Part shown: one piece after another, positions 1 to 64,000 of the stretch
How positions within the stretch are numbered: the stretch's first letter is position 1
How the letters are laid out: every line of letters begins with the position of its first letter
Notes under the pieces: model-generated
What the model saw: only the letters and a program-made list of their open reading frames with translations
Told to the model about the DNA's origin: nothing
Databases searched by the model: none
Translations under genes and position numbers: made by a program
Origin: Daphnia pulex
Lineage: Eukaryota; Arthropoda; Branchiopoda; Diplostraca; Daphniidae
Assembly: GCF_021134715.1 (NCBI RefSeq)
Contig: NC_060023.1
Location: forward strand, 10,478,001 to 10,542,000
Reading direction: 5' to 3'
DNA: 64,000 nucleotides

Positions 1-96
1 TTCGAGGTCTCACCTAACACCAAGCCACCGATTAGTTCAACTCAACTCATCTTGAAGTCGATGACCGGCATCAACTTAGTTGTCTCTCGTCGCTGA
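1..96 (+). CDS. Partial CYP4 cytochrome P450, last exon only
   Basis: The window opens inside the last exon of a CYP4 gene. The 31 residues before the TGA (94-96) match the C-termini of the three complete P450s downstream, including the SNTKPP-like stretch and the GINLVVSRR end. The 3' flank also resembles the flanks after the next two genes, so this is the upstream member of the same tandem array. The rest of the gene, including the heme-binding exon, lies outside the window, so intactness cannot be judged. Confidence 0.85.
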   Translation, partial: FEVSPNTKPPISSTQLILKSMTGINLVVSRR

Positions 97-551
97 AAGG
101 GTTTGTGATCTGCACGATAAAATGCGGGAGCGATTTAAATTGTGAATTAATACCACGGTAAATTGGCAAAACTGTTTTCCGTACTTAAAGCACTCGTGAG
201 ACGATTGGTGAACATCGACAAATAACGGGAAGGAGAGGAGCCGTTTTGTCGGTCAATTTGTAATGATAAAGTTTGTTGCATAGTCTGGCATTTTTATTGA
301 GATAACAAGTTATAAAACATGGAAAGATAAAAAGCCTTATATTCGTGCTAGAATTTTGACATCCTACACGAGGTTATTATGTAGCAGTTCAAACAGGTTA
401 AGTCAACACTAGATACGGCAACGTTTCATTTTTTGACGCAGCAAGAGAGAGTTCGTGGATGTAAACCGCTCAGTTTGTTGAGAAACTTGATAGACGAATC
501 ACGTTTCTAACCGGTATTTTGTTTTTGTTGCGTTAATTCTGCTCGAAGACA
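97..551. other. Intergenic spacer between CYP4 copies
   Basis: No gene is seen. The first part resembles the 3' flank of the later CYP4 copies (an AAGCACTCGTGAG-like block), and the last part holds the promoter listed separately. The same kind of spacer recurs at 2884-3313 and 5642-6106, so the duplicated unit includes gene plus spacer, with a period near 2.8 kb. Confidence 0.7.
438..480 (+). promoter_or_regulatory. Core promoter of CYP4 gene 1 (initiator type)
   Basis: The block GCAGCAAGAGA...CCGCTCAGTTTGT is shared with the regions before CYP4 genes 2 and 3. It contains TCAGTT, a match to the arthropod initiator, with the A at 472, about 80 bp before the start codon. No TATA box is visible at the right distance. 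An AATCACGTTT block about 25-35 bp downstream is also conserved in all three. The start site is inferred. Confidence 0.5.
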
Positions 552-2883
552 ATGACATTGTACAGCGTCTTTGTAGCCTTTTGTGTTGTAGCATTGCTCC
601 TTGTTCTTGCCTACATAGGATGGTGGATATATATCCACACTTCACCTTTTCATGTGACAGTCAATCGGATTCCTGGACCTAAATACCTTCCCATTGTTGG
701 AAATGTTTTGGAGATAGCCGGAGGGCTCGACCGTGAGTATCTTTATTTTTCACGGTCACTAGTGGGGTTCATAGGAAGTAGCGCTAGTAACATATATTGA
801 AATATTTTTTAAAAATTAAGTTTTGTCTACTCGCAGATTTACTTCAAACTTTTCAAATCAAATGGACCCAAAAATACGGAGGAATTTATAGAATATTTGT
901 TGGTACTCACTGCTACATCCCCATTTCCTCGCCGGAATTAATGGAAGTAATGTCTGTTTTTAAAAATACCAACGATAAGCATTTAATTTAAAAAATTTCT
1001 CCATAGGTCGTTCTGAGTAGCCAGAAGACCATCGATAAAGGTATGTCCTACAGTGAACTGGCTCCGTGGTTGGGACAAGGACTTCTGATAAGTTCCGGTA
1101 AGAACAAATATTGCCTATTATCTTACAATTTTCTTATTTTTAATTAAATCCATTTAAAGGTGATTTGTGGAGATCGCGACGGAAGTTGCTGACGCCAGCC
1201 TTTCACTTTTCGATTTTGAATAGCTTTGTCGAAGTATTTAACGAGCAGAGTCGCGTCCTCTGTGGGATTATTGGAGACATCTGTCAATCGTTTGCTGACG
1301 GGAAGGGCGAAATGGACGTGTATCCGTTAATTACTCGGTGTTCGCTGGATATTATCTGTGGTAAACAAAATTTTCTTATGTCTTATACATGAAAAACATT
1401 TTTTCTATAAACTTTTCTAGAGGCTGCAATGGGGACGAAAATCAATGCGCAAACGGAAACTTCTGATTACATCAGAGCAGTTTACAGGTAATAAATAGTT
1501 TAGGCATTTGTTTTTAACTTTTTAGCGTTCATAACCATCGTTCTATTTTTTTTAGAATTGGCCAAGTTATCACAGAACAATTTCAACAACCTTGGCTAAG
1601 AAATCCAACAATTCTCTCCTTATCGGCGTTGGGAAAAGAACGCAATCAACTGCTCAAAACCCTTCATGGATTTACTGAAGAAGTCGGTCAATATTGTGTG
1701 TCATTAAGCCGTAAAATTGCTTCAATTTGTCCGACCCTCATTTTAGGTGATAAACAATAGACGAGAAATTTTGAAGAAAAAAGGAGATATTGAAGTCGAC
1801 GACAAGGAAACAGGAATTAGTGCGTGAAGAAACATAATTAAAACAGTGCAAAGCAAAAGCAATTAAATTCTTTTCACTGCAAACGAAAACAGGAAATCGA
1901 TTACCACTTCTAGATTTGCTGCTCAAAGCTTCAGAGGAAGGAAAAGTTCTCTCGGACCAGGACATTCGGAATGAAATCGATACTTTTATGTTTGAGGTAG
2001 GTGCTGCGTTTCAACTTTCACACACGCAAGATTTTATGGGCCCCAAATTTTGAATTGACTCGTCAACTTGTATATTACAGGGACACGACACAACTACTTC
2101 GTTGCTGAGCTGGTTCCTGTATGTCATGGCCATGAATCCAGACATTCAGGTAAAAATTATTTAAATTCCAATTATCGATATTATCAAAATTGAACCTAAT
2201 GCTAACTTTATTTCATTTTTAAAAAGGAAAGAGCGTGGATCGAACTCCAGAACGAATTCGGAGATTCGGAAAGGGATTGCACTCAAGAAGACATTCCTAA
2301 CTTAAAGTATCTTGAATGCTGCATTAAAGAAACGTTGCGGATGTATCCCAGCGTTCCTGCATTTGAAAGGACTGTCCAAGAAGATATTCAAATTGGTAAG
2401 CCTGAGAAAAAATGTTGCGCAATTCCAATGTTTCAATGAACTGGAACCAGGAACCTGTTTTTACTTCCAGGCAAATATTTAATACCTGCCGGATGCACGA
2501 TAGGGTTTTTAATTTTAGCTGCGCATCGAAATCCCGAAATATTTCCGGACCCTTTGGTTTTCAATCCCGAACGTTTTTTTCAAGACGAGGCTGTTGGCCG
2601 ACATCCGTACGCGTACGTCCCGTTTAGTGCTGGACCTCGCAACTGTATCGGTAAATAAATTTGGCTCCTTGCGCAATACACCCATAATTTACGGGTATTA
2701 AAAACAAATTACTTCTTCTTTTCAGGACAAAGATTTGCGATGTTGGAAAGCAAAATTGTACTATCGACCCTCCTTCGCCGTTTTAAATTCGAGGCCTTAT
2801 CTAACACCAAGCCACCAATTATTGCAAATCAGCTCGTCTTGAAATCCATGAACGGCATCAATTTAATTGTCTCCCGTCGTTGA
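552..2883 (+). CDS. CYP4-family cytochrome P450, gene 1
   Basis: A clan-4 (CYP4C-like) microsomal monooxygenase that probably hydroxylates fatty acids or xenobiotics in the endoplasmic reticulum. Twelve exons are read: 552-732, 837-946, 1007-1097, 1160-1360, 1421-1487, 1556-1682, 1747-1819, 1893-1996, 2081-2149, 2227-2395, 2471-2650, 2726-2883. They join to 510 codons (509 residues), normal for the family. An N-terminal membrane helix (about 5-26) is followed by the proline-rich hinge NRIPGPKY. The I-helix reads FMFEGHDTT, with the CYP4 heme-linking Glu near 318. The K-helix ETLR is at 376-379, and the heme loop [10 protein letters not shown] has its Cys near 455. All boundaries are GT-AG, but the exon 6 donor (GTCGGT) is weak. 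The frame is open throughout, so the gene looks functional. Confidence 0.93.
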
Positions 2884-3313
2884 AAGCGTTTGTGATCTGC
2901 GCGAGATAATGCGGAAGCGATTTTAATTGGGATTTCCGTTCTGTAAGCACTCGTGGAGTGACTGGTGAACTTCTATTAAGAACGGATGTGGGAAAGAAAG
3001 GAACTGTTTTGTCTGTCACTTCGCAATGATATTGGTGGCACTGTCTGGTATTTCTTATTGGGGCAACAAGTTATTTAATAGACATTCATGCTAGAATTTC
3101 GAGATCCTTCACGAGCGTATACTTTATAGCAATTAAAACACATACAGAGTCAAGTCAACATCAGAGCAAACAACGTTGCCTTTTTGAGAGCAGTAAGTGA
3201 TAACCCGAGAGATAGCTCGTGAATGCAAACACTGGTTGGCAACCGCTCAGTTTGTTCAGAGTCACGAAGAATCACGTTTCTAACCAGTTTTATGTTTCTT
3301 TTTTGCTAAGACT
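2884..3313. other. Intergenic spacer between CYP4 genes 1 and 2
   Basis: No gene is seen. The spacer resembles the other CYP4 spacers: a 3' flank with the AAGCACTCGTG block, then the initiator promoter of gene 2. Confidence 0.7.
3200..3260 (+). promoter_or_regulatory. Core promoter of CYP4 gene 2 (initiator type)
   Basis: The conserved GGCAACCGCTCAGTTTGTT block has the initiator A at about 3249, 65 bp before the start codon. It is shared with genes 1 and 3, and no TATA box is seen. The transcription start is inferred. Confidence 0.5.
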
Positions 3314-5641
3314 ATGTCAGTGTACAGTTACTTTGTAGCCTTCTGCGTTGTAGCGTTGCTACTTATTCTCGCCTACATCGGATGGTGGATTTACATTCAC
3401 ACGTCACCTTTCCATGTCGCCGTCAATCGCATCCCCGGGCCCAAATACCTTCCCTTAATTGGAAACGCCTTGGAGTTAGCCGGAGGGCTAGACCGTGAGT
3501 CTCAAATGTTCTTCATGAACTCTACCGATCTTTAAATACTATTTCGCTATTTATCGATTATTTGAGAAGTGCTAATGTTAGATGATTTCGTAATTTAAAC
3601 ATTCTCTATATCCCTTCACGCAGAGTTGCATGACATTTTACAAATCAAATGGGTCCAAAAATATGGAGATATTTATCGAATGTTTACTGGAACTCACTGC
3701 TACATCAACATTTCCTCGCCGGAGTTAATGGAGGTAATATCCGTAATAAAAAAAAACAGATACTAATTTAATTATCGTGATTTGATCTTATCTTTTACAG
3801 GCAGTTCTAAGTAGCCAGAAGATTATCGATAAAGGTGCGTCGTATGATGAGCTAGTTCCTTGGTTGGGACAGGGACTTCTTTTGAGCTCAGGTAAGCACG
3901 AAAAAGTTAACTCATTATCTTACAATTAGTCAGGTTGTAGCCAAGGCTTTATTTTTAGGTGATTTGTGGCGATCGCGACGGAAGTTGTTGACGCCGGCCT
4001 TTCACTTTTCGATTTTGAATAGTTTCGTAGAAGTATTTAACGAGCAGAGTCGCGTCCTCTGTGGAATTATTGGGGACATCTGCCAATCGTTTGCGGATGG
4101 AAAAAGCGAAATGGATGTGCATCCATTAATAACTCGGTGCTCACTGGATATTATCTGTGGTAAAAAATATTTTTCTACCGTCTGCTTGAATAAGAAATAA
4201 TTTTTTAAATTTCTATAGAGGCAGCTATGGGGACAAACATTAATGCGCAGACGGAAACGTCTGATTATATTAGGGCCGTTTACAGGTAAAAATTTGCAAG
4301 CTTGATTGACGTAGGGATACTACTTTTATTCTATTTTTGTTAAAGAATTAGCCAAGTATTCACGGAACTATTTCAAATGCCGTGGCTAAAGAATCCAACA
4401 ATTCTCTCGTTAACGGCATTGGGAAAAGAACGCAATCAACTTCTCAAAACACTTCATGGGTTTACTGAGGAGGTTAGCCAGTATTATGTGATTAAACCGC
4501 ATAACTTCATTTTCTTGATTCAATATTTTCCTTTTCATTTAAGGTGATAAACAAAAGGAGGGAAATTTTAAAGAAAAAAGAGGATGAGACAGCCCATGAG
4601 ACAGGAACTGAAATTAGTAGTAAATGATTTATTATTCAAACAGAGAAAGGAACTTAATTAATTAATTCTCTGACAATAAAAACACAGAAAAACGGTTGCC
4701 ACTTCTCGATTTGCTGCTCAAAGCTTCAGAAGATGGGAAAGTTCTGTCAAACCAGGACATTCGGAATGAAATTGATACTTTCATGTTTGGGGTACTTTTT
4801 GGTTTAATTTAAAGAGTTCTTGGTTTTATTTAACCGCTAATTGGGCATAGGGACACGACACAACTACTTCGTTGATGAGCTGGTTTTTATATGCCATAGC
4901 TTCAAATCCAGACATCCAGGTAATACTTTTAGAAATTGCGGTAACCGAATTAGCGATTGTAGTTATCGCAAGTCATCTTAATACTAATTTTATTTAAAAA
5001 GGAGAGGGTGTGTTTCGAACTCCAGAACGAATTTGGAGACTCGGAAAGGAATTGCACCCAAGAAGACATTCCTAATTTGAAGTATCTTGAATGCTGCATT
5101 AAAGAAACGTTGCGATTGTATCCAAGTGTTCCTGGATTTGAAAGGGCTGTCCAAGAAGATGTTCAAATTGGTAAACCCGAAAAATTGTTGATGCAAAAAT
5201 CAATTTATTCTGTTACGGGTGTATTTTCAGGAAAATATTTAATTCCTGCCGGATGCACAATAGGGATTTTATCTTTTGCTGCGCATCGGAATCCCGAAAT
5301 ATTTCCAGATCCGTTGACTTTTAACCCTGAACGTTTTTTTCCGGACGAGGCTATTGGTCGGCATCCGTATGCGTATATCCCGTTCAGTGCTGGACCCCGC
5401 AACTGTATCGGTATTTAAACTTTCTTGTCTCTGTTTACCCCGTAACATCACGGGTATTGATAAATTTTATTCCTTCCAATCAGGACAAAGATTTGCCATG
5501 TTGGAAAGCAAGATTGTGTTATCGACTCTTCTTCGCCGGTTCAAATTCGAGGTCTCACCTAACACCAAGCCACCGGTTATTGCCCCTCAACTGGTCTTGA
5601 AATCCATGAACGGCATCAATTTAATTGTCTCTCGTCGTTGA
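3314..5641 (+). CDS. CYP4-family cytochrome P450, gene 2 (I-helix Glu replaced by Gly)
   Basis: A tandem paralogue of gene 1 with the same 12-exon plan: 3314-3494, 3624-3733, 3801-3891, 3959-4159, 4219-4285, 4346-4472, 4544-4616, 4688-4791, 4851-4919, 5002-5170, 5231-5410, 5484-5641. This gives 509 residues. The membrane anchor, ETLR and heme loop [10 protein letters not shown] are intact. At the exon 8 end the I-helix reads FMFGGHDTT instead of FMFEGHDTT (GGG at 4789-4791). The replaced residue is the Glu that in many CYP4 enzymes forms a covalent ester to the heme. Some mammalian CYP4F enzymes naturally carry Gly there and stay active, so the gene is probably functional with non-covalent heme. 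The exon 7 donor (GTAGTA) is weak. Confidence 0.92.
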
Positions 5642-6106
5642 AAGCGTTTGTCCCTGCACTAACTTATAGTGGGAGCTATTTTAATTACGATTATAATCAC
5701 AAAACTGTTTTCCGCACTGAAAGCACTCGTGACGTGATTGGTGAGCTTCCATAAAGAATATTGGATAGAAGTTAAGGAATTGTTTAGTCTGTGTGTCTGC
5801 AATGATATTGGTTGCACTGCCTGGTATTTCTTATTGGGGGAAACAAGTTTTGAAATATATTCAGTGAATTTCATTCATGCTAGAATTTCGGGATCCTACA
5901 CGAGCGTATGTTTTGTAGCAATTCAAACAGGTTAAGTCAACACCAGATACAGCAACGTTGCCTTTTTAAGCGCAGCAAGAGATAGCTCGTGAATGCAAAC
6001 ACACTGGTTGGCAACCGCTCAGTTTGTCGTGATTCACGATTGAAAAATCACGTTTTTTTCTAACCAGTTTTGTGTTTTCTTTTTGTTTTTCTTATTTGCA
6101 AACACC
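5642..6106. other. Intergenic spacer between CYP4 genes 2 and 3
   Basis: No gene is seen. It is a third copy of the CYP4 spacer with a 3' flank block and an initiator promoter. Short open frames here have no recognisable similarity. Confidence 0.7.
5970..6032 (+). promoter_or_regulatory. Core promoter of CYP4 gene 3 (initiator type)
   Basis: The GGCAACCGCTCAGTTTGT block is nearly identical to that of gene 2. The initiator A is at about 6021, 86 bp before the start codon. The start is inferred from conservation among the three copies. Confidence 0.5.
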
Positions 6107-8463
6107 ATGACAGTTTACAGTTACTTTGTAGCCTTCTGTGTTGTAGTATTGCTCTTTATTCTCGCTTACATCGGGTGGTGGATTTACAAACACACTTCGC
6201 CATTCCATGTCGCCGTCAATCGCATCCCCGGGCCCAAATACCTTCCCTTAATTGGAAACGCCTTGGAGTTAGCCGGAGGACTAGACCGTGAGTCTCAAAT
6301 GTTTTTCTTGCACCCACAACCATCTTTAAATATTATTTCACTACTCTTCAATGATTTAAGAAGGGCCAACGTTAAGTTGTTTCGAAGTTTTAACATTTTC
6401 TTTATGTCTACACGCAGGTTTACAACACACTTTGCAAACCAAATGGGTCCAAAAATATGGAGATATTTATCGAATATTTGTTGGGACTCACTGCTACATC
6501 AATATTTCCTCGCCGGAATTAATGGAGGTAATATTACTATATGTTTTAAACAAAAATGCAACGTCAAATACTAATCTATTTATCTCAATTTTATTTTTTA
6601 TTTTTATAGTCAGTATTAAGCAGCCAAAAGATCATTGATAAGGGTGTGTCGTATAATGAGCTGATTCCCTGGTTGGGACAGGGACTTCTCTTGAGCTCCG
6701 GTAAGCACGGAAAAAAATAATTTCTTATGTTTTAGGTATTCAGGTTTTAACCAATGTTTTAATTTCATTTTCAAGGTGATTTGTGGCGATCGCGACGGAA
6801 GTTGTTGACGCCGGCCTTTCACTTTTCGATTTTGAATAGTTTCGTAGAAGTATTTAACGAGCAGAGTCGCGTCCTCTGTGGAATTATTGGGGATATCTGC
6901 CAATCGTTTGCGGATGGAAAAAGCGAAATGGATGTGCATCCATTAATAACTCGGTGTTCACTGGATATTATTTGTGGTAAAAAATATTTTTCTACCGTCT
7001 ACTTGAATAAGAAATAATTTTTTAAATTTCTATAGAGGCAGCTATGGGGACAAACATTAATGCGCAGACGGAAACGTCTGATTACATTAGGGCAGTTTAC
7101 AGGTAAAAATTTGCAAACTTGCTTATATGCACATAGGGATACTTCTGTTACTCTATTTTTGTTGCAGAATTGGCCAAGTAGTTACGGAACAATTTCGATT
7201 GCCGTGGTTGAGGAATCCAACAATTCTCTCGTTAACGGCACTGGGAAAAGAACGCGATTTACTGCTCAAAACCCTTCACGGATTTACTGAAGAGGTCAGT
7301 CAATATTATGTGATTGAACTGCTTTATTTCTTCTAATATTTCTTCTCCCTTGAAGGCGATAAATAACAGACGGGAAGTCTTAAAGAAAACAGAAGATAAT
7401 GTAGCCCAAGACACGGGAACTGGAATTAGTACGTAAATAATTCATCATTCAAACAATGAAAGGCAATTAAAATTTCACTGTAAATGAAAACACAGAAAAC
7501 CGATTGCCACTTCTCGATTTGCTGCTCAAAGCTTCAGAAGATGGTAAAGTTCTGTCGAACCAGGACATTCGACAAGAAATTGATACTTTCATGTTTGAGG
7601 TACTTTATAGTTTTGCTTAATTAATAGATTTTTTTTTTTTTTTTTAATGAACCGCCAATTGGATATAGGGACATGACACAACTACTTCTTTGCTGAGCTG
7701 GTTTCTGTATGCCATGGCTTCAAATCCAGACGTCCAGGTAATAATTTTTTTTAAATTGCGTAAATTGTCGATTGTGGCTACCGCAAATGTCTTAATACAT
7801 ATTTTATTTAAAAAGGAGAGAGTGTGGATCGAACTTCAGAACGAATTTGGAGATTCGGAAAGGGATTGCACTCAAGAAAACATTCCTAACTTAAAGTATC
7901 TTGAATGCTGCATTAAAGAAACGTTGCGATTGTATCCCAGTGTTCCTGGATTTGAAAGGGCTGTCCAAGAAGATGTTCAAATTGGTAAACACGAAAATTG
8001 TTGCGTGTTGCAAAAATCAATTTAATCTGATTACGGGTGTATTTTCAGGAAAATATTTAATTCCTGCCGGATGCACAATAGGGATTTTATCTTTTGCTGC
8101 GCATCGGAATCCCGAAATATTTCCGGATCCGTTGACTTTTAACCCCGAACGTTTTTTTCTGGATGAGTCTGTTGGCCGGCATCCGTATGCGTATATCCCG
8201 TTCAGTGCTGGACCCCGCAACTGTATCGGTACTATTAAGATTTATCTAACTCTTTTTATCTCTTAAATATTACGGTTATTATTAAAATCTATTCCTTCTA
8301 ATCAGGACAAAGATTTGCAATGTTGGAAAGCAAAATTGTGTTGTCGACTCTTCTTCGCCGATTCAAATTCGAGGTCTCAGCTAACACCAAGCCACCGGTT
8401 ATTGCAACCCAACTGGTCTTGAAATCCATGAACGGCATCAACTTATTTGTCTCTCGTCGTTGA
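6107..8463 (+). CDS. CYP4-family cytochrome P450, gene 3
   Basis: An intact tandem paralogue of 509 residues. Exons: 6107-6287, 6418-6527, 6610-6700, 6776-6976, 7036-7102, 7168-7294, 7356-7428, 7496-7599, 7669-7737, 7816-7984, 8049-8228, 8306-8463. It keeps the I-helix FMFEGHDTTTS with the heme-linking Glu, the K-helix ETLR and the heme loop [10 protein letters not shown]. The start is the ATG whose product aligns with the anchors of genes 1 and 2. Parts of exon 1, and exon 4 through exon 5 with the intron between, are nearly identical to gene 2 even in non-coding bases, while other exons differ more. That pattern suggests gene conversion. Confidence 0.93.
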
Positions 8464-9779
8464 ACAGTATTTCTAAATTCAAATCAAATTGTAAACATTA
8501 GCAGTGATCACATTGCGTAGGTTATTTTTGGCTTATTCGTTTGTTTTCGCCGGGTTATCGCTACTTTTCACTTTCTGGTTCGTACTACGTGCACAACTGA
8601 CACAATTCGCGCATTTGAAATGAATAATTAGCTTTCGCTCCTCAACTTTTATCCTTGTGCCAGTTATATACCAGTTAAATTGACCACGCATTTGTTTCCA
8701 ACAAGCGCATGGATGTGTTGCTTTATTAACTAGATCACTAGATCTTCGTGTACTTTCAGTTTAGCTACTTTTTGCGTTTTAATTTTCAAGTCATAGATTC
8801 AATATATGGAAACGTGTTGAATGGTATCACTGTGCCAGTGCGAGAAGACTTTCCGATAGCAAATAATTCACTGGGCAAACTGCTCTGATCCTACTCGATG
8901 TACGAAACGGTTGCTCGGAATTCAGAGTGCTTTAGTTATGTTCACGCTTGCTACTTTATATTTTACCGGAACCTCTTGGGCTCTTGCCCAGTGGAAATGT
9001 GCCGTTCCACATGTCCGCAAATGTTCGTTGCGTGACGAAGTAGATTTTTGAACAAAGGAAATGGAAATGATATCTCGTTTCTTGTTTCATGAAGCATTTT
9101 TTTTCTCTCTTCGTTAGGATTCCAGGATCCAAATACTGCCTCTACCTGGGAAATCAAGCCTGAATAATTCTTTGCTAGACACGTTTCCAGGAAAGCAGTT
9201 AGAAGACCTGATGTATTCGCTCTTGGGTAATTGGTATAATCTTGAAATATTAACTCTAGCTAAGAACTCTTAAATGTTATCATGCACTATTTTTTGCTTT
9301 GAACATAATTTTGTTTTGTTTAAAAATTTTATAACCCGAATTTATTCTACAAAAAAGGATGATAGGAGGAGTACTTGCGGGGATTTAGCTGCTTCGTCTT
9401 GTATTCCAGGTTTCCTTGAGTTGGCTTTAAATTTGGATTTTTCACTACTTTTGTCTGAAGTGAAAACACCGAGGAAAATACCGTTTTGAAACCTGTTTTA
9501 ACGGACTAATCGTACATTCTAAATAGAAATTCGCAAATGGGTGTAACTCACCTTTCTCATCTTAAAAACTGGTTACCCCAAGTATCAAACGTGCCAGTTG
9601 CAATTGCGAATATAGCGGCTCTTGCACTTTCTAGAATGACCTACCAGTATACAATTTTTAACAGCGTTCAAGAGAGAAGTTTATGAACCCCATGCAAAAG
9701 AAAGTATCGCTTCAAAGACGCTTGATTGCTTCTTTGATGAACAACTCTTAGCCCTGCGGTTCGTTTTAGGGCAAGCAGT
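8464..9779. other. Longer spacer before CYP4 gene 4
   Basis: This 1.3 kb spacer does not resemble the shorter spacers between genes 1-3. No intact gene is seen. The only recognisable piece is a short P450-like relic near 9117. The larger spacer and the greater divergence of gene 4 suggest an older duplication. Confidence 0.6.
9117..9162 (+). pseudogene. Relic of a CYP4 first exon
   Basis: Forward translation of this stretch reads R-I-P-G-S-K-Y-C-L-Y-L-G-N. This matches the end of CYP4 exon 1 in the neighbouring genes ([13 protein letters not shown]) at most positions. No further P450 exon follows before gene 4, so this looks like the remnant of a lost tandem copy. The match is short, so chance remains possible. 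Confidence 0.4.
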
Positions 9780-12110
<2,331 letters not shown>

Positions 12111-12304
12111 GTATTTTACGGTATTTAACTATTCCCTGAGGTAATTTATACACTGATATTGCCCCATTTGATGCTCCACAAGGCACAAGAATAATCGATT
12201 CTCCTTCTAGAGCTGGTTGTAATATATAAGCCAATAGTATGAATCATAAGTAAATTGTAAAACTTTTTGTTAATTATCATGCAAGTGAACCTGCAGAAAG
12301 GTCT

Positions 12305-12652
12305 GCCAGTTTGTCCAGACAGGATGTCCTTCTCGCTTGAAGGTCACGAGAAAATTACGTAAAACTGGCATGCGGTGGTGTAGAGGTTGGGTGAGAATGA
12401 CACGTGTTTCATCGTTATCAAAGCAGGTACAATAGCCGCAAGGGTAAGCTATTTGGTGTTCATTTTGATATTGGTTTTTGTAGACCCATCCCCAGCAACG
12501 TCTACCTAAAGAAGGAAAGGCCAGTTTGCATTTCAATCGAAGGTCATGGAGATCATTAAGTAAAAAGTGTCATGCAGTGGTGTAGAGGTTGGGTTAGAAC
12601 GGGACATTTTGTATCATTTTATCAAGAAGGTAAAATAACCGCAAGGCTTAAG
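12305..12652. repeat. Pair of direct repeats upstream of a TATA promoter
   Basis: The two copies (about 12305-12450 and 12521-12652) share CCAGTTTG, GAAGGTCA, GGTGGTGTAGAGGTTGGG and an AATA(G/A)CCGCAAGG end, with moderate divergence. They lie just upstream of the promoter at 12677, so they could be a duplicated regulatory block. The mirror copies are at 23013-23360 in the right arm. Confidence 0.6.
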
Positions 12653-12676
12653 AGGAGGGGTGAGAAAAAAAAGTCG

Positions 12677-12712
12677 TATAAAAGGCGAGAGAAAAGTCGA
12701 CAGGGATCAGTC
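12677..12712 (+). promoter_or_regulatory. TATA plus initiator promoter of the repeat-protein locus (left arm)
   Basis: TATAAAAGG at 12677-12685 is followed 32 bp later by ATCAGTCGAG, a good arthropod initiator (A at 12709). The arrangement is ideal for a strongly expressed gene, although the coding unit behind it is broken. Confidence 0.7.
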
Positions 12713-12796
12713 GAGCGAGTATCTCCGACACGGTAACATCTGCATTCCACTATCTGCCATCAGCTGCATTCTTCATCGTACTATCAGTTCTAAATC

Positions 12797-13240
12797 ATGG
12801 GTAAGTTTTCTGTTTGTCGTATTTAGTTGTGTATCAATATTCAATTTCTATTTTTTTTCTATTTGCTACTAGCCAGTAATTGTTGAATGGTAATGTTTGA
12901 ATTTATCAATTGTCTAGTAAACTATGCTGGCGTGCTGTTGTTGGGTGTTGTGTCGTTGATGGCTGGTTCAGCCACTGGCGTACCGATGTATCCTGGGTAT
13001 GGTGGATACCAAAGCACTACACTGCCGCCTTAGTACACAACTTACGACACAACCAGTTGCTACACCGATGCCCCCCAAGTACTTCACCACCATGCTGCCC
13101 CAAGCTACTACACCGAATCCCCACAGTATTATTCTTCTCCGAGCTACATTACTAAAGGGTAGAGTACTACACCGAGGCTCCCCAACACTACACGACCAAG
13201 GCACCTGAGTACTATACCACTACATATCATGGGTAAATAT
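12797..13240 (+). pseudogene. Secreted Tyr/Thr-repeat protein gene, unit 1, left arm (broken)
   Basis: A 4-nt first coding exon (ATGG, 12797-12800) is spliced across an intron (12801-12917) to exon 2 at 12918. Together they encode a clean signal peptide starting MVNYAGVLLLGVV and a mature start GVPMYPGYGGYQSTT. A TAG follows at 13031-13033, giving only 39 residues. Beyond it, pieces such as APSYYTE and YTTK continue in different frames, so the original longer repeat protein is broken by a stop and several frameshifts. A 39-residue secreted peptide could still be made. The family resembles crustacean secreted Tyr/Thr/Pro repeat proteins of cuticle or adhesive type; that assignment is an inference. 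Confidence 0.65.
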
Positions 13241-13314
13241 TCTGTTAGGTCGAGTTTTAATATGCCAATTACTAAATATACAAATTATTTAATGTCTATT
13301 AGTAATGAAGGAGA

Positions 13315-13862
13315 GAAAAGGTGAAAGATTTCAGCAGCCGATTGAGCATCTCCGTTACGGCAACAGGAACTGCCGTGCACTATTTGTCATCAACTTCATT
13401 CTTCGTCGCATTAAAAGTTTTAAATAAAGGTAAAAATTTTTCCATAGAGTTGTGAATCAACTCTACTTTTTTTTCTATTTGTTAATATACTAGTACCATA
13501 ATTGAAAATAAATGTTAAAATTTATTAATCGTCTAGTAAACTATGGCGTCGTGCTGCTGTTGGGCGTTGTATCGTTGATGGGTGGTTCAGCCATGGTGTA
13601 CCGATGTCTCCTGGGTATGGCGGGTACTAAAGCACTACACTGCCGTGCCGTCTAACTAATTAGCATCAACTTCCGCTGCTCCAGCTTACTACACTGAGGT
13701 TTACAAGTGCTACACCACCATGGATCCAGAGTATTACACCACAGCTCATGTTGCCCCGAGCTACACTACCAAAGGGTCGAGAACTACGTCGAGGCTCCCA
13801 AGTACTACATCACCAAGGCACCGGAGTACAAAAACGGTTGAATACTACACAGAAGTTATTAT
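13315..13862 (+). pseudogene. Secreted Tyr/Thr-repeat protein gene, unit 2, left arm (broken)
   Basis: A second tandem copy. Its 5' UTR-like part (13315-13436) aligns with unit 1, but the start codon position reads AATAAAGGTAAA, so the ATG is lost. The exon 2 part (from about 13538) keeps a mutated version of the signal peptide and the PGYGG region, then YYT-type repeats in shifting frames. No complete frame exists. Confidence 0.6.
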
Positions 13863-14833
13863 GAGTAAATATTTTTATTATTTTTTCATGGAAATTTGAA
13901 TCAACTTTCTAATTGCCAATATGCCAGTTATTAATGCAAATTGAAGTTCAAATTATTTGTTGCCTAGGAAACTATGGTGTCGTGCTGCTGTGAGTGTTGT
14001 AATCATGATGGCTGGATCGACCAATGGTGTGCCGATATCTCCTGGGTATGGTGGGCAATCAACAACAACATACGCAACAACCGCTTACTACACTGGGACC
14101 TGCAAGTGCCAAACCACCAAGGCTTCAGAGTATTACACCACAGTTTATGTTGGCACGAGCTACTACGCAGAAGCTCCGGAATAATTTTCTTCCCCGCTTC
14201 ACTACCTTCACCACGCCGCCTCCTTACTAAACAACAACAACAACGTCGTCAACACCTACTTACTAAACGAACGCCTCCAAGTGCTACGCCATAAAGGCTT
14301 CGAGTATTAAACTTCAACCTATGATGCTCCAGCTAACTATAATAATGCTCCCATGTTCTATTCTGTTCCCAGCTACTACAACGAGGATCAAACTTGTCAC
14401 ACAACTGAAGCGCCCAAGTACTGCACTACAACCTACGTTGCTCCAGCTTACACCACGAAGGGAGCGGAGTACAACACCACGAAGGGAGCGGAGTACAACA
14501 CCACGAAGGGAGCGGAGTACAACACCACGAAGGGAGCGGAGTACAACACCACGAAGGGAGCGGAGTACAACACCACGAAGGGAGCGGAGTACAACACCAC
14601 GAAGGGAGCGGAGTACAACACCACGAAGGGAGCGGAGTACAACACCACGAAGTATGCTACCATTTTACACCGAAGCTCCTGAGTATTACACCAAAGAGAT
14701 TGCATATTTCGCTTCAACCCGCGCTGCCCTCAGTTGCTATACCGAGGTTCCCAAGTACTACACCACCAAGGCACCCGAGTATCACACCACAAACGCTTCC
14801 GGATTTTACTACAAGGAGATTTCTAAATGCTAG
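13858..14833 (+). pseudogene. Secreted Tyr/Thr-repeat protein gene, unit 3, left arm (broken, with minisatellite)
   Basis: A third tandem copy. A TATGAGTAAAT remnant of exon 1 is at 13860. Exon 2 starts after CCTAG near 13968. It carries a degraded signal peptide, GVPISPGYGGQSTTTY and YYT repeats up to a stop at 14184. A further open stretch (14353-14682) encodes SYYNEDQTCHTTEAPKY and eight GAEYNTTK repeats. Its continuation (TEVPKYYTTKAPEYHTT up to TAG at 14833) is in another frame. The lesions are identical in both palindrome arms, so they predate the arm copying or were homogenised. Confidence 0.65.
14461..14652 (+). repeat. 24-bp coding minisatellite, 8 copies (left arm)
   Basis: Eight perfect tandem copies of GGAGCGGAGTACAACACCAC followed by GAAG. 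Each encodes the octapeptide GAEYNTTK in one frame and RRERSTTP in another. The unit length is a multiple of three, so all frames stay open through the array. N-T-T is an N-glycosylation sequon if the protein is secreted. Confidence 0.95.
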
Positions 14834-15390
14834 AGCCGATAGATCTATTTTATTTTTTTTAAATTGGTTGCTTGTCTTCATGATCATTGGTCACTGGGAA
14901 TTAACTGTTGATCTTAAATGAGAAAATAAAAATTCTAATAAGGGTAATTCTTTTGTAAGATTTTTGGTTGTAACTTAAAGCCTGTCTTCATTTTGACAGG
15001 TGTCTATTGGTGTTGGACTTCTTCAAGGCCAGTATCCTGCGCTGTGATATTTCTGTTTCATATTTTGGAGGTAATTACTGCCTTAGTCACTCTACGTACG
15101 GACATGTTCTTGTGTTTTGACGATGTTACAAGGGTAAGTTACGAAAGAAACTTGTAACTGTTGGTATTTTCAAATCTTATCAGTAAAAGGGAAGTGGCTG
15201 ATCTTGGTATAAATGAAAGACTTTGAAGTTGAGATAATTCCTAAACAATACTTGGTATAAATTACTTGTTGTAAATAAAAGACAATGAACAAAAAACTTA
15301 TAAAAAGAATTGTGTTATATTGTCCCACCTCCACCCACAATTCCACCACATTTTACAGTCACATATATACATACATACATACACTTAAGC

Positions 15391-15659
15391 TAACCCGTTG
15401 GCTGCCACGCCATACAACCCGTAGGTTGCACTCTACTACTCTACGCGCCACGTCTGAAGGATCCATGACCAAGTGGGACTTGCCATTGCTGACAAGTCCG
15501 TGCTGACAAGGGGGGGACTAAGGTGCATGGCCTGAAACAGGCTTGCCTTGCGGCAAATTTTGGGCTTGGCGACTCCTCGACCCCGCGGCTTGTAAACCAC
15601 GAGACCGAACAGCGCGGCCCGTGCATGGGAGAACAAAGGCGTGGCAGTCAACGGGATAA
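15391..15659. mobile_element. MITE-like element with terminal inverted repeats (left arm)
   Basis: A 269-bp GC-rich segment in AT-rich surroundings. Its ends are near-perfect inverted repeats: CCCGTTGGCTGCCACGCC at the left and the complement of CCCGTTGACTGCCACGCC at the right. No transposase is encoded. An open frame crosses it on the - strand but matches nothing I recognise. The target-site duplication is unclear (TAA or CTAA). A non-autonomous DNA transposon is the likeliest reading. Confidence 0.6.
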
Positions 15660-15985
15660 CTAACACAACACAAACGCAATAATACCAACAATACGATGAT
15701 CCACGTTGATGACGAGTCTCGGTGTCGGTCGCGATTTCGTTCTCACCAGGAGCAGGGGCAACATCCGACGGAGACAGGTGACAATTGTTAAAGATGAGAA
15801 AATCCATCTTCTCGACGTCTCCTCTGCATTACCTGAATAAAGACAAAAGAATTCTTATTAAGTGACCTGCCATTAAAAGTTACATAATACATATAGGCAC
15901 ATTGAACTGTTTTTTAGCTCAAAGATTTAAAAATGCAATTTTTTAAACTTAAAATCAAGCTTGCAATATTAAGAACTATACACAG

Positions 15986-16375
15986 AACAAAGCTCACTTG
16001 CTAGTCTAAAAAAAAAATTCCGGAAGTAGACCGGAAGTAACCACAGCGCCTCAACCATTGAGCTGTCGTCAAAATAAACCACATATTCGTGATCTCCATG
16101 AAATTTGGGGTCGATTAGATGTGATTTAAACGAAATCCAAAATTTGGCCAAAATCGAGAATTTTCCTGAACTATAGTTCAGGAAAATTTTCGAAACCGGA
16201 AGTACGAATACGTAAAAAAGATAACATGAACTTTACCACAAATTTTACGAGGATCACGAATATGTGGTTCTTTTGCTCCTCGAATGCATATTTACTTAAC
16301 TACTGACTGAAATGAGCAAACCGGAAGTAGAAAAAAAAACACATTTTTAAAAGAATCCAACAAGTGAGCTTTGTT
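15986..16375. mobile_element. Foldback (palindromic) element, left
   Basis: A 390-bp self-complementary segment. Its ends are AACAAAGCTCACTTG and CAAGTGAGCTTTGTT. Inside are mirrored CCACATATTCGTGATC motifs and a central TTTTCCTGAACTATAGTTC... hairpin near 16170. It looks like a foldback or MITE insertion. The switch from near-identical to diverged palindrome arms (about 16243) falls within it. Confidence 0.6.
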
Positions 16376-17760
16376 GGAGGAATAGATATCGTCAGTTTCC
16401 ACTAAAACATTTCCACACAACAGCTGCCGATAAATGTTTAAAGAGATTTCAAAGTAACTGAAACTGACTGTTTTGACAGCTGCAGATTTTTGAAAAGCCA
16501 TCTAGCGTTAGAAAAAAGAATCTAAGTATCTCCATCTAAGTAACACACTAACACTTCTTTTACGCGCAAGAAGGGCCTGATTTTGGAATTATCACACAGA
16601 CAGAGAGTTTAACGCAAATATATAACTAGCAGATAATCTACGAAAATAAGTCAATTGTCCGGTACCTGGCCATAATCCCGTGGTGAGTGACTGCAGGTGT
16701 GTAACAGCGGACGGAAGCGATCACTGAAGTGATCCAGAAACTCGCCAAGTCGCCAGTGAAGTAAAACCAATTGTGTTTAGAAGCAGTGAAACTAGATGAG
16801 CGTGCGTCACGAAGATAAGGATGGAGAAGAACGTTGATGGAGTCCCTCTTCCGTCATGGACAAAGGTCGGCATTCAGCATTCAGCACAAGAATCTGCGTG
16901 ACAGGACCACACGATTCCATAAAGAAACTGCGTGCCTCTGTAAAATAAAATGTTTTTCATTAATAAAAATTTAACAGTTAATAAAGCATATCAATCTTTA
17001 CCTTTTCTAAGAAGCACACTGCAATTTTCATGATGAAAAAACCGTAAAAATGGAATTCACTGCAACCAACAGCATTACTCCAAATGTTGAGATGAATTTC
17101 CCGATGCTAAAGAAAGTGTCATGAAGTAGCATGATGATAGGTGGTTCACTTGACACTCTTCATGTCACTGAAACTCTAAGTGGAAATGGGATAAAGGAAT
17201 TCTCTATGTTATTTACAAATTTACCTATGAGAAATAAAACTGTACCTATCTCTTAGTTGGGTTGCCTTCTAAACAGAAGTAAAAACAGCCATAACAACAA
17301 ACATGCTGTTGCAGGGTACGCCACCAACATTGCGAGATTCAGAAAAGATCCTATGGTTCATGTGCAAGGATACCTATGTTATAAGAAAATCTGAATTATA
17401 ATGGTCTGGTAGCAGTAATTGAAAAATACCTTATTTCGGTATTCCACTATATGTGTGCTTCAAACATGAGTTTTAAGCTTTTGACTGCATGAGGATCTAA
17501 TGGATGGAAATTGACTCAGCGCTAAGTCAACTTGCTGGAATGACTGACAGTATGCATCTGAATTTGGAGAAATAAGTTGGTACAGTATAAAAATAATGAA
17601 ACTATGTCAAGATAGACCTACATAAGTTACGAACTTCAATTTGGTATATGAAATCACAGGAATATAAGTATTAATTAGCTACAATTTGTTTCGCCTTTTT
17701 CGCCTCGTTTCACGATGTAACAAACTAACAACAACAAAGGCGACACTAGCGACATCTAGT
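16244..17760 (+). repeat. Left inner arm of palindrome (diverged)
   Basis: This pairs with 17787-19347 in inverted orientation. Substitutions and small indels are frequent, by eye roughly one per 8-10 bases in stretches such as 17041-17130 versus 18500-18600. It is on the same axis as the outer arms but much older-looking. No gene is recognised. A short frame with the peptide MEIDSALSQL occurs on this strand and is also present, with differences, on the - strand of the partner arm. Confidence 0.85.
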
Positions 17761-17786
17761 TACCGACTTAGGATTCAAAACCCATT
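17761..17786. other. Palindrome centre: 26-bp spacer
   Basis: These are the only unpaired bases between the two inner arms. The flanking stems CGACATCTAGT and ACTAGATGTCG are perfect complements, so the axis lies near 17773/17774. Confidence 0.85.
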
Positions 17787-19347
17787 ACTAGATGTCGCTA
17801 GTGTCGCCTTTGTTGTTGTTACATTGTGAAACGAGGCGAAAAAGGCGAAACAAATTGTAGCTAATTAATACTTATATATTCCTTTGATTTCATATACCAA
17901 ATTGAAGTTCGTATCTTATGTAGGTTTATCTTGAGTTTATCGTAGTTTCCTGATTTTATATTGTACCAACTTATTTCTCCGAATTCTAGATGCATACTGT
18001 CAGTCATTCCAACAAGTTGACTTAGCGCTGAGTCAATTTCCATCCATTAGATCCTCATGCAGTCAAAAGCCTAAAACTCATGTTTGAAGCACACATATAG
18101 TGGAATACAAATGTGCAGAGATAAGGTATTTCCCCATTACTGCTACGAGACCATTAAAATTCAGATTTTCATATAACAGGTATTCTTGCTCATAAACCAT
18201 AGGATCTTTTCTGAATCTCGCAATTTTGGTGGCATACCCTGCTACAGCATGTTTGTTATTATGACTGTTTCTACTTCTGGTTAGAAGACAACCCAGCTGA
18301 GGGATAGGTAGAGTATTATTTCTAAATTCGTATAAATTTGTAAATAATGTAGAGAATTTCCTTGTCCCATTGCTACCTATAGAGTTTCAGAGACATGAAG
18401 AGTGTGAAGTGACCTGCCATGTATGTACCATATCTGCTTGATGAAAGTCAATCATCTGGATGATAAAGGTAAGCAACAATACACACTATCGCCACGCTAC
18501 TGCAATAATTCATAACACTTTCTTTAGCATCAGGAAGTTTATCTCAACATGTGGAGTTATGCTGTTGGTTGCTGTGAATTCCATTTTTACGGTTTCTTCT
18601 TTCTTCCTGTTCTTATCATGAACATCTCAGTGTATTTCCTAGAAAAGGTAAAGATTGATATGCTTTATTCATTGTTATATTTTCATTAATGTAAAACATT
18701 TGTTTTTACAGAGCACGCAGTTTCTTAATGGAATCGTGCTGTCCTAGCACGAAGATTCTTGTGCAAATGCTGACCTTTGTCCATGACGGAAGAGGGACTT
18801 CCACCAACATCCTGATCTTCGCGACGCATGCTCATCTAGCTTCACTGCTTCTAAACACAATTTGTTGTACTTCACTGGCGAATTGGCGAGGACCACTTCG
18901 CCTGATCGCTTCCGTCCGCTGTTACACACCTGCAGACCACGGGATTATGCCCAGGTACCCAAAAATTGACTTATTTTCGTAGGTTATCTATCAATAGTCT
19001 AGTTGCGTTAGCTGTGTAATAGTTTCCAAAATCAGGTCATTTTACGCGCCAACGAAGTTTTACTTGGAAGTTTCTTTTTTCTAGCGCTAGATGGCTTTTT
19101 GATAATTTGTAGCTGTCAAAACAGTCAGTTTCAGTTACTTTCAACATCTCTTTAAACATTTATTGGCAGTTATTTTGTTGAAATATTTAGTAATAACTGA
19201 CGATTATTATTCCTGCAACAAAGCTCACTTGTTAAATTTTCGATATTTGTTTTTTTTTTCTACTTCCGGTTTCGCTCATTTCAGTCTGTAGTTTAGTAAA
19301 TATTCATTCGAGGTGCAAAAGAACCACATATTCGTGATCCACGTCGA
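17787..19347 (-). repeat. Right inner arm of palindrome (diverged)
   Basis: This is the partner of 16244-17760. The innermost 80 bp next to the spacer are more conserved, with the motif ACTAGATGTCGCTAGTG mirrored across the axis. No recognisable protein is encoded. Short open frames at 17861-18043 and 18728-18982 match nothing I know. Confidence 0.85.
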
Positions 19348-19607
19348 ATTTGTGGTAAAGTTCATGTTATCTTTTTTACGTATTCGTACTTCCGGTTTCG
19401 AAAATTTTCCTGAACTATATAGTTCAGGAAAATTCTCGATTTTGGCCAAATTTTGGATTTCGTTTAAATCACATCTAATCGACCCCAAATTTCATGGAGA
19501 TCACGAATATGTGGTTTATTTTGACGACAGCTCAATGGTTGAGGCGCTGTGGTTACTTCCGGTCTACTTCCGGAATTTTTTTTTTAGACTAGCAAGTGAG
19601 CTTTGTT
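19217..19607. mobile_element. Foldback (palindromic) element, right
   Basis: Mirror partner of 15986-16375. Its outer half is almost identical to the left copy, with one extra TA in the central hairpin. Its inner half differs at many positions. Confidence 0.6.
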
Positions 19608-19933
19608 CTGTGTATAGTTCTTAATATTGCAAGCTTGATTTTAAGTTTAAAAAATTGCATTTTTAAATCTTTGAGCTAAAAAACAGTTCAATGTGCCTAT
19701 ATGTATTATGTAACTTTTAATGGCAGGTCACTTAATAAGAATTCTTTTGTCTTTATTCAGGTAATGCAGAGGAGACGTCGAGAAGATGGATTTTCTCATC
19801 TTTAACAATTGTCACCTGTCTCCGTCGGATGTTGCCCCTGCTCCTGGTGAGAACGAAATCGCGACCGACACCGAGACTCGTCATCAACGTGGATCATCGT
19901 ATTGTTGGTATTATTGCGTTTGTGTTGTGTTAG

Positions 19934-20202
19934 TTATCCCGTTGACTGCCACGCCTTTGTTCTCCCATGCACGGGCCGCGCTGTTCGGTCTCGTGGTTTA
20001 CAAGCCGCGGGGTCGAGGAGTCGCCAAGCCCAAAATTTGCCGCAAGGCAAGCCTGTTTCAGGCCATGCACCTTAGTCCCCCCCTTGTCAGCACGGACTTG
20101 TCAGCAATGGCAAGTCCCACTTGGTCATGGATCCTTCAGACGTGGCGCGTAGAGTAGTAGAGTGCAACCTACGGGTTGTATGGCGTGGCAGCCAACGGGT
20201 TA
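19934..20202. mobile_element. MITE-like element with terminal inverted repeats (right arm)
   Basis: Mirror copy of 15391-15659 with the same terminal repeats (CCCGTTGACTGCCACGCC and its partner). Confidence 0.6.
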
Positions 20203-20831
20203 GCTTAAGTGTATGTATGTATGTATATATGTGACTGTAAAATGTGGTGGAATTGTGGGTGGAGGTGGGACAATATAACACAATTCTTTTTATAAGTTTT
20301 TTGTTCATTGTCTTTTATTTACAACAAGTAATTTATACCAAGTATTGTTTAGGAATTATCTCAACTTCAAAGTCTTTCATTTATACCAAGATCAGCCACT
20401 TCCCTTTTACTGATAAGATTTGAAAATACCAACAGTTACAAGTTTCTTTCGTAACTTACCCTTGTAACATCGTCAAAACACAAGAACATGTCCGTACGTA
20501 GAGTGACTAAGGCAGTAATTACCTCCAAAATATGAAACAGAAATATCACAGCGCAGGATACTGGCCTTGAAGAAGTCCAACACCAATAGACACCTGTCAA
20601 AATGAAGACAGGCTTTAAGTTACAACCAAAAATCTTACAAAAGAATTACCCTTATTAGAATTTTTATTTTCTCATTTAAGATCAACAGTTAATTCCCAGT
20701 GACCAATGATCATGAAGACAAGCAACCAATTTAAAAAAAATAAAATAGATCTATCGGCTCTAGCATTTAGAAATCTCCTTGTAGTAAAATCCGGAAGCGT
20801 TTGTGGTGTGATACTCGGGTGCCTTGGTGGT

Positions 20832-22868
20832 GTAGTACTTGGGAACCTCGGTATAGCAACTGAGGGCAGCGCGGGTTGAAGCGAAATATGCAATCTCTTT
20901 GGTGTAATACTCAGGAGCTTCGGTGTAAAATGGTAGCATACTTCGTGGTGTTGTACTCCGCTCCCTTCGTGGTGTTGTACTCCGCTCCCTTCGTGGTGTT
21001 GTACTCCGCTCCCTTCGTGGTGTTGTACTCCGCTCCCTTCGTGGTGTTGTACTCCGCTCCCTTCGTGGTGTTGTACTCCGCTCCCTTCGTGGTGTTGTAC
21101 TCCGCTCCCTTCGTGGTGTTGTACTCCGCTCCCTTCGTGGTGTTGTACTCCGCTCCCTTCGTGGTGTTGTACTCCGCTCCCTTCGTGGTGTTGTACTCCG
21201 CTCCCTTCGTGGTGTAAGCTGGAGCAACGTAGGTTGTAGTGCAGTACTTGGGCGCTTCAGTTGTGTGACAAGTTTGATCCTCGTTGTAGTAGCTGGGAAC
21301 AGAATAGAACATGGGAGCATTATTATAGTTAGCTGGAGCATCATAGGTTGAAGTTTAATACTCGAAGCCTTTATGGCGTAGCACTTGGAGGCGTTCGTTT
21401 AGTAAGTAGGTGTTGACGACGTTGTTGTTGTTGTTTAGTAAGGAGGCGGCGTGGTGAAGGTAGTGAAGCGGGGAAGAAAATTATTCCGGAGCTTCTGCGT
21501 AGTAGCTCGTGCCAACATAAACTGTGGTGTAATACTCTGAAGCCTTGGTGGTTTGGCACTTGCAGGTCCCAGTGTAGTAAGCGGTTGTTGCGTATGTTGT
21601 TGTTGATTGCCCACCATACCCAGGAGATATCGGCACACCATTGGTCGATCCAGCCATCATGATTACAACACTCACAGCAGCACGACACCATAGTTTCCTA
21701 GGCAACAAATAATTTGAACTTCAATTTGCATTAATAACTGGCATATTGGCAATTAGAAAGTTGATTCAAATTTCCATGAAAAAATAATAAAAATATTTAC
21801 TCATAATAACTTCTGTGTAGTATTCAACCGTTTTTGTACTCCGGTGCCTTGGTGATGTAGTACTTGGGAGCCTCGACGTAGTTCTCGACCCTTTGGTAGT
21901 GTAGCTCGGGGCAACATGAGCTGTGGTGTAATACTCTGGATCCATGGTGGTGTAGCACTTGTAAACCTCAGTGTAGTAAGCTGGAGCAGCGGAAGTTGAT
22001 GCTAATTAGTTAGACGGCACGGCAGTGTAGTGCTTTAGTACCCGCCATACCCAGGAGACATCGGTACACCATGGCTGAACCACCCATCAACGATACAACG
22101 CCCAACAGCAGCACGACGCCATAGTTTACTAGACGATTAATAAATTTTAACATTTATTTTCAATTATGGTACTAGTATATTAACAAATAGAAAAAAAAGT
22201 AGAGTTGATTCACAACTCTATGGAAAAATTTTTACCTTTATTTAAAACTTTTAATGCGACGAAGAATGAAGTTGATGACAAATAGTGCACGGCAGTTCCT
22301 GTTGCCGTAACGGAGATGCTCAATCGGCTGCTGAAATCTTTCACCTTTTCTCTCCTTCATTACTAATAGACATTAAATAATTTGTATATTTAGTAATTGG
22401 CATATTAAAACTCGACCTAACAGAATATTTACCCATGATATGTAGTGGTATAGTACTCAGGTGCCTTGGTCGTGTAGTGTTGGGGAGCCTCGGTGTAGTA
22501 CTCTACCCTTTAGTAATGTAGCTCGGAGAAGAATAATACTGTGGGGATTCGGTGTAGTAGCTTGGGGCAGCATGGTGGTGAAGTACTTGGGGGGCATCGG
22601 TGTAGCAACTGGTTGTGTCGTAAGTTGTGTACTAAGGCGGCAGTGTAGTGCTTTGGTATCCACCATACCCAGGATACATCGGTACGCCAGTGGCTGAACC
22701 AGCCATCAACGACACAACACCCAACAACAGCACGCCAGCATAGTTTACTAGACAATTGATAAATTCAAACATTACCATTCAACAATTACTGGCTAGTAGC
22801 AAATAGAAAAAAAATAGAAATTGAATATTGATACACAACTAAATACGACAAACAGAAAACTTACCCAT
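20832..22868 (-). pseudogene. Three secreted Tyr/Thr-repeat protein units, right arm (broken)
   Basis: This is the mirror copy of the three left-arm units: unit 1 at about 22425-22868, unit 2 at 21803-22350 and unit 3 at 20832-21807. Signal peptide, stops and frameshifts are the same as in the left arm. The only difference found is the longer GAEYNTTK array (11 repeats). Extent is inferred from the mirror relation. Confidence 0.65.
20941..21204 (-). repeat. 24-bp coding minisatellite, 11 copies (right arm)
   Basis: The same unit as in the left arm, with eleven copies. The three extra units (72 bp) account for the whole shift in the mirror coordinates of the two arms. Confidence 0.95.
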
Positions 22869-22952
22869 GATTTAGAACTGATAGTACGATGAAGAATGCA
22901 GCTGATGGCAGATAGTGGAATGCAGATGTTACCGTGTCGGAGATACTCGCTC

Positions 22953-22988
22953 GACTGATCCCTGTCGACTTTTCTCTCGCCTTTTATA
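22953..22988 (-). promoter_or_regulatory. TATA plus initiator promoter of the repeat-protein locus (right arm)
   Basis: Exact mirror of the left-arm promoter: TATAAAAGG reads on the - strand at 22988-22980, with the initiator A at 22956. Confidence 0.7.
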
Positions 22989-23387
22989 CGACTTTTTTTT
23001 CTCACCCCTCCTCTTAAGCCTTGCGGTTATTTTACCTTCTTGATAAAATGATACAAAATGTCCCGTTCTAACCCAACCTCTACACCACTGCATGACACTT
23101 TTTACTTAATGATCTCCATGACCTTCGATTGAAATGCAAACTGGCCTTTCCTTCTTTAGGTAGACGTTGCTGGGGATGGGTCTACAAAAACCAATATCAA
23201 AATGAACACCAAATAGCTTACCCTTGCGGCTATTGTACCTGCTTTGATAACGATGAAACACGTGTCATTCTCACCCAACCTCTACACCACCGCATGCCAG
23301 TTTTACGTAATTTTCTCGTGACCTTCAAGCGAGAAGGACATCCTGTCTGGACAAACTGGCAGACCTTTCTGCAGGTTCACTTGCATG

Positions 23388-24734
23388 CAAAAACACAACG
23401 AAGACATGCAAAAAATGTAGCAAATATAAAACTCCTCAAATATGTTGACTGCAAAGTTACCTCGAGTATGAGTGAGGATTCCTCAAGTTCACAGAGCTAT
23501 TATTCGAAACTGATATCAAGACGTCGCAAAAGGCCAGTAACGGCAACCAGGGCCAACTCCATTGACCACTATAGTACGAAATTCATAACATTCGTGTTTG
23601 ACTTTTTGCAGATGAGCAGATCTGTTGGAAAGAAAAATGTTTATCTTGTAATTATTTTATTTACATCATTATTATAATTATAAAAGGAATATAAAAGTAT
23701 AAATAAGCAACAAGTTGTTTCACCCATTTCAGGAGGGTGACATCATCAGTAATGAGTTTTGAATCTTAAGTTATTAGTTGCAGTCACAAACATGACATTA
23801 CAATTACATGTATGACATTTATAGTATTGCACTAACGTCTTTATTGATAACTAGTTTGAAATAATATATGAGAGCTGGATATGTAACTGATAAGATCATG
23901 ATTGTGATCTAGTGATCTAGTCTTTGATCATCAGATAACAAAATCTTTAACCTTCTAGTAAGTTCAATATAATTACTTTTTCTGTGACAGGTGTCAGCAT
24001 GAGATGAGACATACAGCTGTAGATAACTTTTTGGCAAATTGGACAGAACAGAACTCCTGTAAAGCCACAGGCCAATAATTGCTTTCACTTCACGAACATT
24101 CTACAAAACAGAAAAAGGAAACTACTTTCATCATCAGATAACAACATTTATAGTATTCTATTTGGAAAATTGATCAACTAGAATCATCAACATCACTCTT
24201 TCGATGAGGTGTCGGCACGGGATAGGCCACAGAGAAATTATAGGCTAGGTAACTAGGTTACCTGTAAATTTACAAACAAATACTTAACATACAGTACACG
24301 TGAAGAATCTACACTAGAATACCTCTGAGCCGCATTTTTAAGACAGTTAACCTAAATTTTCAATATTTTCGTACGCATTGCTTGTAAGTAAGACAGATGC
24401 AGAATTTAAATAGCAGACAGCGAAATGAAAAATAAATATCCGCCATCTATCGGACGATGCTTCTTGGAAATTAATATTTGAATAACAATAAATAAATGCA
24501 TTATTAAATAATTTTTTCTGATCTGAGTTAAATTTTACGGTTTATAGAGTAATTGCTTTATTATTCATTGTGTTTTTATTTGTGAATTGTTTGCTTTTCA
24601 ATTCAACTTTCAGACAATGTCGCATGAGCAGCAGACGAATTGTTACTCACGAGTCAAGACTCAATAGTCGAGTCGAACAGGCGATTCGAAAATAACAGAT
24701 TTTTTGGTGATTCAAAAAATTTTATTTGATAAAG
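23388..24734. other. Unique intergenic stretch before METTL25B
   Basis: No convincing gene. An open frame running out of the palindrome (to 23677) has no recognisable domain. The last 150 bp before 24735 presumably hold the METTL25B promoter, but no TATA box stands out. Confidence 0.5.
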
Positions 24735-26544
24735 ATGTCAGCCGTATTAGGACATGACTGTTTTGTTTTGCAGGAAAAAATAAGAAGTTGCCATACATTT
24801 TTGAACACTTACAAATGGTTGACAGATTCGTTTGTACTTGTAAGTATAATTGAAAAAATTCTTTGCCTATGATAACATCTGATTGTTTATGTATTTTTGA
24901 TCTTTCACAGGACTTTTTTACTGAAAATCATTGGGCTAAACTCTGTACCTCATGGGCTCAATCACTAGATTTACTTACTCTTCAAGAGATGGGTGAATGT
25001 CTCCTGAGTCAAAGTGGAACTTCAAAAACCAATTCACTAGTTCTTCCTCTATCACTACTAGCCTTTAAAGCTGCTTGCAAAGCTTTGTCACTGGACAGGA
25101 CAGCCATCTCTAGTTTAGATGAAATCATCAGTTATTTAATTAAACTTGGATTTAAGAGTGCAACACTTCAACATTGTGAATGGATGAGTCCAAACAGTGC
25201 ATGCAAACCAAAAGGAGCCCTCAGAAGTTTAAGTCAGGTTTTTCATAGACAAGTAAAGCCGAAAAAGCAACATGAATTGTATAGAATGGGGCAGTGCTGT
25301 GCAACGATATCTCAAGTGACAAAATGCCAAACTGTTGCAGATGTTGGAGCTGGTGTAGGACATCTGTCTCGCTTTTTGAGCTATGGCCATGGTTTGGATG
25401 TAATCTGTTTAGAGTGTGAAGAAAAATTTGGTTCAGCTGCAGTCAAATTGGACAGTAAATTAGAAGAATCGTGTGCAAGGCAAGGAATTACAAATATCAC
25501 CACTCCAAGACACATCACTTTGACACTCAGTCCTTATACAAAGAACTTGATGGAGTTACTTGAACCTCATATTATTAAGGAAACTTCAGCTGTTGGATTG
25601 ATTGGTTTGCATACTTGTGGTGACTTGGGACCTACGTTAATTCGGAATTTTGCAGTTGACCCTGGAATAAAATTTATCCTGGCCATCGGTTGCTGCTACA
25701 TGAAAATGTCCCTTGACAGGTATTTAGTGAATTCGAGGTAAAAACAAAAAATAAAGTATTCATCTTTAAAATTATTAGAACATCTCCAGTTAGAGGGTAT
25801 CCTATGAGTAACTTTGTTCAAAATCAGTTGAATCCATCGTTTGTTAGTTACGAAGCTTTGGAAGTTGCGTGCCATGCGCTAGAATCATATTCTGGTCGCT
25901 TGACCGATCTGGAATCGGAAAAATTTAAAGTTCGTTAATATTGTTTGTTGATTGATTGCAGTGCTTATATCATCGCTTTAACTTGTTGATTAGGTTCATT
26001 GCTATCGTGCTACTCTAGAGACGCTGCTTATCAAGTTAGAGCCTCCCCTTCAACGAGCTGGATTGCGGAGCGTTAAGAATGCTCATCTCTTACCATTCGA
26101 GGAATATGCTCGCAAAGGTGAGTAGAATCAAAAATATTTTCCTAACTCTAAGCTATAATAATATGCATGTCTAATCAATTGAAACTATTTGGATTCAGCC
26201 CTTGACAAAATGGATGTCAAACTAGATTTCAGTGATCTCTCGTCAGAACACGTTCAGTCGTGTTTGAAACAGTGGAAACGTGTTGTCATGTTCTACTCAT
26301 TAAGACTGATGCTAGCACCAGTTATCGAGACAGTCGTCCAGTTAGATCGCCTGCTATATCTCGCTGAACAAGGTAAACTAAGTAAAACAGCTTAGTATAT
26401 TTTTCAGAGCAAAATGTATTCACACAATGTTTTATGAACTTAGGTTGGTGCGGATGTCTTCTCCCATTGTTTGATTGCAGACTGTCACCGAGAAATTTTG
26501 CCCTGTTGTGTGTCAAACCAGAACCGAAGTCGGAGAGTTGCTGA
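24735..26544 (+). CDS. METTL25B: METTL25B/RRNAD1-like methyltransferase-fold protein
   Basis: Six exons: 24735-24839, 24911-25719, 25779-25929, 25994-26117, 26199-26372, 26444-26544. They join to 488 codons (487 residues). The N-terminus has KWLTDSFVLDFF, typical of the family. The SAM-binding-like motif VADVGAGVGHLSRF lies at about 177-190. Family blocks KPKKQHE (about 151), HTCGDL (about 269) and CCYMKMS (about 297) follow, then the YRATLE and LPFEEYARK blocks and the C-terminal LPLFDCRLSPRN. The ATG chosen gives an unbroken frame into exon 2. The exon 3 donor (GTTCGT) is weak but is the only one that keeps the conserved frame. The substrate is not settled for this family. The last 32 bp overlap the DUS1L coding end on the other strand. 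Confidence 0.9.
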
Positions 26545-28430
26545 CGTCATTTGAAATGTTCGTCTCTTCCGTCAGTTGTTTAAGTTCCCCATTAAGGTTT
26601 TTTTCTCGTCGCTTTACAGTAGTTCCTGTGTGCCCCTCACAAGTCAGGTTTTCAGTTTCACACTTCTTCTTGCAACAAGTTCTGCACAGTTTGTGCTCGC
26701 ACTTAACTCCCTGTGAAAAGAAAATTGTTATAGCAGAATATTTGTGTGTACTTGAAAACCGTATTATTACAGGCAGATTTGAGCACTGGTTGCACGTTAG
26801 AAAGGCTGCTTGCTTCGCAAGTAGTGCTTGTTTCTTGGGATTTCTGGCTAGTCGTGCGAGTTTTTTCATCTTGTTTTTCGAAAGGGTGCCTTCGGATTTC
26901 TCTTCGCCGTTATCGTTGTCTTCACGTTTCCTTTTAGCCTCATCTGCCATTATCAGCTGAATTTTTTTCAAGTGTTCTTCTGGCGACGGTCGAACGTAGG
27001 GCTAGAAATGTAATGAGACAGTATGTTAATGGTATTCTCGATGAACAGTTTTTTCAATGAGTGCAACTCACTTGGCAATGCCAGGGCGGCAAGGGTAGTC
27101 GGGAGGTAGGATGGTCAGTCGGGGGTGTCCAAGCTTTTACCCCCTGATGATACGGTGTGAAATGCTTTTCTAAATCCGCCACTACTGTTTTAAAATCTTC
27201 AAGATTCATTCCTTGCACTAGGGCTTCACGGAGAGGAAAACACTCTTCCAGCGTTAAACTGCGAAGTATTGAACGTTAAATCTCGGTGAATTAGACCATA
27301 TAAGAAAAAAAACTTGTACATACCAATGATTAAATATTTTGAAGAGGTGACCACGAGCATAAGACATGGGGCAGGGGAATCGTTCAACGAGATCGAGGTA
27401 TTCTTTACCCATGTCCCAGACTAGCGGTTGAAGATTGGCGAAAAGAGCTGGGTTTGTTAAGTTTCCTTCGGCTACCATCACAGCGTCAGCTCCCGTACTT
27501 TCAAGACACCTTTCTACATCAGACCAGTACTGAATATTTCCATTCGCTATCACGGGAATGTTAACAGCAGCTCTTCAATAAAAGCCAAACAAAAAAACTT
27601 CTAGATAACCGTTAAGGATTTAAAAATAAAGAAATGTAGTAACATACTTAACGGCTTGAATGTGTTTCCAGCTGGCCAAACCAGTGAGAGGGCCTTTCTG
27701 TTCCCGAGTGCGGCCGTGAACGGTCAATGCGTAACATCCTGACTCTTCGAGCATTTTGGCGTATGCGATCGATTTATTTATGTCCGGAAATACTCGTACC
27801 TTGCATGTTATTGGTATGCTCAACTCACGATGGATTAATTTCACTGCACGAAAGAAATGAATTATGTAGACTATTTCTGTAGCACATTTCGTGATTTCAA
27901 ATCAGATCATACCCATTTTACTTATCAGATCCCATTCGTCTTGAAGAAAAGCACCATAATGACCTAAACATTAGAAATAAAAACAATTGACTTATTTTAT
28001 GCAAAATAATTTAAACAAATCTTTACCTTTCTTTGCAATGCTCTGTGGACAGCCGAGATTCAAATCAATAGCATCACAATATTGTTCTGCCATTTTCGCG
28101 GCTTTCAAGAAGATGTCGGTATCGTTAGCGCAAAACTAGGTGACAGAAAGAAAAGATTAACGTTTGCTTTAACACAAATAAGACGGTGAAACTTACTTGG
28201 GCAATAAGTGGTCTATCTTCCGTGCAAGATTCAAGATGTTCGCGACGGTAACGAGGTTCTCGGATAAAGATTCCAGCATTCATCATGGGAGTGTAGGCTA
28301 GTTGGGTTCCGTATTTGCGACTCAGTAATCGCCATGGCAGTTCAGAAGCATCCACCATAGGAGCCAAAATATATTTTGGTGAATTCAGAGTCTGTCGCCA
28401 AAACTCCCATGGAGTTAAGGGAGGAGGCAT
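26513..28430 (-). CDS. DUS1L: tRNA-dihydrouridine(16/17) synthase DUS1L
   Basis: A flavoenzyme that reduces U16/U17 in the tRNA D-loop with NAD(P)H. Eight exons in transcript order: 28197-28430, 28027-28135, 27913-27963, 27648-27843, 27324-27572, 27072-27258, 26771-27001, 26513-26710. They join to 485 codons (484 residues), close to animal orthologues. Visible motifs are [13 protein letters not shown] near the N-terminus, LNLGCPQ with the catalytic Cys near 106, the HGRTREQKG phosphate-binding region, and [10 protein letters not shown] Lys-rich segment and Cys-rich C-terminal cluster (CNQC, LCRTCC, CEGH) match the DUS1L tail. The last intron (60 bp) is a multiple of three without stops, so retention would not break the frame. 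An upstream in-frame TAA supports the ATG at 28430. Confidence 0.92.
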
Positions 28431-28595
28431 ATTCTTGGAGGCTGGTGCTACTGGAGCGGGATCTTTTTCTTAAGATGTTCTAACTTTTGAGAGAGAAAGG
28501 GGAGATGGTTTGTTAAAAAATCAGGCGAGTCGATGTCATAAACTAAAAATTCCACAATTTGTTGCACTCAATACAGTAAATAATTGAAATAACAT

Positions 28596-29729
28596 TTAGG
28601 CTGGCTTCAACAAATGACCAGTAGGGTTGGGCAGTTCGCGGGCGTTTAAACTAGTCCACAATTCACCGGACGCGTCTACACTAGGCGAGGTGCGAATGAT
28701 TTTCGGTAGATTGGGTGTTTGTTTCCAAAGCTTATTGGAATTTCCAAGAGATCCAACTCTATTATCGGTGGTCAGGACTGTGGAGGACAGGGAAGGATGG
28801 ATGGATACTACGTTGTTGAGAGTGTGGTGGAGTAAAAGGCTGGATACTCCTGTTACGGCACTAGAAATGGTGTAGATGGGAGAATTTGTCTGTTCACGAT
28901 GAGATTTGTTTTGACACGCAGTATAGCAAGCGAAACAAGGACACTGACTCCACCATCGCTTCTTTGTCTTCTTTACAAGATAATTGGGGGGATATGAATT
29001 TAATTCGTTGTCTAATTGCCGCCGTATATATTCATAAGTTGTCCAACCATTCCACTTGATGTAGGCGTGAAAGGCACACAAATGAATCAACAAGCCGCTT
29101 CCGAATGCACTTAGAAGAAAAAATACACTCGACAGGACAGTGAATAGAACGGGATCTAGTGCGGTATCGAGAAAGAGAGGTTTGATGCAGGTGAAACTCC
29201 TTCTGCAAGTGTAAAGTAAACTGATTTCGGCAACACTCAGCAAACAAATAGTCACGCACAAGATACAGGCACTCGTGATGGATATAACAAAATGGAAATA
29301 ATTTCGACTGCCGATACATTGATTAAGCCACTTGCAATGATGATCAAAGCCCTCAATACATTTATTGCAAAGACTGCAATGTTTAGTTTGAGGACTAGAT
29401 AAGATTACATCACACCACTGGCATTTGACTGCATTGTCCTTAACTGTTTGGCATCCAAGGTCTTCACAATTACACAAAGAAGTGACCAGCATTGAACAGA
29501 CAAGAATGGTCAAAATCACTGCAATGACTACTTGTAGAGGAATTCTAAAGTTAAATGGCAGCGAAGGGATTTGAATGGTGTGAACGAAGAAGGCAGCGAA
29601 AAACAGAAGTGACCACCCAATTATCTGTTGAGGATGCAACGGTAACTGAAAACCATGTTTTCTCTTCCAGTCAGGTGTTTCCTGAGGTTTCACTTTGTTT
29701 TTCCTCTTCATATCACAAGTCTTGAACAT
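28596..29729 (-). CDS. ZDHHC1/11-type palmitoyltransferase, single exon
   Basis: A protein S-acyltransferase of internal membranes, 377 residues in one uninterrupted exon. The N-terminal block HGFQLPLHPQQIIGW is characteristic of the ZDHHC1/ZDHHC11 group. Four membrane helices are visible (about 36-56, 63-85, 148-170, 193-217). The zinc-binding Cys-rich domain (about 102-148) has the catalytic DHHC at 129-132 followed by CKWLNQCIGSRNY. The TTYE motif (TTxE class) is at 230-233. A Ser-rich tail follows. The start is the first ATG; a second ATG six codons later is possible. The stop lies 165 bp upstream of the DUS1L start, on the same strand. The lack of introns is unusual beside its intron-rich neighbours. 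Confidence 0.9.
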   Translation of the reverse strand: MFKTCDMKRKNKVKPQETPDWKRKHGFQLPLHPQQIIGWSLLFFAAFFVHTIQIPSLPFNFRIPLQVVIAVILTILVCSMLVTSLCNCEDLGCQTVKDNAVKCQWCDVILSSPQTKHCSLCNKCIEGFDHHCKWLNQCIGSRNYFHFVISITSACILCVTICLLSVAEISLLYTCRRSFTCIKPLFLDTALDPVLFTVLSSVFFLLSAFGSGLLIHLCAFHAYIKWNGWTTYEYIRRQLDNELNSYPPNYLVKKTKKRWWSQCPCFACYTACQNKSHREQTNSPIYTISSAVTGVSSLLLHHTLNNVVSIHPSLSSTVLTTDNRVGSLGNSNKLWKQTPNLPKIIRTSPSVDASGELWTSLNARELPNPTGHLLKPA

Positions 29730-30321
29730 AGATCAGTTCTTTGACAAATAATAGCTTCCACTATTTCATGGTCAACATGACAGAAAAGTTTGTCAGTGGA
29801 CCAATCTGAATTATACAATAACTCGCCGTTCGCAATGGCTGCTATGGTAACAAATGTTTTCAATGTACATGGTTACCGCGGTTGTTACCGACATATTGAT
29901 CAAATGAAACGCATGAAACGCACGATAACAACTTGGTTGCATGCTCACCTATCCTGGGATTCTTAAAACTGTAATTGATCATTCAACTAATTTATGTTCT
30001 ACTTCATTTTAAAATTTCTTTAATTCAGCTACACTGTACTTCAATTGGTAAATTCGGTACTAAATAAAAAAGTGCTATAATTTAATGAAATCAAATTAAA
30101 ATGCTTACCGAATGTTGACGTCTCCAAGCAGACTATGTTGAAGATATCTCCTACGTTGCCAAATGTGTTAAATCGTGAATTGATGATTTATATAATTTCA
30201 CATTGCAAATTGAAATTAAATTGGAAACAAAAAACTTATTTCTAAAATTACACTTGTATGCGATAAAAAATTTATTTTATTAACTGAAAAATACAGAACA
30301 GTAAAGAGTTTAATTAAACAT
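29730..30321. other. Intergenic stretch between ZDHHC and NUBP2
   Basis: No gene or RNA is seen. It must hold the 5' region of the palmitoyltransferase and the 3' end of NUBP2. Confidence 0.6.
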
Positions 30322-31501
30322 CTATTGGTTCTCGGATACGTCCATACTTTCTTCTTGTGGAATCATATATTTTTTTACTATGGTAATGAAAGCTTGAGCT
30401 GCTACAGAATCTTGAAAAGCAGTAATGAAATTTTCCCCATTTTCTGTCGCTTTGGTTAATTTCGGGTCAATCGGAATCCTCCCAAGAAAAGGAACTTTAC
30501 CCATCTCAGCAAGAGACTCGCCTCCGCCATAGGAAAAAATATTTGTGCATTCTGAACAATGTGGGCAAACATAACCGCACATATTTTCCAAAATTCCAAT
30601 AACATTCAGTCCTGTTTTTTTACAGAAAGTTAACTCTCTGCGAACATCTCCGACAGCAACTGCTTGAGGAGTGGTTACCAAGATAGCACCATCACATTTC
30701 ACGGTCCTATAACAAAACCCACGAAAAATTCAAGATAATAAATTCTGTAACATACAAATTTTAAAGAACTTTTACTTTAGATTTTCCAAAACAGAAATGT
30801 GTTCATCTGACGTTCCAGGAGGAGTATCAATAATGAGGTAATCCAAGTCTTGCCAGTATACATCAGTGAGAAATTGCTTGATCATTGCTTCATTTGAAAA
30901 CAACAAATAAATTGTCTTAGTTAATGCCCTTGAAAAATACAACAATTATAGTCCAACCTGTCTTTTTTGGTCCCCTCCAGACAACAGGGTCATCTTTATT
31001 TTCAAGTAAAAACCCAACAGACATTACTCCCAAAGTCTGTTCGGGAGACGTGTAAACTGGAACCCATCTATATATTATTTAAGAAATAATAAAAAAATAG
31101 ACTGAAATTTTTTTAAATATGATGATAAATATAAGGCAATTACCCTTGTGCACATTGATGAACAGCACTGTTTTCTAGTCCCAGCATTCGGGGTATGCTA
31201 GGCCCACACAAATCAATATCTAGCAATCCAACCTAAAAAAGATATTATTATTGTTGTGTTAAAAAAACTATGGAAGAAAAGAGAGTAACTTACTTTGAAA
31301 CCACAGTTTTGAAGGGTTAAGGCCAACTGGGTGCTGACTGTTGATTTTCCAACTCCCCCTTTCCCAGAAAGAACTAGGAAAACATGCTTTACGTTCGGTA
31401 AGATCTGAACTAAAAGGGGGGAACAGATTTAAAGCAAAATTCCGTCATATAAAAATATGTATAATTGTAGTTTATAAGATGAAAGATTTACCATTAGCCA
31501 T
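30322..31501 (-). CDS. NUBP2: Cytosolic Fe-S cluster assembly factor NUBP2
   Basis: A P-loop scaffold ATPase that, with NUBP1, assembles 4Fe-4S clusters for cytosolic and nuclear proteins. Six exons in transcript order: 31492-31501, 31294-31409, 31144-31232, 30958-31067, 30776-30887, 30322-30706. They join to 274 codons (273 residues), the usual length. The deviant Walker A motif [10 protein letters not shown] is at 18-27. [14 protein letters not shown] and [10 protein letters not shown] follow. The cluster-binding CPHC is at about 193-196 within [13 protein letters not shown]. The first coding exon is only 10 nt (ATGGCTAATG), and the frame demands it. The exon 4 donor (GTTGGA) is weak. Confidence 0.93.
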
Positions 31502-31920
31502 GTTTAAATAACGTGTATGTATAAGCAACTATAACTAAGTTAAGATTTTTTGTTTTGATTTCTGAAGCAGACACACCGATGTGGTCATTCGAACATTGCC
31601 GGATACTTTTTTATGCTACAAAATTAAGCGATGAAATAAATTATTTATTTTTCAAAATCTCTGCGATCTCTGCCAATCTGTTCATAAAAAAAATATTTTC
31701 TACAGTGTAAGGACCGTCGATACCCAATTTCATTATCCAGCAATTGTCAGTTATTTACATTTTTTTTCAGTACATCAGGTACTTTACTGAGTGACCGTAC
31801 TGTCAAGAAAAAGAAAGTGTTGAAATGTCCGTTATTGGCTTTTAATTCGATTATATTGAAACACGGGATAATAAAAGTTAATAGTCTAATCGTACTGATG
31901 CACTAGTGACTTATTTTAAG
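31502..31920. other. Intergenic stretch
   Basis: AT-rich, no gene seen. It lies between the NUBP2 start and the end of the first CBM14 gene, both on the - strand. Confidence 0.6.
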
Positions 31921-33177
31921 TTACTGGGAGATAAACTCATTAGGGGAAGATTGGAAAAGTCTTTGAAGATGGTTAAGAAATGGAGATGCTTTAAAGGGAC
32001 TGTCATTAGCGTAACAGGGAGACGTTTCATAAGGAAGAAGACACTTTGACGATTTTTCGTCGAATATCAGTCCGTTGGAGCAAGAATAAAACAAAATAGA
32101 CTTTGTTGAACCATTATTGTAGCACTGAAAGAAATTTCTGCAATCAAACGGATATCGATGAAAATGACCCGATGTACAATCAATTTCAGATGAATCAAAA
32201 AATCCATCTGCAATGGGTTTCGTGAATTGCTGGTCACACGACGATTCTTCCAGAAGTAGACAACGTTGTGCACCTTCATCAAATACTAAACCTGGTGCGC
32301 AAGAGAAAATGTTCACAGATCGCTGGTGACATTGATAAAAGCGATTGCAATCGGAATTCGGGAGTCGATACAACTTGTTAGAAATGCAGTCCATCCCTAA
32401 TGTCGGTATTAGTACATCAGACGTTTCCACTACTACACCAGCAGTTTGGAATTCTTTGTCCTCCACATTTGGAGAGCTTGTTACCGTTTCAAAAACTGAA
32501 GGTGCAATAACGGAATCAGGTGAAAATACAAAAGTAGATGGAACTCCTGTCGACGAGGGGTCAACAGAAAATTCGGCAACAGCATTGGTCGATGTTGACG
32601 GGGGAACGAGTGTCAACATTTCCGTTTCAGAACCAGGAGATGAAGAAAGTTGCGGTGAAGAATCAGTTTGAGCGTTTAAAGGTGTCAGCGTTGTAGTAGG
32701 ATTGGAGTTGTTGATAACTGGTGATGGCGATTTACGCGACAAGACGCATACCGAGAGATTATCGTCGAATTCAAGCGCAGGTGGACACGAGAATTTGAAT
32801 ATGACATATTTCTTCCCATTACCCTTATAATCAACGCACCTAAAACAAATTAACAGAGAAATAATTTCTTTAATAATTTCTGAAACAATAACACATTTTT
32901 CACAATTAATCTTATAAAGATGGGCTTACCTGTAAAATTGAGAAGAGTCGGTTTCGTTTCGATTGTAGCCTGTCCCCTTACAAATACCCGCTTTGTCGTA
33001 GAATCTCGCTGATTGGAATGCGGTCTTGTGATCTGTTAAATAAATAAAATTACTCTAATTTGAAAAAAGCAATGTAAAGCTGTCGATTAACTCACCACCA
33101 TTAAGCGCTTGTACGATGCCGAGCAATACCAAGTAAATCAACATGTTCTCGAATCTATTTTTGAGCGAGAATGACAT
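31921..33177 (-). CDS. Secreted protein with three CBM14 chitin-binding domains (paralogue A)
   Basis: Exons in transcript order: 33096-33177, 32930-33032, 31921-32839; 368 codons (367 residues). A signal peptide (about 1-26, core MLIYLVLLGIVQA) leads to an N-terminal CBM14 (peritrophin-A) domain split by the second intron (ICKGTGYNRNETD...QFYR|CVDY). A Ser/Thr/Pro-rich linker of about 100 residues follows. Two more CBM14 domains are at about 212-264 (DCNRFYQC, FSCAPGLVFDE) and 282-340 (DCRNFFQC, LIFDEKSSKC), each with six cysteines. It is probably a peritrophic-matrix or cuticle component. It shares the exon plan and phases with the next two genes upstream on the same strand, so the three are tandem paralogues. 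Confidence 0.88.
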
Positions 33178-33244
33178 CGCCTCTCTTTTGGTAATAGGAC
33201 AGAACTCTTTTTTGAACGATCTCGCTAGACCAACTAGCTGAAAA

Positions 33245-33284
33245 ACACTGAGACCGAAAATTTGACTTTGCTTCTTTTAAAAAG
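33245..33284 (-). promoter_or_regulatory. Promoter of CBM14 paralogue A
   Basis: On the - strand a TATA-like CTTTTTAAAAG (33284-33274) is followed about 30 bp later by GTCTCAGTG, an initiator match with the A at 33249. This lies 72 bp before the start codon. Confidence 0.55.
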
Positions 33285-35690
33285 CGCAGAGCTCTGCAAG
33301 CAATGCAGTATTAAAGGAAAAATTGTTGTTCGAGTTTCTGTTGAAAGGGCATGGCCAAGAGTCTCCCTTGAGGCATTGAGATGAGGACAGCCAAACCTAT
33401 TGGGATAAAAGAAAACACCTTGAAGGTGACTAAACCAATTTATAAGCTGCGCATTCAAGACGCCAGCATCGTTTATCTTTGTAGACCTCACCTCAAAGAC
33501 AATTTGCATTATTTTATGATCATGATAGATAAAGGAAATTCACAAACATGGCCATTGCGTACAATACTTTGAATTTAAAATATCTAATCCAGTTCGTTAA
33601 ACCCACGATAGAGATATTCCGGTTACATCCAACAGCAGGCTTTCCTTGTTTGGTAAACAGGAGTTTTTAAGGTTAGACTGAGGACAAAGTTAAGACGTCA
33701 TACAAAATTGTTCTTGGAGGCAATGGTTTTGAACTCCGAGTTGTTAGTAAGTTTACTCCTATACTATGTGAATAACGTTTAATACCTTGTGTCTGCTACA
33801 ACAAATGAAACGAGTTCGTATTGGTCCTCCAGGCACCAGCGTACTGTAATCAACTTTCACCCCTTGTTGCACAACCTTCGTTTTTAGTAAGGTTGAGGCT
33901 ATAAATCTCTTACAAAAAAAGAAGGATATTTTAAGTCTAAATTGTATCACTAACGGTAACCAAATTTCAGCTTAAAGGATATCACACCATTATTATACAA
34001 AGTAAAGAAATAAATCAAGGGAAATTGATGTCATAAGAATTGGGATAGGAGATTGGCCAAGCTTAAATATCGTCTAACATCCGGGATCAAAAAACGACCT
34101 AACGTATGCGATGAACTTTAAGCTGAAACATCGGTATTTCCTTACCGTGTATGATGGTTCACTTCGTGATAGGAGATTGGTCGATAAACCTTCAGTAAAG
34201 TTCCATGAAAATAAAAATATACACATACAAGATGTATACATCGCAAGCATAAAAGCGGATAAGAGTGTGCATTGCAATCTTGCACTGTTATCTGAACTTT
34301 TGGCAAAATAAATCAAGAATTTGAACAATAAAATTTTTGCTACAGCTTCAACGCAAAACGATGTGTTTTGCTTGCAATAAAAAAAACGCACTCTTTTTAG
34401 AAGTTGCTCAAGACCCAGCAGGGAACATACACGCAATATCCTGGTATGGAATATGGTAACGACAAGAAGAAATATGCTATAAGGAATATTTTTTAGCCTT
34501 TCGTTGTTGTGCGGTTTATCTTCAAAATTTATGCATCGTTCTAGCAATAAATCTAATGTCGTTCGACTTGTTCTGCAACACTGACGATGTAGGCTATTAC
34601 AGGAAAGGAGGCTCAGGGGTAATATTTTGGGAAATCTTTTTCTTATCATAGTTAAACTTCACGAAGTCACTAATTAACAACCAAACAGTTATATTTTTAA
34701 CACTCTACATTGTTTTCCCATTTAAGGCTTCTGTTTTTGTTAAAATTGCAAAAAATGATTACGATAAAGTCATGTTATTCAGGATATGTAGACTACATAT
34801 TGGATCTTAACCTAGCTTTAAAAAAAACTTTTATGCTTAAGACTTACATGGTGAGAACTCTGTCTTGGGTATTTTGTGTTTGGGAATTGCAGCAATCAAA
34901 GTTGTAATCAGGAATGCTTTAGCTGAAACACTGGAAACATATGGGGAATACTCATGTATGGGCTCCTATTTTTGTCAAAGAAATTTTACATCAAGTTCCC
35001 AAGATACTAAAGTATGAATAGCAAAAAACTTACATAAAATACCTTAATTTGAATGTTGTAATCGGCAAGAAAAACTTAAATATAGGTTGAATGATGAATC
35101 ACTATATAGAGTTTAGCCCTGTCATGAATGCAACAGACTGCACTACTTCAACTGATGGAGAATTTCTTGTTTCAGATAGAAACTCTTAACACATTTTATC
35201 ACTAAATGAACACGCAGTGAACACGTAACACGTAACAAAATGGATTTTAGATTAACAGTACAGAATCGTGGTTTAAACTAGACCAAACAGAAGAACAATG
35301 AAGAACTTACATCTATCCACAGTTGTCAGACTTTAAATTTGCCTCTACGGTGTGCGCCGTAATGTGTGAGCCATCTAGGAACTGCCTTTCATATTTGATG
35401 TAATAAACTCATAATAAGCAATTGATTTGACGACTTCAAAGATTTCGTGATAAAAGTGGATTGCCGTGTATTACCAATGGTTACAAGAAAAAATTTTCCG
35501 TTTTTCTTCCAGTCACCTTCAGAATTATGAAAAAATGCCTGTTGAGTAAGAAAACAGGAAACGTTACATAAATATGAATAATAATAATCAAAGACGAACA
35601 GAATAAATATTTCGTTTTTAACATGCTTGATTATACAGATACAGCACGTAGAATGTACTAAGTGAAAACGTGGGAAAAGTTTTTAGTCGT
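33285..35690. other. Long intergenic stretch, no recognised gene
   Basis: Mostly AT-rich. A 191-codon open frame on the - strand (34074-34649) and a 66-codon frame on the + strand (34111-34311) overlap each other. Neither shows a domain, signal or codon pattern I recognise, so I do not call either a gene. The 3' end of CBM14 paralogue B should lie at the right edge. Confidence 0.5.
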
Positions 35691-37739
35691 TTACTTTGGG
35701 GTATAGGTGTTCATCCGAATTTTCATTTTATTTTGGCTAGCCCCTCGCCCACTTTGATGGGGTAATTTTGGGATAATTAAATCAGATAATTCTCTGTGTT
35801 TTGGCAAATTAGTTTTTTGCTGCTCAAAGATGTCCCTCGATTTGGAAAGAATTGAAGCAGTATCAATTTCCTCTTGCAATTGGAAAACAAACGAGGGTGA
35901 TTTGAACAAGTTGTTGTTGTCTCCGCAAGGCGAAGTTTCCTGAGGTAAGAGGCAACGTAAAGACGAATCATCAAAAACCAGGCCGGCAGCACAAGCGAAA
36001 ACGTTGATTATTTCATGTCCTTCGTCATCTTTGAAGCAGGTGTAAAAATTGTTACAGTTGAGTGGGTAGCGGTAAAGGTTGCCGTTGCAATCGAGACGGA
36101 GGATTCCACCAGGTCCATCAAAAGAATTAGTCGTATCGTTAATAGAAGACGTATCTTTACAAACTGCCTCAGCTGGAGTCCGACACTGGGATGAAACATC
36201 GTCAAAGTAGAGGCCAGGTAGGCAGGAAAAAACATAAATAATGCGTTGGACACCATCAGAGACGCATTGGTAAAATCGTGAGCAATCGAGAGGGAATTGG
36301 AGTGGCTTATCTGATGTGCAGTCGAAACTAAAAGGGGGTTTGGGTGGTGTCTCAGGTTTTGGTGTGCGTGGCGTTGTCGTCGATGTTGTTGTACTTGGTG
36401 TTGTTGTCGATGGTGGAGGAGTTGGAGTGGGAGGCGTCGGCGGGGGAACTGTTGGAGTGGGAGGCGTCGGCGGGGGAGGTGTCGGCGGAGGAGGTGTTGG
36501 AGTGGGAGGCGTCGGCGGGGGATCTGTTGGAGTGGGAGGCGTCGGTGGTGTTGGAGTGGGAGGCGTCGGCGGAGGAGGTGTTGGAGTGGGAGGCGTCGGC
36601 GGAGGATCTGTTGGAGTGGGAGGCGTCGGTGGTGTTGGAGTGGGAGGCGTCGGCGGGGGAACTGTTGGAGTGGGAGGCGTCGGCGGGGGAGGTGTCGGCG
36701 GAGGAGGTGTTGGAGTGGGAGGCGTCGGCGGGGGAGGTGTCGGCGGAGGAGGTGTTGGAGTGGGAGGCGTCGGCGGGGGAACTGTTGGAGTGGGAGGCGT
36801 CGGCGGGGGAGGTGTCGGCGGAGGAGGTGTTGGAGTGGGAGGCGTCGGCGGGGGAGGTGTTGGAGTGGGAGGCGTCGGCGGGGGAGGTGTTGGAGTGGGA
36901 GGCGTCGGCGGGGGATCTGTTGGAGTGGGAGGCGTCGGTGGTGTTGGAGCGGGAGGCGTCGGCGGAGGAGGTGTTGGAGTGGGAGGCGTCGGCGGAGGAT
37001 CTGTTGGAGTGGGAGGCGTCGGTGGTGTTGGAGTGGGAGGCGTCGGCGGGGGAACTGTTGGAGTGGGAGGCGTCGGCGGGGGAGGTGTCGGCGGAGGAGG
37101 TGTTGGAGTGGGAGGTGTCGGTGGAGGATCTGTTGGAGTGGGAGGCGTCGGCGGAGGATCTGTTGGAGTGGGAGGCGTCGGTGGTGTTGGAGTGGGAGGC
37201 GTCGGCGGGGGAGCTATTGGAGTGGGAAGCGTCGGTGTACATGGTGGTACTGCCATCCTGGGCCCAGTGCAAAGTGAGCGGCTCGGATCAAAAACGGTCA
37301 TGGGACCGCACATAAAGCGGAAAACAGTATGTTTCCCATTCCGGTTAAAATCGACACACCTTAAATAAAATTCAATACATTTTAATTTCAAACTTATGGA
37401 TTAATCTTTGATAAAAATCTTTCCCCAATAAAACATATTTATCCTCACCTATAAAATTGGGTGCAATCAGTTTCATTTCGAAAGAATCCGGCATGAGGAC
37501 AGAGTCCCCCAGTATCTGGGAATCCTCTCATGTCGATCATAGGTTTCATGGATCTTGCTATTAACGAATTGAAATCAAATCATGTTCAGTTTAAAGGTAA
37601 TGGAAAGCAAAATGTGTAACAAAATTTGCATACTGTGGCGATGTAAAATCTTGTCGCTTTCCTGACCGGAAGAATCGGAAGAGTAATACATAAAGAAGAG
37701 TGTCGATAAAGCAGCAACACAGCCAATTAAGACCCGCAT
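35691..37739 (-). CDS. Secreted CBM14 protein with proline-threonine repeat linker (paralogue B)
   Basis: Exons in transcript order: 37634-37739, 37449-37557, 35691-37359; 628 codons (627 residues). A signal peptide starts MRVLIGCVAALSTLFF. The first CBM14 domain spans the intron (GFFRNETDCTQFYR|CVDF). The linker (about 105-400) is built from PTPP/PPTP/TDPP repeats. CBM14 domains 2 and 3 are at about 416-470 (DCSRFYQC) and 493-550 (NCNNFYTCF), followed by a basic tail. The Pro/Thr region should be extended and possibly O-glycosylated. The splice phases match paralogues A and C exactly. A 5' UTR intron seems likely because TTTCAG directly precedes the start context. Confidence 0.88.
36405..37240 (-). 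repeat. Coding minisatellite for the Pro/Thr linker
   Basis: About 0.8 kb of imperfect tandem repeats based on GGAGTGGGAGGCGTCGGCGG (+ strand view) with GGA/GGT/GAT variants, arranged in higher-order blocks. Units are multiples of three, so the array is open in several frames on both strands. Only the Pro/Thr frame joins the flanking CBM14 domains. Confidence 0.9.
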
Positions 37740-38030
37740 TTTCTGAAACCAGATACAAATATTTCCCAAATCGAAATTAAACAAAAAATCTTCAATCATA
37801 GCGAAACTTACAACATACTAAAAGCTGTTAAAAAAAACAAATTTTCAAATTTACTTTAAATTACGTCTTTATAGAACTGAACAATAATTGAGAATGAATT
37901 TACCTTTTTGGTCGCTGTTTTCCGAACCAACCTGTTGAATTGTCCCAATGACATGGCCGATTGGAAATTAACTTTAGTGAAATAACTGGAGTCGTGACGG
38001 CGTTTCTACTGAGGGATATATAAACTCGTA
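37740..38030 (-). promoter_or_regulatory. 5' region of CBM14 paralogue B
   Basis: On the - strand a TTTATATAT box (about 38028-38018) is followed about 33 bp downstream by CTCCAGTTA, a possible initiator. A donor-like AAAAAGGTAAAT near 37903 and the TTTCAG at 37746-37741 suggest a non-coding first exon. This part is inference. Confidence 0.4.
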
Positions 38031-40094
38031 AGTATTGGACCGTACCAACTTTACAATGCGTTGTCAAAACTCAACTGAGAATTTTCTTGAGGATGAACTT
38101 CGCTTTTATACAAAGGCTTTGGCGAAAAGATGGTAGTTATACGAGTTCGCAAAGTGTCCCGGAGAGCTGGAATATTTTTTTCTCCGCAATTCAATGCGGG
38201 TCCTTCGATCTTCATCTTAATATAAAATTCGGACCCAACGAGAAACTGACAAGCACAGAAGAAGGCGCTATAGTATATTATGTGCTTCCCCTGTTCAAAA
38301 TTCAAGGCCAAGTAAAAAAACCTATTGTTGTGAGGTCAGCCAATAGTCAGCCGATAAACGTTGCCGTCACTTGTGCGATGTGAGTACATCTATCAGATGA
38401 AACAAGACACTGTTATTTTTGGCTTTCAACTTCACGCCGGGCTATATGTAAAGGAGATTCACATTCGGTTTAGTTTAAATCGACTCAAACTGACACTAGT
38501 TAATCGACGAACTTTGAAAACAAATTGGGGACTAGGACTAGAACTACTTGGTAAGAATGAATAAATCCCCGGAGTTAAAGAGACGTAGTATTACCCACAC
38601 TAATTTTACAACTTCGATAGCCTACGAGACGTCAGATTAGTCTGTTTCTGTCGTCTGCTCTTCTCATTTTCTGATCGCCACTCTGACTCCTGGTGACAGT
38701 TCACCACAACAATCGTATTTTTTTTAAATAGTTTTTTGGAACAATTGCACGCATTAGTTACTGACGGTTCCTTTCGTGTATAATTCGTTCGTACAGTCGA
38801 AAATAGATAAGTTAGCTTGATGGCGTACAACATATCCTATTACTGTTATACCACTTGCAAAGTTGCAATCGTTTGATCTTGTCAACGCCAAAAATAATGT
38901 CCATTCGTGTATTTTGGTTATTTATAAAGTTTCAAGGACAGGAAACCACTGTGAGGCTAAGAAGTCTGTCAACCGTTGAATAAAACCGAAAGACGCATCG
39001 TGAGACCATCTTACCGACAAACACAAAGTAAAATCCCTACATGACTTGTTGTTCATTTCGACTTGTCAGATTTTGCGCAACACATTTTTTTTATTATTTT
39101 TAAATCTATTTAGTCACGGGCACCAGAATCGGCAATTCTCTGAAAATAGATGGCAACAGGGTGTCAACCGCCTTGTTTACAATATTCCATCGACTTTTCC
39201 TGCTGAAAACTATCACGCTGGAAGCTAATAATTATTTCAATCGCGGCTTCTTTAACTCGAGAAACAATAGTTCAAATTTCAGTTAATCCTTCGTTACATA
39301 ACTGCATTAAATCACTAATATAATGAGCTAGTCGCGACTAGACCCCTCGCTGATGACTTATGAGACAGCGGGAAGACGGTGCAAACGCGTGCGTGAATAT
39401 AGTTCCGGGATCGTTATTGCATGAGGTGTGTCAAAGTATTTAGGAAAAGGCGACGAACAGAAAGAAAAAAAAGGCAAAAGAACGCTGACCCTGAGTACCC
39501 CAACGAAATGCAATTGAAAGAATTAGCATTTTTTTGTAGCGTCTACCAAACCCCAGAAAGCCGTAAATAAATCGTCGTTGAAAATTCGAATCTAGTAACT
39601 GTAGCCAAGCTATAACTTAAGATTCGGTTTTGCGCGAAAATTCAAGGCCAACTGCTCATGTAGGAACATCCATAATTTCTTTGATAAAGCCGAATTTTTC
39701 TTACTATACATGAATCAACCATAAATTGTTCGAGTCAACTATAGAAGTCACCTTCTGATGCATTCGGATGAATTCATATCATTTGAATTTTGAATGAGGG
39801 AAATGATTTCTTTTTTAGCGGCGCATCAAAGATGACAAAGAATGAATCAAATAAAAACTCGTGTCCGTGAATTTGTATTTCCAGATTTTCATTTCACGCC
39901 GAAACAATCGGGACCGACAATCGGTCAGAACTCACACAATGGCATTATATAGACAAAAAAACTTTCCGAAACGTACAGGCAAAATAAAATTTCAATTTTT
40001 TTTTTTTCATTATCGTTCTCAAATTTGGTCAAAAAACTATGTAAAATATAAAAACTCGGGTTACATTTCTACTTTTTCTGTTGGATAAAATCTT
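38031..40094. other. Intergenic stretch between CBM14 paralogues B and C
   Basis: About 2 kb with only short open frames (for example 38087-38383) and no recognised domain, RNA or repeat. Confidence 0.55.
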
Positions 40095-43000
40095 TTAATT
40101 GGTCTTGCTTTGGCCGAAAAGGCTTTTGGAAAGCGGACTGATGCGGACGCCGTAAACTCCCGAGTCGAAGAGTCTTGGTCGAAAGTTACCCGTGACCGTC
40201 GTTGCTGCTGTCGATTTAGACTCTTTGCCTTTCCGGCTGTCGGTGTTGATCCGGCGCTGTCCAACCTGTCGATCAGCTTCTCCTTCATAACCCATTTTCC
40301 GTTTGGTTGATCCTCTTCCGGACTGGTGGGGTTGACTAAAAGATATTTCGGAGATGGTGGAACTGCTCGACTTTTGCTGGACGATAGTTCGCGATGTAGA
40401 AATGAGCGAAACGATATCGATTTTCTGCTTCAGCTGGAAGACGAGATTAGGCGACCGGAAGATGTTGTCGTTGACAGCGCACGAGGAAGTTTCGCTGGCC
40501 AACAGACAGGTCCTAGAATTTTCATCAAAGACCAATCCAGCGGCGCACGAGAAGACGAAAATGGTTTCTTGGCCTTGCTCGTTCTTGAAACATTGATAAA
40601 AGTTATTGCAATTGAGAGGGTAGCGGTAAAGATCACCCGAGCAGTTGATTTGGAAGAATCCTCCAACTCCCTGGGAAGAGCTAGCCGTATCGTTGATTGA
40701 ACTTTGATCGTCACAAATTCCTTCTGTCGGTGTCAAGCACTGGGAAGTGGCTTCGTCAAAGACGAGTCCAGGTGCGCAGGGGAAGATGTACACAGTCCGA
40801 TCTGTGTCCTCTCCAAAACATTGGTAGAATCGAGAGCAGTCAAGTGGGAATTGATGGAGTTGATTGAGAGAGCAATCGATGGTGAAGGGTCCGGCGGAAG
40901 GAGGTTGAGGGGTTGGGACAGGAGGTCGGAATGTAGTATCTGAAGGCACAGCTGGTCTGGAAACGGACCCTACGAGGTCCAGTATTCCCACGCTACCTCC
41001 TGAGCTACTGGTGGTCGTCGACGTAAGAATCCTGATGGCAAAAGAGGCTCCACCGATACTGGTGATGACACGACTGCTGGAGGATGCTAGTTGAATAATT
41101 CCTGCCGTGCTGCCGGATGCAACAGTGACTGTGAAACTAGCCTGGGCGGTACGAGTGAATTCTGTTGAAATCATTGAGCCATCCAAACCGATTTTGACAA
41201 CTCCGTAAATGGTTCCTGAGCCGAAAGACATGGTCGTCGTTGATGTTGTGAAGAATCCATCACCGATTTGAGTCACCAGAGCTCCTTGAGCGTTCAACAG
41301 ACCAAAGATCTGTCCAGGTAATACCATGAAAGTTGATGTTGAGCCTCCTTCGTTGACTGTAACTACTCCTTGGCCTTTGGCAGGTATGATACCAAACGAG
41401 CTACCTGAAGCGACTGACAAATCGGCGACTGATGCGAATTTTTCCTTGACTCCGATCTGGATAATGGAGGAAAGTGTCTGTAGCTGAGAAGAAACTTGGG
41501 CGGAACTGATGACGATGGATTTGGACAGTTGGAATTGCTCGCTGAAAAACATCACGCCGAAATTGCCGAGTACGGCAGGTACGTCAGGGCTAGTGGAATC
41601 GCTGATCAAAAGGTTTTGGGTGGTGAAAGATGTCGATCCGATTCCAGTCACGACATTTTCAGCCGATAAAATAATCAAGCCGTAAGTACTGCCTACTGGA
41701 ACGGTAATGGTAGTCTTGACTTTGGTGACAACCGGATTTTGCACGCTCATCGTTCCATCCGGACGGATAGTCACGATACCAACTGTTGCTCCGGATTGGA
41801 AGGTGATTTTAGTTTGGCTGGTTGTAAAGTAACCACTGACGATTCCACTGATGTCTCCGCCAGAAGATGGAGCAACCATACTGAAAATGCCTCCAGACGG
41901 AATGGAGAAAGTTGTTTGCGTCGACGATGTTTCCGTTTCTTCGGTTACTATAATATCGCCGGAAGCGATAATAGCGCTAGTAGACGAGGCAGGGATTGAA
42001 ATGGTCTGTCCAGCTGCTTCTTTGCGATTCAAGAAAGTAGCATCTCCAACTTGAAGGATTCCAAACAGCGACTCGACTTGGGAAGTTTGAAATGAGTTGA
42101 AATTCAACACACCAAAGATAACGGAAGCCGTCGATCCGGTGAGCGTTTGCGTGCTGAAGCTTCCGGTTCCAATGTTCGATAGTAGTCCCGTGTTGGTCGT
42201 TTGGACTATACCAACGGTGCTACGCAAACTGGTTATGATGGTGAATGTAGTTGTGAATTCGAAGACGGAAATTCTTACAATCTTCCCATCAATTCCAACT
42301 TTGTAGACTGCAACGCTGCTACCAGCAGGGAACGTCATGGAAGTTGTTGCCGTTGTAAACATGGGCTGTGCCAGATTTGTGATTGTGCCAACTCCATTAC
42401 TAGGAGTGAGAACGCCAAAGAAGGTTCCTGGGGTGATGGAGAATTCTTGGCTATTTTCCCCAACGACCGTGACAGTTCCTTTTCCGCCTTCGGGAATGAT
42501 AGCCAAAAGGTTGTTGCTTGGTACAGTCAAATCCTGGGCCGGCTGGGATGGCTCAGTTGGTGCTCCCACGGTGATGATTCCCGAAACGAATTGCTGATCG
42601 CCAGTGATGGTTGTCGAAGTCGTTGTGATGATTGTTTGGGAGCTGGTCGATGTTGTCGTGGTGGAAGGCTGGAGGACTCCAAAAGAGCTGGTGGTTGTAC
42701 CGGTCGTGAAATAAGTCGTCATAAAAATCCATCCGCCAATGGTGACAACCTTTTGGTTGACAAATTGAACCGATCCGACAAAGCTGTTGGTTGGTACAGT
42801 TAAAGAGCAGGTAGATGTAGTGGTAAGAATGGTTTGAGTGCTGATGATCTGACCAGTAGCTCCGATCTTAACAATGGAGAATTTCGTTCCAGGTGGGAAA
42901 GATGTAGTGGTCGAGCTCGTCGTGAAAAGTCCATTGGCAACGTTGTTCCATACTCCGCCATTTTCGGTGGTGCTAATCACGAGAACTGAGCCAGGTGGAA

Positions 43001-46000
43001 TCGAGTGGGTCGTTTCGCTAGAGTCTCCTTGTTTGATGACAATCTGAGAGCCACTTCCTTGGCTTACTACTCCCCAGGTGCTGCCAGAAGGTACAGCGAT
43101 GGAAGGAGTAACCTGTTGGGTGTTTTGAATAATTTCCTTTTCGCCAATCGTCAAGAAACCTTTGATATCTTCAACAGCAACTTCAGGCTGCTCAGTCGAG
43201 ATTGTACTAGCTGGAGTTGTTTCTGTTGATGGGCTTGGAGGGTTGGTTACTACCCCGGGAGCGGATGTTACTGGTGCGGATGTAATTACAGTGCCTGTAA
43301 CTGGCGCCAACGTCGTAATGATGGAAGTAGTTGTCTCTGGGGCGATGGGAGGTGATGCAGGAACTGTTGTGAAGCTTCCAATATCAAGAACACCTGCGCG
43401 TGCGGTCAAATCTGTTGCTGTAAGGGGACTGACGTTGGTCATGATTTTAATTACAAAAGGAGCTCCTCCGATGCTTGTGATAATGTTTCGGTTGTCGGTT
43501 GTTTGCTCGAGGGTTCCAACTGTGCTTCCTGTGGTGACTGTTATAGTAATACCGCTCTGGGCAATTCTAGAGAATTCCGTTAAAATAATTTGTCCCTCCA
43601 AACCAATTTTGATGATTCCATATTGACTTCCTGTTCCGAAATTGATTGTCGTCGTGGTGGTAGTGAAAAATCGATCGCCAATGTTTGTCACCGTAGCATC
43701 TTGAACGTTAAAAACGACAAACAGCTGACCGGGCAGGACAGAGAAAGTAGAAGTAGCTCCTCCCTCAATCACCGTCACGACGCCTTGTCCTGTACTGGGT
43801 ATAATTGAAAATGAGCTGCCAGTTGGGACCGACAATGAAGTAATGGAGTCAAAACGATCCTTGACACCGATTTGGACGATTGCAGAAATAGTTTCGAGTT
43901 TCTGCAAAACTGGGGCTGAATTGATGACGGTCGATTGAGACAGCGTGAATTGTTCGCTAAAATATACGACGCCAAAATTGCCCAATGTGGCGGGAATTTC
44001 AGGACCGGTGGAATCGCCCAGCAGCAAGTATTGAGTGGAGAACAGAGCAGAGCCGATTCCGGTTACTACGCCGTTACTGGAAAGAGTCAAGACGCCAAAA
44101 ACGCTGCCAACTGGGACCGTGATGGTAGTTTTGACGGTGGAATCGATCGGGTTCTGAAGACTCATCGTGCCATCGGCTCTAATAATCACGATGCCGAATC
44201 TGGTGCCCGATGGGAAAATAATCTGAGTGGAGGTGGTGGTGAAATAACCGTTGGAAATTCCGCTAATTTCTCCGCCACTCTTCAACGTGACGAATCCTAA
44301 AATTCCGCCCGACGGAATGGAAACAGCCGTCTGCTTGATGGAAGTGCCATCTTCCTCCGTGATTTTGACTTCGCCTGAAACAAGAATGGCGATTGTTGTG
44401 CCAGGGAGAATTTGAATAGTTTGGACGGTTGTGGTCGACTGTTGTGGGTTCAAGAAGGTGGAATCTCCGATCTGAATAATGCCCGACAAGGATTCAACTT
44501 GGGTAGTCGTTGAGATGATTGGGTTGACATTGACAACGCCGAAATAAATGGGTTTCGCTGATCCGGCGAGAAGTTGAGTACTGAAAGTTCCTGTTCCAAT
44601 ATTACTGATGACTCCAGTTTGGGTAGTCTGGACAATACCGACGATACTCTGCGATGTAGTGAACAAGGTGAAAGAAGTATTAATTTGGACGAATGAGACT
44701 CGGATCAATTGGCCGTCGATTCCGACTTTCAGAATTGATACAGTGCTGCCAGCTGGGAAAGTAATCGTTGTCATGTTGGAAGTAAACATGGATTGGACGA
44801 CATTGGTAACAATACCAACTCCGTTGCTCGGAGCGAGGACGGCAAGGAAGGATCCGGGTGTAACGGGGAAATCAGTATCTAAAGTTGATCCCTCTTCAAT
44901 CAAGGTGACGATTCCTTGGCCACCCTGAGGAACAATGGCGAGCAAATCTCCGCCAGGAATAGAAAGATCCTTCGTAGATGGAGAAGGATCACTTTGAGCT
45001 CCTACGGTAATGATTCCCGAGATGAATTGTTGGTCTCCCGTGATGGTTGTCGACGTAGTTGTGATTGTTGTTTGAGAGCTGGTTGATGTTGTCGTGGTGG
45101 AAGGCTGGAGGACTCCGAAAGAGCTGATGGTTGTACCGGTCGTGAAATAGGTCGTGGAAAATGTCCATCCTCCAATGGTGACAACTTTTTGGTTGACAAA
45201 TTGAATCGATCCGACAAAGCTGTTGGTTGGTACTGTTAAAGTGCTGGTAGATGTAGTGGTAAGAATGGTTTGGGTGCTGATGATCTGACCAGTAGCCCCA
45301 ATCTTGACAATAGAAAATGTCGTTCCAGGTGGGAAGGATGTAGTGGTCGAATTGGTCGTGAAAATACCGTTGGCAACGTTGTTCCATACTCCTCCAGTTC
45401 GAGTGGTGTTAATAATGAGAATCGAGCCAGGTGGAATAACCGAGAACGTCGTCTCACCAGTGCCGTCTTCCTTCAAAATAATTCTGGAGCCCTCGCCCTG
45501 GCTGGTCACTGCCCATGTCACGCCAGGATTGACAGTAATCGTAGAAATCACCTGTTGGACATTCTGGATGATTTCTTTTTCGCCGATAGAGATGAAGCCT
45601 TTGATATCGTCTCCAATTGTTATGGCTGGTGCAGGAGTTGTTGTTGTACCAGAGGTTGTTACTGTAACCGGTGGAAGAGTTACAGTTGGTGGTGTAGGTG
45701 GAGTAGTCGGAGTAACCGGGGTTTCCGATACTGCTTCAGTTGTCGTTGTTGTAGGAGCGTCTGTACTGACTGGAACAGGTGCAACAGTTGAAATTACTTC
45801 AGGTAAAATCTCCGATCCAGTGTTAATTTCGAGCGTTGAAGTTGATGGAGTGGTTGTACTTGGTGTTGGAGGCTCCGTTGTTACAACTGGTGCAGCAATC
45901 GTGGTTGTATCAACCTCAATTACTGGTGTTGTGGTAGGTGCCGGCGTCGGGGTAAGTGGCCCCACGGGCACTGAGACGGTTGCCGGAGTAGTAGAAGGCT

Positions 46001-47164
46001 CCGTTACAGTAGTAGTGGCTGGTGTCGTGGTTGTTGTAATAATTTCTGGTGTTGTAGCTGGTACTGGAATGGTGACAGGAGGTACAGTTTGCTCTGGAAC
46101 AGGTGCCACAGTTGGCACTGTGACGGGCTCCAGAGTGCTGGATGGTGTCGGCTGTGTGGCAGGAATTGTAACTGGTGGAGGAGTTGTGGAAGACGCTAGA
46201 ATAGTAACAGTGGGATCTGTTATGATGACAGGAGCTGAAGTTGCGGTTGATGTTTCCGTCACTATTACGGGAGGTGCTGCAGTAGCAGGCACTGTGACAG
46301 GTGCCGCAGTCGATGCTGGTGTAGGTGCAGGAGTCGCCGCTGGTGTCGCTGGAACAGTTACGGGAGGCTGTGTTATTACAGGTGCTTCAGTTGAAGATAC
46401 AGGAACAGGATCAGGCGAGGAAAGTTCAGTAACGGCTGTAGTTGTTGGAGTAGTAGGTGTTGGAGTAGTTGTTGTTGGAGTAGTTGTTGTTGGAGTAGTT
46501 GTTGTTGGAGTAGTTGTTGTTGGAGTAGTAGGTGAAGGAGTAGGTGAAGGAGTAGGTGAAGGAGTAGGTGAAGGAGGTGAAGGAGGTGAAGGTGGTGAAG
46601 GTGGTGAAGGTGGTGAAGGCGGTGAAGGACCCGGAGCCATTGGTTTCATGCTAACAAAGAAAGCATCCAGCTGATCCTTAGGACACGGCGGCACTGACAG
46701 CTCAGGGCCAGTACACAGAGACCGGCTCTCATCGAAAACAGCCATCGGTCCGCACATAAAGCGGAAAATGGTATGTTTCCCGTTGTTGTTAAAGTCGACG
46801 CACCTGGAATATCATATAACAACAAACGAAATGACAGTTAAAGGGGGTTTTTATTGAAAAAAAAAAGGAAAAAATTATATTACCTGAAGAACTGAGTGCA
46901 ATCGGTTTCGTTACGTTGGAAACCCGCACCTTTGCATACAAACGGCTCCGTATCCGGAAAGCCTCTCATGTCGATCATCATAGCCCGAGCTAAATTAGCA
47001 TTTCAATGATATAGCCGTGTGTGTTTATAGTTAGTTTCACGTGGCTTTGGCTAAGTATATAATATAATACAATTCAACTTACTATGGCGGCTCAAAATTC
47101 TCTCTGCTGCATGGGCGGCCCCAAAGGAAAGGGAAAGCGCGGCCAAGAAGACGAGACATCCCAT
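40095..47164 (-). CDS. Giant secreted CBM14 protein with eight internal repeat modules (paralogue C)
   Basis: Exons in transcript order: 47083-47164, 46884-46989 and one 6709-bp exon 40095-46803. They join to 2299 codons (2298 residues) without a break. A signal peptide (MGCLVFLAALSLSFGAAHA) and an N-terminal CBM14 domain split at the same place as in paralogues A and B (QFFR|CVDF) come first. A Ser/Pro/Thr-rich mucin segment (about 115-460) follows. Residues about 462-2008 hold eight modules of 170-200 residues in two sets of four, separated by a second Thr/Pro linker (about 1205-1274). Two CBM14 domains (about 2040-2095 and 2115-2170; DCSRFYQCF, NCNNFYQCF) and a basic tail end the protein. 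It is probably a chitin-anchored extracellular fibre or gel component. The module function is unknown. Confidence 0.9.
40965..45608 (-). repeat. Eight-module repeat region (A-B-C-D twice) in the giant protein
   Basis: Module starts (approximate nt, residue): A1 45608 (462), B1 45025 (656), C1 44495 (833), D1 43893 (1034), A2 43169 (1275), B2 42592 (1467), C2 42075 (1640), D2 41480 (1838). Each opens with a GIIQIG-like motif. Each then carries a PPGS-type turn, an FTT-TTT-FPxGT block, a GIVKIGxDGQI block, a TITVPxGS block and an IGxxxFxT end. A1 resembles A2, B1 resembles B2 and so on more closely than different modules resemble each other, so a four-module set was duplicated. The look is Thr/Ser/Gly-rich beta strands. 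Confidence 0.85.
46437..46640 (-). repeat. Simple coding repeats in the mucin linker of the giant protein
   Basis: GTAGTTGTTGTTGGA-type repeats (encoding TPTTT) followed by GGAGTAGGTGAA and GGAGGTGAA repeats (encoding SPTP and SPP). Unit lengths keep the frame, so the linker length can vary without breaking the protein. Confidence 0.8.
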
Positions 47165-47244
47165 CAGCCGTGACTTTAACCAAAAAAAATAAAAACTGGG
47201 ATTAGATTTTTCTTTTTTTCTCCGTTGGCATCTCATTAACCATC

Positions 47245-47279
47245 TCCTCACAGGAGTGCTTATTTGGGACTCTTTTATA
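47245..47279 (-). promoter_or_regulatory. TATA promoter of the giant CBM14 gene
   Basis: TATAAAAG on the - strand (47279-47272), about 108 bp before the start codon. The start site would be near 47245-47250. A TTAAAG just before the start-codon context may be the acceptor of a 5' UTR intron. Confidence 0.55.
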
Positions 47280-49911
47280 GCCCACATTACACGGGAACTA
47301 TTTTAATAGCAAATTTATAGACACCGTCGTTAACCTCGTAAGCCTTAGGGGGAAAACATCTTTCTATATTCTGATCGAATCAAATAAATTCGAATGAATC
47401 GATATCCCATCAAATTTTCCTTTCCTTATTTTGTTTTTTAAATAAAAGATGAACGCGTTTAGACGTTGAACAGAGGTTCGTGACTAAGTTGTATGTTACC
47501 ATCTTGATATGGAATTAAAATTTTTCTTTCTAGATTTTCTTGTTGGCCGAGTGACACGGTTGTGAGATTGACAAACTGTTTCAATGTCACCGGGGGGAAA
47601 GCGCCTCCCGATACGGAGAAGCGTTAAGGATGACTCGATAGCATAAATCTGTTGTTTCGTAACATAGACACAGCAATAGAGTGAAAAAAATAAAATGAAA
47701 TAAAAACCAAACTTTGTTTTTTCTCCCCTCTGTGTTGTTTTTGTTCTTATAAGGCGCTATTGAAAACCAAAGTGGCTTGACTACTAGGGATCGTCTCTTT
47801 GGCAACGAGTTGGCAACGATAAAAACAAAGTTGTCTCTTTTTTTTTCATGGACATCTCGAGAACTTAATAGCCCAATGTAAAACGACTTATGTGATGCCT
47901 CTTGATGTCGAAATTTGTTTGTTGCCAAAAAACATTTTTCTTTTCTTTTCTTACCAGGAGACACGATTATAAAAAAAAAATACGGTAAGTGAACTTTGAT
48001 CCTTGTTACTCGGAGCGCTGACCGAACGACGCCTTGAAACCGAAAGGAATTTTCCCAAACGGACAAACAAAAAAATCGGCCGTCAATTATACACAGCGTG
48101 AATAAAACAAAAATTTTCAAGGACGACGCCTTGGTGGCATTTTTTAGAAATAAATTAATTCCCCAAACAAGTCAGTGATCAAAAGAAATAAGGAAATCAT
48201 GAATCATGTGCATTGGGATGAACAATGAAGATAACAACACGCAGGCCTATATTATAGCGATGTGAAGCAGCCCATGGGGAATGATGATGGATGTCGTGAC
48301 TAGGCTCCTTCGGCCTATAGCACACACGGGCATATAAGGGAGAGAAAGTACTGTAGGCTATGTTTATACATCAACCCTCCTCCCTTCTCAAGTATGCCTC
48401 GACTCATTCTTAGTTAATTCCAACTCGTCTGCTGGTACATAAGAGTAAACCCGGTATTTTGATTTTTCAAATAAAAGTATACCCTGAAGCCTGTATAGGA
48501 GACGGCGGAGGAACCCGACGTCGATAAATCTTGTCCGGACGCCCAACGGCGCATAGAAAAAAAGAAGAAAGAGAAAGGAAGGTCAGCAGCAGCCATAGAG
48601 TGTGCCGCGTGATTTCACTTTCGTCCCAATGCCCGACTCTTCTTCTTCCCGTCTGGCCGCTAAAGTAGGCGGGGCGCGAAAAACCTCAACTAGCTGCTTC
48701 TTGATTGTTCGCTAACTACATAGCTTTCCCAATTGCTTAAACGCCCATCTGTCGTTTTTACACACATGTGCTGTATTCACGCAGCTTTGCCGATTATAAT
48801 GTAAGAGAGAAATCAAATGTCATAATTGCTTCACTTACCGGCAAGGGCCTGGCTATCATTTTGATGATGAGTTGTTCTTGGTATATTGTGTCGCAATGTG
48901 CAGGTATGTGGAATTCCGCAGATCTTTATATTACCTTTAATTCAAATGATACAAAAACTTAATAACGAAAAAGTTTCTAAACTCAATTTTAAAAAGATTG
49001 GAATTAATTTGAAATGAAATCCATTTTACTTGTTTTGCTTAGTGCCGGGTGAGTGAGCAAAACCGTAGGAGAAGATGTGCTTGCGGAGGAACCGAATTCG
49101 ACAATACTCTCAAGTCTTTACTCAGTTTAGTTCTGTTGGATATCCCTCGCCTTTATATAGGCAAGCTCTGAGCTGGTGAGTAGTAGGAGGAGGTGTGCAC
49201 TCTATGCGGCAAAAGGATGAGCCACTACCACCACCAATAACACGCCCGGGTAAGGTTGGGATGGCTGCTGGTCGCGCGGGTCAGCGTTTCGGATTTCTCC
49301 GGTTGGCTCTCTGCTGATGCGTTGAGCCAGCGGCGATAGAGAGAACTCGAAGAAGATCTCCAGAAACGTTCCCTCTCTTTTCTCTTCGGCATTATGTGTG
49401 TCTGGACCATCAGGAGATCCAAGGCCAGATGGGTAGACGAGCTCCTAGAGAAAAGAGACAAAAAGACACATAACAACCCGGGGAGGTGAATATAAATCCG
49501 GCGTACCTGTGCGCATTGTAATGGAGCGTGAATTCGTTCTCACTTTTTCTTTATTCTCTATGTGAATAATCTCATCTTCTCCTGGGTTCCAAGTAGCTGG
49601 TCGAACATGTCGTTGTTTCGCCATACCCAACCATCCGGTGAATTGATATTCTGAACGAGAGAACGTCGTTTTGACCTTTGGAAAGTCGATTCGGTGTAGC
49701 TGTGCAAATTTACTGTAAAAAAAGATAAATGAAACAAAATTAAATCATTTTTGACTTTCGAAAAAGGTAATGAAGTGAAATTAATATTTAAGTCTTTTGC
49801 CTTAAACAAGATAATAAACTAGATATTAGTCAGTTAACTAATCAGTTTCATCTAGTTTTTAAATGAAATAACCTTTCCTAGTCCTCAATGTACTGGAGAA
49901 AAATGTAGTTA
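47280..49911. other. Gene-poor stretch with a possible promoter
   Basis: Open frames up to 177 codons (47587-48120, - strand) have no recognisable features. A CTATATAAAGGC box on the - strand near 49160-49151 and a TATA-like box on the other strand at the same place look like a promoter region. No exon with recognisable protein similarity follows on either side within a few hundred bases. Confidence 0.4.
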
Positions 49912-50456
49912 CGAGTTTTTGAGTTGCTTCATCAACAAGAACCGCTGACTTTGATGAGCCTTGAATTGGATTAGTCATGGATGACATGGACAAGAAAACT
50001 CTGAAATGCCTGTAACATCTTGATCATTTTCTTCAAAGTTTTGGCCATGGTGGCCTGAGCCTTGCCTCTGACAAGAAAAAAAGCAACGTCTGTCTCTGTC
50101 AGCTTTAAAATAAAAAAGAAAACATTTCAAAAATTCGAACTCGGGTTTATAGAATTAAGACAAACATACCTATGAAAATAGTAAAATGTCAGTTGTGAAG
50201 TGCACAAACTATTAGTTTTTTCGTTTTAGTTATGGCTTTAAACCCTTGAAACGTTTCATGTAATTCACGTGTCGTTCGCTAAATTGTCGGCTGCAATTTG
50301 CTGTGATCCGATTTTACATTTTTGCCAGATTGCGAAAATGAGTCGAAAATTAAACATTTATTTTTATTATCGAGTTTTTAATTAAATTCGTCTAAAACAA
50401 ACAAATATTAAATCGGGTAAAAAAAACTAATTACAATAAAACTAAATAAAAGTAAT
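49912..50456 (+). repeat. Dispersed repeat pair 1, copy 1
   Basis: Aligns in direct orientation with 62259-62812. Shared blocks include GAAAACTCTGA(A/G)ATGCCTG, CTGTCTCTG(T/C)CAGCTTT, ACAAACATACCT, GTGAAGTGCA, GCCAGATTGC(G/A)AAAAT and GGGTAAAAAAAACTAA. Many substitutions and indels lie between them. No coding potential. It looks like an old transposable element or a duplicated non-coding segment. Confidence 0.7.
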
Positions 50457-53400
50457 TAAACAGAATAAATCCGAGCAATACGATAAAACTAGCACAAACA
50501 ACTAAACAATACCGGCAAACCTAGATTTGCCAAACAAAAAAATATAACAACAAACGAATTTCCTTTGGCATAACATGAATAGCCGCCTGAATGGTATTCA
50601 CGGCGTCTTAATCTCCGTGTAACCAAGTGAAATGGTTACTATGTGCTACTTGAATCATGTCGTCAGAATTACAGTACGCCGTACTGTAGAGCTGCAGCAC
50701 AGCTTTTCTATTTCGTGCTTGAGATATTTGCGTGTCATCACCTTCCATTTTTATTTTCTCGGTATGCGCCACTCTTACTTTACTTGACATCGATTTCCGT
50801 TTATTGTTGTGTGCTGTGCTGGCGATCTCCGGCGATTATTGTTATCCCTAAAGAGTAATATCGGGGGAACATTTTCTCCCGCATCAAATAAGGCATATCC
50901 CAACAAATGAATTTTTATTAGGAAGGAATAGAATTTTGAATCACGCGCGTCCGCTTTCTCTCGTTATTTTAACGCGCGTCTAGCTTCGATTCTTTCCCTC
51001 CCGAAGAACCAAGAAATATCTACACGCAATCCGATCCGTTCATCCGTTCACAGCGTCTCTCCGACGTTGGAAATGTAGCGTGAAGGAACAAGAAGACGGG
51101 ATAGTACTTTGTAACATATTTGGCAATCTAGACTATATATAGAAAATGCACGCGCTTGTTGCACCGGTGATAAACTGTCATCCCGAGCCGGACGATCCAT
51201 CAAGGGGCGGACGGCTGAGGAATGTTGCGCATTTCCTCGCTAGCAGAGAATCATCAAAGTCAAAGTGGTTAGCCATTGTGTGTGTTATTTCGCTTGCGTA
51301 CATTATTCGCCAGCTGATTGGATTTACTATACCCGCAATAGTTTATCAGCTCAATCAAGCAACGAATGGATTTACAATAGTTAGTTTTACAATACATATT
51401 TGACTCCTAGTCGTATATTATAGTCTTCAAAAACAATAGGAAGTCTCAAGCCTATAAAGTTCATTTCCTTTTCTGACGAGTTGCCTGCCAAAAAACGTGC
51501 AGTGTCTTGGATATTTACCTAATCGAGATGTTTTCTTCTAGTTGGTTCTTAGCTTCTTCCCTCAAGGACACACTCACATAAATGTTATTCACCTTTTTTT
51601 TCGGCATTTCTTTTATTCTTTACCCATTTTTACAGGGCCCACGGAGCCGTTGCAAAAGGTAAGAAAAAAAAATTTGATTTACGATCCCCGTGAGCTCCAT
51701 GATGGTTCCTTTTTTTTCCCTTTCAAAAAATATCGCCGGTATCCAGCTTGGAACTGACGACTTGAGCCGAGATTTTTAAAAAATTTTAGTCCCATCGTTC
51801 CATAACTTTTTTTTTTCTCGAATCACACATGTGGGATAGTATATACCTTTTATTCTTGATTATACTCGTCACGACGTCCAAAAATCGCAGGATCATATCA
51901 ATTCGCATAAACACATTCAGTTATTCAACAATGGCCGTCGTGTCGCCAGGGCTTTGTTAGATGGTACACAATGAATATTGCCACACTTGGCACAGACTTC
52001 CGGGTGACAAAGACCAATCGATTTTAAGCGTTCGGGGAAAAAAAAATCGCATTAACCATATCTCATGTCACATCTTCGCTGGGAAAGTGATGTCCTAACG
52101 ATCCTGGCCAGTATCCTTGAGATTTTCCCCAAGTCATATTGCCCAGTCACACCTGAGCATCTTGTATATGCATTCAAAAACGATGGGCAGAAATCTTTGC
52201 CAAAAAAGATGATTTCGACGTCATTGGTAATAAGAGAATACGAATCATCAAACTGCAGCAGGTTGATGCTTCGACTACTTTTTCTTCTCCTTTCACCGAA
52301 TCAAAAGGACGAGACGATCCATTGTGACGACAAGGCACATTACGTATTTCGGATAGGGGAAATCCTTGACCGGCAATGCGGCATAAGTCAACGATCAAAC
52401 GACAATAAATAAGGAAAGAGAAAGATAGACATCGCCAACGCGCGATTTCTTCGGTTTTATACGTATACACCCATAAATAGAGGAATTTAACAAAAAAACA
52501 AAGTCGCGGAGAAACTTTTTGGATGGAAATATTTCTGATGGCGCAATATGCTCTGTAATATTGGGCGCGCTCTGTCCGGTATATTACAGTTCAAACATTC
52601 GATTAATCAATCATCCGTGAAAGCGCGCTGTGTGTGTGCGCTGTTTGGCTCCCCCCTTCAAAAGGGTCATCCGAAAATAAATGGTGGCACGATTTCCATT
52701 TTGCTGGTCATAAATAAAACTTTTGAAAAAAATATTTGCAACATCTTTCTGCATTTTTTGAGTCGTTCCCGCTGACCCTCTATATTATAATAAGCTCGGA
52801 GTGGGACTAGAAATGAACAATACGTCCTGATAATTTACAAACTGACAATCGAAATGTTTTTTTAAAGAAAAGCTCTTTGCTGCATGATGAGATAATGAAA
52901 TCGTTTGCTTTTCTTCTTCTTGTAGAATGGGAAAAAATTGTTGATGTGTCTTGTTGAAAACCCACGACCTTCTGCTACTTTACGGTCAAGAGAAGAGAGA
53001 TAAAAGAAATAGGTAGCGCGAAACTTTCACCTGTCGCGCGTTTAACTGAATAACAGGTTGCGTGAAGCGTCATCGGAAAATTTTCTGACAGGGCCCACAA
53101 TCATCTTCGCTTCTATTTCGTCAGCGTGAACACGTGGGAATGGCCGGTTGTCTTAATGTACATTCGTTGTACATAAACTCGTATTAGACATTTGGGAATA
53201 CCTATAAACTATTTGGGTAATGCAATAGTAGTTTTCGATGGCCAATATTATAGCGCACAGAGGTAGCGCTCTTTTCTTTCTTTCCATTTCAAAGGCCTTG
53301 AATTTTTTGGTTTCTTATTTATAGTCATTCACAAATGTGCCATTTTTTGCCGGTAAAAAAAGAATATGTCCTTAAATGGACGATCGGATACATCTCGAGA

Positions 53401-55270
53401 TTGTGACGATATCTTGTATACGTGTCAATAAAAAAACTCGAACTGTCTACTTGAGACTGAAAAATCTACACGGCATTTGTCATGAATCAAACTGAATTAC
53501 TGTGATCATCAATCACCATCAATCTTATTTTTTATTTGATTCCTTTGTAACCAGAACGCCAAGAGTGGGAGGTGATTCAAATGTCTGTTTTGTTACAGGT
53601 TGAAAAGTTAAATTAAAATTATTCCACTTTAATTTGAATTAATTAACCAATGGTCAACTGCAAACTGAAAGTTCGGCGAAAGTGCCTGCGCTACACGCAG
53701 CGATTTCCAAGTGTGGTAATATTTGCCAAACCAGAAGGAAGTTGCAAGATGGTTATTTACTTAAACAATTTCCGTTATGTATTTATGTACGAGAAATTAG
53801 TATTCAATCGAACGCCCACTGTGGTAGAGATTGGATAAGACGTCCAGATTTAGTCACCGCCGCCTTCTCCATAACTTTATTTCAACATGTGCAAAAATAA
53901 TTCATTTTTGAGTTATGTTATGACAAATGATGGAGTAGAAGAAAACAACAGCGTTGCGCGGACGACGACTGCCGTCCCCTTTTGCGGTATTGTCTAAAGG
54001 CCGCGGCCGCTATCCCTTCAGCTTCACGTCCGATTGGCGAAAAAAAGCTCTCCGTTATTTGATTTGACGTGACACAATGAGAGAATGAGGTTCATAGCTT
54101 TTTTCTTTTAGAAAGTGGGTGGGTTCGTCTTAGTCTTAAATACTATCGTGACGAGTCGAAATTTGTTTTTAGACAACCGAAATAATGTATGATCTCCTTA
54201 AATTCTCGTATTGTAACACAAGACCTGAGCCACCTCGGAGAAAAGAGAATCAACAGTTTCGTATAATAATGATGTATGAATGAGGATGTTAGCTTTACTA
54301 TGCACAGCACAGCACAGCCATTTCTTGGATTCCTACCGCGTTGCTAAGAGTCATTGGAGCCTGGTGGAAAACACGGGATCGATTCATCATACGGTTCATT
54401 TCTCTCTCTTTCATAGGCGTTGGTTTGTTTAGTGCCACCTACGTGAGTGAGACCCGCCTGCGAGTTTTTTCCTTGGGTCTCACCTGCAGTGACGGATCCT
54501 TTCACCCGGAATGCACCATGTTGTCTACCTTCCTTTTCGATGTAGCAATCCTCCACCTCCGATTCATTAGAGTTGTCTTGTTTGTTCTAGTTTTACCCTT
54601 TTTCGCCCACGGAATCTTTGGAGACTGCAGACATTGGCCCAGTGCCAGCAGACAACTAGCAACAGAGAGTCTATTTCTTATCTTCTTCTTCTTTCGACCA
54701 GCCTCATAAATGCATCAATCGCCCTCTGCAGAAGAAGTTTTCTTGAATGGGGACGTTCGCTTTCACTCGGGTTTCCTTTTCTCTTTTTCCAATTTTTGTT
54801 TCTTGTCGAAGACAAACAAAGAATTCGTATTATAACAGCCTGTAGCTCCTCTTCTTTTTCTTTTTTTTTTGCCAGCTCATTTCTTTTTTCCAGGGAATCG
54901 TTTTGGCTAATCAGATGCAGACTGGGACTATGGTGCATATAATATACAGACCCTTGTTTGTTGCCTTTGGCCTGAAGGTTTTTTTTCTTGGCACGTGTGA
55001 GGCAACAACGACTTTCAGATCGCTCAAAGAGGCACCGCTCGCACACCTCAAATTCCCATACGAACCCAGAGCCAGGTGCTTATCGATTTTGATAAAGCAA
55101 TAATAAACAAAACGGAAAACGAGTTTTTCATTTTCGCAACAGCATTTCGTGTGGCATATTGGGCATTCAAATTCGTCTCCACCTTTTTCGCCATCTACCG
55201 CTCATTTATCAAAGTTAGGAAAGTCCTTAAGCTAAAAAAACTTTTGCTAGGATTTGTCGTCAATCGGATG
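50457..55270. other. Long gene-poor stretch
   Basis: I recognise no gene in these 4.8 kb. An open frame at 51146-51403 (85 codons) has one hydrophobic helix and follows a TATATATAGAA box at 51133. That makes it the best candidate for a small gene or first exon, but nothing identifies it. Other frames (52065-52412, 54341-54709) look like chance. Confidence 0.45.
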
Positions 55271-55333
55271 CCGATCCCTTGCTTCGCGCGCGAGTTTCCC
55301 GATAGGGTGTTTTTTTCACGGGGTTTAGGTTTT
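55271..55333 (+). repeat. Repeat terminus, copy at left of the gene-fragment block
   Basis: CCGATCCCTTGCTTCGCGCG...TTTCCCGATAGGG, then a T-run and CACGGGGTTTAGG. The same sequence and orientation recur at 58457-58513. It contains the perfect palindrome TCGCGCGCGA. Confidence 0.75.
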
Positions 55334-55417
55334 TTGGGGGGAATTTGGCAATATTTCCACCAATCAACAATTTCTCATGAAACATTTTCCACCAATCAAC
55401 AATTTCTCATGAATCAT

Positions 55418-55558
55418 TTTAATGGCATTAAAATAGATCATGAATGTGGAGAGAACCCTTATGATGCAGTGTCATTGGCTGAGAAATTGGCCCTTTATGC
55501 AACACAAATTCCATCTATTAAAATATCAACCATGGACGGATATCAACATGAACTGGAG
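55418..55558 (+). pseudogene. EXOSC7: EXOSC7 (exosome RRP42) exon fragment, + copy
   Basis: The frame encodes HECGENPYDAVSLAEKLALY...IPSIKISTMDGYQHELE. This matches the ECGGNLFDAISIAVKAALFNTRIP...IELSDDP region of exosome subunit RRP42/EXOSC7. It starts after an AAATAG acceptor-like site and stops abruptly at GAACTGGAG. A short stretch later it runs into threonine aldolase sequence. It is an isolated exon piece and cannot make the protein. Confidence 0.7.
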
Positions 55559-55579
55559 GTATTTAATAACACTCATACT

Positions 55580-55981
55580 CAGGCTCATCGTTGTCGAAAA
55601 GCACTTGGAGGAGGAATGCGGCAGGCGGGTATTTTGGCCGCAGCCGGAATTTTGTCACTTACAAAGGGACCTACCAGGGTAGCTCAAGATCATATTTTCA
55701 CCAAACAATTGGCTGTTACTGCGCAAGAGGTTTGAAAAAGCGTTGTGGAAGTTGATCGAGATATCGTAGAGACGAATATGGTTATGCTAAAAGTCGAGCC
55801 CATATCAGGTGCTACCCCTAATTCAATTGTGAAAAGATTTGCTGAATCTACTGAAAAGGAAGTTCACGGGATCGGTCAAGATATTCGTTGGCTTGCTTAC
55901 CCGATGACTGAAACGAACATCATAATTGTTGTTCACTGCAGTAACACACCTGAAGACATCAATCTCGCTCAAGACAAATAA
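55580..55981 (+). pseudogene. Threonine aldolase C-terminal fragment, one internal stop
   Basis: The reading frame contains CRKALGGGMRQAGILAAAG and TKGPTRVAQDHIFTKQLA, then VETNMVML, and ends at TAA (55979-55981). This is the C-terminal half of a PLP-dependent L-threonine aldolase. A TGA at 55733-55735 interrupts the frame. The N-terminal half, with the PLP lysine, is absent. EXOSC7 sequence is joined directly upstream, so this is a captured or duplicated gene fragment. Confidence 0.75.
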
Positions 55982-56420
55982 GGGTATGTTTTTGATGAAA
56001 TCAATCAAAGTAACGCTGTATAAGTAAACTGGAAGCTTCATAAGTGCTTTATTCCATGTAACGATCATTACAAACGTAGTATTGTTGTAGATTTGGGAAT
56101 TGGTGGAAGAGCTGTTCTTTTGTTTGTATCAGCCGTTACTCGTCTTCTATTCATGTGTAAAAAATGAATACATTGTTATTTACCATTTCGTAGTTGACGT
56201 TATGAAATCATGCGTTTAATAGCGCCTTTTTTAAAACTACCTTAAGTCATGTCGCATATCTAATTAGGTTTTTTTCCCCCAAGAAGCCAAGCACTTCCAC
56301 TAGTGGTTAGATATTATACATAAATACAAAGCTCGAGCTACGAATTCAAGCAAAACGTAACACGGCGTACAAATGCAGGGAAATTTGATTAACTGCTTGG
56401 ACGTGTTTATTTAATCTTTG

Positions 56421-57137
56421 CTAGTAAAAAAAAAGAGAGGCCAACACCCAAGCAAAAAAAGCAAGCCAGCAGTTACACACGCACGTTACGATATTGATTG
56501 GTTTCAAACCTTCTCCGAAAAATGCTTCATCGTCGCTCTCAAACGTGTTATCGGGCACCTTGTAAAGGCGGATGACGGGCTTGTTAGGATCGTTCACCAA
56601 CAAATATTTGCCATCCTCTTCCTTCATACACAAATCATTAATCCAACGGAGAATGCCCCAAGCATTGTCGATGTTAAGGTTGATTTGTGATGCGAAATCT
56701 GACGGGTGGAACTGCTGTGTTCCAAGGATTACACGACGCGATGTATCTCGTATGTGTATACGGGAAACATATCTGAAGCAAACAATATTAGTTACAATAA
56801 TGTTCAAAGGACAACAGGAGCCTCCACATACCCGAATTTAATCCAATCAGAGTTGGCGAGCAGAGCTTGCACAGTCCATTTTGCTAGCTTGCATGCATTA
56901 TTCAGCTCGTTGGCCTGAACAGCACCTCGCTGAGTGTCCAGTTTCTGGCGCCATTCGACTTCACCAGACAACTTGAAGTACAAAATCATTTTAAATACAC
57001 AGTTTCATTACGAACAGTAAATATGCATACCCTTGAGTCCCATTCATTAAGAGCTTTGATGTTGATAAATTGGTTATCACCAGCCGATCCAACGGTGACA
57101 GCGTCATGTTCGCAACGTGCCACCAGGACACCACCTC
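56421..57137 (-). pseudogene. EIF3D: eIF3D C-terminal fragment with intact splice sites
   Basis: Three exons on the - strand (57031-57137, 56832-56971, 56421-56772). They encode [45 protein letters not shown] and [14 protein letters not shown], then DDEAFFGE. This is the C-terminal third of translation initiation factor 3 subunit D. Introns and GT-AG sites are kept, so it is a DNA-level copy, not a retrocopy. The N-terminal two thirds are missing. Upstream lies an EXOSC7 exon instead, with a 55-bp GT...AG segment between them. After DDEAFF the tail is unlike eIF3D. Confidence 0.78.
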
Positions 57138-57192
57138 CTGAAAACTTAGTATTAGACTATTTATTTCAAATTTAATGTTTTAACCTACAAAC

Positions 57193-57383
57193 CTTCATCA
57201 AAGTCAGTACACTAGGAATGTTCTCTGTGTTTAGTCTCTTGGTATCATAAGGATCATCTGAGAGCTCCAGTTCATGTTGATATCCGTCCATGGTTGCTAT
57301 TTTAATGGAATTTGGGTTGCATAAAGAGCCGATTTCTCAGCCAATGACAGTGCATCATAAGGGTTCACTCCACATTCAAGAAT
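57193..57383 (-). pseudogene. EXOSC7: EXOSC7 exon fragment, - copy (frameshifted)
   Basis: Encodes ILECGVNPYDALSLAEKSALY and, after a 4-bp loss relative to the + copy near 57296, LSDDPYDTKRLNTENIPSVL. It matches the same region of RRP42/EXOSC7 and reaches further than the + copy. It is the inverted partner of 55418-55558. Confidence 0.75.
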
Positions 57384-57559
57384 CTATTTTAATGCCATTA
57401 AAATATGTTATGATAAATTGTTGATCGGTAGTAATATCACATCAGCTATGTCAATATGTCAAAATACATGACCCAACATTGCTGTCGTGTCAATAAAGAA
57501 AGTTGAGATAAATTAATTGTATCACCTGAAGCATAGGATCTTTGTAGGAATTTGCAAAT

Positions 57560-57735
57560 TTCATTTTCCAGATGTTGATGAGTTTGCAAGTCTCAGCCTT
57601 GCCGATCCACTGGCATTGGAAACTAATGTAGTTTCAAGAATTATAGGGTGATAATCCAGCATTGTTCTACCATCACATCGTAAATCATCCTTTAATATTT
57701 CCAAATTTGAATCCGTTAAGTAAGGACAATTTATT
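57560..57735 (-). pseudogene. EXOSC7: EXOSC7 N-terminal exon fragment
   Basis: On the - strand the frame gives DDLRCDGRTMLDYHPIILE, then TTLVSNASGSARLRLANSS. This matches the N-terminal RNase PH-fold start of EXOSC7 (DLRVDGR...VETDVVSNTSGSARVKL). The segment between this and the exon at 57193-57383 lacks the middle exons of the gene. Confidence 0.7.
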
Positions 57736-57989
57736 TCAATAAGAGACCAACAGAATTTAATTATACCTGGACTCCATGATGACTGAATGCTTTTCGGTAT
57801 ATAAAAAACCGTACTGCTATTGTACCAGCTTTACGTAGTAGGGAAAATAATTTACAATCAAAGGATTATAAGCCTACATTATTTAAAATTTGACTATACA
57901 TTTTTCTTTAAACTTGCCTTGATTCAGTTGATTGATTAGCAGCCAGCCTTGTTTTGTTTTTGAATAGCAGCCAGCCTTGTTTTGTTTTT

Positions 57990-58513
57990 GAATTCCAATC
58001 CAAGGCCGCGTTGAAGTTCGTCGGCCTTGAATTATGGATTGGCGTCATAACCACCTGTCGGGAGAAAAACTAACTAAAAATAAGCGATTCTTTTTTACAT
58101 TTAAATCACACCAACCCCTTTATCTCAATCAAAGCGGGATCACGACGTTGCAATGTAAAAGCATCCCCTCTACAAGATGAATACCGTGACGAAAACCCCC
58201 ACAAATCGCATAAAAGAACAATGGAACCCCCCAAACGAAAATAGTTTCCCTATCTCTCCGAGAGGAACAGCGCCACCTCCCAGAGAGAAATCGAGTAAAA
58301 AACCCCGAAAACAGCTATCGAGCCGTAGAAGAAAGAGACGTCGTCCCACAGTCGGAGTAGGAGGTGGGTAGAGTGGGGTCGGGTGGGGTGGGGTGGTGGG
58401 TGGGAGGAGACAGGGTTGTTTGCCGATAAATCCCTATCGGGAAATTTTACATTCCGATCCCTTGCTTCGCGCGCGAGTTTCCCGATAGGGCCTTTTTTTC
58501 ACGGGGTTTTAGG
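57990..58513 (+). repeat. Tandem repeat unit 1 of a GC-rich element
   Basis: Starts AATCCAAGGCCGCGTTGAAG and has a CAAGGCCG...CGGCCTTG hairpin at the start. A G-rich tract (GGGGTCGGGTGGGGTGGGG) is near 58375-58410. It ends with CCCTATCGGGAAATT...TTTCCCGATAGGG inverted motifs and the terminus also found at 55271. No transposase is seen. A non-autonomous mobile element or satellite-like unit is likely. Confidence 0.75.
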
Positions 58514-58518
58514 TATTG

Positions 58519-58985
58519 AATTTAATCCAAGGCCGCGTTGAAGTTCGTCGGCCTTGAATTATGGATTGGCGTCAGAACCACCTGTCGGGAGAAAAACTAA
58601 CTAAAAATAAGCGATTCTTTTTTACATTTAAATCACAACGACCCCTTTATCTCAATCAAAGCGGGATCACGACGTTGCAATGTAAAAATATCCCCTCTAC
58701 AAGACGGTCGCAATTTGAATACCGTGACGAAAACCCCCGCAAATCGCATAAAAGAACACTGGAACCCCCCAAACGAAAATCGTTTCCCTATCTCTCCGAG
58801 AGGAACAGCGCCACCTCCCAGAGAGAAATCGAGTAAAAAACCCCGAAAACAGCTATCGAGCCGTAGAAGAAAGAGACGTCGTCCCACAGTCGGAGTAGGA
58901 GGTGGGTAGAGTGGGGTCGGGTGGGGTGGGGTGGTGGGTGGGAGGAGACAGGGTCGTTTGCCGATAAATCCCTATCGGGAAATTG
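58519..58985 (+). repeat. Tandem repeat unit 2 of the same element
   Basis: A direct copy of unit 1, offset by about 526 bp and highly similar over about 455 bp. It stops after CCCTATCGGGAAATTGTTC and lacks the CCGATCCCTTGCTTCGC terminus. Confidence 0.78.
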
Positions 58986-60468
58986 TTCGGCAAAGGAGAG
59001 TTCTTATGTTAGTTATGACTAATTAGTAATTACCTATGAGTACGGTTTGCTGATAGTTCACTAAATGAGAAAAAGTTTGAGTTAACATTATGACATACTT
59101 GGATGAATGGGTTCCTGCGATCAAAAATCTTGGTGTGCACGCTGAGGAAAATCAACCTTTTTTCAAATGATGTTGGGAAGTACTGGAACAAACTAGGAAT
59201 CGCTGAGAATGATCAGCATGTTCATCAGAGTATGAATGACAACTGCGAGCCCCAGAATCTCATAATCCTAAGGGTGTAGTCCTAAACATAGTATTAACAT
59301 ATTATAAAAAAGAACCCTATGAAAGCAATTTTGTGTATATACTACCTCTTTAAAGTGAAATAACATGAACGATTTTCAGTAGCAGGCCCTAATTCAAACT
59401 CAAACGTGTCTGTTGAGCTTGAACAGAAGAAACACCATTCTGAACAAAATTGTGTGGGCAAAGAATAATTAATATTGAATCTATTAAGACTGAATAATAT
59501 CTACTAATAACTCACTGAGTAATGAGTAATGACCAATGGCTAGTCACTAACAGTAACAACGAAGAAATTACACGAGAAAAGAATAAAGAAAAGAAAAATC
59601 GGATAAAATTCCCCGCCAACCGCTAGGGTTTTTTCGTTTATTTACAATAAATTCGTCTGCATCGTATAACGCCCGACCGCTGCTTATCGCCACCTATCGG
59701 TGGAAAATGGAAACACGAAACACAAACAAAGTCATTAAATTTTAAAGCTCGTAAATTTAATTTTTTTAAAATTCTGAGAAAATGAATAGAAAAAAGGTTA
59801 CGTTTTGACTCCATCACCTTTTTTGTGGCTGTTCGTTCAACCGCAACTTTCTACTTGACTGATTATCTGTCGTACTTTGCGCGCTCCAAGTTTCGCTAAA
59901 ATGCTTTTCATCCAAAACTGGGGTTCGCCTCTTTTTGCGGCTAGATCGGTTGGTGTTGCTATGGTAGTAATGACAAGTCTCTCCAGAGACAACTATAATA
60001 ATAAAAAAAAATACCATAACGAGATTATAAAAAGATGTGGCGTTAATTTTCCATGACAAAATCCATAACGTCTAATTTATTTTCAACATTTTATCAGCGC
60101 TACTTATTATATTTTCTTTTTTGTTTTTTAATTTAAGAATCAAGACCGCATTAAATTCGATAAATGTGTTTTATTACAAAAAAATTCAACCACATGAAGT
60201 CCTAACGATTAAACCATTTCCACCCTTCCGCCACTGGACTAGAATTTCTTCTAGTCGGAATGTCCAAAGATCGACCTCGAGCTTTTTGGTCGGCGTAATC
60301 AAGTCTTTAGCATATTTCCGTGAAGTCCTACACTTCAGCCATGGAACATCGTAGTCAAGCAAGTCCCGTACCATGACCTCACCGTTAGAAATGCCCTCCA
60401 ATGAGCTCACAATGGAGTCATCACATGTTTTATATCCGCCGCTAGATGGCGCTTCTTATTATTTTTTT
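58986..60468. other. Gene-poor stretch
   Basis: No recognised gene. Open frames at 59814-60059 and 60186-60410 (both - strand) have no recognisable domain. Confidence 0.5.
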
Positions 60469-60541
60469 GGACGAGCAGGGATTTGAACCCAGAACTTCTC
60501 GTTGCCTCCGGATTGCAACTGCGACTTAAGCCTACATCAGC
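60469..60541 (-). repeat. tRNA-like sequence, probably a tRNA pseudogene or SINE head
   Basis: On the - strand the segment has a good B-box (GGTTCAAATCCC) and ends CTGCTCGTCC followed by an A-rich run. A stem GTTGC/GCAAC sits in the anticodon-arm position, but its loop is 9 nt instead of 7. The 5' part does not pair with the acceptor end, so a functional tRNA is unlikely. The A-rich tail fits a tRNA-derived SINE. Confidence 0.4.
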
Positions 60542-60690
60542 CCTAATTTTATTTTTTATTTTTTTTTCGCTTGGCGCAACCAAAGACTGGTGGCTTTTAA
60601 AAACGAAACCAAAACAAAGATATTCGTCAAATATCTTCTAATTCCATATTGCTATTAATAAATTTTGCTGTAACTTTAGCTTAAAATAAA

Positions 60691-60743
60691 GTGCGACGTT
60701 GGGTGGCGGGGCGAAGCCTCCGCCACACCTACGTAAGTCGCAC
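60691..60743. other. Strong nested hairpin
   Basis: GTGCGAC and GTCGCAC form the outer pair (60691-60697 and 60737-60743). Inside, GTGGCGG pairs with CCGCCAC around GGCGAAGCC. The GC content stands out against AT-rich flanks. It could be a small MITE or a structured RNA element. Confidence 0.5.
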
Positions 60744-61640
60744 CCCTTATGATTGAAAGATAACTAATTTGAATGATTCTATATGTTTGATTGATATCCT
60801 TACTATTTTAGTGTTTAAAGAAAAAGTATCGCGGTAATTTAAGCAATAAACGAAGCGCGAAGGGGGGAAGGAGGGCGGGACTTCCCAGTTTCCTACGGGA
60901 ACCTCGCAAACCGGAACGGGATGCCAGCATATTTCCCTACTCATACTCATACTCATCCTCGCTGAGTGAGTTGAGTTGAGCCCAAGAAAGCAAACATCAT
61001 ACATCTAGCGGTAGAATTGCTAACTTTATGCATTCATGTGATTTTCTAATGGATTTCAATAGTAAATTTGTAAATTCAAACTTCAAAGGTAATATGAAGC
61101 AGAATAAAATTTCTATAAAAGATTGATTTATTCGTCTTTAAATTTCCAATTCAAATAGTATGTGCAACCATGGTTTAATGGTTATGGCACGCAGTGTAGT
61201 TAGTTAGTAAGTCTCTTGTCTCCTCCGGTGTCTACTACTGTCGGTGTTACTATGCATATAGCAACACCTTGATCCAAGTCCAAGGTGATTTTTGCCTTTG
61301 CCTTTGTGCTTTGTCTCCATTTGTCTTGATAATTATGATAGAGTGATGACAGATGACGACCCTTCCCCTTTTGGCGGCCATCATTGAATCAAAAGCTCAC
61401 CCTTCCCTAATCCCTATTCCTAGGCTGCCAGTTTACCTGGTTAAAAATCTATAAAACAAGTTGACAAGCGTGACAAGTTATTCAGATTACAGAAATCATT
61501 ACAATCATAAGTACTGTCCGGATGGTTTTTTTTTCATATCACCCGGGTGAAAAAGGGCGGAGAGCGGGAGTGTGGGCGTGCCTTGATGATTCCAACAAGT
61601 TTGATTACATTCAAAAGGAAGACCTGAGCAAAGGAGGCAT
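60744..61640. other. Gene-poor stretch
   Basis: No gene seen. ACCATGGTTTAATGGTTATGGCAC near 61168 resembles a tRNA A-box region, but no B-box or cloverleaf follows. Confidence 0.45.
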
Positions 61641-61952
61641 CATAGGGACGATTATTGGTCGGGCAAAGAAAATGGCGTTAAAAAACATGAAATTATTATT
61701 TTTTAAAAATTCCTCTTTGTGAACTTTGTTGGGCCATGCAAATCGTATTGATTAACACATCACTGCATACGTAAAAATCTAGTTATACATGAATGACAAC
61801 TGTTCCTATTCCTATGCTTCCATCACTTGAGTTTTTCCTTACTTTGTACTTATATATTTAACTTTCGATTGAAAGAGTAATTAACCTATTCCCTAGTTGT
61901 TACGCTACGGCTACATGGGTCGACGAGTAATTTCTGGTAGGGCTTGCCCGCC
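61641..61952 (+). repeat. Dispersed repeat pair 2, copy 1
   Basis: Direct repeat with 63686-64000. Both begin TAGGGACGATTATTGGTCGG and share ATGCAAATCGTATTGATTA, CACATCACTGCATACGTA, ATGCTTCCATCACTT and CGATTGAAAGAGTAATTAA, with about 10% differences by eye. Non-coding. Confidence 0.8.
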
Positions 61953-62258
61953 ATCCTATTCGTGTTAACAGTTAGAAATTCTCGGAAACCCTAGGCCTAA
62001 AGGTACATACTTTAAATATAGTTAATTTCACCTTAATTTACCTTAAAAACAATGTATATTTAAAGGTTGCGCCAGATGTAATTTCGATGGCGTTGAGGGA
62101 ATAAATTGAACTAAGCACCTTTGATATAGGTTTTGATAAGATTATAATGCCTTGTTCTTATAAATCAAGATGCGACAAAATATGCTCACTTAATAACTTG
62201 AACTTAAACTTGATAAACTAGTCGTCAAAGTGTTGAAGAACCCTGTATGTAATGAATG

Positions 62259-62812
62259 TTTTTGAAGTTACTTCACCAACGAGAACCACCAAGTGACTTG
62301 TTCACATGGATGATGGACAAGAAAACTCTGAGATGCCTGAAATAATTCCTTTGTCATTTACTTCTAATTCGCCCTAGCAGCCTGACAAGCAAGAAGGAGC
62401 TCTAATGTGTCTGTCTCTGCCAGCTTTTGTACACTAAACAATAATTCACACTTCGGGTTTAAATAATTCAAGTACAAACATACCTGCCAAAAGAGTCGAA
62501 TGTCGGTTGTGAAGTGCATCGCAAACTATTTCCTGGTAAGTTTGATCAATGATTTCTAGTAATATAAATTTTGCACTCTCAAAAATTGAAAAAACAACGT
62601 TTCAACTTTCATGTGTTGTTTACTTGTTCGTTCAATTGTAGTCTGCATTCTGTGGGGGATTTCCCGGTTTTGCATTTGCCAGATTGCAAAAATAAGTCGA
62701 AAATTGAATGAAAATAATTGTTTTTTTATTGTCTTAAAAGTATGTATGTAATACTACCCCCAAATTGATTGGGTAAAAAAAACTAAACGAAATAAAACTT
62801 AATAATAATTCA
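62259..62812 (+). repeat. Dispersed repeat pair 1, copy 2
   Basis: Direct partner of 49912-50456, about 12.3 kb away and diverged. See copy 1 for the shared blocks. Confidence 0.7.
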
Positions 62813-63685
62813 CTAGGCAAAATAAGATTTGCAACGCTAGTGGTTAATATCCTAAAACTCCTAAAAGGTACGACATACGAGTGATACGACACATAGAAAA
62901 GTTGATGAATCTGTCATCCACTGCTGCAACTTTTCCCCTTATCTCAATATTTAAAATGCTATTCAATGTGGGATCTCCGGTGTCTACTATGTACAATGAA
63001 CCCAATCAACACTCACGGTACACGCGACTGATGGCCAACAATGAGCTTTTCCATTCTATAAACCGGGAGAGAGATCTATCCAAAAGTTTTGTATAGAGAC
63101 GCACAATGAGACTGGGGAATTGGCCATCCAAGTCACTTTCGAGCCCGCGTCGTTTAGACGCAATTTGGTAATCCCGCGTACACGTAGTGTGTGCTGCTAT
63201 AATATCCACTTCTTTATAATATCCAACCAACTCGATTAACACTCGAAAGAAAAAATCATCAATCATCAACAAAAGTGATTGACGTCTAACTTTTGCATAA
63301 TAACGCATTCAAAAATGAAAGGGGGGTCATTAATATGGCATTATTAGAGTCCCGGTTGGAAACTTTATCGACGATAAAATATTCTGAAAATTTAAATAAT
63401 TCCGTCTCGTGGAATGTTACCGAATGACGTCGTTCTCATCTCCACATGTAGAGACGATCAAACCCCATAACATGGTCGTCTGTGGATTAAATGGAAGAAC
63501 AATAAGGTCGTCGTCGTCGTCTTCTTGCTCCACATTTTTGGGCATGTGGAAACGAACCAACGACGAAAGGACCGAGACGGACCCGATGTTGTTGCTACGT
63601 TTCATTAGATTCTCCGATTCTCCCTGATGAACGCAGCAGCACACACACACACAAAGGAGGCAGTGAGGCACTGTAGGGACGATAC
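62813..63685. other. Gene-poor stretch
   Basis: Only short open frames, none recognised. A GTCGTCGTCGTC run and a CA-repeat (ACACACACACAC near 63640) are present. Confidence 0.5.
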
Positions 63686-64000
63686 TATAGGGACGATTAT
63701 TGGTCGGGCAAAGAAAATGTCATTAAAAAACATGATATTATTATTTTTAAAAAATTCCTCTTTGTGAACTTTGTTGCGACATGCAAATCGTATTGATTAG
63801 CACATCACTGCATACGTACAAGTCTAGGTATAGACGAATGGCACGTGTTCCTATCGCTATGCTTCCATCACTTCAGTTCTTCTTTACTTTATACTTATAT
63901 TTAACGTTCGATTGAAAGAGTAATTAATTTCTTCCCAGATTGATGCGCTGAATGGTTCAACGAGTAACTTTTCTTAGATGGCTAGCTTACTCGCCCGTGG
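63686..64000 (+). repeat. Dispersed repeat pair 2, copy 2 (runs to window end)
   Basis: Partner of 61641-61952, about 2.05 kb downstream in the same orientation. The window ends within or just after it, so a tandem family may continue. Confidence 0.8.

Follow-up and report, generated by a model that had tools for sequence, protein, structure and literature searches.

Descriptions of arthropod chitin-matrix proteins usually centre on the CBM14 domains and pass over the region between them as linker. A locus of Daphnia pulex, a species that serves both ecologists and toxicologists as a standard model, offers a case of such a region. We analysed a stretch of 64,000 nucleotides (C7:10478001-10542000), here called the window; coordinates are window positions unless a contig is given.

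Gene Model and Domain Order

The minus strand carries an open frame of 2238 residues with zero internal stops (40095-46811). Together with three upstream exons it gives a gene model whose spliced product has 2308 residues in a single frame via GT..AG introns, with exon joins set by eye on the sequence alone. Exons and domains outside the modules are the following:

48839-48859, minus strand: exon 1, start codon, 7 codons; GT donor, frame matches exon 2
47083-47173, minus strand: exon 2, hydrophobic and signal-peptide-like, translates to MGCLVFLAALSLSFGAAHA
46884-46989, minus strand: exon 3, first part of the N-terminal CBM14; GT..AG introns on either side, single frame
40095-46803, minus strand: exon 4, remaining N-terminal CBM14, linker, eight modules, two CBM14, tail and stop
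46698-46936, minus strand: N-terminal CBM14 (PF01607, 24.7 bits), split by the intron 46804-46883; cysteine gaps 11, 5, 15, 12, 9
45624-46676, minus strand: mucin-like linker, 351 residues, 30.2% Thr and 25.4% Pro
43197-43361, minus strand: Thr/Pro/Ser-rich linker of 55 residues between set 1 and set 2 of the modules
40713-40865, minus strand: second CBM14, 37.8 bits; cysteine gaps 11, 5, 13, 12, 7
40479-40634, minus strand: third CBM14, 35.6 bits; cysteine gaps 10, 5, 14, 12, 8

CBM14 matrix proteins are a known kind, to which this protein belongs; its order is N-terminal CBM14, mucin-like linker, A1-B1-C1-D1, 55-residue linker, A2-B2-C2-D2, two CBM14 and tail. Peritrophins and other peritrophic-matrix proteins, which are made in the midgut and located in the peritrophic matrix, are alike in their six-cysteine CBM14, Thr/Pro-rich mucin-like linker and signal-peptide-like start; the protein described here differs from them in the stretch between its chitin-binding ends, where a repeated beta module without family assignment takes up about 1500 residues.

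All three CBM14 scores lie above the Pfam cut-off for PF01607 (22.1 bits), as does the match to the whole module exon, which reaches 51 bits over two stretches. Each of the three domains has six cysteines. Measured by the spacing CX11-30CX5-6CX9-24CX12-17CX6-12C, as given in a published description of CBM14 (PMC7379184), two of the three fit fully, and the first gap of the third CBM14 is, with 10 residues, one short. Among the cuticular proteins analogous to peritrophins, CPAP1 has one CBM14, with a length that varies outside it, and CPAP3 has three tandem N-terminal CBM14 (PMC3504105). The module protein shares the CBM14 with both and differs from these definitions in having one domain at the N-end and two at the C-end; three tandem N-terminal domains, as in CPAP3, are not present.

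Eight Modules in Two Ordered Sets

Eight modules fill the region between the mucin-like linker and the C-terminal CBM14 domains, each identified by pairwise identity, held-out profiles and the tree:

45021-45623, minus strand: module A1
44487-45032, minus strand: module B1
43887-44498, minus strand: module C1
43362-43898, minus strand: module D1
42585-43196, minus strand: module A2
42066-42596, minus strand: module B2
41472-42077, minus strand: module C2
40965-41483, minus strand: module D2, structure modelled

As cut, the modules are 173-204 residues long and adjacent ones overlap by 4. Copies of the same type are 78% (A1/A2), 57% (B1/B2), 59% (C1/C2) and 54% (D1/D2) identical, and identity across module types is 23-35%. 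Profiles built with one type left out still scored the held-out modules at 79.4-97.7 bits, while the top shuffle reached 9.3 bits (2000 shuffles per type, 8000 in total). Two of four linker control pieces also scored with the module profiles because they overlap A1; the two pure pieces remained at or below -2 bits or were not listed. The tree paired A1 with A2, B1 with B2, C1 with C2 and D1 with D2 (support 98-100/97-99), which argues that a block of four modules was duplicated as a unit.

The modules consist of 17% Thr, 13% Ser, 11% Gly, 11% Ile and 9% Val with few charges, and a single cysteine was found in 1522 residues. A preliminary description of this locus had claimed eight Thr-rich repeats of 170-200 residues in two A-B-C-D sets, between a mucin linker and C-terminal CBM14 domains, at 40965-45608. 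The arrangement, the length and the composition are confirmed, and the span is close to that of the modules as cut, in which A1 starts at 45623 and D2 ends at 40965. The suggested tie to chitin is supported in so far as the modules belong to a CBM14 protein. The conserved blocks named in the same description stand in part. With the patterns loosened from their original forms before counting, GIIQIG-like, FTT..T...F..G, IVKIG.DG-like and IG...F blocks are present in all eight modules; TITVP.GS-like blocks are found in only six and PPGS-like blocks in only five. The array itself had been recognised correctly, and the internal duplication, the conversion-like tract, the sister genes and the N-terminal CBM14 reported here are additions to it.

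Nested Duplication and Selection

Split at boundaries placed by eye, the module gives two halves that hhalign matched to each other across 63 columns, with P 95% and E 3.1e-8. Their score of 42.0 was reached by none of 200 column shuffles, the best of which scored 18.5. Within each half of ~63 residues, two quarter repeats of ~30 residues have the form tItvp.GS..gIv....G.vt. All six quarter comparisons exceeded each of their 60 shuffles (P 13-92%), the weakest being q2 against q3, with a score of 15.55 versus 15.42 for the top shuffle. Judged by these comparisons, each module is a duplicated half of ~63 residues, and each half is composed of two putative beta repeats of ~30 residues.

Set 1 and set 2 are 63% identical in protein sequence over 739 aligned codons. 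Fourfold sites with the same residue are identical at a frequency of 0.36 outside a tract in A (189 sites; 0.27 by chance) and of 0.77 inside it (set-1 residues 457-600; 83 sites; 0.26 by chance). The near-chance value outside the tract suggests that the set duplication is old, and the high value inside it that part of A was homogenised later, probably by gene conversion. The conversion-like tract joins set-1 residues ~457-600 to residues 1270-1410 (window 43960-45450), with the A1 side at ~45012-45443 in plus-strand coordinates.

Between the copies, NG86 gave dN/dS ratios of 0.25 (A), 0.16 (B) and 0.13 (C), which are rough because dS is near saturation in B and C and because NG86 yields no dS for D (YN00: dN 0.35, dS 1.6). 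Roughly measured as they are, the ratios point to purifying selection on the copies. Since the frame of 2238 residues is open and dN/dS is below 0.3 where computable, a broken or chimaeric gene was ruled out.

Distribution of the Module

Searching all window frames of at least 40 residues with the eight-module profile placed modules solely in the exon 40095-46811. The plus strand of this exon gave weak matches to the profile, the best of them in a frame of 116 residues (44578-44925; 14.7 bits, E 0.0024), and such opposite-strand matches are perhaps compositional. A further match at 55693-55863 has an E-value of 8.1.

The genome searched comprises 133,188,837 bases in 13 contigs. With D2, C2, B2 and A2 as queries (E up to 10), 8, 7, 8 and 8 of the eight modules were recovered, respectively, and only two places outside the exon were hit (E 0.41 and 6.8), which we read as chance; this search scores the best candidates only, so that a divergent copy could escape it. 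No confirmed relative was found in the bacterial, archaeal, viral, phage and plasmid collections; bacterial, archaeal and viral contigs were scanned with short peptide patterns, which reach mainly close relatives, and phages and plasmids by tblastn with one sequence. At C2:10505299 there is an open frame of 417 residues that presumably resembles a viral or phage tail-fibre protein.

Family and Fold of the Module

Searches against Pfam (exon, eight modules and 16 halves) and against NCBIfam and PHROGs (eight modules) yielded weak, scattered matches, none of them credible. MF_alpha_N, the best Pfam match on the exon in these searches, was rejected, as its 17 bits (E 0.0056) are below the cut-off of 22. 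Sequence searches of the PDB gave no credible match either, with best E-values of 0.35, 1.1 and 0.93. The preliminary description had assigned the module to no known family, and none of these four libraries places it with confidence in a described one. A limited literature survey, which an earlier description in print may have escaped, listed no title on such a domain in Daphnia. The module appears to be undescribed in Pfam, NCBIfam, PHROGs and the PDB sequences.

A model of an A2-type module, made first, was poor (pLDDT 51). For D2, the best of five models reached a pLDDT of 72.1 and a pTM of 0.72; the others had pLDDT values of 47.2, 46.2, 44.0 and 39.1. The best model has 15 strands, with helix confined to a single short stretch at most, and in this prediction D2 is nearly all beta, in agreement with the beta-rich domain proposed earlier. 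It found no confident match among solved or viral folds: Foldseek returned nothing from the PDB at E <=0.001, and TM was <=0.26 among the 50 matches listed.

These values also bear on whether the module is a very distant version of a known beta fold, either a double-stranded beta-helix (cupin, cNMP-binding) or the all-beta domain of NAD/diacylglycerol kinase. We regard this as rather doubtful. The Pfam family cNMP_binding scored 11.4 bits (E 0.33) against a cut-off of 27.5, the score of the full-module profile with cNMP was equalled by 11 of 100 shuffles, and against one NADK exon the score was reached by 73 of 100 and 25 of 100. Cupin/cNMP-type folds were absent among the 50 structural matches listed, though such a fold may lie outside that list.

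Some of the low-scoring fold matches are carbohydrate-binding proteins (galectins, rotavirus VP8*, galectin-8), and the module types are as well diverged from each other as distinct binding specificities might be. Both would suit lectin-like or immune-like recognition domains that are shown by the CBM14 ends on the chitin lining of the gut and bind microbes or food particles. The logic would be like that of the amphioxus VCBPs (PMC2632668), in which V-type immunoglobulin domains and a chitin-binding domain are combined, with the gut as the main site of expression. The likeness lies in a beta-domain joined to a chitin-binding domain; VCBPs differ in having tandem V-type Ig domains, whereas the modules are almost cysteine-free and no Ig family of Pfam matched any of the eight modules or 16 halves. 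We consider a recognition function unlikely.

The array might also self-assemble into a silk-like or amyloid-like material (a fibre, gel or adhesive), and chitin binding would then serve only to anchor it. Although the extreme composition and the short beta repeats all through the modules are what such a material might show, the types are distinct and ordered, a length of ~190 residues is conserved, and the D2 model is a compact domain of fair confidence. Self-assembly therefore seems to us very improbable.

Proposed Role in a Chitin Matrix

Slightly favoured, on balance, is that the gene encodes a secreted protein of ~2300 residues that would serve a chitin matrix as a long tether or a cross-linking element and whose array arose by nested duplication. 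The CBM14 domains at both ends would hold chitin fibrils, and the space between them would be taken up by a flexible, mucin-like Thr/Pro stretch and by the eight beta-domains in a rod-like array. Domain order, homology at every level of the array and, roughly measured, purifying selection among the copies follow from the sequence. We infer that the protein is secreted, that its array is rod-like, that it binds and cross-links chitin and that its Thr/Ser-rich surface is O-glycosylated, with binding, glycosylation and tissue taken from the families. The array would have grown from a beta repeat of ~30 residues to the half of ~63 residues, from this to the module, the set of four and finally the two sets, and it probably provides structural spacing within a lining or shell based on chitin. 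The middle of this chitin-matrix protein is an array, in fixed order, of a domain unnamed in the libraries searched.

Sister Genes and Neighbouring CBM14 Loci

Two further genes lie in tandem with the module gene on the same strand:

35691-37400, minus strand: sister gene exon; CBM14 end, Pro/Thr repeat linker, two CBM14, no module
31921-32925, minus strand: second sister gene exon; CBM14 end, shorter Ser/Thr-rich linker, two CBM14, no module

The CBM14 ends are common to all three genes and the linkers differ, which suggests that the middle is the variable part of these genes. We tentatively raise the possibility, in our judgement less probable than the tether role, that the module is an undescribed family with an unsolved fold, perhaps restricted to water fleas and their kin, which arose by nested duplication within the linker of a single member of the tandem chitin-binding trio and would show how a matrix protein's variable middle can give rise to a new structural domain. 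If it is restricted to cladocerans, it would be a new structural domain whose origin by nested duplication can be traced; if it is widespread, it would be a missing Pfam family. With a profile of the eight modules, the domain could be annotated by others in either case.

The Pro/Thr linker of the sister gene is encoded by a minisatellite (36415-37235) with units of 30, 75 and 84 bp. Further CBM14 frames with Thr-rich linkers are located ~45 kb from the trio (C7:10562511 and C7:10565192), and neither matched the module at E <=1. On another contig, six CBM14 matches in frames of 920-923 residues (C8:8415289-8451925) are separated by gaps of ~6.5 kb in four of five cases and ~10.4 kb in one; this is a tandem gene array. 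The window also contains a palindrome of ~11 kb (12278-23387). Its arms 12278-14652 and 21013-23387 are 100% identical in inverted orientation, as are 14450-16175 and 19418-21143, and inner parts are 93% and 87% alike. Each arm carries a 24-bp tandem array, of 8.5 and 11.5 copies.
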